Part shown: one piece after another, positions 1-64,000 of the stretch
How positions within the stretch are numbered: position 1 is the first letter of the stretch
Layout of the letters: the number at the start of each line of letters is the position of its first letter
From: Hypomesus transpacificus
Lineage: Eukaryota > Chordata > Actinopteri > Osmeriformes > Osmeridae
Assembly (NCBI RefSeq): GCF_021917145.1
Contig: NC_061067.1
Location: 782,537-846,536 of the forward strand
Direction: 5' to 3'
Length of the DNA: 64,000 nucleotides
Translations under genes and position numbers: made by a program
The notes under the pieces: model-generated
Told to the model about the DNA's origin: nothing
Seen by the model: only the letters and a program-made list of their open reading frames with translations
Database searches by the model: none

Positions 1-1673
1 TTCTTTGCTCCAAAAATGTATCTTCATTCTATTAAATATATAAATTCATCAGGGAAAAACAATTGAACCAACAGTGTTCGACTACAAACAGACATGGAAT
101 ACCATCTATTCATTTCAGTATGAGACAGCAAACTGTAGGTTTTTAGTTTTAGAGGAATATTTTAACTCATCGATGCTCTGGTCCACATATCGTGAGGAAC
201 TACCTCAGCCTTTGGCAGCTTTTAGACCGCCCACTCCCGTGAAAGCATCATTTAAACCCTTAAAACATGCAGAGTCCTATTTTAGCTTTTAGACCTGACA
301 CTTTGTCTCAACACAGCATCATGAGGGGTTTGGAATGCATTCCGGGCCCTCTTGATGCTTTCTTGTGAACCAAACACACCATTTAACTGGGATGTGATAA
401 TGACTATGAGTGCCATCTGGATACCTCCTCTGAGGTAGAGTTTCTGTGTTAGCATGCAGCTTAGCATACGTAGCTTAGCATACGTAGCTTAGCATACGCA
501 CACCTCATTATTGGGGCCACACTGTAGGGGGGATACTTAAATTATTTATAGTGTACTGCCTTGGCTTAATGTTTCTTGGATTTTGTGTTATCCATTTAAA
601 ATACATTTTCAACAAACTTTACAAACTACCTTGAAAACATCCAAACAGTGAAATGGATGAAAACTGTTTCAGATAGTTATAGTTACTTCATTTTTTAGGT
701 ACAGTGTATAAAACATGTTATTCACAAAATCAATCCTTTGGCTGTGAAATGCAACCCCTTTAATATGATTTATGGCACATATTCTGCCAAAACTAGACAT
801 TTAACGGACATGATCCTTGACACAGATTTTTCTTTATCTCTGGACTTAAAACATGACAATTTGTCTTTGATGCCAAGTTATACATAAATACACCAGCATT
901 GAGACCAGATTATCTATGCAATGCAGGGCTGGTATGAGTAATCACAAGAGGATATACAATAAGCTCATCTTTCAATAATTCACAGAAAGTGCTGTTCCTA
1001 AACCAAGGAATCTCAGATGGCTAATCCATCTGTTATGCTACCAACAGAATGACACAGGGGTAAGTATCTTATATATTCCTATGACATAATATTTACCTTT
1101 ATCTGTCTTTTACTCCATCAGAATGTTCCCCACCCCCCGCCTTTGAACAGTTTAGAGTGTGTATTGCTGGTATATTTCAACTAAAAAACACTATCTGTTT
1201 AAAATGACTATCTTTTCACTCTCTCTCTTTTCTCTCAGTGATAATAATGCCAACCAGCTACAGTTTTGATGGAAGTCTGTTCTGTTGTCTTCTGTCCTGA
1301 AGTGACCATAAAATGAATTTAAAGGCAAAATGCTGCCACCAAAACTACTACAGGACCTCAGATGCCTGCAGCCGTTGTCTATGATTGTTTTATGAAAGAT
1401 TACACAGTTTTTCTTTTGTGAAACAGTTCTCTGTTTCTCAATGTTGAGAACTGAAAATACTCAAGGTGACAACATTTAAAATCACTTCACACCTAGACCT
1501 ATATTTGATGCTGTGTCGATTTGTTACTTGTTTATCTTTAAGAGCCCAATACGACAACTTGCATCACGTTTACATACTTCTTTTGCCACCAAGCTACTTA
1601 AAGTTAGCCTACCTTAACCTACTTTAAGGGTTAATGGACTGTGTCAAGTGTTGAACAAAACATTTACCTTTAC
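1..1673. other. Non-coding sequence, probably intron of the class B GPCR gene
   Basis: I looked on the minus strand for the next ectodomain exon (the Cys-Thr-x-x-Gly-Trp block expected after the FCP exon) and did not find one. The only structure is a short tandem repeat at 459-498. Confidence 0.5.
459..498. repeat. 14-bp tandem repeat, 2.9 copies
   Basis: Unit GCTTAGCATACGTA occurs at 459-472 and 473-486, with a third copy lacking its last two bases at 487-498. Copies are identical. It lies in non-coding sequence. Confidence 0.9.
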
Positions 1674-4600
1674 CTTTATGCTGATCACTAAAGTAACTGA
1701 AGTAAGTAGGGCAGAATATTGTGACCACCTCTCCAAACTTTGCTGATGGCCAACAGGCGATCGAGTCCCACATCCCTTGGCAACCTGCAAAGACAAAAAA
1801 TCAATACAGTCATCAATAAAGGGGAGTTCAAATAGTAAAAGATTTTAACATGGCTGTTTTGCTAGCTGCCATTAAGAGGTATAACAAGTAGTTGTTATTT
1901 TTGTTCCACTTATTGGAAATACCAAGATTCACAGGTTTACACTTAACATCAAGATCAACATCCTGTTTTACAAATGATCATCAATCAGCCGGAGCAGACT
2001 CATGTCACGACCAGCACACATGGACATATTCTACCGATATCATTCAACACCAGCTCCAACAAGTACTGAAGTACTGTCTGTTTAGATGTCTCTTTGGAGG
2101 TATACACAATTCTTCCAGATGCAATCATAGGTGAGTTTCCTAGGTATGTAGTATGTGTCAATAAATGTCAAGTTGAATGATCCTTTTAAGTAGAGCACCT
2201 TACCTCTTTCAAAAACTCATTACCTGTCAAATAACATCTGTCCCACTTATGCATCTGACACAAAGTCATAAGTCTGAATGTTATTAAGTCAGAATGTTAT
2301 GAAGCTATGAAGGTGTGCAGCATAGTATATTAACACACCTAAACCTATGCTATAAATCTGCTTCCTAATCCAAGACTGCATTTTTCTGTTTGTCAGGATT
2401 ACAGCTTTTGGCCAACTAGGTCGTATCAATTAAAATGCTAATTTAAATGGTGCCAAAGGGAGAATGTTAAACAGTTTAATTAAGACAAGTTTATTTCAGG
2501 TATTTCAAGATGGAAATGTTGACTAAATGAATTGGCCTGCTTTAACACTTATAACACAAATAAATAAACAAGCAAAACAAGTAACAGTAAACATGTAAAA
2601 AAATCATCAAATTTAAAATAAGTTAGTTTCCTGATCTCCTGAACTTGGGAGGTCACTGAAAACTCGTCACAACTAAATTTAGAGCTAAGAATCCCCTTCA
2701 TAGCTGAGATAGCCCAGTCTACCATACATTATAATTAACGCCGATATATGCAAGTCTGACATATGGAAATTTGGTCTACGCAGCATGAAGATTGAACTAA
2801 GAATTGAAAAATGATCTATGTGTTTATATCATGAGTCGTTTCATTGAATCTGGAGCAGTAGAGAATGGAATAGACCTAAGCAACCATCCCCAAACCCCCC
2901 ACTCTCCCTACAAATGATTTACTCTACATCCAACCAATATCTTGCAAGACTTCACTGTTATCTTTCCTCTCACATTAAAACGCACGGCCTGTGAAATAAT
3001 TTTTCCACTTCAAGACATAATAGGCTACATTGAGAGTGCGACATTTACATAACATTTTGTCAATTGGCACACATTAAAAAGAATGCCACCACTGTAAGCA
3101 AAATGCTATAAACAACATAGAAAGTTGTTATTTTCAACAACAAATTATTCACCAAAACAAAGACTCAAATGCTCCTATGGATTTCAGCTTTTTCTAGAGG
3201 ACCATAGAAACCTGTACTGTGACAGTAGCCACACAATCCTTATCTCCTTAATCACCGTTATTTACATAAATCTGCAACTTTATCTACTTCCTCGACAGGA
3301 AAATTGGTAGACTGGAAAGGTCACATATCTTGTAATTGGATTTACATAGCCATGGAGCCATGTAATAGAGTATGTTTTTCACTAAGCTCAAAGACTTCTG
3401 TGGATGTCAGCTGCACATCAGATGAAATCTTCCTAATGTTTATGACTTCATAAAACTGACCATACACCGTGGGAAGCTGTTAAGATTGTACATGTCTGAC
3501 GTTCTATGTCATTTAGAATGCTAATGTTTCTTTCAAAGCATGACACGCACGGCTACAAAAGGTCTAAAACTAAATACATGTTTACAAAGGGATGTACAGC
3601 AGAAGCCAAATGATTCACTTTTGTTGTGTGTATGTTTTATACAGCGTACATATTTTATGCACGTTTTCTAATCTTTCACTTTCTAGATTTTTTTTTAATG
3701 AAAGTTTTTGTTGATATACGTGACAACAATCATGTTCCCTGGGGAAATCAGTGGCGTGTTATAGATAGCATTGAGTTGCACGAAAGGGACAAAACAAGGA
3801 ATTGAAATGGATGGCCTTCACTTCAAACGTGAGAGTAAACTGTCATTTGAATTAACCAGCCATGTTCACTGAGAGTTTTATAATTGGAGTTTCGCTCTGA
3901 CAGTCCTAACAGACTTGAAAGAACTAGCCTACCTTTTCTTTCATTGGTTCAGTGTGACAGGACGGTCCAACAAGGACAACCTATTTCACACTTCACTGAG
4001 TCCAAACAGAAAAGCTCATGTATGATCACAGACCTGACGTGCCACAGAGGCAAAACATAAATACGAAGAGATTTCTAAAATACGTTAACTCCCAGAACAA
4101 TCGCTTCCGAGCGATGAGACAAATTTTCTCAACAGTGGCGCCTTTGTTTACATACAGAACTGGGCTGGAAATCACCAGAACTAAACAACCGAGGTGTCCA
4201 TGTGCAATAACAGTGACACGGAACGGGGATGCAATTTCAGATTGGTACGTTTGGGTCATAACACTGTTGGGGTCTTCATCCAGCATCATCTTGGTTTTCA
4301 CACCTATTTTTCTGTAAATTGCCTTCTATGAATAAATACCATGAGAGAGGAAAGCAATGCATTGTGGGTGGAAAAACTGACCTTCCGTGACATTCCCTGC
4401 GGTTCTGTTCTCGCAGTGCTCTTTCTCCTGCTCAATCTCATTCACCACATCACACATCTGCATGGACGACACCTGAGGGACACACAGAACACAAGTTTGT
4501 TCATTTCGCAAAAAAACAAACACTGAACCAGACTGCCTTTGATGCAGTGCTCCCGTCAAGGTCTCCTGTGAGCTCATGTCAATCAGGAAGATTGGAAGTG

Positions 4601-6990
4601 TAGGGAAACGTAGCGGTTCTTATCAACTTTTTTTCGTATTTTTCACCCTTGTCATATTTTACCCTTACCAAACCAAAGTGTGTAAAAATGCATTCATTGT
4701 TATTTATGATGTAGGGTTTGTGTCAACGCAAAATCTGAAAGTCTGTCAACGTTTTCTCCCTTCAGGGTGAACATAAAAGTTCTGCAGGCGAGTTGAGACT
4801 GAACAGACCCTTACAGATTAGTGTCAACACACCATGTCTGACGCAAGAACTCCCCTGGCCCCCGACCCCCCAGCACTGACCCCGAATCCTCCACCTTGCT
4901 AATGGATGATATCATATTGATAAAAGTGGAAGTGAGGAGAGAGGTCCAGTGAGTAAGGGGCACGACTGTTCATCTGTGTCAAAAGCCGCTGACAAACTCG
5001 AGCTGACACTGGCTGGCGTAGTGCCGTGGGTCACTGAAGATGTGTAAGAGCGAAGCGGCTCGAGAAGGTCAGCGGAGAAGGGGTGGGTGGGCGGGCGAGA
5101 GAGAGAGAGAGATGGCACATGGTGGAGGAGAGGGTAAATAAGAGGGGAGGGAAGTAAAAAAGGGAAAAAGACAGAGGGAGAGAGAGAAAAAAGAGAGAGG
5201 AAGGGAGAAAGAGAAAGCAAAGAAAACACGGAATAAGTAAGATGCAGACGGGGGGGGGGGGGGGGGTAGGAGGGTGAGGAGGAGTCCCCCTCCTCCTGCT
5301 CTGGACAAGGGAAGGAGTTCTATGCAGACAGCAGCCACACAGACCTATCTGCTTATTCATGGCTTCCCAGACAGGATTACACAGGCAAGACAAGGCAGCT
5401 TCCCAGCACAGCCCACTGCGGTATCATGGACACAATATTAAACACAGGGGGTCAGGATTAGTGGCTTTAACATCACAACAACAAAGACAAACGCTTGTAC
5501 CATAACACGTTTTTGAGGTGAGCTTGTTATCACATCCTCAAACCACATTTCATCACCCCCTATCCCCACAGGCGGTGGCCTCACGAACACACGCATGCCG
5601 TGGAGAGTGACGCATTCACGGGCACGAACCGTAGTGATCCTCATGAATGCATGGATGATACGCTGAGTTGGGATGTGTGGTTCCCAGGGCTTTTGTACCC
5701 TGAGTGGTCTACACAGATGTTGGGCTTCTGCCAGGATCATCAGGGTCCCTCCACTCAGCTCAGCTGACATCTCCAGGACATTAGCAGACCTCTCCCCGGG
5801 CAGCCGCAGTCTTAATGCCTTCAACAACCCCCGTACCAACAGCAAACTCAGAACTGCGTACTGATGACTGTCATCACTTCAGAATCAAGCTGGGAAGGAT
5901 AGAGTGTTCTGCTACAGTGTAGAATCCCTACTGGTCCGAATGGAGGAGGGGTTCCGTGGGCATGTCTGTTTGCTGAATTTAACTACCGTTGATGAAGATA
6001 TAGATTCAATTCATCAATAGATTTCGTACTGTAAGTGGTGTAAGATGACAAGCTTGCAGACACGGTGGACATACAGTGTAAACACGGAATTTGACAGCGG
6101 CTTCTGAGCTTTTGCTATTCCATCACAGACGTGTCACACCGCAATTTCTCTCTTTCATATTTACAAAGTCCAGAAAAATTACAACTTTGTATAGCCTCTC
6201 CATACACAAGCTGTCAAACCATAAGGAGGGAAGGTCACGCTGACTGCTCTAAAAGCCACCAGGATACCCAGCATTAGATGCAATCAAGATTATCAGGACA
6301 CACAATTATACCCCCCCCCCAGCCTGTCCATCTCTCCCCGTGTCCTCTTCTCTTTCTCTCGCTCCCTCACTCTCGCTCTCTCTCGCCTGTCTCAAAACAT
6401 GACCATCACTGTCATTATTCTTCCAGACAGTTCTCATTTAGCACAATAGATATATGTAGGTAAAATAGGTATTCAAAGAGCTCTCACTACAGAACGTTGC
6501 AAATATATTTGATTCAATGCCACAACATCAAAAGTATGTCGATACATACAAAGTGGTGTAGGTTTATGTACAAAGCTCACGTTTAGAGGCAAATAGAAAG
6601 TAACCAGCACAGCATACTAAGCCCCATGTTGTCTATCAGGAAGCGAAAGTATGAGGTTCTCCTAGACGTAGGACATAAGCTATCAGATGACTTTGCCAAA
6701 AGGTTGTTCTAACAAAAAAGATCGACTGGGCTGTGTGGCTAGTCCGTGGACAATCCCCCATCATCACGCAGCACAGCCGAGCAACAGACCACCAGGATGC
6801 CCCCTACAGAACACCCAGATACTTCCTGGTCTGTTTCCCATCTGTCAGGCCTTATCTGGGCCTAAATCATCATCCCCAAATCATCCTCACAGCTCTCGGT
6901 GGATGAGTGGCTATCGTACTCTCATCCACCCTGGAACATAGAAGCCTCTGCTATCTGAAATCTCAATCAACATAGAATTCCACACATTCT

Positions 6991-7021
<31 letters not shown>

Positions 7022-10000
7022 ATCAACAGGTCCACAGCAATATCTACAGTAATAACATAGGACTGTGTAAAGAAGATCAACCAAGCAAACCTTTTTTTGA
7101 CAACCCTGAAATTGATCGTATAGCAGTGAGAAGACATAGGCTGCTAAAGGGTGTGACTGGAGACGTGAGTTGAGGTGTCAATGGGAAGCCAACTTCTGCT
7201 TCTCTGTTTAACAACAAAACAATCACCTCTTTTTTTCTTTTTTTACAAAGTCAATATCAATGAGTAGTGTTCCACAGCACTTGAATTAGCACAATTCTTA
7301 AGTTCTTATTTAAGCTACAAGAAAAAAACATGGTTAGCATAGGTCAAAGCATATGCTTCTCAAAGACACTGGAGAGGGTTTCTGCTATTACTGGAACTAA
7401 ATCAAACATATTAGGATATTAATGTAATCCTCTTTTAAATGTGTTGCAGGCGAACATGCCTGAGCTCCTGCATAACGATCTCTTATCTCTCCTGAGAAGA
7501 ATATACCAATGCTATATCTTCAGGACAGCACTAATACTGGGTAAATACAGAAAGAATGTAGCCAGATTTCTTAATCAGGAGGAAAAACAGACAGGACAGC
7601 AGGCAACAAGCTGGGCCGTGGGATAGTATCGTCCAAGTGTACTTGACTGGATGGGGATTAATAGTTCATTTATCATACTATACAGATTTTAACCAGGCAT
7701 ATATGCAAAGCCAAGTCACAACAAAACTGAGTTTTTGGCTTAACACACGGTTATGATTGAAGAGGTGGATGAGACAGAGTAGCGTTTCCTGCTGTCTGGC
7801 TGTTTGTGTTGGAGAGAAGAGGATGATCTGGTTCGATTGCTTCCCGTCATCACGGCCTGTTAAAGTAAAGCATCAAGCATCGGAAAGCTACAAACTCTGA
7901 GCTAATTGTCACGTTAAACTGCTGCAGACAAAACTCAGCCCAGACACATTGCGGTGACGTGAAACACTTGCGCTGTAGTTTCTCAATGGCTTCCTCCAGG
8001 CTAACAGGATTAATTTATCTGTCTGCCTTTGGAGAGCGGAGGATGCACGCTAAGGCCGTAGCCATGGAGTCAACATTGGGGGGGACGAATTAGGTTTTTT
8101 TCGGACAGCGTGCGTGGTTGCGTGGTTGAATATTGGATGTCCCACCCCCCAATATGTATTATGATTACGGCTTTGATGCACGTGTATGTGTGCCAACTGC
8201 CAAGTTGACGGTTTGTTAGCACACATCTTATCACTTTGGTTGCCAGGTTGATGTTATTCCTAGACACGTGTTCTCTTGTCTATCGGTCGCGTGAAGATTA
8301 CAATCTAGTAAAACAAAGAATGTAGCCAACAGAGGATTATAAAATAAAACAACTGATGTGCAGTTGGAAAATATAAGTGTATTGACTAAAGTGTTACTAT
8401 TTCAATCTTCAGAGGACATTTTATACTAAATATGCTCCCAGAGAAATTGCTTTGCGTTTTGATTTGCAGGCAAACATATGAACGTGTCCAATTTGATTTC
8501 AGGCCGGACGTTTCACCAAGCGGAGAAGATAAATACAGGAAACATGTCCGTCCCTATGTTCCAAAAACTGTTTACAAGGACAGAGGGTGACAGTTATATC
8601 TGCATTCGAAGTATGCTGAGCAATTTGTCAAAATGAAATGTTGTTTCTATTTGGTTTGAAGCACAGTTCGGATGTAGGAACGTGAGGAGGACCTAAGCAC
8701 CGATATCGGCCACCCGAGACGAGACCCCCCTCCCTTCTCCTCTAGTCTCCTCTGCACTGTGTCACACAAATAACTCTGACATGTAACCCACTCTCACACA
8801 TTTCTGGCACTTCAGGGGTCTGGTCACCCTTCCTAATACTACCCAATCTCAGCCTGTACATCGTAGGTCATGTCAGGGTGTTATTGTAAAGCTGCGTCTG
8901 AGGATTGTAGGAAAAGGGACAGATGTTTTAAGAGCTGGGCAGGCAGATGTTTAAAAAACGTTCACACAAATACTTGTGATAGCCTCTGAAAATATGTCAA
9001 CAAAAGCTTTCCATGCAGCAGCCCAGGCCGCACGGTGGGCCAGACATCTGAGGGTTGTCAGGGGGAGAGGGAATCCATTTTTCAGAGAACTTTGGAAATT
9101 CGCACTTTGAGTCCACACTGTGGTCCCCCTGCTGGGAAAAGATAGCTACTCTTGTCAGGACACATTCAAACACAAGACTGTCTGACTGTCTGAATTGTGT
9201 AAAAAATACATATACAATTTATACCATAATCACACTTTTTTCTTTCTCCACAAAGATTGTGGGGGGACACATTTTAAACCACAACAATTGATACCCATTC
9301 ATATGCTCTTCTAGTTCACCAATGTATTTTCCTTTTAAGGAGTTTCCCTTTCTCTGCCTTTTCACATCTTCAAAACTTTTTCAGTATTGAAAATTGTGAG
9401 GCAACGGGCTGTTGTCTCTGTCACGCTAAATCAACTGGCATCAGGTTTTTCATACAACCCCCAGTCATAAATCACAGCCTTATTTAACAGCAGAAACATG
9501 ATTTCAAACGTGTGCTGTGAGATGAATGACTGATAGATACTGAAGTCAAGGGCTCAGTGAAAAGCCTCCTTGGCCAAGTCAATGGTGTCAAAAAATATGA
9601 ATGGTTTGATGCAGTGGCGTGTTCAGGGAGTGGCCTACGGTGGCACGGGCCACCGCTGAAATCTGATTGGCCACCCCAATATCTTAAAATATGATTGGCT
9701 ATATGCCCAGTCAGAGGCGGGCCACCCCTTGTGCCACCCCTATCAAAAATGTCTGGACACGCCCCTGGTTTGGTGGGGACAGGAAGTGAAAGAGCAATCT
9801 TTGAAGTAAACACAGAAGTGTCTTGGGTTAATGGACAGGTATATAGTTTGCTATCGAAAATATTTTAATTTGACTCAATCCTTGCATAATGGATTTTCCA
9901 AATTAGTCTCAAGCCAATTGTGCTATAAGTACTGCAATAATTATTTTATAAATGATTTAAATTTAAATCAGCATTTTCCGCAAGAATCCATTAAATTGGC

Positions 10001-11582
10001 CCTCTTTCCGGAACCATTAATTACACTAATTAGTATTTAATAACGTTCAATTAAGGTAATATCAAGCATGACCATAGTTACCTGGGCCAGCTTTAAGTAA
10101 GAGTGAAAAACACATGTAAATCACAAGTCATTAATCCCTGTTTTATTTACTCTGCAAGAAGATAAATGCTAGCAGTTGTTCGATGATGATTAGGTCATAC
10201 TAACACATGGTCGATGCCTGTCTTGCCTCCACTTGCACTTTAAATGCCTTCAACTGCCACAACAATTTATATTTTAAGTGTGGTATGTATCCTGAATGGT
10301 ACTCTTAAACACACCTACTTTCCACAGAAAAATTTTGTTATTTACATTAAACAGCAACAGTGTCTGTCTGTCATTGTAAACACAAACATCTTCAAACAGA
10401 ACCACTTTCCTTGTGAAAAGGATGACACAACTGCAAAAACGTCATATTACTGTTTTTTTTTCTGCAAAACCACTTGTCTTAAGCCTAACTGTGCTTTAGA
10501 CAAGTGGTTTTGCAGAAAAAAAAACAATAATATGACGTTTTTGCAGTTGTGTCATCCTTGTAGAACTCCTCTGCTTATCTTATGATTTGCCTTCAGATAT
10601 CAAACTGACAGCTCAGTTAGGTAACCACACAGAGGCTACTGTACTTCAAACTCAAACTGCCACCCATGCTCATAGTCCACGTTTGTAAAGCAAAAAGACA
10701 TTTCAAATCTCCCCCTGAATTATACTGTACATCCTTAGTAATCATAGTGGACAGTTTCACATAGGTGACATAAATGTCACTACAGATTAGTTATCATAAT
10801 CAGTGTGCTTTTGATGTGGCATCCTATTGGACTAATAAGGCTATTCTGCGTAAGAGACAACAAGCACTTAAATTAAACCCCTACACTGACATTACTTTAA
10901 CCGTGAAGTAAGGGAATGTCAAAATTGGGTAGAATTAAGTGAGAAAGATTGTGTATTGGAGATGCCACTGAAGTATGATGATATTTATACTAGTAATTAC
11001 AATTGTGTGTCCTAAAAAATGTAAGGATGTGTGTACCCTGGAGTGACTAATTCCTTCCGTGGGTGCCCAAAGCAGAGGCTCTATCGATGGCGTTAGTCAC
11101 AATAAAAGGTCATCTTGGTTTGACGTGGATATACGAACCTCCAAAATCTACAAGCGGAAGCTAGCCAATTAGTTGATATCATTAAGTTTGAGATGCAACC
11201 ACTTCAAGGTTGGACAACGTTGCGTATTTACGCAAAACATGTTCAAATGTAAGAATGTATAGATTAGCGACTCTGGTATCGATGCAATTTCGTAACTTTA
11301 AATAGATTTGATCCGAGGTCTGACGCCTTTATATTTTAATGAACTAGGCTACAATACGTATGATACAGTTCGCAGGATGACAAACAGCAGGCACCGCACC
11401 TTCCGACTGTTGTTCGACAACGCCGAGGAGGCAAGTCGTATCCATTTGTTGAAACAATGACTTCTTATTCATTAGTGTCGGTGAAACATTTTAGTAGTGA
11501 GAAGAGATGGTAAACGACTTACCACAGACAGCACGAGGTGTATTGAAAGTAGAAGAATCGCGCATTTAGAGGCATCCATCAT
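1674..11582 (-). CDS. ghrhr: Class B1 (secretin-family) peptide hormone receptor, GHRH-receptor-like, N-terminal part only
   Basis: Three coding exons on the minus strand: 11523-11582 (20 codons, Met-Met start, hydrophobic signal peptide ending LLLSIHLVLSV), 4382-4472, and 1674-1784. Phases join (0, then 1), giving about 87 residues of extracellular domain. The joined sequence has the class B hormone-binding hallmarks: Cys after the signal peptide (MQMCDVV), Cys-Glu-Asn-Arg-Thr, then GCQGMWDSIACWPSA and a later FCP. The WD...CWP...G...V...CP signature is diagnostic of the family. The stretch YFSYFS after CP resembles GHRHR FFSHFS more than the VIP or PACAP receptors as I recall them. In the family this receptor sits in the plasma membrane, couples to Gs and controls growth-hormone release. 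The donor after exon 4382-4472 is GTCAGT, slightly unusual. Remaining ectodomain and seven-TM exons are not in the window. It could instead be a PRP/PHI-receptor paralogue. Confidence 0.72.
5096..5266. repeat. GA-rich low-complexity tract with a poly-G run
   Basis: Purine-rich strand made of GAGAGA and AGGGAGAAA blocks, closing with an uninterrupted G run. Open frames across it on the other strand are simple Ser/Leu/Pro-rich translations and are not genes. Confidence 0.85.
6992..7021. repeat. Poly-C homopolymer, about 30 bases
   Basis: A single uninterrupted C run. Length is likely variable or imprecise in assembly. Confidence 0.95.
9612..9767. mobile_element. Short hAT-like MITE (156 bp)
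   Basis: Ends are imperfect inverted repeats: CAGTGGCGTGTTCAG on the left and, in reverse complement, CAGGGGCGTGTCCAG on the right. Flanks carry a near-perfect 8-bp target duplication, GTTTGATG at 9604-9611 and GTTTGGTG at 9768-9775 (7 of 8). An 8-bp duplication and CAG ends are typical of hAT elements. No coding capacity, so a non-autonomous copy. Confidence 0.75.
10418..10559. repeat. Long near-perfect inverted repeat (hairpin), 62-bp arms with 18-bp loop
   Basis: The left arm 10418-10479 is the reverse complement of 10498-10559 with only one or two differences, separated by 18 bases. A T-run in the left arm pairs with an A-run in the right arm. No transposon terminal motif or target duplication is obvious. 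It could be a fold-back element, a small inverted duplication, or a transcribed hairpin. Confidence 0.9.
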
Positions 11583-13456
11583 GTTATTTGAGTTCTGACA
11601 AAGACTAAACTGTTAAAGTCCCTTGAATTTGTCCGGAGTTTGTAATTCAATAAATAAAAAATTGGTCTCCAAACTAGATTGAACTACTTTGAGATCACTC
11701 CAAAGACTTTTCATCGGCACAGTAGTCAGTGTATAGCGTGAAGCCGTCAACACTAGCAGGGATAACTTCGCCAGTGGCTGCAGTGCGCGTTCACCTTAAC
11801 TTGCGCACGCCCTTTGGTCGTTGGATCTTCTTTAATTGTAGCGGTCGATTCTCCATTCAGGATTCTGCTAGTAAACTGGTCCGACACAGCAGCCAATGAT
11901 CACTGCTAGTGACTCATCGTGACAGTTAAATGTATATGAGGTGTCAGAGAACGGTCAGGAACTCAGTCTAATGAATTTGCCCTAATGGCATAATGCTCTT
12001 AGCATTTTTATTGCTGCCTCGCGTTCAACAAACTGTCATCTGCTATATATTGTATTACATTCGTCTGTAAACAATGTACAATTTACATTGGGAATTGTGG
12101 TGTTGTACCGACAATATTGTGAATGGCTAATAGATTTAGTGTGTGCTTTATCATGCAATGTGAGAATACAGCCTTAACTCTTCACCATAGCCAGGATAAG
12201 GGACCAAGTAATGGTGTGTATTTGAAGCTTACACTCTAAAGTAAACCTCATAGTGACAAAACAAAGGTTTACCTTGGACTCTGAACGTTTTAGGTGTGGT
12301 TACAGCGTCACTCCAAAGTTTCCATCCAGCTCTCAATTAGGAACTATGAAATCATAATCATCCAAGTAGACAACTAATTAGTTTCTCACCGTTCACTCAT
12401 TGACGTTAAGCTTGAAATTCATAAATAAAATCGCAATTCAAAGACCGCCTAACGACTGCTGCTTATAAGAAATGTCCTGTTGATTATTCATGCATAGACA
12501 GCTCACAATAAAATGGTTTGGAGCTCCCGTCAAAGCCTATCAGAATTTCGTCAAAGCATTGTGGGAAAAGATTACAGGAGAAGTGCGCTTAGCAGCACAG
12601 TATAGCTTTGCATTGTAAACAAGCATGACCTTCTGTTTCAATGGAGAGAAGGTGCACTATTCCAAACCATTGTGTGTGAAGTTTAGATGACTATACTTCG
12701 TAAGTGCCGAAGCCCTCTCGGACGACTTGATATTGAATTAAGACTTTTCTCCCATAAAATGTATCTCTAACCACCATGATGCAAAGCAAATCCCTGTTGC
12801 AATCACATTAAATATATTATGACTAATGGGTTTTATGGGTGATTGATTCTGACTGAGTTTATCACTGTTCCAAGTTGTGATACAGTAGATCAAAGACAGA
12901 GCAAGGGAAGGTGTGAGAAAGGGGTTTGCGAGACTGTTTTCTATATTTGTGTAGCAATGCTTAAACAATTTATTGTACTCATGTTTTTGGCCAAAATCAA
13001 CAGGCGTAACTTGACCAATTTATAATACAGTATCGCAAAGCAGCTGTGAAGTCAGCCAGTAAGAGTATACTCATAACAGAAGTGTTTACAGATACATGTG
13101 AACACTGTGGATTTTAACGTGATTAAAAGTCTGAAAAATAAGCAAGTCTAAAACCTATTAAAGATGTTAAGTCACCAAAATGACATAACACTGTAATCTT
13201 AAGAGATAGAGGGATGGGAGTCATGAAGCAGGCGTTCTTCTGTCATTCATGTCATTCATTCCTACTGAAACTATAAACTTATACCACCTTTACTGAAACT
13301 GTATCACAACTTGAAAGTTTGAATGAAATCCCTTGTGTTAACCATTTTCCTAGTCCAGGAACTTGTGCCAATGGTTCTTTTATAACCTTGGCACTTGGCT
13401 AACCATGGGCTTTTCTATTTCAATATTCTCTCTGCTGCAATCAACTTACATACTTT
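11583..13456. other. Intergenic sequence upstream of the class B GPCR gene
   Basis: This should hold the promoter of the minus-strand receptor gene. I could not pick a convincing TATA box or initiator, and there is no coding exon I can support. Confidence 0.4.
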
Positions 13457-13614
13457 TACATTTAGTCATTTAGCAGATGCGCTTATCCAGAGCTACTTAC
13501 AGTAAGTACAGGGACATTCCCCCTCAAGGCAAGTATTTGGAACAGCCGGGAATCAAACCAGCAACCTTCTGATTACTTGCCCGATTCCCTAACCGCTCAG
13601 CCATCTGACTCCCT
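13457..13614 (-). repeat. tRNA-derived SINE, minus orientation
   Basis: Copy of the same SINE seen at 19436, 32149 and 42521. The head at its right end matches a tRNA-like sequence (reverse complement contains TGGCTGAGCGG and an AATCGGG block), and the tail at the left end has the shared GTCTGCTAAATGACTAAATG type sequence. The body holds the conserved block around TTACTGTAAGT. Confidence 0.85.
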
Positions 13615-16600
13615 ACTTACAGACTTGCCTCGGCATCTGTGGCAGGGAAGGATTTGAATGTTTCCCTTTCTTCCACCTTGGGCTTCAACCACGAGTTGGA
13701 AGTTAACCAGCCATACCTCTGCTGAAACCAGTGAATGGCCGAACCATGTAGCGGATATAAAGAGGAAGTTGACAATGTTTTTCAATACCTGGGCTTTAGT
13801 CCCAGCACAGTCAATTTGCAGGATTCTCATTGTGTTGAAGACATTATGGTTCACTGCTACAGTGGGAGAATCTAAAACAGATAGAAGCAAAGTAGATGAT
13901 AACTAGATTGCTGGGTCTTTATTTGGTGGAATTACACCACACACACCACTAGGGGCAGTGTCTCATAGAATTGGTTTTCCAATTAGAAAATCTGGAAGTG
14001 GAAACAAGCAGAGGCCGATGCATTATATCAATGCATATCACTTACATTGATAAATGTTTGTGTAGATTACATTTTCTTATCAGCAAGTTTGTCTCATTAG
14101 CTCTTGATTCTTTCGATTGAAACCTAGGTCTAATATAAGACATTGTATACATTTAATGTCATCAATATAGTCTGCGTTTTGCCAAAAGTTTCATTTTTGT
14201 TTTTGTTGTCACTGTTGTGAATTAATGCTGCGGTGCTGTACATATAATATTTGTTTGTTTTTTAGTAAAGAAGTGTTTCTTAAATGTTTACTTTCTGTTT
14301 TTGTTGCGTTATGGATTAACGTAACTATGTGATAATCTTTTGTTTACTTTGCTAATGTTGTGTTATGCATATTAGGGCAATTACTGTGGGGGGAATTGGT
14401 ACTTTTAGAAATCTGACCGACTTCACCTTTTGATGTCCTGAAATCCTCTCAGTCATACACCATTCAGTTTCCAGCCACTATTGCTGAAGTCACTGGCGTT
14501 TCAATTTCTTATCAGTCCTAAATTCAGATATACAGACACCACAGTAAGTGGGGGACATCACAGGACTGTAAACAGGAAGAAGGAAGATAGAGTGAGATTT
14601 ACAGAACCCTACAGAGGCCCAAGGCTAAGATTAATCAATACGATTTCTTCATCCCCATTATCATCAATTCTGCCATGTAGGAACAACATTTCTATCACAT
14701 GGTTCTTGCACACAGGAGCCACTGGTGTCACAGTATCAGTCTTATTACTCACAATCAGAGGTCGATGCTCAACCAGGAAATCAACCAAAGTGGCTATTAT
14801 GGTCTCCTTAAAAGGTTAATGGTTACAATTTTATGTCACTGTTCCAGAATGCCCTATATGTCTCTTTGGTACCGTAAATGTGCACCAATAGACGTGTTGC
14901 CCTGAGATTAGCTGGGATGGTTGCCTCAGATTAGCTGGTGTAAGTGTGTTATAGGTGCCTCACTGTGGAATCACCAGCCCTTCAAAATACGTACTCTATC
15001 TTTCCCTCTGCTAACATGAACTGAGACATTTACTTCTTCTCTGTGACTTATTTTCTAAAGAATATTAGCCTACAAGGACAGCTGAGTCACAGTAAAAAGA
15101 AAAATGAATAGAAAAACTGAAAGGAGTCTGCATCTGAAATCTCTCTTCCAACTCATCATTGTATTTTTTGTTCAAGAAATACAGCAGGCAATACTGTCGA
15201 GTCTGTTTATAATCAGAGTTACAATGAATGAGCCCTTTTTTACCATTTATAGTGTTTGTGTGTTAGTAACTGGAACCAAATAATTTGCGGCAGGAGGTTG
15301 ACAGATCATAAATAACCAAAATCCATCTGCCAAACTACTGTATATTCTTTGGTGTTAATTTAATTGCCTGGCAGTCAACTCTTTTGCGTATAATAGTCTC
15401 TCTTGTGTGTTTGCGAGTTTGAATTGGTTGAAGTATAGCCACAGCAGGCAGGTTGTTTTCAAACGCAAGTTTTTCTATTTAGTAAATGATGAGAACCTGT
15501 GAAAATCACCCCCTTATAAATAAACCGAAGCCCTGATGGATCTAGCTATAACACATTTAGCCACAGCTTTAGCCACAGCTATAACACATAGAGCTGCAGT
15601 GTTCACAAAGGTAGCCAAATGGTCTCTTCACTCTTCGGTGAGTCAAAAGAACCCTCAACGGGTGCCCAGTACACCAACACCACATTCCAGATCTGTCAGC
15701 TTCGCCCGCTCTGCGTGTGTCTCTCCAGCCAGCACTACCCCTTAATCGCCATAGTGACATACACACACACTCCCCAAGTGCAGAGGATCAGACGTGATTT
15801 TCAACGTGACCGACCAACACAAACACAATCAACAAGGCTCTGGTGAGACATCGCGAGGAACAACTGGTGCATTCCTCCACTGCCCTCCAAGACCGTACGC
15901 TGTGCCTATTTAGGGCCACTGTTTCATTTGCACACAATTTTCGAGCTTAGCAGGCAATCAGGTAACCATAATAAGGTGAGTTTATTTACACATGATGAAA
16001 CATACAGGGCTTCGTGAGTCATAGGTAGTCAAACAGGGGGCCAAGAGATGGAAAACATTTCTTTTTCCCATGGCTATCCAGCTAATGGTGTAGCTGGTTG
16101 AGAACGCACGACAAGCTGCTGCGAGCTGTGAAAGAAAACTGATTTCTTGACGGTGAACTGTTTTTAAAAATTTAATTTCGCCCTGCTTTCACACTCACAC
16201 ACACAAAGCTTCTGTATTATACTTGTATTGTCGTGCTGTAGTATGAGCGCACGGTCTTCGAGCGGGCGTCTCAAGGAGAGCCTGAGGGTCAGGGTATTGG
16301 CAGCGGATGGAGGTGCTGGAAGCAGGAAGCAGGAACCCAGAGCTGGAGGAACAGGTCAGGCACAGTGTGACAGAGTCGTTTTGGCCACCGTTCCATCTCA
16401 GGGACTAAGGAGCACCTGACACATTGGCTCACACCTCCGTGCAGAGATTACCCAGGTGGCTCGTGATGTCATGCCGAGATCTCACTCTGAAAGTCTGGAG
16501 ATGTGATTTAAACCTTGACGAGGGAACTCTGCTGACCGTGATGATGGACCCTCCTGACATACTGAAGGGTTAAATGTCTCCTCCGCTTTGATTTAAAGAT

Positions 16601-19435
16601 AATGGGATTTCCAGTTTGAACTTCAATTTTCTACTTTGTGACACTTTTAGTGGAGACTGAAGAGAGGATTCTGGTCAAGCTCAGACAGCACAGCTACCTC
16701 TGACCACATACTCACCACCTGAATCAACAATGTCATTTAATTTAGGGTTGGCATATTCTTGCGACCTACATCCAACTCCACAGAGTAAATGAACCCTGTG
16801 GCTTCATTAAAATATCAACGTCCTCTTTATTTTACCTTTGCTCTACGGCGTGTGTGTGCTGTCGTTAAACAGCTTTGGGTAAAACCTCATGTGCCCGTAC
16901 ACGAGTTTCTGATAAACCCAAAAGGAGGTGTTCCACTGCTCTGTTCTCCAGGCTGTGCTTAAAGTCCATAAGATAGTCACACCGCAGCTGCTATGTGAAC
17001 AGTTATAGCCCACCAGCTGCATCTGATTTCCCAAAAGCATCCACCACTACCAGGTACATACTGTACCAATTTAGCTAATGTTACGACCTCATGTTACAAG
17101 ACCTTAATATCAATTTTTACTTAAAGGCCTTTTACTTTATCTAGGTATTCTGCACAGGGGCTGGAGAGAAATAAAGAACAGAAAGAAGACAGAAATAGAG
17201 AATGTGATGGCAAAAAGTAAAATGGAGAAAAAAGAAATAGAGTCAGGGTTTGGAACGGGCTCCAAACATGTTTAGATGGACGCGTCAACTAATAGTCCAC
17301 TGTTTCAAAAACACAAGTAGTTTGGCTTTCTTTAAATGAATCCCCCACAACAAGGTCTACCCAACACAGAAGTGATGCCTAAAACATTACACGGAGTTAG
17401 ATAAATAACAGATTTCACAGGAGGATAGCCTCTGAGCATTATAAAACGTATCCAGTTAAAGTATTTGAACCTTCCTACAAATCATAGATTTATCCTTGAC
17501 AGGCACAACATCTAGGGAGTCATCGTATCGTTGGATCATCCTCATCTATCATGTTGTTCTGTTTTTAGCTTGGTGGAACTGTTGCACACCGTTGTTTAAG
17601 GAGGAGGAGGAATGACCTCCTGTCACAAGTGGTGAGTGGGTGATGGTACTGCAAACTGAATGTAATATAGATTGACTGCGGGTCACAAATGAATGTTTGG
17701 GTCAAGAGCCCATGGTGTCACCGATAATCAATTTCCACACAATTGAATTCCATGGCACATACATGTTTCACCACAAACCTGAGGATCAATTTAACATCCA
17801 TAAACAGTCTGCTAAGGGGCCAATGCAGACTACATGTCTCTCGTCCCAATGCAAATGTAAATGTCCCTTGTTTCATGATCATTACGAACAAATCTTAACC
17901 TTTTCAGAGAAGGACCGACATGTAGATGCTCTGTACATAGAAATTAGTTGTCTGTGACAACACCGTTTACTGTTGTGTGAGTTTGTGATTTGAAAATAAG
18001 AAAACAAATCTGTCATAATTCTTGGCAGAAGAAATTAAAAACTATTCATAAAATGTACTATCTTTTCAGAACATGGACAAAAAGTCAACATCAGACTAAT
18101 TTTTTTTTTAGCTAATTGCTCATCATGATTCAGGCTATGTCTGCATTAAAACCCTCCAGATATCATGACGAATAGAGGCCCAATGTGATATGGATCACTA
18201 AAAATTACCATCTCCCTTTGGAGGTGAACACAAAGTCAAATGCAAAAAAACATTACAGTAAGAGAGGCCATTGCACAATAGTTGTGACACAACCGATTAT
18301 GATCAATGGGTTTCCATCTCAAGTTAGCCTGCGAACATCTCACAGAACTCATTCTGAAATTATATTTTAACACTGAGATTCTACAAGCACTGCAATCATT
18401 ACTGAGTGGGTTTACATTTACTCGCATGCAAATTTAACCGATGCAAGCTATAGGCAAACTGATGTACCCTGAAGTTGGTGTACTTATCTGTGACCACAAC
18501 AGGCAAACAATGGATGCTATATCATTTCTTGCTTAGGTTGTCTAACATAATTACATTACTGCTCGGAGTGGTACTATGACCAGCACATTCTCAGCATTGG
18601 CAACATTTATAATTCAGACTGCAGGCATTGTGTATCGTACCCGGAGCAGAACTAGCAGTTAAGAACTACAAGTCGGAAAAACCGCAGGCTTATTGGATGA
18701 ATTGTTAAACTGAGACCTTTTGATTCTCTGAACTGGGCCTATGCTCTGCAGGACTGGGCTACTGGGTGTGCAGATATTGGTGGCCCACCAGGAACAGGCA
18801 CCAAAGCTAGAGTCCCCAAAACTCACAGAAAATGTCCTGTTTACCTTCTGCTACCTATGACTAGAAACTAGCATCAAATGATCACATCCAGAAGCTGTCA
18901 GTGTTTAAGGGGAAACAGTTTGAGTTTTGGAAAGTTTACTCTATTCCTTTCTAAAAGAGATGCAACCTAATTCATCATCACAGCTAAGTAATAACATTTC
19001 AAGACGCCCTGCCCAGACAAGTATATTGAATCGGTCTCCACTGTGCCTGGTGAAAATCTATTTAGGTAAATAATTAGAGTGGCGAAGGCTTAGATGAGCT
19101 TGTTTGGACAACTGCACCGACCCAGTATGAAACTGGTCTACAGGTCAAGAAATGCATGCCTCAAAATTCTCACCAGAATGATGAAAGCCCAATTCACAAT
19201 GGCATTCAAACCAGGACTCTTGTCATGTTTACTAAATATACCGTTATAGGCTACAGTCGGATTCATTAAAGAATCATGATGTTGCAATATCCAAAACCTG
19301 TAAACAATAGAGGAATACAGATAAACTAGTTTTTTTTGCATCATTTTTTTAATGAACCACTGCTAGACACCGTCAAGTCTTGAGGGCTGTCAAATTTAAT
19401 TTCAGCTCCAGATAGTTTGAACATGCACTCCTAAT
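13615..19435. other. Non-coding stretch, no gene supported
   Basis: Several short open frames exist (for example 13658-13906, 14481-14819, 15536-15846) but none shows a recognisable domain, and their flanking splice signals are weak. Confidence 0.5.
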
Positions 19436-19630
19436 GGAGTCAGATGGCTGAGCGGTGAGGGAGTCGGGCTAGTAATCTGAAGGTTGCTGGATCGATTCCC
19501 CGCCGTGCCAAATGACGTTGTGTCATTGGGCAAGGCACTTCACCCTACTTGCCTCTGGGGGAATGTCCCCTGTATTTACTGTAAGTCGCTCTGGACAAGA
19601 GCGTCTGCTAAATGACTAAATGTAATTGTA
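19436..19630 (+). repeat. tRNA-derived SINE, plus orientation, near full length
   Basis: Starts with a tRNA-like head carrying RNA polymerase III A-box (TGGCTGAGCGG) and B-box (GGATCGATTCC) sequences, continues through a conserved body containing GGGCAAGGCACTTCACCCTA, and ends in GCTAAATGACTAAATGTAAT. The head resembles a Leu or Ser tRNA. This is the best reference copy in the window. Confidence 0.9.
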
Positions 19631-19782
19631 ATGGAAAGCACCACCATAAGGATCATCAGAGGGGTGGGTCAACAGAGGCTTTATCACAAGACGCATGAAA
19701 TAGGTCTTTCCAATCCAAGCTTGATTTAAGAGTTGGTAGGCTTTAGTCTGCTTTAGAGACAGATCAATTTGTGACAAAGAGT

Positions 19783-20083
19783 TGTCCTCACCAAGTTCTG
19801 TATTATGCTGTTGTCTGCATCCGTGATGACAAAGAAAGTGATGGGCTCCCTTGCTTCAAACAGGACCTAGAAAGAATGACACGGAATAGATTAATTTACA
19901 AAATAAAAGTCAATAAAAATTAGAGGGTATAATTCTTGTCCTCACCAAGTTCTGTATTATGCTGTTGTCTGCATCCGTGATGACAAAGAAAGTGATGGGC
20001 TCCCTTGCTTCAAACAGGACCTAGAAAGAATGACACGGAATAGATTAATTTACAAAATAAAAGTCAATTAAAATTAGAGGGTA
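19783..20083 (-). repeat. 154-bp tandem duplication containing a coding-looking exon
   Basis: Two adjacent copies, about 19783-19936 and 19937-20083, are almost identical; one A/T difference is visible near the copy ends. Each copy contains the same 75-base minus-strand exon-like segment with both splice sites (see the next entry), so the duplication breakpoints lie in intron sequence. Confidence 0.92.
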
Positions 20084-20731
20084 GCAACTTTAATAGTTGC
20101 ACCAAAATATGTCAGATGAGTCAATATACTTCAACTGAAAAGGTCATAAATAATTAACAGCTCTGTTGCCGGGACAGGTAAGCAAATGTATCAGAATTCT
20201 GACCTTAGTACTGATTGTGTGAAATACATTCTATTCAATCATGTAGACATTCAATCATGTAGACGCTTTAACCAAGAGCCAAAAGAAGCTTTTAGGCAAA
20301 TCGTTTTTTTGTATGAGGCAATCCATTACACTTTTAAAGGGGTTCTAATATCAAATTCTTTGCTCCTACTGTCCACAAACATTGAAGTGAAGGATTAATA
20401 AGTGGCACACTGGATGCTGGCCAATATGAAAGTTGCCAAGTCATGAGGTAAGACGATTCAGTCAGGGTATTTTGGGTAAAAAACACTTTGTGGTTAGAAA
20501 ATCAATGGTAAGCCTTGAATTGGTTGGGTGGAAAAAGTAACGAAAAAAGCAAAAAACAAGATCGATAACAGCTCAAGCAGAAATAGGGCTCCTCAGATGC
20601 ATTTCAAATGGCTGTAGAAGACCTTAAAACCTTAATTAGGATGTGTTTACCTGCACATACTGCTCTCACCTTTAGATGTAAGACACACGAGTTCCTCTGG
20701 GTAACATCCAACGCTTCAGTTAAGCACTCTG
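19792..20731 (-). CDS. Fragment of an unidentified gene: one exon plus a duplicated 25-codon exon
   Basis: Minus strand. Candidate exon 20670-20731 (62 bases, entering in phase 1 and ending in phase 0 before GTGAGAG) reads ECLTEALDVTQRNSCVLHLK. It joins in frame to a 75-base exon present twice, at 19946-20020 and 19792-19866, each bounded by a TAG acceptor and a GTGAGGA donor. That exon reads VLFEAREPITFFVITDADN followed by SIIQNL. Both ends are phase 0, so including one or both copies keeps the frame. The joined reading is protein-like and open only in this frame. I do not recognise the family. Other exons were not found with confidence, so it may belong to a gene spread over 12-23 kb or be a relic. 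Confidence 0.5.
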
Positions 20732-23700
20732 CTCTATTAAATGTACTTTACTGTTGCCTGTAATGTATTCCTTTAGGAAGGAAGAAACACCATCGGGATA
20801 CTTGATACTGGCCAATTAGGGGAGATTGATATCCACACACTGAATTTCCTCATGGCAACGTTCACCCGTCATAGAAAACTTTAAAAGAAAATGTGGTTTC
20901 TTTCTGTAGTCCTGTGTGTGAAAGCATTATGTTTTAAACCAAACACATCTGTAGTCAGTCGAGGTAATTAAATGTATTAACTGCAAAGATGTAAAGTACT
21001 CCGCTTTCACACAGTATGGCTGTCAACTCCAATAAAGAATGATTCAAATGGGACCACAAGAGAGAACACATGGAATTGTCAGTTCCTTTGAAAATGACCC
21101 TACAAAGTTGTGGGTGGATGGATAATTGACCTTTCTCCTTGGTCTTCGATAATGTCCCATTACATGGCAGAGAAAGCAGAAGGGGACTGAATAATAAACA
21201 CCACAGCTTTTGATCCCTGCCACTTGAGAAAACTGCCTATCGAAACCAAGGGCAGGCTATATGAAATTCACATGTCACAACTTAGCATGTGACAAGCCTC
21301 CAGGCCGGCCGACAACGCACGTGGGTGCATACATCTGCAGGACTACAGATAGGAGAGCACAAAGCTGACTATTTAGCCAACAAGTTAGTGCCTGACGTTA
21401 GCACTAAAGCACAGCTCAATGGGTCTGTCCACTACAGCTGTGTCACCTCAGCCACAAACATCCACCTGGCTAAACATTACCGTCAGTGACCATTCCTCCT
21501 GGTCTACCTGGAGTTCAGGGAGATTGCTCAAACTGTCACAGAAATTATCTCTGATCCCAGGAAAGAAGCACATGCTTTCATATCCACTGCTGTGTATCAA
21601 GAGCGCACGGGGGCTTCACATGCCTGAGGAAATGAGATTCTGACGATGACTCTGATGTAGTCAGGCCTACCGGGGAGTCTGGAACGTTTGTGTCAGCACA
21701 GTCTGACCTCATCCTCTCATTGAGTTGGTCGAAGACAAAATAAAGTTGAATAGAAAAAGATGATGGGTGTTCCAATCTCCAGCGGTAGAACATGCACACC
21801 TGACACTCACAGGAAAATGTTCTACAAAAACATAGATGCAGATGTGGTCACTGCTACTGTTTCACTATATATTATCAAGCCCCTGACCCCTGCAATTATC
21901 TCTGATAGACAGTATTGTTGCAAGGGACTCTGAGATGGACAATGTAAGTAAGTAAGAAAGTAAGTAAGTAAATAAGTAAGTAAATTGTATTCATAAAGCA
22001 CACTAACACAGCAAGGCTGACTGAGGTGAACAAGAGTACACAAAATAAACACCATAAAATACATATAAAAACAAAATACAAACAGTCAATAACAGTAAAA
22101 TAAGTAACAATACAACTCAAGAGGTAGTGGGAAACGCTAGTGCATATAGGTGCGTTTTAAGTTTGGATTTAAAAACAGACAATGTGACAATGCAGTGATG
22201 ACACAAGGACCAGACGAGACACTGAACTTGTACCAACATCAGTTTTCTTATCTTCTCCAGCAGGAGAGCAGAAAACCTTCTAAAGCCATTATTCCGATTC
22301 AGCTCATTAATTTGTTTTTCACAACAGCTCTCAAGAATCTTTCCTGGTGATTCCGTCTATGGTTTCCTATTAAGTCTGCTGTGTCATTAAATGTGTAGGC
22401 TCTGTCTTTCTTTGTTCTCTCACATATGCATAGCATTCCCTTGGCCTGTTTTCTGGATGACAACTGTTCACAATCCATTTGATACACTTTCCAAGAAAAC
22501 GCAAACTGAGATATTTACATCGTCGCTTTCTGTAACATCCATCCACCCGGCACCGCAGCACTCGGTGAAGTATCCTCACCGTTCAAAGTCGGTCCTGTGC
22601 GTGACAGAACAGAAAGTAACTGGCAACACAACAAAAGCATTTAATGAACTTCAACCATACATTTCAGTAGCCTACCACTCCTGTAAACCGAGATAAAGTG
22701 TGGCCCTTGAGATTGTAGGTCACAGAATATTATCATCGCCTCACCCAAAAAACGCCCTTCAGATAACACAGAGCCTTTAATCATGAGTCGTGGTGCGACT
22801 GCAGAACAGGTTCTGTGCTACGTTTGAGAATAACTTCACAAATTATTTTTTGACAAAAAGTAGCCAGTTATAGGGAGCCAGGCTCCAGGACAGTAGCATA
22901 ATTGCTGGCGCATGTCACTGTCACAATGTGGACCCGCTGTGCTTTTACGTTAATTGTTTGGTTTACTATCAAGCCTCAAGGGCAGCTGGCATTTCTTCTT
23001 CTGCTGCTGCGTGGATTGCACCGCTAGAAAGAGCATCACTTCAAGGTTTGGCGGCAAGACATCTGTGACGAAGAGACCGTATACCTCTCCAAACCCATCT
23101 ATTACAGTGCGTAAGCAACGAGCCAGAACAGATAGGCCTATTAAAACTGAAAGTACATTAAAGCAAAGTCACTTACTGCCTTGATTTCTTCTAGTTTTGA
23201 GTGAGAGCGTGCAGGGCGAATTAAAAGCTAACTGCTATTGGAGATATTGATAGTATATTAATTCTGTATAGAATACATGAATCCATACAATAAATGTGCA
23301 TATTAGCTGACCTTGTTTGACACTTGAAGTAGATGTTTCAAACTGTAGACATCTGGAGCATTGATTGGAGCATTCATTATCATTGTGGAGGCTCACACTT
23401 GCAATGATTGGCACAAGACCTAAAGTTTGTATCTAAACTTCACAGCTAAGTAACTGTTAATGGCAAACATAGAGGTAGTTGAGAAATCTAGAATAAACAC
23501 ATTCTGCTGAACAAAACAAACCTTTTACTTGAGAGTACATTTCTGAGCATTCATTAAAAAGCATGACTGGAAGCTTATTTAAAACAAGGCGGGCTGAAGG
23601 CTTTGAAAAGGTGACAGGTATGCTGCTCTGAGCTGGGGAGAGAGATGCACAACTCAGGTGGTGTTAACACATTGCTAAAGGTAAAATATCTTATCTTGTA

Positions 23701-23760
23701 TGATGCTCATTGATCAGAACCCACCAGGAGCCACAAAGACTCTGACAGGCAACTAAAAGC
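20732..23760. other. Non-coding stretch with a TAAG microsatellite
   Basis: A (TAAG)n microsatellite lies at about 21946-21983. Short open frames here lack recognisable domains. A possible minus-strand exon ending at a GTAAGTGACT donor near 23170 was seen but is too weak to call. Confidence 0.45.
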
Positions 23761-23968
23761 TGCACTGATAAAATGAACTTTATGGTAGAGTAAAATATAT
23801 TAACTCAATTGTCATAAATTGTACATTATTATATTAAGTTTCAGTGTGTACTACAATGTTTTGAGTAAGTATTTCAATATATACGCATTTAATTCATGTA
23901 ATAAACTAAATGTGTGGGAAGATTACGTTTTAGCACATATTTATTAATACAATTTAAATGATTTAGAG

Positions 23969-24807
23969 CAGGGGTGTCAAACTCATTTCGCATCGTGGGC
24001 CACATACGGCCTAGGGAGATGTCAAGTGGGCCGGACCATTAAAATTATACCATACTCTGCTATAAATAACCAAAATATCATGTCTTTCTTCTGTGTTATC
24101 TAGTTTAATTGATATAAAGACCATATCGTATAAACTCCGTCCAACCGCTTTAACACGTGATGATCTCTTCGGTGGTGTAGTTGGTTAAAGCATTGTACGG
24201 CTACATATTGTTAATGCGAATCTGGGATCCCAAGTTCGCGCCCCAGTCCAGTGAATCTCGTACGATATTCTTTAACTTTTACTGTGAGAAAATGACATAA
24301 TTCTAAAGGCCTACGGATGTATCACAACATTTTAATGTGTGAGCACTAATATCAGATCAAAATGAACACATGTAGCATTAATTAAATATTGAATAACGTA
24401 GGGTAGTCTACCGTCGGAGACAACCACTACGCCTCATTCAGCCAGTTTAAACGGCTGCTAGATGACGCTGTTCATTTTCAAAGCGCCGATAGTTCGGCTC
24501 TTTGGGCCGGCACAATCCGGAAGAAACCACCAAAGCTTCACAAGGCATCGTTCGCCCATCCCTAGTAGAGACCAAGGTATTAATTGATACCGTCTGCTGT
24601 TTTCAGTCTGTCTCAGTGATGCGGCTTGTCTTCTACTCTGATGGAAAGAGTGCGCCCCTTAGCGGATAATCCATGAATTACAGCGAATTAAAAATATTAA
24701 TTCCATGTCTTTTATGCATTTTTTCCACTTTCAAATTATCCTGCGGGCCTGATCGAACCTCCTTGGGGGCCGGTTCCGGCCCGCGGGCCGTATGTTTGAC
24801 ACCCCTG
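23969..24807. mobile_element. Non-autonomous hAT element, 839 bp, nested in the larger transposon
   Basis: Terminal inverted repeats are CAGGGGTGTCAAAC at the left and its reverse complement at the right. The 8-bp target duplication ATTTAGAG is perfect at 23961-23968 and 24808-24815. The ends also contain the CGTGGGCCACATACGGCC / GGCCGTATG blocks common in this hAT class. No transposase frame remains. It carries a tRNA-like segment near 24170-24245. Confidence 0.92.
24166..24250 (+). repeat. tRNA-like segment with A and B boxes inside the hAT
   Basis: TGGTGTAGTTGGTTAAAGC resembles a polymerase III A box and AGTTCGCGCCCC a B box, about 55 bases apart. The segment does not fold into an acceptable tRNA by eye, so it looks like a tRNA-derived relic captured by the element. 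Confidence 0.45.
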
Positions 24808-24982
24808 ATTTAGAGTCACTATAAATACACCAAAAAATACTAAGTAAATTTTAATCAAAAACTAGCCCTTTCATCTGCGCTTGCGCCCTTGGACTTGAGA
24901 AGATACGCGCGATTTTACTTCGGTCAGAGACGGTTGGTTCAGAGAATGTAGAAGTGCTCTGGTTGGGTTGAACAGCATCCAT

Positions 24983-27900
24983 ATGTTATCTCTGGTGAGT
25001 TTTACCTTTCTTTTTAAAATGTGTAATAATATATGGGTCATTTTGTTAGCTTCTTGTTTGCTTGTATACTATTCACAGCGAAATTAGGCTAGACATAAGT
25101 GATTTATCTGTGCTAGCTGTAATTGTTAGTTCTAGATAGCTACAGTAGCTACAGTAGTTAGCTAGCTAACATACGTAGCTAACAATGCAGGAAAGCTCCG
25201 CTATATATTTAACTTCTATAAAAACGTAAGGCACAAAAGTGTAGAGGGAGATTATTCACAAGCAGAAAAAAGCAATTGTTGCTAGCTTTAACTAGCTAGC
25301 TGCACATGGCAAACCATCGCTATCAACGTTCTGGAAAAAATAATCATGTCAGGTTAACTTAAATTTAGCCATCAATGTATCTCTAATTTAGTATTTCAAG
25401 ATGCCTACTTTAGTGGATGAGTTATGTAAATGTCACTTGAATGAATTTACAACATGCTGACCAAACCAGGGTATATACTGGAATATAGCTAACTAGTTCA
25501 TCTAACCTTTCTGCACTCGGTAGCACGTGTCAGCAGCATGATTGCCAGTTCCTTGTGCTACCAGTCAGCAGCAGGATTGCCAGTTCCAGCAAACATTTCC
25601 AGCCCAAAGAGTGCTCAAAACCAGCCCAAAATGCCTGAAAACTAGCCCATTAATTTTTGGGTGTACAAGTGTACAAGTTAAACATTTATCCCCAAAAATT
25701 ATAATGTAAAAATAACTGGTGGATTAATATTTTCCTTATTTTCTGCTATTCTCTCTTTTTTCGTACATTGGCTATTCTTTAAGAGCACTTGATAAGGAGA
25801 CTGACAGTAATTTAACATGTTTCTATCAACAGTAATCAGTGAGTTGGAAGGGATAGGTCAGAGGAGTGATTGGCTGTAACATTAGTAGGCAAGTAGAAAT
25901 CTGTATTTATGAAACAATATTACTGTTTATCTTCAATGAAATGATAATTTTTTTAATATCACAAATTGTGTGTTCTTTTACAGGGTGACCTTACGGTTAG
26001 GACGGGTCCAGGGAGGAAGTCCATTAGATGGATGTCATCAGTGAGAAACCGTAGGCATACTATGAGATGGTCATGCAAAAATTGCGAATTTAGGGCATCA
26101 AAACGTTTAGAGCTTTTAAAGCATTATAGATTGAAACATCTACACACCGGTCAGGGCCGGTCACTACCCTGCTTGTACTCTGATTGTCCTTGTTCATTTA
26201 AAGGATGGGGTGCACTTCGCACACATTTGTCTAGAGATCATACACCAACTGAACAGTTTGAGCAGATAGTTTCATTTTCATGTCTTGTATGCCATTTATC
26301 TAGTTTTCACACAGAGAGGCAATATTTTGAACATCTCGGAGCTCACCTGAAAAAGCACGAAACTCTTCATTGTGTCTTTAAAGATTGTGACTACAGTACT
26401 AATATATATTCAACTTTTGCTTCACATAAAAGTAGAAAGCACAATCCTCACTGCCTTGATGATTTTAAACATACTGTACTTTCGACATATTCAAGTCAGG
26501 CTACAGAGGATAGTAGTGTGTTGGTAGAAGAGCGTGAAGTTACTTCAAATGAAACGCTTGTCAGAGAGGATGACGATTTAGTTAAAGTCATTGTTGATAA
26601 GCTTGGTTCCTTGTTGCTTAAATTAGAATGCATCTTCAATGTGCCTAGTAGATGTATAGATGACATTGCAGAGGAGCTTCAATTTATTACTTGTTCAGCA
26701 TCCTCACCCATTATCAAAAACATTGTCCATACTACATTTGAAAACCATAACTGCGCTGTTGAAGAATTGGTGATCACAGAATTGGTGAATAGCATTTGCC
26801 AATTGAATCCTGTAAGTGCAGCCTTTAGTGAAGAAGGTCCTCTTGGCACAGCATACCAGAGAAACAAGTACTTGAAAGAACGTTTCTCTATTGTTGAACC
26901 GTTAGAGTATATATTAGATGCAAAAGAGGGAAGGACTTTTCAATATGTACCAATTTTGCAATCCTTGTCACAAGTTCTGAAAAATGTTGACATTCAGGAG
27001 AAGCTGTTAAAGACTGCAAGACGTTGTGGTTCTTCATGTCAGTATACAAGTTTTCATGATGGTTCCCACTTCAAAGAAAACAGCTTTCTATCTGGAGAGG
27101 AGTTAAGACTTTCAATTTTACTCTACTGTGATGATTTTGAAATATGTAATCCATTAGGAACCTCTCGTAAGAAGCACAAGGTAACAGGTGTCTACTGGGT
27201 GTTGGCTGATATTCCATCTGTATTAAGGTCAACATTATCTTCCATTTACTTAGCTGTTTTGTGCAAGGCAGACGACGTAAAGAAATTTGGCTATCCTCAA
27301 GTGCTAGAGCCATTATTAAGTGATTTGAAAAGCTTAGAAGAGGATGGTCTTTTTGTACCCTGTTTGGGAAAAATCATAAAGGGCACTGTATTTTCTGTGA
27401 TTGCCGATAACCTTGGTGCCCACTCAGTCGGGGGGTTTGTTGAAAGTTTCAGTGGGTCATACAATTGCAGATTTTGTGTCGGACAGCGGTCCCAGTTTCA
27501 GGAACTTGAAGTCAGGACAGGAGCATTCCTTGGTAGAACAAAACAGCAACACCAGTTGGATGTTGAAGCAGCATTGGCTAGTAACACCCATAGCCATGGA
27601 GTTAAAAGGCATTGTGCAATTACTCAAAGGTTAAAGCATTTTCATGTGACAACAGGTTACCCACCGGATGTATTACATGATTTACTTGAGGGTATTGTAC
27701 CTGTAGAATTGGCATTGTGTTTAGATATCTTGATCAAAAAAAAATATTTCTCTCTTGAAGAGCTCAATAGTATCATCAAGAAGTTCCCATATAAGTGGAA
27801 AGACAGAACAAATTGTCCGATACGTATACCACCAACCTTTTCCTCTCGTAACACCATTGGTGGTAACGCACATGAAAATTGGTGCTTACTGAGGTTGCTT

Positions 27901-28713
27901 CCACTTATGATTGGCTCTAAAGTACAGGAAGAGGAACAGACATGGCAGTTGTTGATGACACTCAAAGATGTTGTTGAGTTGGTTATGTCACCTACCCACA
28001 CAGATGAAAGCATTGGTCACCTAGATAGCCTTATTGCTGAGCATCGGCGTAGATTTAGCAGTGTTTTTCCACAAAGAAAATTGATTCCAAAACACCATTT
28101 TGTAGAGCATTACCCGCAGCTCATTAAAGCATTCGGCCCATTAGTGTCCTTATGGACGATGAGGTTCGAAGCCAAACACCGCTTCTTTAAGAAGATAGTG
28201 AGACAGACAAGCTGTTTCCGTAACATTTTAAAGTCTATGGCAAAAAAACACCAGTCCATGATTGCATACCATCTCCATGGTTCAAATGTCAATAAACCTG
28301 CTGTCTCTGTATCAAAGATGTCAAGGGTTCCATTAGAGATTGTAAATGAGAACATACAAGAATTTCTATCACAGAAATTTCCTGAAGAGACAGTTGTTCA
28401 TTTGACAAACAAGGTAGAATCTCAGGGCATCAGTTACAGTATTGGCATGATGTTGGTCTATGGCAACACTGGTGGGTTACCAGACTTTGCTGAAATACTA
28501 CAAATCATGATAGTTTGTAACAGTGTTGTGTTTGTAGTGAAAATGCAAAGTACATGGTACACTGAGCATTTTAGATGTTTCAAGGTGGAGTCCACGAGCA
28601 TTGTGAAAGTAATTCATCAATCACAACTCACTGACATGTACCCACTTGCTACATATACAATCGAAGGCTGTCGAATGGTTTCTTTGAAACACTACATCTG
28701 CTTGTCAAACTAG
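24983..28713 (+). CDS. C2H2 zinc-finger transposase of the CACTG two-gene element (913 aa)
   Basis: Two coding exons: 24983-24994 (ATG and three codons, then GTGAGT) and 25984-28713; the junction keeps frame. Residues about 30-165 contain a run of C2H2-type fingers (CKNCEFRASKRLELLKHYRLKH, CLYSDCPCSF, CLVCHLS, CVFKDCDYST). The rest has motifs shared by a large fish transposon family: YCDDFEICNPLG, a VIADNLGAH block, a CRFC pair, DVLHDLLEG (a DxxH motif), GGNAHENW and LWTMRFEAKH. These offer plausible D, D and E catalytic residues of an RNase H-like fold, but that assignment is inference. The frame is uninterrupted. A splice donor follows the TAG stop directly, so the same transcript may continue into the SAMD3-like gene. 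Confidence 0.82.
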
Positions 28714-28813
28714 GTAAAGTTTCACTATAAACAAAAGTTTTCATGAATACTGCAATCATATGCTCTAGCCATGTCTTTTTTTCCTCTTGCAGTTCTGCTT
28801 TCCCAAGGCTGTG

Positions 28814-30964
28814 ATGTCTAACCCCAGTCAACTACGTGTCATTATTGAAGAGACTGAAATTCACAAATTAATCCTACCAGATGGAATTCCTAGTACCTTA
28901 GACGAACTTTTGGCAGCTGCGAAGCATAATTTTGATCTTGAAGGGAGTTATGCAGTAATGCATATGGACAAAGATTTTGATAACCAATTCTTTACGTTAA
29001 CATCTACAGATGTGGTCAACGACAAAGACACTATAAAACTAGTGAAAACAGATCCTTCTATTATTCTCACATTGAGTCCCATCAATGAGCCTGCTGCTTC
29101 TTCTTCTCCAGTGCCACTTTCTTTCCAGGATGACAGTTCCTCAGTTAGTTCATCCGATACCTTGATGTTACCACTGTCCCCAGACTACAGATCAGAACCG
29201 TGGCCAACTACTTTTGTGATACCCACTTTTTCATATAATGTCGAAATCCCCCTTCAAGCAGGAAACAAGGCTTATGAAAGTGATGGCTCACTCCTTCAAA
29301 ATCCAAGCATGAACTCTGACGTACTTGAGAAACTTGCTGAAGCTATATTTCAGTACACTGCCTATCCCACTGGACGTCAAATACAGGCAGTTGTAGAATC
29401 CCTGTTGGCAAAGCATCCTTGCCTAAGGGAGCCTGGAACTTCATATTCAGGCATGTACGGGTGGCAGCAGCGTCTTAAATACAAGATGGCAAATTTCCGT
29501 TCTAAACTGCGAAGGCGTGAAGTACATTGTCCTGAACTTGACATCAACTCATTGAAAAGGAAATCTCCTGGGGAGAAAAATCCAGCCAAAAACTGTAAGA
29601 GACCAAAGAGAGCAGAGGTAAACTACCTTCCTCCACATCCAAGTGGAGAAACTAGCAACACTCTGGAGATGGAGAGACTGCAGCTTCTTAATGAGGTAAA
29701 GAAGAAGAACAACACTAAGGTGATAGCAGAAAAAATGGCCAAAACATTCTCCTATCGAAGGCTTGAGGTTGTGAGTGGTAGTCCAGCTGCCGATGACTTC
29801 CAAGAGAGATGGCCAGCTTTGTTTTGTGAAGCAGAGGTAGGTGAACATACAAACCCCTTTATTTACCCCTTTTAAAATTTAACTTTAAATACTTCTCAAT
29901 GTTAAGATTGGAAGCCAAATTAGTGTTCCTCTTAAAGTGCAGAATTTCCTCGTCCTCTTGCATGAGACTGGTTGGCCTGATTCCTGATGTTGTACTTGTG
30001 AATCTTTTGTCCATTCAGATCAAAGAGGAATTCAGGAGAATTACTACAATTTCCCTGGAGCAGAGATTCATGCACAAACTGGATCACTACACACCAAGAC
30101 TTATTTCCCTGATGAAGGCCAAGGGAGGTGTCGTGGGGACCAAGCTGAGGCCGCTCCTGGACAAACTGAGTCAGGTGTGCTTGTTCACTTTTTGGCAGGG
30201 GAGACTCACACATACACAAGCACTTTGCCGAATGCGTACACATAGCACAAATCCTCACACTATAGATTTTTAGATGCCCCTATATGCTCTATCCACACAT
30301 AGCTTGAGCTTAAATCTCTGCTTGTGTTCTAACTCCAAAAACCTACATCCTGTGATTCAGACTAACACAACATTAATCTATTCACAGCACCAAAGCATTG
30401 AAACGAAACGTGAAGCTGTTATCCGCAGCCTTATACTGTACCTTGCAGAGAAAGAAGAGGACCTTTTTGAAGATTGCCAAGTAAAGCCTGATTTTCTAAA
30501 TACATATTTTATGACATGGTTTGAAATTGGAATGTGTTGTCATTTCAAGTCCAAGGTAACCCTAAAGTAAAAGATGTAAGCCAATTTAGGGATCAAGATA
30601 TTCCGCTCTGCTCAATGTAAAATACTCTTAACAGAATTGTCTGAATTTTTTGTGTGAACGTATGCAGGAGGACAGCCGCAGTGATGCCACTCAACACATC
30701 CTGAAGATCCTTGTTGTTCATGGTGCTGATGGAGAGGATCCAGTGGATGTGTCCATCCTTCTTGAAGGCAAGGAGATGTTGCCAGGATGCGGGAGTTCTG
30801 CTAAAGCTTGCGCGCTGGTCATGGGGCTGATTTATGCCCTCAACCTGGCATACCCCCCAACACTGCGCTACACTTTTGAAGTTTTTCAAAAACTTTTCCT
30901 AGAACTGGATGGGATTAAGCTGTCCCCAAAAATACAAGCTTTCAAATGTAAGTTGCTGTCTTAA
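28814..30964 (+). CDS. SAMD3-like accessory protein of the CACTG two-gene element (522 aa)
   Basis: Four exons join in phase 0: 28814-29836, 30019-30174, 30388-30480, 30668-30964. The start is the ATG reading MSNPSQLRV, just after a strong acceptor at 28792. Residues 1-80 look like a PB1/ubiquitin-like fold ([13 protein letters not shown], then a DFDNQFFTL block). A central basic region ([22 protein letters not shown]) suggests a nuclear localisation signal. The C-terminal exons match proteins annotated in fish as 'sterile alpha motif domain-containing 3-like' ([20 protein letters not shown], then [10 protein letters not shown]). The gene sits 100 bases downstream of the transposase in the same orientation, so it is probably the partner protein rather than a host gene. 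Its molecular function is unknown to me. Confidence 0.8.
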
Positions 30965-32148
30965 ATGCTACCACCATGGCAGGTGCAGTCAATCTTGTTA
31001 GAGCTTATGACAGTTTAGTTAACATATTATACTCTACCACAAAGTTAAGAATTTATTAGTTTGAAATCCAATATGTCAGTTACACACAGACATGATTTAA
31101 AAAGGAAATCTACGTTTCTTTTTTTATTTTACCACGCACTGTCATAAAACACTTTATTTTTTATAAACACATGCAGCTTTAGAGTTCATCAGGACATGTG
31201 TTGGCTTTTTGATGAAGTAACAATCTGTTGAACCACTCCTTACTGTTTGAATGCATTCACAAAGCCTGTTGGCAGAATTTATTACTTGCATTCCTAACCC
31301 AAATACATGCATTTTCTTTAGTCATGTAAGCCTTGCAGTTGTTAAAATGGTCATGCTAGACACCTGAGTGTTTCACAGACTTCTGATTTAAGAGTTTTTG
31401 GCTTGTACCTTGTGAATTGATAGAGCAGTGATTTGATAACATTTATAAAAAAATAAATTTGGACAAAAGAAAAACTGATTAATTGTATTTTGTGTGTGAT
31501 TTGTGATGCAAGTATATTGAATGCATAGGTAATGATAACATTAATTTGGTAATATTTATCAAAAGATAATTTGATGAAAATGTCCATATTGTCAATAATA
31601 TAACTTTATTACTGACTTATTTACAAACAAAAATATAATAATACCCACTTAATTATTTCATAACAGTAAATATTACTGTCATAAGATTTACTTATTACGT
31701 TGAGCACAGCAGATTTCCTGTCAGAATTTTTTTATTGACTTTACTTAATTGTTTTAAATAAATATAACTCATACAATACATATAATTAAGTAAGCTTTAC
31801 TGTATCCCTACGAATGTGAAGTTTAGTGGTAAGTACGTTTTACTAGGTTCAGGCTAATGAGTTCTACTTGATATAAGAGCAGTACAATTTACTTGAAAAG
31901 TACTAGTGCAAATTGTTACGAGGATTTTATCAAGTATATCTTACAAGTTTTTTTTTTCAGTGTGCTCTTGGAACACTTTAAATTATTTCTCACATCCCTT
32001 CTCGTTTTCTAAACCTTTGTTTTATCATAAAAAAGTTGTTGCTCTTAACTGATGATAAAAGGTTGCAGAGGTAACTGTGGCAGACAATTACAGTTTGGAC
32101 TGTGCATGGGATGTTAGAGGAAATCATGAAAGGTTATCTGGGGGGTTA

Positions 32149-32335
32149 GGGTCAGATGGTTGAGCGGTTAGGGAGCCGGGCTATTAATCAGAAGGTTGTT
32201 GGTTCGATTCCTGGCCATGCAAAATTATGTTGTGTCCTTGGGCAAGGCACTTCACCCTACTTACCTCGGGGAGAATGTCCCTGTACTTACTGTAAGTCGC
32301 TCTGGATAAGAGCGTCTGCTAAATGACTAAATGTT
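32149..32335 (+). repeat. tRNA-derived SINE, plus orientation
   Basis: Same family as 19436-19630: head GTCAGATGGTTGAGCGG, a GGTTCGATTCC B-box, body with GGGCAAGGCACTTCACCCTA and tail GCTAAATGACTAAATG. It inserted about 190 bases outside the right end of the CACTG transposon. Confidence 0.9.
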
Positions 32336-35300
32336 ATCTTGCATTTACTTAATTAAGGAAACAAATGCTGCTCATGTATTCCTGCTGAGACACAAAAGAC
32401 TTTAACACACTCAACTACACTTTATTTTAAGTGTTTGGTTTTCTGAATTCCATCTTTTCTGATATATAAAAATGCACTTTCAAAGATGGAGATAGTGCCA
32501 GCCAAATGCCAGCCAATTACTACATGAATGATGAAAGGAGAAATATAACTTTGAGGTGTTAAATTAAAATACATTCTCAAAATAAACATGGTGATCATGG
32601 TGTACACACCTCTCTCTATTTCTCTCTATACTTTCTCACTCACTCACTCCTCGCATATTACTATTGAACCGAAATGTCGCCCAAGCATCTGTTTGTCTTA
32701 TCTATTGATTCATTCTGCAACAAATCACAGCACTGCTCAATCGTAGAATTACTTTTTACTTCTGTCAAAGGGGTCTCTGCATGTGAGCTCAGCAGCCAAG
32801 TCAAAGGGCAGTAATTGACAATTCGTGGGCTGGAATCCTGGGTGGTCGAGCACATCAGTATCGGTCAGAAGAGCCAAATCCAATGAAACATCTTAGATTT
32901 TGATCAGCAGAGGTGACGATGTATATGTGCACATCCCAATGGGAAGAAGCATCGGAAATCAACTCCAATTTACAGTCCTTTGAAAACAGAGAAATCTGAG
33001 GCTCTTTCCATGGCTGTTTGTGTCACGGGGATTAGACTGATTAGCTGTTTCCAGAATCCATTAGAGGAAATCCATGGCTGTCATCTCAAGCAAAAAAACA
33101 AATAGTTAACTTTACAGTACAAAAATACTTGCAACTATTCAATAGTTCAATTGTGTAGAACAATATACATATTTGAAGGAAGTATTAAACTATAATTTAA
33201 TCCATTTAAGTATGCTTTTTTCAGTTTGGAATGAAGCTTGTTAAAAAAAGTCAAGAAGTCTTTTAGTACTTATGACACATAATATTGTTTTCCACCAATT
33301 TAATAAAAAACTAACCAAAACTCAATCTCAGGATATTCGGTCTTTATTGAGGGGTTTGTTTATGTTTGACAAATGTTCTTTCTGATTCTTATCAAGCCAA
33401 TTACCCCCAATGCTTCCACAAATCTAAGTGTAAAGGGCCTGTTTATGGAGTGAACTGAGTAGATGAAAAGAATGAGCTGAGCAGTGGATTATACAAGGAT
33501 TTAGCCCTGATGCTTCATTAGGGTCTTGATCCTGAACACAGGGTGAACTATTTCTTACGTCAACATACGTTACAAGAATTACAAATATGTGGTCCTCATT
33601 CTCCCCCAAAGAACCATGAAGTCCTGATTAGAACAGTGAGGAGAATTATATAGAAGGGTTCTGGAATAACTGATCAACAAATGAATTCCAACCACACTCC
33701 ATGTCATCATGCAGTGCTGCTGAGAATGACATGACTATTGAAGGAGATTGAAGGCCTTAATGCTACAAAACAGTGACTCCAGTTTTTCATGGCGCAAAGT
33801 ACTGCACACTGACACAGGTGAACAAACAACATGCTCAACAAACACATAAAAAGATTTACTGTTTATACATTTGCTTTTCATGTACAGGTGCATTTTATTT
33901 TCTTTCTCGCAGGTGATGTGATTCTGCTTCCTGCCAGGATTGTTATTGCAAAAGTTTTGAAAGCAAATGCACAATTGCTTTGTTTTCATGCAAAACAAGG
34001 CGAATCATACAGGATCAACAATTTTTATAAATACGTTGCCGTTGGTCGTTGTTGCTTATAATTATTATTCATTGCCAAAGGACAGTTTTCTAGCTTTGTT
34101 CCAATATGATTATGCTAACTGGCTTTTATTTCAATCCTTTTTATTATGTTTTTTTTCCAGTAAACGCTGGGAGCAGAAATCACATCCTCAGTGTCCTATT
34201 CTTGTCCTAAAGGCAAAACAGTCCTTGTTTCAGGACTGTGATGATGATGATGACTCAAACAGTAGGACCCATAATTCCAACATATATTGTGAATAGAACA
34301 ATAACTCATGTTACATACACCATGTCAAATTACCCAGAAAACCTCCACACTGAATTTATCATCAATACCCCCTCCCATCCACCCCCCCTCCCACCCCCCC
34401 CCAACACACACACACTTCACCCCTCACTCCCACATCCCACAGTCAGTTATAGCACCTTACACAAGACTGATCAATTACTTACTGTCCCTTCCATTTCAAC
34501 TCCTAGACTCTACCTTTTTTCCAGTTAGTTTCAATGCCAAACGAACAGAATGGCCTCATTGTTTATGTCTGATTAATGGAGCAATCCAGCGCCACAGAAG
34601 AAAGTAAGACCAGCTTCATTGTGGGGGCTGATACAATTTTAATGGGTTCATTCCTGAGCAATGGCAGAGATTCGTAGTCACAATGTGTAGTGGCCACAAT
34701 AACAATTGCAGGAAATTATACATATTCCAGGGTGCCAACACCTAGACCTTAAGCATAAAGTAGTCATGTCAAACAGTCTTGGTTTTCTGGCAAAGCAGCT
34801 TCATATTACTCATAAAAGCAAGTGATATTTTCCCCCTGAAATAATTCTCTCGAGCAGTAGAGAAGGTTTGTTTATTTTCCTCGTGCTCTAACTGTGTACT
34901 TGTCAGTATTGTAGTCAGCTAATCCTTCAGTCTAAATGCAAAGCAGAAATAAACTGTAATAATGACTTATACTGTCCTAAAAACTATATTATTAAACTAC
35001 AGAGGGTATGATTTCTGGGGAAATTGTGAAGTGTGCTTGTGGCCACTGTAGCTGGGATGAAAAAAAATCAATACACCTATAAACCCATTGTTTAAACAAT
35101 TGCATCAAAACAAAGAAATAAAGGGCAATCGTGTGTAAAAATGGCCCAAAACTATATTGTGAATATTCCCTTTCTACTGATTTACTAGTACTCATATTGC
35201 ATTTCATGAATAAAGAAACCCCTTTGAAACAAGCTGATTCAAACAACATTGTCCTTCTGGCAGTATTTTAGCTAGATGGTGATTCAAACGCAGGGCTGTC

Positions 35301-37573
35301 AACTTTTCAAAAAAACTTGGAGTGAGATTTGGTGGGGCCAACCCAAATTTTGCTGCGTATGAAGCAAACGGCGTAATACATTACATCCACGGGTGCAAGC
35401 TGTATGATTATTCACGGTTTGATATTTCTTCCTAAGGAGACAGAGTAAACCGCTGGTGACCATATTACACTAACCACCTCGGGCATGGTAACATATGTTC
35501 ATCTGAAAGTAAATCAAATATATTAAGGTACATTTTCTCTGAAATGTTTCTAAATGTATTTCTTTGTGACTGAATGCAGTAGTTACATTTGTAATAACCT
35601 ACCTAAAACCTTAGCCTTGCTCGGGTCGCCAGCTGTTCCAAACTGTCTTGAAGGGCCTTTAGCGTGAGGCGTGACGAAAATGAGACCAAATTTTGCTCGC
35701 AAATTTGTCATTTTTCCTCAAAGTACTTTGATTGCGGTGCGACTGAAGGATGGGGGGGGAGGGGGTTCAATAAAACAGAGGAGAGAATGAGTGCTACAGT
35801 TTTGGTCCGCTGGGTGACAGACTTTCAAGTATACATTATTTACCCGCTCAGAGTTATGACCCTCTATCACCACTTAAACCAACTTGGGAAGCCCGGCATT
35901 ATGCATTTTGCTCTTTGCCTCTGGGCAACTTGTGATAGAGGGAAATAGCCCATGATGACTCCATCACTTTTCTGCTTCAGACTTTTGGAAAGTGGTTGTG
36001 GAGATGGGATCGAAGTTAGTCAAAGTCCAGATGTATTTATTTTATTTAGGCTATTTGTCCAGGATATCGAAATCATTTTTATAAACAGCGAAGTAATTTT
36101 AGTTTCAGTTGGCTCGTCTGTATTAGGAGCCGTTCAGGAAATAATAGCCTATGCAAATGTTCAGTAATAGGAATGTGTGCAAACATTTCACGTGTTCGTG
36201 CGAGCATTTCACATATGTGGATGGAAGTTTTCAGTAGTGTATAATGTGTGTGAACATTTCATATGTGAATCTGTATGTGTTTCGATGTGTTTGTGTGAGG
36301 ACCGTCTGAATCATTTCCTTAACGGCCCCTCATACGTAGGCTATATGTGCAGCTTACGATCCGTTATGTGAAACGCACCGGTTGGCTACTTTTTTTTAAT
36401 CAACAGTCACTGCCTTCAAGTAGGCTAATGTAATACATTGACAGCTTTGACGAGGAAATATTTTTGACTACATTACCACAGTAAACCCCCAAGCTCTGGA
36501 ACCTACAGCTCTGGGATCTAAGGAGACAGAGACCGGTAGACCTGTCTGAGCGGTTCTACAACAGCTGGAAACTGGGTGTTCCCAGTGTTTCTGTTCCAGT
36601 GCTAAATAAAACTAGCTAAAGGCGTGCTGTATATTTCAAGAGTTGGGGGAACCGTCTAGTGAATGCTCAGAGGGTTAAAGCAGAGAGAGAAAGAGAGACA
36701 GACAGATGCTGCTTTAACCTTCTCTGGTGGCAGACCATGGCAACCTGCAACTCCTGAAGAAAAAAACCGCTAGTGAAGACCGCTTCATCAAATGTGTACA
36801 AGATCTCATTTGAGTTAAGACTGTGTTGGTGAGCTGAAAGTATTAGGGAAAGTCAAAATCATAAAAAGGTGAGAAATTAGATTTGGATTGGTCTGTGATG
36901 AGAAAATCACTCATCCCAAAAATGTTGTGTGCTTTTCTACATATTTTGGGGAGTTAATACCCATGTGTGCCATCGTTCCTTATCAGAACCAATTACACTG
37001 CTACCGTTAAACATCTCCGGAGACGGCATGCATTCAACCTTCAAAATTGGGACTTGCGGTTTGTCCTCGATCTACTACTTTCTATGGTATGGCATCCTCT
37101 AGAGGTGAACCCTGGTACTTGCACCAACTCAATGGATTACCGTAGCTATTGATCAAAACTACACCACAGTGGTTAAAAAAAACATTATTCATTAGAAAAG
37201 ATTAAGCACAAACATTTGATTTATGTACAGCGACTAACACAGTATTGAAATTATAAGGAAGAATATGACTTCCGAAAGTTTTTTTCTTCTTTTTTTCATA
37301 GGCATCATTTCAATTAAGTTGAATTTGTATGATGTGCCATTTAACCGCTACGGTTATTAAAAAACTGACAAAAATGCTGTCAGGAAACACTATGTACACA
37401 ATATCCAAATAAGATCATCTCACAATTATATCAGAAGGTGCTCCTATCTGCAGTCAAAGCCCCATTCATGTTTACTCTAATTGACTACCAAAACTATTTT
37501 AATCTAACAATGAGTAAATCCGTGAGGACGTGGAGAAGTTGACAGGAAGGCAGGTCGGGCGGCCATCTTGTCT
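32336..37573. other. Non-coding stretch, no gene recognised
   Basis: Five kilobases with only short, unconvincing open frames, AT-rich sequence, a C-rich tract at about 34379-34400 and a short GA tract near 36685. The leftmost part probably includes the 3' untranslated region of cenpc, which ends at 37574 on the minus strand. Confidence 0.5.
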
Positions 37574-40500
37574 TCACTCTGGGCTTTCAGCCTGCATCCT
37601 GTTAAAGTAGAGGACTGCAGGCTCCTGGGCAAGGTTGTGAATGTTGTAGGCATGTCCTGGTTACATGAACAGGAGAAGAGCCACAAGGGAGTATTGAGGA
37701 TTCATCATGTTTTACTTCTGAGCTTAGTTTTCCTAAAGACCCTGTCACGCTGCACAGCTAATTGATTTGCCCATGAAAGACATTTCCAACGCTGCGTGGA
37801 AAATCATAGGTTGTGAACATTTAACCCATTTAACCTCAGATAAAGCATAATCCTGGATTTAATAAAAAAAAGAACAAAAGGCTTTTAGTTCTGCACTAGT
37901 CTTAATCGGTTTTGAAAAATAGATGAAGGGAAATCAAAGAGTTCTTACCACACGGGACCATGAACGTTTGTCCGGGGTTGTAAAGTGACACCTTCCCGTT
38001 GATGGTCACTCGGACACAGCTTGTCAGAACATTATAAACCTGGAAAAGAAACAACAACCAAAATCTTCTGAGTCTGTTTCTGAGGAATTGAGACCATAGA
38101 GGTAATTCACTGCAATACGAGACATACTTGTGAAGGACGACCAACAAAAGAAGAAACTAGACTGAGGAAAGATGCAGGAAGGAAGTCGAGTGGACTCACT
38201 GATGTGAAGCTGTGATCCACCCATAGAGGCTTCTTCATGAAGGAGCCCAGCAGGATTCTTCCGCTGCAGAAGGAGCTGGCCTGCAGGTCCACGCGGAGGC
38301 CCAGGGCTCGGCCACGGTAGGAGTACCACTGGAACTGCTCTGGACTTATCTGCCCCCCCCCTGCAGTAGCCACAGAAAGATACTGCATGACACGTCAGAT
38401 ACAGAACATCCCTCACAATGGAAGCAGATAAAGAAGGTAAACGGGATCTGGGTCTGGTCTGTGCCTTTAAGGAATCCTTAAAGTTACACAGACACACACT
38501 GTAGATGTGTTATGGACGTGTAGAGTTCTGATTTCAACCAACAACAAACAAACATGTAGTCTGGGACAAAGGTGTGCACAGGAGGCACAAACATATCTGA
38601 GCCTCCATGTTGTAGGCACCTCGGAAAGAAACGTAGCTTTGGGATAAATGTGTAACTGCTGTCCAAACACAGGCGTTGGGGTGAGAAGCATTCCTGGATG
38701 TCTGATCTCACATCACCCTGTCCCAGAGGTGCAGCCCCTGCTTGGAGGGTCCTGGGCTCACCTTTGATGGTGGTGGGCCAGAGCACCTTGAGCCACTCCT
38801 GCAGGTTGGCCCTGTCCTCCTGCTGCAGAAGCAGCGGCCTGAGAGGAGGCCCACACAGCTCAGAGCCAGCCAGGACAGGCACAGACAATCTGGACGAAGG
38901 TAAACCTGACGGAGGTCAAGGATACAGCATTGTTCAGCACTTCAACAGGAGATTTTTTTTTTGGGACAAAGACGTTGTTGTTGTTCGAGTGATGTTGTTT
39001 GTTGCTGTTTAGGGCCACAGAGTTAAGAACTTACACAAGTCCTCGTCTTCCTCGTGATGCTCCAGATCGACCATGGAGGACGGCCCACTTATGAAGCCCT
39101 TTAACCTGTGGGAAAAACAAAAAAACAGCGTCCACACTTGAATTCTCAGTTCACTGTGAAGACTCAGTGTAGAACTGAGGGAACAGACTGTTCAAAACAT
39201 GGACCCTGTGAAAGGAGGAGTGAAGGGGGTACTCACGTGTTGTCTGACAGGCGTTGGCTAATGGAGGGCCAGCTCAGCCTCTTTCCCAGCTCTCCTGCAG
39301 ACTCCATACACACTGAGGTGGTATGAGTCCCTACAGGACTGGAAGTATCATCACAAGGGATCAAGCTGCCGGAAGGTTCTTGATCCGGATCGACATCTTC
39401 AGTGTTGGTACCCTCGCTGGCGACACTGCTCTGGGCCGAACCTTGGCCCTGGGAGGGGAACAACGTTTTACGTCCTCCATCCCGGGCCGCACTTCTGACC
39501 CTCGCCACCGGGGGCACTGTGTCACCTGAGGTGAAGATGGCTGCGAACGTGGCCAGGGACCTCTTTGCCGTCTTGGGAGCAGAGAGGTCTTTCTTCTTCA
39601 GTGGTGGCTCGGGCGCTGTGTGGCGAGTTTTGGGCGAGCGGGCCAATCTGCCGTTCTGATGCGGTCTGAGAGAAGGTGACTTGTGTGCTTTGGGCTGCTT
39701 CGCCTCACCTTTTTGCCTTTTCGTGTTCTTGTCGTTGGGTTTCCGTGGCGACGAGGGCGTGGCCTCTACGTCGGCGGGGGGACTGCCAATCTCCCACCAG
39801 TTTCCGGGAGCTTTCCGGCATCGTTTTTCTTGCATGGGAATATTTTCGTGATTATGGGGTCTTTGAGGTGTGGAGGGGTGGTTCAGGGCTGACTTTGCGT
39901 TGGGGGTGCGACTATAGACCCGGTCAAACACCTTTTCACCTGTTAAGTCATAGTGTGCACAATCAGAACAGCAACAACACAAAACACACCATCCACCTAC
40001 AGCCCATGCAGACCACAGCCAACTCCTTAATGGACGAGCATTATTCCACTACCTATCAATTTTATTAAGCGATCAAATTAAAAATAATAACAGCTGAGAT
40101 TCCACATTATATTAGTATGATGTTTGTTGAGGTTTTAACCATCCTTACTGGGAGTGGAGGTATGTTGTCTGAGTGGACTGGGCTGTGGGCTGAGCTCTCC
40201 CTGGTCACGGCTACCAGAGTCGACCACAGCTTCCACTTCTGTCTCAGCAGGTTTTTCTGGTTTTGGTCGGCTGCTCTTCCTCTTCCTGGTGTGCCTGGCC
40301 CTCGTACCAGCCTTCTTAGGCTGTGGTTCTCCAGACCGCCTGGTTGAGAGCTTTGACGGCTTCTTGTCACTCACATCTCCACCTCCTTCCAGCGCCTCGT
40401 CCTGCACCACAGGCAGGGAGACGGCACCCTTTGCTGTCTTCCTGCTGCTCTGTTTAGACTTTTTAACAGCTGGTCCACTGTCGGCCTCGGTCTTCATGGT

Positions 40501-43500
40501 TTTGTCAGACACACCTAGCCACCAGGCCCCAGGCGCACACTTCTTTCTCTTCCCTAGCACAGGGCTCTCTGCACACGTGTCAGAAACACCCACAGTGGAG
40601 GGCTTGGACTCTGGACCCTTAGGGTTGGAGGGGACCTTAGAAGTTGCTTTTCTTTGTCCTTTTTGAAGTTTGTTCTTTGCCTTTTCTGAAGAGAAAAAGT
40701 CAACAAGAGTGGAGAATGAGATATTAATACTAACAACATGTTCATATACAGGAGAGGACACATACGTAGTTATGTCTACGCCTTTAAGCTATCGAAATTA
40801 AAACACATATACACACACAACGTCTGTGACATGACTGAACAAAGGAAGCTTGATACACATGTTCTCTGGTTCAGGGGAAGCCTTACCTGGCGCAGAATCC
40901 TCCTCCTCCTTCCTGTCTCCACCAACTGATAGGGACAGGAAGTCTACATCTCCTCCAGGCTCCTCCAAGTCCTCCATGTGACCAGGTTCTGCAGCAGGTT
41001 GTGGCAGCTCCAGCCCAGGGGAAAGTTCCCTGTTCCCCTTGGCAGACTTGCTTCTTCCCCTCTTGGGCTTCTCCAGACCACCTTTGGCAGGTTTGGATCT
41101 TTGAGCATCTGATGGTTTGGGAGCTTTCTCCTCCGTCTTTTGTTCTCTTTTGCTGGGTTTGCCAGAGGCACCTTCTCCGTGTCGGTCCTTCTGTCCATCT
41201 TCTTTGGCGGATGGAGCTTTAGATGAAACCTTGGTAGCTCCTTTCTTCTTGGACTGAGGTTTGTCTCTGTCGTCCTGATTGGTCAACCCACCGGCCTTGC
41301 TTTCGGGCCTCGTCAATCTTCCAGGACTGGAGCTCTCCTCTCGGTTCATCACAGCACCCTTCCTGTCCGTGCATGTGGAGAGGACAGATCTCGATGACAC
41401 GCCTCTCGATGACACTGCCTTCCCTTTTCTTCCCTTTCCTTCCTGTTGAACCGGGTTCTCCGTTCCCTCCGGGGGTTCCTGCACCCCGGGAGCACAGCCT
41501 CCATGGTCCCGCTGAGGAACCACGTCTGCAGACGCGTCCTTGTTGGATGAAGAACTCTGAACTTTATTCTGCTTGGCTCGTGCCTTGCTTTTGTTCGGGT
41601 CAGTCTTCCTCGGGATGGAAAACAAGCTAGGGCCATCGTCCTCCAGGATCATGAAGTCATCGTCAAAGTCCTCAGGAGGTTGGCTCACTTTAGAAGGCAC
41701 CGGCTTTGAGCTGGAAAACATGGGAGTGTGTTTACTTCAAGGACTCTTAGCACTAGCACCCCCAGGATACGGTTACTGTGGTCGTGAGCTTAAACAAGAG
41801 CGTTGTGTTATGGAAACAGGCAGTCAATCGTAAACCCATTGAGGACAAAGGGAGGCGGTATCCTGGTCTTACCGTGCTGGTATGGGCTGGCTGGCCTCCC
41901 TCAGTTTTAACAGAAAGGCAAACGCGTCTTTCTGCTTTTCTTTGGACTTGTCCTCTGTCACCAGGGAGGGTCTGGTCTCACAAGGTTGGGTGTCTTGTGT
42001 CATTGTTGAGACTAAAGGGCAAGACCTTTCTTGCCTGGGTAAAAGCCGAAACAATAAACAATACAAATTAAAAAAAGAATATAAATCCTCAAAATGATCA
42101 CAGCTGTGAGAACCGTCTCCCCCCCCCCCCCCCCCGGTACGCTACACTGCAGAAGCATAAACTTGTTCTGGATACTGACTTTAAGGTTTAATTAAATGAT
42201 TCTTACGAGGATTCTTTTGGAATGGACTGAGGTACAGCACATTGGACACTCTGTGATGGGTTTTCCAGGATTTGACGATTCTCTTCACTGCAAACAGATC
42301 ACGTCAACATATCACGCTGATACTGCCAAGGTCCTGTCATAATCTACAATACCAACGTCAGAGAAATGCGAATAACAAATGCAAATAACTCACTGATTAA
42401 CTGAGTATTTTCATTCAAAAGTCTTACCAAGGTGCTTTTCTTTTGCAAAGCAAAGCAAACTTCGTCGGAGGCGAGTCCACCCCAAGGTCATCCCCACTAC
42501 AATGAGGACGGACGGGACAGTTACATTTAGCAGAAGCTCTTATCATGAGCGACTTACAGTAAGTACAGGGACATTTCCCCCGACGCAGGTAGGGTGAAGT
42601 GCCTTGCCCAAGGACACAACGTCATTCGGCACGGCGAGGAATTGATCCGGCAACCTTCTGATTACTAGGCCGACTCCCTCACCGCTCAGCCATCTGACTC
42701 CCCACAGTAACCAAGTATGCACTTACCTCATCACCACGATATCACATTTATAAAAGCACCTACTAAAAACACATGAATAACACCAAAGGACATTTATTTA
42801 GGACATCCCCTTACCTGTCTGTTGCCTGTCTACTGCAGTGCACTTCCTGTCCACTGGAGTGCACTTCCTGTGAGGTGGAGGAGTTGAGTTTGGGAGGGAC
42901 ATCCTCTTCATCCTCACAGACAAACAGGAGAGGAGAGGCTGTCTTGTCTCTATAGCAACAGCCTGCGTTGTCCACATGCACCTCCTGCTCAATGGGACTT
43001 GATGTCTTGATGGGGCCGTGTTCGTTGAAGGGGGTCACTACCTCTAATGGACAACAGTGGAAATGGTACAGCCTCATAGGTGAAAAGGTCAACCTTATAA
43101 TTAGGTTCAAAATACAGGCCTTTAAACTGGTCATATTTGAAATTATAGTGATTACTTCCAAACTTCTCAGTTTCACAACATGTATTTTACCAGTTACAGT
43201 AAATTACTCTATTGTGCATGCATGTTTCTTACCAGTATCAAGTGTAGGGCAGTACAATGCCTTTAATGGCTCACATTTTAGCTCCTCAGGTATAACAGCC
43301 TGAGACACCAGACATGGCTCTTTAAGAGGAGATGGTTCTGGAACAGGTAGTGCACTTCCCTGCTCCTCTACAGCAGGACATGTCTCTTTAAGAGGAGATG
43401 GTTCTGGAACAGGTGATGCACTTCCCTGCTCCTCTACAGCAGGACATGTCTTCGGTATGGGAGACAGAGTTGGTAGATCCAGCTCTTCCTCTGAGGTAGA

Positions 43501-44098
43501 GTCTGTAACAATGTACATGGCATCATTAACTATGTGCAGGTTACCAAGAGTGAATAGTGTGTAGACTCATGCTCAACCAAGTCTGACCAAGTGCAGTAGG
43601 ACCAAACACAGGATATGACAAAGTATTCAAAAAGCAACAAAAACTGCTGTTCTTACGTACCGAGGTCATCGAACAACTTGTCAATGTCCTTCAATTGCCA
43701 CCGTTTGTCTTGTAATTCTGTAGATTTACTGCCATAACAACATAACATTGCAAGCACGGTTAGTTTGCGTGATGTTACTCAGATAACCACAACACTGAAA
43801 ACGTTTGTTGTAAAAACAAATGAATCATTGACAATACATCTAAACGAATGTCGCGTAAAAACGAAATCGTTATCTCACCACTCTTGAATTGGGAAGTAGC
43901 GGAGCCTCTTCTGTGGTCTTTCCTGCAGTGAAGACACATTGTTATTCTTCCATACAAATTCTGCTGGCCAGCTTGCTACCACTACAGTCCCAGCTGTTGA
44001 ACGACCAGTCCCATTTTGTGGTCATTTGCGAATACACGGTTGTTTTTAACGGTCCAAGCTAAAGGTATACATACCAGTTTCGGAATTTTGGAGTCCAT
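37574..44098 (-). CDS. cenpc: Centromere protein C (CENP-C), complete, 15 coding exons, 1156 aa
   Basis: CENP-C links CENP-A nucleosomes to the kinetochore (Mis12 complex). Minus-strand exons: 44075-44098, 43879-43922, 43661-43728, 43233-43502, 42815-43043, 42207-42287, 41873-42034, 40887-41710, 40149-40685, 39237-39939, 39035-39105, 38762-38905, 38200-38339, 37949-38039, 37574-37656. All phases close (3471 bases). Evidence: EDFDDDFMILEDDG...SIPRKT (about 300-330) like human DEFIIDE...IPRK; two WW motifs, CAPGAWWLGVS (about 622) and RKAPGNWWEIG (about 794), like the human central nucleosome-binding RRPSDWW; and a C-terminal Mif2-type cupin (about 1050-1150) with TSCVRVTINGKVSLYNPGQ, MVPCG and AYNIHNL. 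The middle is very rich in Lys, Ser and Pro, as in the family. It is somewhat longer than human CENP-C (943 aa). The canonical EYWRGE motif was not found. Confidence 0.93.
42521..42705 (-). repeat. tRNA-derived SINE in a cenpc intron, minus orientation
   Basis: Reverse complement reads a head with TGGCTGAGCGGTGAGGGAGT, a CCGGATCAATTCC B-box-like block, the GGGCAAGGCACTTCACCCTA body and the shared tail. It lies between cenpc coding exons 42207-42287 and 42815-43043, antisense-neutral because both run on the minus strand. Confidence 0.88.
43321..43452 (-). repeat. 66-bp in-frame tandem repeat inside a cenpc exon
   Basis: Within exon 43233-43502, two near-identical 66-base units encode TCPAVEEQGSA followed by S/L and PVPEPSPLKE; a degenerate third start (PCLVSQ) follows. 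The unit is a multiple of three, so copy number can vary without breaking the protein. Confidence 0.88.
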
Positions 44099-44660
44099 CA
44101 GTACACTATTTGTTAAAAGGCTAGTGCTAACTTCTAGCGTCGTTACGTTAGCTTGATACTCGTTCTGCTAGCTAGTTGAGATAATGGGCAAAAGCCACTT
44201 TAGTCTTGCGACTACCAAATTGTTTTATCTACACGATTGTACATTACAAAATCTTGTGCAGAGCTATACATAAGTTAACTTCACTCATTGTGTCAAATGT
44301 ACAAGAGCTAACTATGCGGCTAATTCCCGCTAGCAAAACAAAAGTGCGCGCGACTTATCTAAACGCCTTCTCTTTTGATTTGGATACGGTGGCTCTAAGG
44401 TGCACAACAGAACGGCATAAGCAAAGGCAAAGCTAACAATTTACAGTAATCGATAAAACTATAGCATGAACAGAAACGTAACATTTGAGAAATGTATTGC
44501 AAAATACACACACATAGATACACAACACCGTCGTGTTGTGTGTGAAAAGAAAGTTTAGATTTTCTTTTTTCAAAAGCTTGAAAAAAAAAAATTGGTCGAA
44601 AACTTTTTTTCGAACAAGGCACTACAGTGACGCCGAGTGGCTTCGCTGAGATCAGGGATA

Positions 44661-44826
44661 CCCATTCCATTTCCATTTAGTCATTTAGCAGACGCTGTTA
44701 TCCAGAGCGACTTACCCATTCCATTTCCATTTAGTCATTTAGCAGACGCTGTTATCCAGAGCGACTTACAAGTTCAGGGACATTCCCCTGAGGCAATTAG
44801 GGTGAAGTGCCTTGCCCAAGGACAAA
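44661..44826 (-). repeat. Partial SINE tail with a 54-bp tandem duplication
   Basis: The segment 44661-44714 (CCCATTCCATTTCC then the SINE tail up to GCGACTTA) is repeated exactly at 44715-44768, followed by a further part of the SINE body ending near the GCCTTGCCCAAGG block. The tRNA-like head is missing. Confidence 0.88.
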
Positions 44827-45097
44827 ACGCCTTTTTTTGCACGACTCCTTATAAACAGTGACAGGTTACTTTGGGATAGGTAGCTTAGGTCCAAATACAT
44901 ACCATTCAGATAGTGCTCTTATCTAGAACTATTTGCTTATGGTGGGCTGTATACTATACAATATTGCTATGAAACTGACAGAAAAAGTTAATGAATCACA
45001 ACCACTAATACATTCTGTTGAATAAACAGAGGGGGTTAATAGGTTACTAGAATCAAGTGCACCCAACTCCAAGTTAGTTACAAAACATTTTATAACT

Positions 45098-45103
45098 TTT
45101 TAT
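45098..45103 (-). terminator. Candidate polyadenylation signal (AATAAA) of the membrane-protein gene
   Basis: The plus strand reads TTTATT here, so the minus strand has AATAAA about 350 bases past the stop codon at 45451. A second plus-strand AATAAA at 45112 is in the wrong orientation for this gene. Confidence 0.45.
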
Positions 45104-45450
45104 TATAACCCAATAAATCACAGTTGAAATAAACTATTTACAAAATTACAAAGTACAAATGCATCATTGGATCATTTTCAGTCAATCATATTATTACATT
45201 TATATTTAGCAGACGCTTTTATCCAAAGCGTTTTCCAAGAGAGAGCTTTACAAAAGTGCATAGGTCACTGATCATAACACCGAGATATCCCCAAACATTG
45301 CGGGTAGCCAAACATGAAGCATACATTGTGAAAAAACGAAAATAAGTGCAAAAGGGAATAACTATAAGAGCATGTTATTATTATTACCATAACACGTTCA
45401 TTTATGATCACTTTAGAGTGTTTCTTAAGAAAACATGTTTCAAACGAACA

Positions 45451-48400
45451 CTAAAGAAATATTTTCCTTGTCTTTTCTGCAATCTCCATTGGAGAAACCG
45501 CTTCGTCTGGGCGGACATGTTTGTACAGGGGGTTCTTGATGTGTCTCCACACAACCAACCCAATCCTTACGACGAACAGGAAACAGGTCAAACCCATCAG
45601 CACAGCTATGGGGAGGAAATACAAATAAACCAATGAACATCTTGGTGTACATATAGTGTGTCCAGGGCCAAAAACCATCTTGAATTGTTTATTGTAATAA
45701 TGTATTAATATACTGTATAATACTGTTGTGAAAACAAAACACAAACAAAAGGCAGTGCCATGTAGGCCTATCTGTACCACCAGTATTTGTCTTCTTGGAT
45801 TTGATCCCTGCATTTATAGTTTTTGTTAATGTTCCTTACCCTCGAAGACAGCATTGCGACTGGGAGAAGACGCATCATAGTTCTTTGTCAAGTTTCCAGC
45901 CAGGGCCACAATCACAACCGGGTAGATCGTGAGGATGTAGCGCATGTGTTTGTCTAAAACAAAGTTCTCCAGAACAAACCTGGCAAAGATTAACCAATAT
46001 AAAGATGAAAATACACACCAATCTCTTCCTCTGTCTAGACATACTGCAGTAAGCCCACTATGAAAATCATGCATGGCTACTCTTTTTGATACATGAGATG
46101 GTTTAATCTGTACTTACCAAACAACCAACACCACAGTCAGAATAGAGAGAGATACTGTTGCAGCATCTGTTGCAGACAGACTTCCATCATAGTTCATTAC
46201 AATTGTCAGGTTGATCAAGGTAGCAATGGATGTCCAAGTTGTGTAGGTGGACAGTGCATTCTGAACCTGAAAACATAGCACAATGTGTGTGAGAAAAGAC
46301 TATCGGTGGTTGAACTCATTGACATATACAATAACAATATCAAAATGTAAACTTTTTCACAAAAAGTAAATGTAACAGTTTGTTGGATGAAAAAAGAAAC
46401 TACCACACTGTCACTGTCACGGCCACAGCCGTGCCCCCCCCCCCCCCGGTTTCATTTTTGTCCCTGCCCCGGTGTTCCCTGTCTCATTGTCTTCACCCGT
46501 GTCTCGTTCAGTTCTCGTTAGTTTCATTGTGTCCACCTATGTCTTGATTGTTTCTGTGAATTTAGGTTCCTGTTTTGTGCCCAGCCTTTGTCTTGGCATT
46601 ACCCTTTGTCCCTGCGTGTTACCTTGTCTGTGTCCCAGTTTATGAGAAATAAACCCCTTTTGTTTGACAATGCTTGCCAACTCCCCTGCATTTGGGTCCA
46701 ACCCCACCTCACGTCGTGACAGACTGTGCATTTTACAGAAAAGAAACGGTCCTACTCACTAATGCACGGATGAGCCAGAGGTCTACTTTGTGGTATTTGT
46801 TGAGCCAGGCACCATAGATGTGAAGTCCGTGACAGGTGAAGAATATCGCAACATAGTTTGTGCAGGCAACCAGAAACAAAAAAACCAAAGCTGGTATCAT
46901 GTACCTTCGAAAGAAAAGAAACCATCAGATTACAAAAAGGTTTAAGAAAACAACATTAGTCTACCCTAAATATTATAGGTTTACTTAGATTTCCTAACTT
47001 CCAGGTAATAACCAGGTTTAGAAGAAATTAACTTTCTTATAGAAAAAATATACAGTGCCCTCCAAAAGTATTGGAACAGTGAGGCCAATTCCTTTATTTT
47101 TGCTGTAGACTGAAAACATTTGGGCTTGACATCAAACGATGAATGTGAAACCAGAGATCAACGTTTCAGCTTTTATTTCCAGGTATTTACATCAGGATCT
47201 GATGCACAAATTAGAAAATATCACCTTTTTGTTCGAACCCACCCATTTGTCACGTGAGCAAAAGTATTGGAACATGTGACTGACAGGTGTGTTTTGTTGC
47301 CCAGGTGTGTCCTATTACATACATTATTCAATCAATAAATACCACTGAATGTCTACACTCAGGTTCAGATTGGGTAAGATAGGTTTTGTCTATGCAGACT
47401 GTATTCAGAGGTGAAAACAACATGAAAACCAGAGCGCTGTCTTTGGGTGAAAAACAAGCAATTGTGAGTCTTAGAGAAGATGGAAAATCAATCAGAGCCA
47501 TTGCAGAAACATTGGCCATAGCCAGTACAACCATTTGGAATGTCCTGAAGAAGAAGAAAACTACTGGTGTACTAAGTAACAGACGTCGAACAGGTAGACC
47601 AAGGAAAACATCAGCAGTTGATGACAGAAACATTGTGAGAGCTGTAAAGAAAGACCCTAAAACAACTGTTAGTGAGATCAGCAACAACCTCCAGATGGCA
47701 GGAGTGAAGGTATCACTATCTACTGTTCGCAGAAGACTTCATGAACAAAAGTACAAGGGCTACACCAGAAGATGCAAACCACTCATTAGCAAGAAGAATA
47801 GGAAGGCCAGGCTGGAATTTGCCAAAAAGTACAGAGATGAACCTCAAAAATTCTGGGACAAAGTTTTATGGACTGATGAGACAAAGATTAACTTTTACCA
47901 AAGTGATGGAAAGGCTAAAGTTTGGAGAAAGAAAGGAACTGCTCATGATCCCAAACACACAAGCTCATCTGTGAAACACGGTGGAGGTAATGTCATGGCT
48001 TGGGCTTGCATGGCTTCTTCTGGGACGGGCTCATTAATCTTCATTGAGGATGTAACACATGATGGCAGCAGCAAAATGAACTCGGAAGTCTACAGAAACA
48101 TTTTGTCTGCCAATTTAAGGAAAGATGCAACCAAACTGATTGGCAGAGCCTTCATCATGCAGCAAGATAACGACCCAAAACACACTGCCAAAACAACAAA
48201 GGAGTTCATCAGGGGCAAGAAATGGAAGGTATTAGACTGGCCAAGTCAATCTCCAGACTTAAACCCTATAGAGCATGCATTTGACCTGCTTAAGAGGAGA
48301 CTGAAGGGAGGAACCCCACAAAACAAACAACAACTGAAAGAGGCTGCAGTGAAAGCCTGGGAAAGCATCAAAAAGGAAGAATGCAAAAGTTTGGTGACGT

Positions 48401-49402
48401 CAATGGGTCACAGACTTGCTGCAGTTATTGAAAGCAAAGGATTTGCAACTAAATATTAAGTCTTATTCACTTAAATATGTTTTAAGTATATCTGTTCCAA
48501 TACTTTTGATCACATGACAAATGGGTGGATTCAAACAAAATGTGATATTTTCTTAGTTGTGCATCAGATCCTGATGTAAATACCTGGAAATAAAAGCTGA
48601 AACGTTGATCTCTGGTCTCACGTTCATTATTTGATGTCAAGCCCAAATGTTTTCAGTCTACAGCAAAAATAAAGGAATTCGCCTCACTGTTCCAATACTT
48701 TTGGAGGGCACTGTATTTGATGGACATTGTCACACTTACGTTCTGTCCCACAGCAGTAACCACCCAATATTTAGACCCATGTTCAGGATCCAGGACACAA
48801 AGAACCCATATGGCAACACTGGAGGACTACAGTACACCCACCCATAGGCATTTCTAGAAAAGATGAGAACATCTAAATGTCACATGTAATTACCAAAGCA
48901 ACTCTGAAAGTGTAATATAAGTGTAAAGCCCAAAAATATCTGTCATGAAAAAATAGAAATGTATTAGGCTATACAGAAACCAACTTAAAAGTTATTCTTC
49001 AAAATAAACCATAAAAAGAGTATCGGAGAAGAAACTGGAAGTTTTATCTTACTTTCTACAGAGACCAGAGAGGATGTAGCCCAACATGAGCGTCAACCAG
49101 GCATAGATAACTCCCCAAATAGAGAACGTCCCTCCTGACGGAGTAATCTGGGTGTCAAACTCGGCTGACACATTGGCTGTGCTGGACTTAAATGGATCTG
49201 ATAAGAAAATACAGAATTGTATCAAACAGTGTAACCCTATTACACCCAAACAAGTGTCTCTGAATTTTGAATTGCATTTCTAGTAGGCCTACGCTAACTC
49301 ACCGAGTCCTGGACCGGCCAATATGTTGAATACAATTATGATGATATAGGAAACGAGTGACGCTACTATTAAAGCCAAACGACCAGGATTGTGCTTTTCC
49401 AT
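45451..49402 (-). CDS. Multi-pass membrane protein of unknown function, 315 aa, seven coding exons
   Basis: Minus-strand exons 49303-49402, 49053-49197, 48740-48853, 46760-46904, 46118-46266, 45840-45979, 45451-45605; all phases close (948 bases including TAG). The start ATG has a good context (ACCAAAATGG) directly after a TTGCAG acceptor, and a 5' untranslated exon probably ends at 49504. I count about eight hydrophobic segments, roughly one per exon. Near residue 50 is [19 protein letters not shown], which resembles the TPAGYxFSIWGxIY segment in tryptophan-rich, TspO-like uncharacterised membrane proteins. The C-tail is cytosolic-looking and charged ([17 protein letters not shown]). An intact Tc1 element sits in intron 3. 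I do not recognise an orthologue with a known function. Confidence 0.85.
46415..46721. mobile_element. Interspersed repeat with TGTCACG...CGTGACA ends, solo-LTR-like
   Basis: The segment begins TGTCACGG and ends CGTCGTGACA, so it has short TG...CA inverted ends, and carries an AATAAA on the plus strand near 46650. It lies in intron 4 of the membrane-protein gene and includes a C run near 46434-46448. I could not define a clean target duplication, so the class is uncertain. Confidence 0.5.
47053..48713 (+). mobile_element. Intact Tc1/mariner element, 1661 bp, IR/DR type
   Basis: Inverted repeats of about 215 bases start CAGTGCCCTCCAAAAG at each end and are nearly identical. The short motif AAAAGTATTGGAACA occurs at both the outer and inner part of each inverted repeat, the IR/DR arrangement known from fish Tc1 elements such as Sleeping Beauty. 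A TA dinucleotide flanks both sides (47051-47052, 48714-48715), the expected target duplication. It encodes one uninterrupted transposase. It is inserted in intron 3 of the 45451-49402 gene, in the opposite orientation. Confidence 0.96.
47422..48459 (+). CDS. Tc1-family DD34E transposase, uninterrupted (345 aa)
   Basis: Open from an ATG at 47422 ([12 protein letters not shown]), the likely start by comparison with the usual Tc1 length of about 340; an upstream in-frame ATG at 47386 would add 12 residues. The N-terminal half has the two helix-turn-helix paired-like subdomains with a GRPRK hook between them. The catalytic core has WTDETK (first Asp), QQDNDPKHT (second Asp) and SPDLNPIEH (Glu) with exactly 34 residues between the second Asp and the Glu. 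No stop or frameshift is visible, so the enzyme may be functional or only recently silenced. Confidence 0.95.
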   Translation: MKTRALSLGEKQAIVSLREDGKSIRAIAETLAIASTTIWNVLKKKKTTGVLSNRRRTGRPRKTSAVDDRNIVRAVKKDPKTTVSEISNNLQMAGVKVSLSTVRRRLHEQKYKGYTRRCKPLISKKNRKARLEFAKKYRDEPQKFWDKVLWTDETKINFYQSDGKAKVWRKKGTAHDPKHTSSSVKHGGGNVMAWACMASSGTGSLIFIEDVTHDGSSKMNSEVYRNILSANLRKDATKLIGRAFIMQQDNDPKHTAKTTKEFIRGKKWKVLDWPSQSPDLNPIEHAFDLLKRRLKGGTPQNKQQLKEAAVKAWESIKKEECKSLVTSMGHRLAAVIESKGFATKY

Positions 49403-49503
49403 TTTGGTTAACTGCAACAAATACATTTAACGTTAACATGTGTAATGGCATGACGTGAACAACACTCATATAATGAGCTTTAACCAAAATAATTTACACA
49501 TAC

Positions 49504-51007
49504 CTTTTCCGTTCCGCTCTAGGATAAATGTTGATGAACAGACTGACTGAATGGGTGTAGCCTATATGGTTGGCGTGCGGTGCTCATATACCTAGCTAGT
49601 TGTGTAACCTGAACCAGTTTTTTTGTATAACAACACGTGCACGCTATCTTTACCACAGGTGAGTATAGTACCTGTTACAAAAGGATATCCTATGCAGTTT
49701 TTTTTCCTTTTCAAATCAAGCCTTGGTTGAAGAATCTTACGAAACAAAAACATAAAACGTAGAACACGTGGTTAGGTGTGGCTGTACTTTGACAGCATCC
49801 CTCTAAAATGTAAACATAGATAGGCTACTCCTTTGCATATCCCCGTTGTCATATATTGCCAGTGGATCTTTTCGACCAGTTAACTTTAATGCAAGTCAGA
49901 AAAAAAAAAAAATATGTGCAAGTGGCCTTGCCCCTAACCGTCATATTGTCGTTGTAGTATACGTTCACGAAGGAAGTACCTGTCAACGATTAAGTAACAG
50001 AGGACAATTTGCGACTCGAGTTGCGGAAAATACATTCTGAAGAAGAATTACACTGATGATCTCACGGTACTTTTAGTAGGCGTTCAGGGCAAATCTTTGT
50101 AGCTCACGGTTTTTTGAATTTGAAGTTTTATGGTTAGCTTTCCCAGTTTACACTATCCTTAACACTTTCCTACATCCACGATGCTTTCGACTGATTTGGC
50201 TTTAGCGTGGTTCTCAACCCTGTCCTCAGGGAACCCCTGTCCTGGATGTTTTAGATGTTTCCCTGCGCCAAAACACCTGATTCAAATAAAAGGGTTGTTA
50301 TCTAGCTCTGTACAAGCCTGGTAACGAACATGCATTTGAATCAGGTGTGTTGGAGCAGGGAAACATCTCAAACAAACAGGGTTGAGAACCACTACGTCTT
50401 TCCATCACACAAGTAGGCTATGTAGTGATAGTTTTCTATAGCAGCTTTAATCTCAGATATGGTAGCTGCTGAGAGCCTCGTTTTTGTTAAGAATAAAACG
50501 TTAATATCTAGCTGGGGCAGTAGCGCACCAACCTGTTCACTAGCGTTAAGTGCAATGGAAAGACCTCACAGTTTGAAGAGAAGCAACATGTGAAATAAAA
50601 TGGACAGACAAAATATTTGTATTTACAAACAACATTATTACACTACTATTTATCGGTGCTTGAGTTGAATTAGGCAACAATATATTGTTCAGCTAATATT
50701 TAGCCTATCTGAAGTGTGAGATGTGAGGTAGGCTAATTATGTCTAGCATATCTGGAACGAAATGTTGAGGTGAGATCAGAAGAATAAAAACAATATTGAC
50801 AAAGACAACGTTTATGTAAAAAAATAGGCTATGTTTACTTTCTTTGTAACAAAACAAACGGTAACTTGTTCAACATTTATGGCAAACTTGGTCAAACAGC
50901 GAACTACAACATTGCCATGTCTTATGTAGATAGTTAGGCTTGCGTGTTTTTTCTTTATTTTTTTCCCTTCTGATTTGCCTAACTTTCAGTCTCCCAGGGC
51001 CTGTCCC
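49504..51007. other. Intergenic stretch between the membrane-protein gene and nanos
   Basis: Starts with the probable 5' untranslated exon of the membrane-protein gene (donor GTATGTGT at 49503, minus strand). A hAT-like MITE lies at 50207-50392. Otherwise nothing recognised; the last part before 51008 is presumably the nanos 3' untranslated region. Confidence 0.5.
50207..50392. mobile_element. hAT-like MITE (about 186 bp)
   Basis: Perfect 16-bp terminal inverted repeats GTGGTTCTCAACCCTG at the left and its reverse complement at the right. Inner parts are also partly palindromic (CCTGATTCAAAT / ATTTGAATCAGG). No coding capacity. Exact target duplication not resolved. Confidence 0.82.
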
Positions 51008-51460
51008 TCATTTGCGCTTTAGACAGTAGCGTCGTGTGTGAGCTTTGTCACCGGTAGCGTCACAGATCGGGCAGATGTAACTCCTCAGAATGGGGCAAAT
51101 AACCCTTCCGTCTTTTGCTTTCAGTTTGTGGGATCGGTAGATTTTCTCCGTTTCGCCGTTCTGTTTGCAGAAGGCACAGCAAGTTGAGGTCGGGCTGCAA
51201 CGGCTGGTGTCTGAGATACTACTTGCTGAGCTTAGATCATCAGATTCAGAGTTGTTACTTAAAGAGTCATCGCGGCGACGGGGTTGGACCGCTGGCACGC
51301 ATCGAATCCACTCGGGCATTGGGGGTCCACTCTCTGTCTTGCGCATCACACTCAGTTGCTCCAGTGTCCTCCCAAGATTCATATAGTCGTGCCACATGTC
51401 GAAGTCATTGCTTGACCCGATGCTGTTTTCTTCTGCGAGATGTTTCTGCATGGTTGTCAT
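51008..51460 (-). CDS. nanos2: Nanos-family RNA-binding translational repressor, single exon (150 aa)
   Basis: Nanos proteins act with Pumilio and the CCR4-NOT complex to repress mRNAs in germ cells. The C-terminal half has the diagnostic double CCHC zinc finger: C-x2-C-x12-H-x10-C (CAFC...H...C) followed by C-x2-C-x7-H-x4-C ([17 protein letters not shown]). Near residues 20-35 is [11 protein letters not shown], like the N-terminal NOT1-interacting motif of vertebrate nanos proteins (human nanos2 FDMWKDYFNL). The gene is intronless, as nanos2 is in vertebrates. The open frame offers ATGs at residues 1 and 4. A TATA-like box lies about 45 bases upstream. The family is secure; the paralogue (2 rather than 1 or 3) is my best guess from the KQNGE finger start and short length. 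Confidence 0.92.
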
Positions 51461-51503
51461 TTTTCGTGGTTGTTGTATTCTTGGGGGCTTTGTGTCTCCT
51501 AGT

Positions 51504-51511
51504 ATTTATAG
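51504..51511 (-). promoter_or_regulatory. TATA-like box for the nanos gene
   Basis: On the minus strand the sequence is CCTATAAATAC, about 44-51 bases upstream of the first ATG at 51460. That would place transcription start roughly 20 bases before the start codon, giving a very short 5' leader. Confidence 0.55.
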
Positions 51512-53630
51512 GTGTCTGGCTCGTGACTGACTGACCCTCATATTGCAACATTGTCTGGCAGGCGGCATGCCGACACGGTGGTCGCACGTCAGTCTGGCGC
51601 CACTTATTGCAATGTGTCTTTGTTTTTGTATTAGTTTACTTTGGTGTCTCGTTTTGCAACCCTTTGGTTTAATTGCATCACAGACAGTTCTAACAACAAA
51701 CGCTTACATATTTCCAACACAATGCCAGGATAAGTACATATCAATCTCACACCACATTGACCTATAAGCATGCACTGCGCTTGCTGTTAGAAGATATGTG
51801 CAAGGTTGAAAGGTAAATTGGGTTGATGTTGATGATTGATCAAATTGCACAAGAGAGAACTGCAATGTCATTTACGGTTTGGGTAAGATAGACTTTAAAG
51901 GTAATTTATTTAGGTCTGATTTACACCTTATTTAAAGAAGATTGATTCCAGACAACCCACTTGAGCGTCTGACTGGCTTGAAACATTGTTATTTCTCTGG
52001 TCTGTTGACCCACTTCAGCCCTCTCTGAGTCCACCTTCAGCCAGGCCAGGTGCACAAGATGTCTGCATGTGCAGCTCATGCCATACAAACACGTCATGTT
52101 CTAAACCATAGTGCATGATAATATCTATCTGAATAATACACGTCAAGCATTACAGCAGCTTGTTGTTTAGCATTTAGGCTACATACACACATTGTGCTAT
52201 AGGGTTAGGGTTAACAAATTGTGCAGTTCAGTATAATATTAGGACTAAGCTTAAAATGACACTCAAAGGCATCAGAAAAAGCTGCATGCAAGGGAAATGT
52301 TAAGACCAATGTCATAGTAGGCTATTACAATTTCAAACTTTCATCCTAGCAAAAACCCTTACAAAAACTACAACCTAATTTTGAACAGCACTGTGTAAAC
52401 AATGTGTATCCATAAAATGCAGATACAAATCCAGGACACTTCTGTAACTCCAGAGATAAGAAAACGTGTTCTGGTGCCACCTATTTTTGCATCACTCTCT
52501 TCATTTAATAAGATCCTCTTATTCATAAATGAGTAACTTCTCTTAGTCATTTAATGAGTGCACTCAATGCACTCGTTTTGCATTGATGCAATGCAAAACA
52601 TGGGCAAAGTAGGTGGCACCATAAAATGTTTTCTTAAAACACGTAATTTCTTAGTATTACTCTAAATAACCATGGACTTCGTAGATGATCTGCGTTTGTT
52701 TGAGAGGAATAAACAAGTGCACATGCGCAGTACTTCAACCGGCGGTGGCTGTAGGAGTGGTGGCCTAGCGAATTGGGGGATTATTATACCCAAATTATAC
52801 AGGTCAGTAAAACGTATCAAGGTTATTAAGAACCAGATATTATTTACGGCATCTAAGGTCCTATTTACATTGTGTTCAAAAACGAGTAATAAATTGTTTA
52901 GACCTTTTATGTACCTTTCTAAGTATGCCAGTCGTTAGGTTAGCTTCGGTGGTCGTCAAATAGCTAGAGCTAATATCGACGACGTGAAATTATGCTCAAG
53001 TAGAATTGTTGCCTTCGTTTGTTGTTATTTGTTCACAATCCGGCGCATGACAGACGGTTAGGGGGGTTTCGACCCACCACTTGCCCAGCAGCAGCGACTC
53101 AATTCACCATAGGTCAGTCCTGGATACTCAAACTGGGTTAGCTAACGCTACATACCGACAATAACATTAGTTGCTAAAATAGCTTTAGCCTATATCAGGC
53201 TAGCTATATCTTCAAACAGCCTTTACCAGCTGCTTTGCTGGGCCAACGTTACAGCGCTTTAATTACAACAACGCGGTTAAATCGGACATTCGCCGATTAA
53301 AGCGGTTTAGCTACATGTTGGTTGTCTTTTACTTGTCAAGTCTAGCTAGCCAATTTTGCTCTACTGGCAACGTTGTGTAGCGAGCTGTACATTTAGAAGT
53401 AGCTGTCTGGATAGTTGACATAATTACATTTCCTCTTATTGCTAGTCTAGCTAGCGTTTATTCGAGACAATCATTAGTCTAGCTATTATTGTGAAGCCAC
53501 TGAAAGTAAGTCCATGCAGTCACATCCATTACTTCCAAGCATTATTTTCATACTTTGGTCATACTATATATTTTTTCCCCATAATTTAACCCCTCTTTAA
53601 ATAACTCATTGCCTACTTCCAGACTACAGA
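51512..53630. other. Intergenic stretch between nanos and kpna1
   Basis: Divergent promoters should lie here: nanos on the minus strand and kpna1 on the plus. The kpna1 first coding exon has an acceptor at 53622-53623, so at least one untranslated kpna1 exon lies upstream, which I could not place. An open frame at 52672-52938 has no recognisable domain. Confidence 0.5.
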
Positions 53631-54213
53631 ATGAGTCAGGGTAAAGACAATGCACGGCTCAAGAGCTACAAGAATAAGTCGCTCAACACAGACGAGATGA
53701 GGAGGAGGAGAGAGGAGGAGGGATTACAACTCCGTAAACAGAAGAAAGATGAACAGGTGAGCCTAAGAAAGCCACATGTTGTTACATTACCATCATTCCC
53801 TTCCCTACGTTCCCATGGGGATCTACAGAGTAGGATCACAGCATAGGTGAAGTATGACATCGTTGCCGGGCAACCTGCAGTTCTCTGTAGACATCTGCCA
53901 AAGCGTGATGAGGCTGTGTGTCTTTGTTGCTGTATGGACTTGAACGATTAACAAGCATAACGATCTGAGCTGGTTCTCTCGTAAAGCTGTTCAAGAGGAG
54001 GAATGTTGCAACGGTGGAGGAGGATGGAACCGTGGAGGAGGACAGCATGGGTGACAGCGGTTACTTAGAGTCCCAGGCTAATAACATGGACCCCCTCACT
54101 GTGAGTAGTGTGAACAATTGGAGACAGACACACGCGCACACATTGCTTAACATCAATCGATAAAGCTATGCTTATTTCTGATTTGACTAGTGCTTGATTC
54201 TCACAATTCTCTG

Positions 54214-54263
<50 letters not shown>

Positions 54264-57200
54264 GGGAGGAGTGATTTCAGAGGACATGACCCAGATGATC
54301 TTCTCGAGTTCTCCTGAACAACAGCTAATGGCAACACAGCGCTTCAGGAAGCTGCTATCTAAAGGTAAGAATGCCGGCTGTGCCCTTGCCTCTGTATGGG
54401 TGCCGACCTCACCACAGGCGTCACTCTGACCCTTGCATGCCCAGTCTCTCACTGTTGTCGAATCCGTCACACAGAGCCCAACCCACCCATCGATGAGGTC
54501 ATCGCCACCAGTGGAGTTGTGGAGCGCTTTGTGGAGTTCCTTAAGAGGAGGGAAAACTGCACTTTGCAGGTAGATTCACGCAACCTGTTTTGATTCAGTC
54601 TGTGGGCAAAATGTTGCACTTTACATACACACACACACATATCTGTAGCAATGTCTGTGGATGTATGACCATTCAAGTAGTGATTGTTCATTGGGTGTGT
54701 GTGTGTGTGTCCAGTTTGAGGCAGCGTGGGTCCTGACCAACATCGCCTCAGGGACGTCCCACCAGACCCGCGTGGTCATCCAGGCTGGAGCCGTGCCCGT
54801 CTTCATAGAGATGCTCAGCTCCGACTTCGAGGACGTCCAGGAACAGGTACGTCACATACATCTGGGAAGGCCCTCTCTCTCCCATCCAGTGTTTCCCCTA
54901 CCATTATATTAGGGGGGCGCCCCCCCAACACCCCCCCCCCCCCCCCTGGAAGGTCAAGTTGATAAACTATATTATATAAACCATAAATTATATAGCGCCA
55001 GATCACAAAATAAGTCATTTAAAGTTACCTTTCCTATAAAACAGGTAAATAGCTTGCTCTTTTATTAAATAACATAAGGCCATATAGTTTGTTTATCTTA
55101 TTTACATGACGGCATGTCATTTCTGTCATTGGGACAGAAATGACATGCCCACCCCCCCACCCCACAAAAGCTGTAAACCTAGGGGAAACACTGCCATCTG
55201 AGTCCTGTTACACATTTAATCGCAAAACACACACCCGTCTCCTCTGTGTGTGTTGTTGCGCATGGAGCTGTGTTGAATACCAGTGTGTGTGGAGAGGAAT
55301 GTTTGAGTGTGCCTCTGGTTTTGGATTGTCGCTGTACCACATTGTTTTTGATACACTCTGAATGTTCTTGTGACGCTGTGTGTTGCTGTCGCTGCAGGCG
55401 GTGTGGGCCCTGGGGAACATAGCAGGAGACAGCACAGAGTGCAGAGACTATGTAGTGGACTGCAACATCCTGCCCTCTCTAGTACAGTAAGTACTCAACT
55501 ACCATCTCCCTTGTTTGAAATCTTCACGCCTTGATGTTTTTTGGGGGGTTTCAAGTTTGATAACAGGCCGTTATCAGGTGAACTATGTTCTTTGATAGAT
55601 CAATACCTGTGGCTTCTCTCTCTCTGCCAGGTTGTTGGCCAAGCAGAATCGTCTCACCATGATGAGGAACGCAGTGTGGGCGCTCTCCAACCTCTGTCGA
55701 GGGAAGAACCCTCCCCCGGACTTCGCCAAGGTAACGTCCCACCTTTGACATCGCTACGGTAACAAACAGGACCCACCTCCCGCATCACCATCTTGATGTC
55801 TCTAAACTAGGACTGTGGCAACAGCAGACCAACACACAAAACAATAGATGTTCTCTTCCTCCACCCTCTCCCCCACCCCCTCTTCCTCCAGGTGTCTCCA
55901 TGTCTCAGTGTGCTGTCGTGGCTGCTGTTTGTCAACGACACGGACATCCTTGCGGATGCGTGCTGGGCTCTCTCCTACCTATCAGATGGCCCCAATGACA
56001 AGATCCAGGCCGTCATAGACTCTGGGGTCTGCCGCCGCCTGGTGGAGCTGCTGCTGTAAGGTCACACGCATCACTCAGTCACCACACACACGCATCACTC
56101 AGTCACCACACACACACACACACACACACGCATCACTCAGTCAGCATCCACACACACACACACATCACTCAGTCAGCATCCACACACACACACGCACACA
56201 CACACACGCATCACTCAGTCAGCATCCACACACACACGCACACACACACACACGCATCACTCAGTCAGCATCCACACACACACACACACACACGCATCAC
56301 TCAGTCACCACACACACACACGCACACACACACACGCATCACTCAGTCACCACACACACACACGCACACACACACACGCATCACTCAGTCACCATCCTCA
56401 CACACACACACACCTCTCTATGCTACAGACATTGACCTAACCCTGCGATGCCTCTTGTGGTGTCATTTCAGACACGCTGACTACAAGGTGGTGTCACCAG
56501 CCCTGCGAGCCGTGGGAAACATCGTCACAGGAGACGACCTCCAGACACAGGTAAAGACCGCAGACGTGAACGTCCTGCTTGCATTCAGAGCAGCTCACTG
56601 CTGGTCTGGCCAGCATTTGTCTTGTGTGTTGTTGTTGTTTCACAGTGTGTGTGTGTGTGCGCGCTCTCTCCAGGTGATCCTGAACTGCTCCGCCCTCCAG
56701 TCTCTGCTCCACCTCCTCAGCAGTCCTAAGGAGTCCATCAAGAAGGAGGCCTGTTGGACCATCTCCAACATCACTGCAGGGAACCGTGCTCAGATACAGG
56801 TACGTGTGTGTGCTTTTATGTTTCTTTTAATGTTTTCATTTCCTGCGACCAGCAGCTCTATAACTCCGTCACTCGTTTGGTTGGTGACCGTCTACGTGGT
56901 CACAGCTTGTTTTCATTCAAGTTAGTCTGCTTCCAAGAGCTAACTCTCCTTGAATCTGTTGCTTTTTGCGTCCCCCTCCTCCCTCTTTCCCCCCCCTCCC
57001 CCCCTCCTGGCCTGTAGATGGTGATGGATGCAGGGCTGCTGCCCCCCATGATCAATATTCTCCAAGTGGCAGAGTTCCGCACCCGGAAGGAAGCAGCCTG
57101 GGCCATCACCAACGCTACCTCAGGAGGCTCTGCGGAGCAGATCAGGTACAGCCCCAAGGCCAGGAGCCCCCAGGCCAGGAGCCCCCAGGCCAGGAGCCCC

Positions 57201-57860
57201 CAGGCCAGGAGCCCCCAGGCCAGGAGCCCCCAGGCCAGGAGCCCCCAGGCCAGGAGCCACCACGCCTGCTCTCAAACTGCAGTCTGTCCAGGTGTCGTTC
57301 ACCGCCTTGTAATTCATTCAGGTTATCAAACTAAAATCTTCTGTGTCTGTGTGTGTGTCTGTGTGTTCTCTCTGCAGGCACCTTGTGGAGCTGGGCTGTA
57401 TCAAGCCTCTGTGTGACCTCCTGACGCTGATGGACTCTAAGATCGTCCAGGTGGCCCTGAACGGGCTGGAGAACATCCTGAGGCTGGGAGAACTTGAGGC
57501 CAAGAGGGGCGGGGGCATCAACCCATACTGTGCTCTCCTAGAGGAGGCCTACGGTACGCACACATCCAGCCTAGCTGGTAGCTTCTCTAAAAATAAAGGA
57601 AGGACAGGATATTTGACAGCACACAGACCCGGGGTTGGTCTTGACGGCCCTTGTGTTCCGCCTCCACTCCAGGTCTGGACAAGCTGGAGTTTCTACAGGG
57701 CCACGAGAACCAGGAGATCTACCAGAAGGCTTTCGACCTGATCGAGCGCTACTTCAGCCCCGAGGATGAGGACCCGTCCCTGGCCCCGGCCGTCGACCTG
57801 CAGCAGCAACAGTTCCTCTTCCAGCAGTGCGAGGCCCCAATGGAGGGCTTCCAGCTATAA
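53631..57860 (+). CDS. kpna1: Importin subunit alpha-5 (karyopherin alpha 1), complete, 538 aa
   Basis: Adaptor that binds classical nuclear localisation signals and importin-beta for nuclear import. Thirteen coding exons: 53631-53756, 53987-54100, 54265-54364, 54475-54569, 54715-54846, 55398-55486, 55631-55730, 55892-56055, 56472-56550, 56674-56799, 57018-57145, 57378-57553, 57673-57860; all phases close and total 538 codons, the same length as human KPNA1. The N-terminus ([27 protein letters not shown]) is the importin-beta-binding domain. Ten ARM repeats follow with [14 protein letters not shown] and [10 protein letters not shown]. The ending [12 protein letters not shown], the phrases [12 protein letters not shown] and ALQSLLHLL fit KPNA1 rather than KPNA5 or KPNA6. 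Tail-to-tail with fam162a, as in human. Confidence 0.97.
54201..54264. repeat. (CT)n microsatellite as polypyrimidine tract of a kpna1 acceptor
   Basis: A CT dinucleotide run of about 40 bases runs directly into the CAG acceptor of the exon starting at 54265, so the microsatellite itself serves as the polypyrimidine tract. Confidence 0.85.
54887..55193. mobile_element. MITE in kpna1 intron 5 (about 307 bp)
   Basis: Ends are inverted: CAGTGTTTCCCCTA at the left and TAGGGGAAACACTG at the right, with a C-rich interior. CAGTG ends suggest a hAT relative. I could not find a clean 8-bp target duplication. Confidence 0.75.
56058..56412. repeat. Minisatellite in kpna1 intron 8
   Basis: Alternating CA runs and the unit GCATCACTCAGTCA(C/GCAT)C, repeated about eight times with variable CA length (period roughly 35-60 bases). 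The array starts two bases after the exon donor at 56056 and fills nearly the whole intron. Confidence 0.92.
57156..57258. repeat. 15-bp minisatellite just after a kpna1 splice donor
   Basis: About seven near-identical copies of GCCAGGAGCCCCCAG begin about 10 bases into the intron after exon 57018-57145. The array is open in the exon's reading frame (Ala-Arg-Ser-Pro-Gln repeats). Confidence 0.93.
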
Positions 57861-60602
57861 TCTTCAACACCTCTCTCCCTCAAACCCCTCACCCTGGCAC
57901 ACGCCCCTGCCCCTCTCTCTGCCCTCTGCCTCAGATCCCCCCCAGCCCCTCCCCCCTTACCTCCCCCACACCCCCAACTCCCCTAAGAGAGATTGATTTA
58001 ATCATTATCATGATTACTAGAAGTGTAATATTTCCAGAGCACGTGTGTGCGTGCAACGCAGGCAGAGTCCTTGCAGTCCTGTCAGCCAGTTGGTGAAGGT
58101 TTTCGCTGTCGTGCTCTTAAGTCTTCTCCGAGCTCACACTTACACGCTTCATTGTTCAGCAGCACAGCAACAACAACCCTCTCTCCTCCTCCTCCTCCTC
58201 CTTCTGCTCCCCTCAGCCCCCTCCCACCCTCCCTCATTCAGAGGATACCAAACTGCCCCTTCACCCTAACTGGCTCGTTACCATATGGAGAGAAAAGAAA
58301 GAGAAAACAACCTGTCCACGACCACATTCCCAGACCATGACCTGACCCAGACCCGGAGGAGATGGGAGTAGGTACAGCCAAGCTGTTTGTCTGACTAAAC
58401 TGCATCAACGACTGAGAAAAGGCACACGCGGATGTGCCAAACCCCCCCCCAACCAGCATCCAATCCAAACACTGGACTGACCGTGAGACTGTGTGACCAC
58501 ACAACCGTGTCTCGACCGTGGTCAATGGACTGACCCGCCCCCAGCGGCGTGATGTGGCCAGTCCAAACCTAACTGAATGACTTCTACTGAAGGCACTTAA
58601 AAACGACTAAAAAGGAGGTTACTTTGCCCTCTTTTTGGCCATTGATTGGTCACCATGGATTGACTTAATAGGAGTTTAACCAGTGGTTGTGAGGGGTGGA
58701 GCCTGTTTTTGTGACTAACCTGGCTTGTTTTACCCTTCCAGTCCCCATATCATGCATTCCTTTCTACAGTGGTGGGACTCCCTCCATCTGTATTGCAGGC
58801 TCCACCCTAAGAGTTTGGGCTGGCTCCTGCCTCTGGTGTGATACAAATACCCCATGGAATCATGGGAATTGGAGTCTTCCCTCGCACTGAGACAAATGGA
58901 CGGACGTAGACCAGACAAAATAAAACTATTTATTTCCGTGAACCTGTCCAACAGATCATGGGAACTTTGAAAACCTAAATCCGCAATTCCATTTAATTTG
59001 CTGCACTTTAGTTCAGGAATTTCACCTGTTCATTCAAAATCTTTCAGAAGTTTTTAGAGCTCACTTGTCATTGGTTCACAATGGCTCTTTCCCCTCCTCA
59101 GGAAGTGAGGTGTAAATACTCAGTTGGGACTATAACTAATGAACTAGTTGTTTCACTTCAGCTCGACAATGTCTCAAGGCACTTAGAATTCCACCATTTC
59201 AAGAAATCTTAAAATTCCGCTAGTCTTTGGGGTATTGGCTATTGAGATACTGTTCTGTCTCCAGTTTGATCATGCCAAATAAGTACACCAACCTAATCCA
59301 ACGATGTGATTGTACAACAGAGTTTTTAAAAAAAACTGAGTTCTTTGAAAACATGATTTGCTTTAATTTGGGGTAAAACCTGTCAGTACCGGAGGTGCCA
59401 AATTAATCTCTTACGAAAACGAAGCAGAGAATAGAGATATTTAAATTCAAATTGAATACTAGCAATTTATTAGTCACCAAGGCTGAAAGATTGTTTACCA
59501 AGTTCTTTATTTTGTCAGATTCCTCCATTGATTACTAGCTCTTCATGTTCAATACTGCAGTCGTATTAAGTTTGTGTAACTGTCCTATGTTATGCCATTT
59601 GCATAAATGCTGTTTCATGAACTTGTCGTGAACTTGTCTCATTCAAGTTAAACCTCTTTGATTCTAACACGGTGCCATCAAACTTAATCAGAACTACTTT
59701 AACAGGACTTAGATTTTCACAATCATTTGAATGGCTTTACAACAGACAGAGGTTTGTACACTGCTCAGTGTCAGGACACTCCATTCAGGTAAGGATGAAG
59801 CTAAAGGGAGTGATCTGGCATGTACACGAGGACCCGTCCATGATCCACTTTCCAATGTACTTACCTGAAAATAAGCCATGTTGTACATTTGAAGTGCACA
59901 ATGTATATGGGTGTACCTTGAGTCATGATTTAGCCATCCTGACTGAAATTCCAGCCTTCCAAACACCTACAGTCTTTGCTGGCTTAGTGGTACTGCCAGA
60001 ATGGACCAAATCATCCTTAACACTTATCACATTCTAAACTAAAGTTTTACTTTCTTGCTAGGATAAATATGGATACATTTAAGGCATTTACATAGAGGAG
60101 CATGAGAGAGAAATAAGGATGGTTTGGACAGTCACATAAGCTATATTCAGAAAAATGAGTGAGTGCTTTCATTATGTCAGCAAAATCCCAAAACAAAAAC
60201 AGCACTTCCAGACAATTTAGACCAAATTATCAAACACAAATTATGGATGAAAAAAGCAATGAACATTTGGCATACTTCCATTGTGTGGGTGAGATGCTCT
60301 AAACCAAATACATATACTCAGTAAAGATTTCTCTATAAAATGAGTTATTGTATACAACTGACCTCTCATACATTCTTTTGAAATAGATAGGGGATCTAGG
60401 GTGTAAGTAATTGAACCAAAACGAAATACCAAATCTCTCTGCTCAATTCCTGTGCGATGCTACGTTACAAGAGAAATGGAGTCCCCAGTACCACAGGCTA
60501 CCGTACCAACCATCAGCCCAGAGGATGGGACTACAACAGTGGGACACAAGAGTGTAGTGTTGGGGGACAGGTGGAGGTGTGGTCGTTCTCATCCAGTCCC
60601 TC
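57861..60602. other. Convergent 3' untranslated regions of kpna1 and fam162a
   Basis: kpna1 stops at 57860 on the plus strand and fam162a at 60603 on the minus strand. No coding exon is seen between. The first part is C- and CT-rich; an AATAAA for kpna1 lies at 58919. Confidence 0.65.
58919..58924 (+). terminator. kpna1: Candidate polyadenylation signal of kpna1
   Basis: AATAAA about 1.06 kb after the kpna1 stop codon on the plus strand; the first good hexamer on that strand after the stop. Confidence 0.55.
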
Positions 60603-63359
<2,757 letters not shown>

Positions 63360-63896
63360 ATTAAAAAGCAGTAGTTTATGCCACAATCCGTTAAGCCATG
63401 AAGGTGTGAAATCCAAAGTTCTTTGGCTGTTGAATGTCAACCTTTCATACCGTTCCAAAACACCAAAGTGAGCTGTCGCTGCAGTCTAAGGACCTTTGGA
63501 AGTTTAGCTACATGCCTGCTTAATTCTGCTTCTGACGCACATAACCTTCCACACACAGACTGGGTGCTTCGTGTTGATGTTCACATGAGAGATAATACCG
63601 TTATATTCACATATATACTTCAATACATAAAATTATATAGTTGTAATTACAAAGAATTAAACACATGAAAAATGTGCCATATGTGTTTATTTATACCCAT
63701 AAATACGTACGTTCACACCTTTGTATTTTATGAGGTTAGTTTGCACAATTTATATTAAATCGCCGTCATAATATGAACAGAAACACCGCAAGCACCAAAA
63801 TTAATTTCTATAGATAATATAATTAAATGTTTTCGTTCAGGCATTGACAAAAGACATACATAAATTTTGTAAGCGTGCAGGACCTGTTTATCCACT
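63360..63896. promoter_or_regulatory. Shared upstream region of fam162a and mix23
   Basis: About 540 bases separate the two divergent start codons, so both promoters must lie here. It is AT-rich in the middle, and no TATA box is convincing for either gene. Confidence 0.6.
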
Positions 63897-63947
63897 ATGG
63901 CGGCGCCCAATGAAACTTTAAACTGTGAGGACTTTTCAATGTTTCAG
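63897..63947 (+). CDS. mix23: MIX23 (CCDC58), first coding exon; remainder beyond the right edge
   Basis: Seventeen codons, MAAPNETLNCEDFSMFQ, followed by a GTAATA donor. This matches the N-terminus of human MIX23/CCDC58 (MAAP...NCEEFAEFQ), which is also a 17-codon first exon, and its position head-to-head with fam162a is the expected neighbour. MIX23 is a small mitochondrial intermembrane-space coiled-coil protein. Only this exon is in the window. Confidence 0.9.
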
Positions 63948-64000
63948 GTAATATGATTGTGTAAAAAGTCTCGCTTACAGATACTATATCATGAAATTGC

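Follow-up and report, generated by a model that had tools for sequence, protein, structure and literature searches.

Transposons of the EnSpm/CACTA group (CMC or CMCT; prototype maize En/Spm) combine CAC...GTG ends, a short target duplication and a second protein with a DDE transposase carrying C(2)C and H(3-4)H motifs. According to the published excerpts cited here and below, the Spm proteins TnpA and TnpD arise from one alternatively spliced unit, are both needed and interact, and TnpA also acts on its own methylated promoter (PMC1636069); plant CACTA elements produce a 3-bp target duplication (PMC4158355); and accessory genes, such as the fungal TET, are documented in EnSpm elements (PMC12730594).

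The window, i.e. the whole stretch of 64,000 nucleotides of Hypomesus transpacificus DNA that was analysed, contains a two-gene element that appears to be a variant of these transposons. It shares with them the features listed above, its predicted splice sites are compatible with one spliced unit, and the families Transposase_21 and DUF4218 are weakly detected in its relatives. It differs from plant-type EnSpm/CACTA elements in having CACTG instead of CACTA ends and a 2-bp instead of a 3-bp duplication (PMC4158355, in the part cited), as well as in the N-terminal C2H2 fingers of its transposase and in a second gene that, taken whole, has no Pfam match. No published description of the partner gene, whose protein has a PB1-like or SAM-like front, was found among the literature matches listed, in a search that lay outside Repbase reports; it may nevertheless have been published.

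Other described systems resemble the window element in part. SmTRC1 of Schistosoma is likewise an animal element with a second protein, several spliced transcripts and 2-bp duplications in part of its copies, but it has CCC-type ends and its second proteins are described in that excerpt as lacking detectable relatives, whereas the window-type partner is conserved across clades (PMC1636069). ESTA and the fungal EnSpm elements with TET/JBP also belong to the CMCT clade and have an accessory gene beside the DDE transposase and short duplications; compared by their excerpted description, their accessory protein is a dioxygenase and not a PB1- or SAM-fronted protein (PMC12730594). In plant MUGB, a domesticated Mutator, a PB1 module is also joined to a transposon-derived protein, although there, as the cited part states, the MUGB precursor had probably gained PB1 by the time it was exapted by the host, while in the window-type elements, which are mobile, PB1 belongs to the partner protein (PMC8616336).

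Boundaries of the element and its other copies

The features that delimit the element are the following:

23761..23762, unstranded: target site duplication TG, left copy
23763..31962, + strand: whole two-gene CACTG-ended transposon, 8,200 bp, delimited by copy C365 and the 2-bp duplications
23763..23780, + strand: left terminal inverted repeat, CACTG..., CACTGATAAAATGAACTT
23776..23817, + strand: left arm of an internal inverted repeat (42 nt, 88%)
23969..24807, unstranded: nested element of ~839 bp, not in copy C365
31005..31046, - strand: right arm of the 42-nt, 88% inverted repeat, ~0.9 kb inward of the right terminus
31945..31962, - strand: right terminal inverted repeat, ...CAGTG, reversed CACTGAAAAAAAAAACTT
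31963..31964, unstranded: target site duplication TG, right copy

An earlier note on this DNA had proposed a single mobile unit with two genes between 18-bp CACTG termini flanked by TG. The coordinates of these termini proved exact, with 15/18 positions identical between left and right; the terminal repeats are short and imperfect. The left-end pattern, with up to three mismatches, occurs three times within the window, two of them being the element ends (shuffle mean 0.15).

The single-unit proposal is borne out by C365, a second copy, 99.8% identical, at another place in the 437-Mb assembly to which the window belongs, the one genome in which all copies and empty sites were compared. Its alignment spans 23763 to 31962 with both ends as in the window, and both flanks diverge beyond, six extra bases matching by chance. 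Since C365 diverges at both ends and is flanked by its own 2-bp duplication, TA/TA as against TG/TG in the window, the element boundaries are independently proven. Thus, window positions 23763-31962 are confirmed as a single mobile element carrying two plus-strand genes, both inside the same mobile boundaries. It is apparently intact and recently moved and, with both reading frames open and its DDE residues in place, may be autonomous.

The comparison of the ends of other copies, which the earlier note had suggested as a check, gave the same picture within this genome, as CACTG boundaries with 2-bp duplications were found at unrelated sites. Such ends were confirmed by near-identical sister copies in 7/9 further fetched relatives, with duplications TA in both C21a and C11a, TG in C13b and TA in C109, and differing by locus in C15 (TG), C8b (CA) and C8c (TA). 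In addition, a window-type left end starts exactly at C8:11189744, directly preceded by TA, and the right end recurs at C1:10859060 and, shortened by one base, at C2:8072422. For C17 (14/20 matched, TA repeat) and C13a (top-scoring pair 15/20 with a 3-bp repeat; 2-bp pair 13/20), sister-copy confirmation was lacking and, because the single-locus search for CACTG ends was not decisive (2/21 overlapping control blocks also reached 14/20 with a 2-bp repeat), these ends are left unconfirmed. The ends of a deletion-derivative-like copy at C53 (L058) were sought and not found.

Empty sites, the other check suggested, were obtained in part. Paralogous sites with one target copy exist for three relatives (C8b, C15 and C8c), and none was found within this assembly for the window insertion. 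The C365 junction gave a weak 72% match at C9:18723271, which was not counted. As 40/3,722 candidates were scored in the ten-site search, its failure to find an empty site for C11a, C17, C13b and C109 is uninformative.

The transposase and its partner protein

The two genes and the candidate introns around them are arranged as follows:

24995..25983, + strand: candidate 5' leader intron, donor GTGAGT at 24995 (by eye), acceptor ...TTTTACAG ending at 25983 (scored)
26032..28713, + strand: gene 1, C2H2 zinc-finger DDE transposase, 893 aa, ATG at 26032, stop at 28711-28713, open throughout
28714..28792, + strand: candidate intron between the two genes, donor GTAAAG immediately following the gene-1 stop, acceptor CTCTTGCAG
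28814..29836, + strand: gene 2 exon A, PB1-like domain (28814-29080) followed by the middle region
30019..30174, + strand: gene 2 exon B
30388..30555, + strand: gene 2 exon C, poorly recovered in relatives
30668..30964, + strand: gene 2 exon D with the stop, encoding the conserved C-terminal domain

Judged by its sequence, gene 1 encodes a DDE transposase with C2H2 fingers that belongs to the EnSpm/CACTA-like CMCT clade. The catalytic residues are D367 (27130-27132), D459 (27406-27408) and E713 (28168-28170), and between the second D and the E lie C(2)C (C479/C482) and H(3)H (H689/H693), i.e. the combination of DDE, C(2)C and H(3-4)H by which the CMCT clade is recognized. D459, both cysteines, both histidines and E713 are invariant across eight aligned transposases. 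In a 25-row alignment, in which L016 and L021 are covered in part only, the exceptions at covered positions are the first D in L011 and L012 and the first H in L017. Pfam detected DUF4218 in the window transposase at E 0.15 only; among the eight transposases scanned, Transposase_21 was found in 2/8 (best E 9.4e-4) and DUF4218 in 3/8 (best E 2.8e-3). Searches of solved structures with each window protein gave no match, the convincing matches of a transposase profile to solved structures were C2H2-finger proteins only, and no relative of gene 1 was found in the viral contigs searched.

Of the two plus-strand genes described in the earlier note, gene 2 is not one open frame and is predicted to consist of four exons, all in phase 0 with GT/AG borders, encoding 547 aa. 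As to the PB1-like character attributed to its protein, 3/9 relatives match PF00564 (best E 6.8e-4; the one match with a listed score lies under the curated cut-off), and the window domain itself does not match that family. The structure model of exon A has a ubiquitin-like strand order at a pLDDT of 42, too poor for a fold search, and the middle region is predicted, with low confidence, to be helical. A PB1 profile found nothing convincing among solved structures (best PB1 E 0.67). We regard the N-terminus of gene 2 in the window clade as PB1-like with weak to moderate confidence.

In the sister clade this N-terminus appears SAM-like on weak Pfam matches, SAM_TNK being found in 2/3 proteins (best E 1.4e-4); a SAM profile retrieved no SAM protein among solved structures, and one made from a relative did not match window gene 2. 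A search of 1,366 ORFs with a profile of four PB1-type proteins recovered every one of the five SAM-type loci, with E values of 3e-8 to 8e-5. At the level of sequence comparison, gene 2 thus has an N-terminus that differs between the PB1-like and the SAM-like clade, while its middle region is common to both. The N-terminus of the third clade had no match in Pfam.

Genes 1 and 2 co-occur in diverged families. Gene 2 follows gene 1 in 10/10 fetched copies, although in C13b and C109 it was detected at E 0.008 only, the other clade's profile finding both at about 2e-7. Genome-wide, gene-2 matches form 38 clusters, 18 of which have gene 1 directly upstream, all in the same strand and order, a count that rests on 51/273 gene-1 candidates scored. 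The other 20 lack a scored gene 1 nearby and contain a stop in 18/20 cases, as against 6/18 for the linked clusters. None of these clusters of the same genome showed the outcome that the earlier note had set against its own proposal, in which both genes share one syntenic site and lack termini. In the third clade, gene-2-like C-terminal exons lie upstream of the transposase at 7/9 loci (L019, L020, L022, L023, L024, L027 and L028); none were seen upstream at L025 and L030.

In the PB1 type, spacing and splice sites suggest co-expression of the two genes. The acceptor CTCTTGCAG lies 21 nt upstream of the window gene-2 ATG, and an acceptor is present 10-21 nt before this ATG in 5/5 PB1-type lineages tested, with 0.7-4.6% of random windows scoring equally well. 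By eye, a donor-like GT lies no more than about 8 nt from the gene-1 stop in the window/C365, C21a/C11a and C15-type copies and is absent in C17 and C13a. This acceptor pattern is not general, because in the SAM-type copies C13b and C109 the putative gene-2 ATG lies one base after the gene-1 stop, with no acceptor pattern. The predicted sites thus fit an alternatively spliced single transcript in the PB1 type and not in these two SAM-type copies.

Possible roles of the partner protein

We consider it probable that the window carries a recently mobile CMCT-clade cut-and-paste transposon whose gene 2 encodes a TnpA-like, end-binding helper. As to shared expression and the roles of the genes, we infer that one promoter near the left end would serve both proteins, through alternative splicing or a two-gene message. 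The gene 1 protein would cut and join the transposon ends, the middle and C-terminal regions of the gene 2 protein may bind DNA or the transposase, and its N-terminal PB1-like module (SAM-like in the sister clade) would self-associate, helping to pair both ends. The different front module on the partner protein of some relatives hints at how the partner may work. A more elaborate version, possible though doubtful, would have a modular partner in which a conserved body carries interchangeable head-to-tail polymerising modules (PB1/SAM) and forms a filament along the subterminal DNA that pairs the ends, the partner gene having switched sides in the third clade. Regarding TnpA-type subterminal motifs, no k-mer in the window exceeded the shuffle maximum, and C21a has five TTGGGCAAAA-type 10-mers (shuffle maximum 4); the repeated sequence of the C21a family lies near the right end.

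The same transposon might instead carry gene 2 as a passenger with a regulatory or anti-silencing effect on chromatin or methylation, much as fungal EnSpm elements carry TET genes, and retain it for the protection it gives the element and not as transposition machinery. We judge this unlikely, even though EnSpm accessory genes of such a kind (PMC12730594) and the action of TnpA on its methylated promoter (PMC1636069) are described in the excerpts cited, and the window has no standout subterminal motif. One core protein has been retained across three deep clades that differ in its N-terminus and in gene order, and in the PB1 type spacing and splice sites suggest co-expression; these signs fit a core role better than regulation, with which they are still compatible.

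Quite improbable, in our view, is an ancestral unit that was smaller on the right, ended near 31064, where the counterpart of the left-end repeat lies, and recruited the ~0.9 kb up to 31962 via a cryptic CAGTG, as could be proposed from the 42-nt inner repeat, which pairs better than the 18-bp termini. This repeat may instead be a subterminal binding site, and C365, C1 and C2 (one base short) all extend as far as 31962, which therefore marks the right end of the present mobile unit. It is hardly conceivable that what looks like a transposon is a pair of adjacent host genes, one a domesticated transposase and the other SAMD3-like. The earlier note states that copies are often annotated as fish host genes; nevertheless, a duplicate stands at another locus within a 2-bp duplication of its own, the two-gene unit recurs in dispersed families, and relatives have paralogous empty sites. 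All this speaks against the host-gene reading, and for the window locus it is refuted by C365 with the target duplications and by the confirmed ends of relatives. Fish gene models of the reported SAMD3-like type are worth re-examining, because some may be transposon genes.

As an animal CACTA-type system of two components, compact, apparently intact and with confirmed boundaries, the element makes the role of the second CACTA protein testable in animal cells, and the difference in N-terminal modules between sister clades offers a natural experiment for asking which of the partner's properties is required.

Besides, the nested element at 23969-24807, which the earlier note does not mention, is flanked by the 8-bp duplication ATTTAGAG (23961-23968 and 24808-24815), and we take it to be hAT-like. 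Without it and its additional target copy, the transposon measures 7,353 bp.

Boundaries and mobility of the element

The window (C8:782537-846536 of an assembly of 437 Mb in 376 contigs) contains one mobile unit with two conserved genes and intact catalytic residues:

23763-31962, two-gene transposon, left terminus CACTGATAAAATGAACTT, right terminus the reverse of CACTGAAAAAAAAAACTT, 15 of 18 bases identical

TG flanks it on both sides. The left-end pattern, allowing up to three mismatches, occurs three times in the window, two of these being the element ends (shuffles expect 0.15), and an inner inverted repeat of 42 nt (88% matched) has one arm just within the left terminus and the other about 0.9 kb inward of the right one. 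A copy on contig C365 (650.6-657.9 kb), flanked by TA/TA, is 99.8% identical to the element; the similarity starts exactly at 23763 and extends six bases beyond 31962. The two are distinguished over about 7.35 kb by 12 substitutions and two single-nucleotide indels, so few that their separation is judged recent. Relative to the window copy, in which both gene frames are open, C365 has one indel per gene. Further matches to the ends lie at C8:11189744 (left end, TA before it), C1:10859060 (right end, TG after it) and C2:8072422 (right end, one base shorter).

A genome search with the transposase protein gave at least 58 matches (best 51 of 273 candidates scored), and ten further copies were fetched with their flanks, C365 and nine more diverged ones. 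For seven, the ends were set by where similarity stops between near-identical copies (C21a/C11a, C15/C8b/C8c and C13b/C109), and CACTG ends are present in all seven, with a 2-bp duplication of TA in C21a, C11a, C8c and C109, TG in C15 and C13b, and CA in C8b. Two copies have no sister: C17 gave a candidate end pair with TA, and the best pair of C13a has a 3-bp repeat and its second-best a 2-bp one. Since 2 of 21 overlapping control blocks from the window outside the element gave chance pairs as good (at least 14/20 plus a 2-bp repeat), single-copy ends were not taken as proof. When the flanks were joined and the genome searched (best 40 of 3,722 candidates scored), paralogous element-free sites with a single target copy were found for C8b, C15 and C8c, and a base-level check of one site each gave 77/80, 77/80 and 73/80, respectively; no clear empty site for the window, C365 or C21a insertions was found in the same assembly.

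At locus L053 (C1:10858960-10859159), a window-family relic has its right end about 20 bp from a C21a-type left end, which we read as two related families inserted side by side.

The transposase and its linked partner gene

Gene 1 begins with C2H2-type fingers (the profile matched finger proteins only) and carries D367, D459, C479-C482, H689-H693 and E713; PMC12730594 gives the pattern D, D, C-C, H-H, E for EnSpm, Mirage, Chapaev, Transib and related groups. Of the 30 loci from the genome search, 25 entered the tree set; the five omitted were near-duplicates or pieces, and L016 and L021 are covered in part. D459, the two cysteines, the second H and the E are retained at every covered position, while the first D is missing from L011/L012 and the first H from L017. 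Pfam Transposase_21 matched 2 of 8 scanned members and DUF4218 3 of 8; window gene 1 itself reached DUF4218 at E 0.15 and nothing better. From the residue pattern and the Pfam matches of the relatives, we place gene 1 in the CMCT clade as probably EnSpm-like. The element differs from a canonical plant CACTA element because its ends are CACTG and its duplication is 2 bp. L011 and L012, 99%-identical copies at different sites on C13 and C109 whose gene 2 has a SAM-like start, both lack the first catalytic Asp yet have 2-bp duplications, and perhaps moved in trans.

Gene 2 is predicted to comprise four phase-0 exons (547 aa) and lies downstream of gene 1 in all ten fetched copies (tblastn); the weakest matches, in C13b and C109 (E 0.008), reached about 2e-7 with a middle-region profile. 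Genome-wide, exon A gave 64 matches in 38 clusters. Among the gene-1 matches listed, a same-strand gene 1 precedes exon A at a distance of 47 to 4,757 bp in at least 18 of the 38, no other arrangement occurs within 10 kb, and 20 clusters have no gene 1 nearby; a stop interrupts a matched piece in 18/20 unlinked versus 6/18 linked clusters. In C21a, C17 and C15, spliced alignment gave exons A, B and D, with exon C uncertain; for C13a it took five pieces, and several of the models contain stops. No published description of this partner was found among the papers listed by the literature searches.

In the window, GTAAAG directly follows the gene-1 stop, and an acceptor is predicted 21 nt before the gene-2 ATG. 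All five tested lineages with a PB1-like gene-2 start have an acceptor 10-21 nt upstream of this ATG, which 0.7, 2.0, 2.6, 4.6 and 3.0% of random windows equal in score (the scoring table being approximate), and 99-641 bp separate the gene-1 stop from the first gene-2 match in this type. By eye, a donor-like GT lies just past the gene-1 stop in window/C365, C21a/C11a and the C15 type; none was seen in C17 or C13a. The spacing and splice sites of the window type fit one predicted transcription unit, as likewise described for maize Spm in PMC1636069. In the SAM-type C13b and C109 the putative gene-2 ATG falls one base after the gene-1 stop, so making the second protein there would take re-initiation or a different splice.

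Two further observations concern incomplete copies. L058 (C53:417400-424400) has the gene-1 finger start near gene-2 exons B-D and lacks both exon A and the remainder of gene 1; it looks like an internal-deletion derivative, and a search for its ends found none. Gene-2 C-terminal matches without exon A also occur at C21:1953977, C13:3533273 and C23:9717478.

Modular composition and possible role of gene 2

The N-terminal scan covered 29 of 30 loci (L010 omitted), several of which are fragments of a single copy. Thirteen loci (L001-L009, L014, L016, L017 and L021) gave a PB1-like start and L018 a weak one; five (L011, L012, L013, L026 and L029) gave a SAM-like start. Some of the scanned copies had gone into the profiles, leaving L014, L016, L017 and L021 (PB1) and L013, L026 and L029 (SAM) as independent. 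Pfam PB1 matched 3 of 9 (best 6.8e-4) and SAM_TNK 2 of 3 (best 1.4e-4), the scores shown falling below curated cut-offs; solved-structure searches confirmed neither assignment, and the one structure model is of low confidence. A middle-region profile from four PB1-type proteins matched all five SAM-type loci (E 3e-8 to 8e-5, 1,366 ORFs), so the two types have the body of gene 2 in common and differ at its front. In the transposase tree, a supported branch (96/97, 100/100) sets each type apart from the rest.

PB1 and SAM are both known as self-association modules, and the difference between the two types therefore suggests that oligomerisation is the property needed from the N-terminus. Gene 1 would cut and join the ends, and gene 2 would act as a helper like TnpA of Spm, binding the ends and self-associating via this module. 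The main rival explanation is that gene 2 is a passenger or has an anti-silencing role.

The subterminal regions of C21a (L033/L034) contain five TTGGGCAAAA-type 10-mers near the ends (shuffle maximum 4), possibly a binding motif of the partner protein or a piece of a local repeat.

In a third clade, a gene-2-related C-terminal domain lies upstream of gene 1 at seven loci (L019, L020, L022, L023, L024, L027 and L028), which the tree suggests are two families of near-copies; L019 and L020 also have a middle-region fragment there (E 3e-4). Among 3,640 ORFs, the PB1-type profile matched L022 and L024 at E 1.9e-4, L023 at 1.2e-3 and two SAM-type copies at 5e-4 and 9e-4; L019, L020, L027 and L028 were linked via a second profile, based on L019 and L022, to which hhalign related the PB1-type profile with a probability of 75%. 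Together these results provide moderate evidence that the partner precedes the transposase in this clade.

Other features of the window

23969-24807, nested element of about 839 bp inserted toward the left end of the transposon, ends CAGGGGTGTCAAAC, 8-bp duplication ATTTAGAG
39233-41721, minus strand, three long open frames
47050-48716, Tc1/mariner-type element, 180-nt, 96% inverted ends
13451-13616, 19436-19630, 32149-32334 and 42524-42705, both strands, four copies of a short interspersed repeat

The nested element, which looks hAT-like, is absent from C365, where ATTTAGAG is present once. The frames at 39233-41721 probably represent a host gene; they gave no Pfam match, and two of the three contain an 'APG.WW' motif, which may resemble CENP-C. 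In the Tc1/mariner-type element a transposase frame of 345 aa is open (HTH_Tnp_Tc3_2, E 6e-25; DDE_3, E 1e-13). Two of the repeat copies, those near 19 kb and 32 kb, contain a match to the UnaL2 LINE 3' element, and a third such match lies separately at 44729-44782 on the minus strand.
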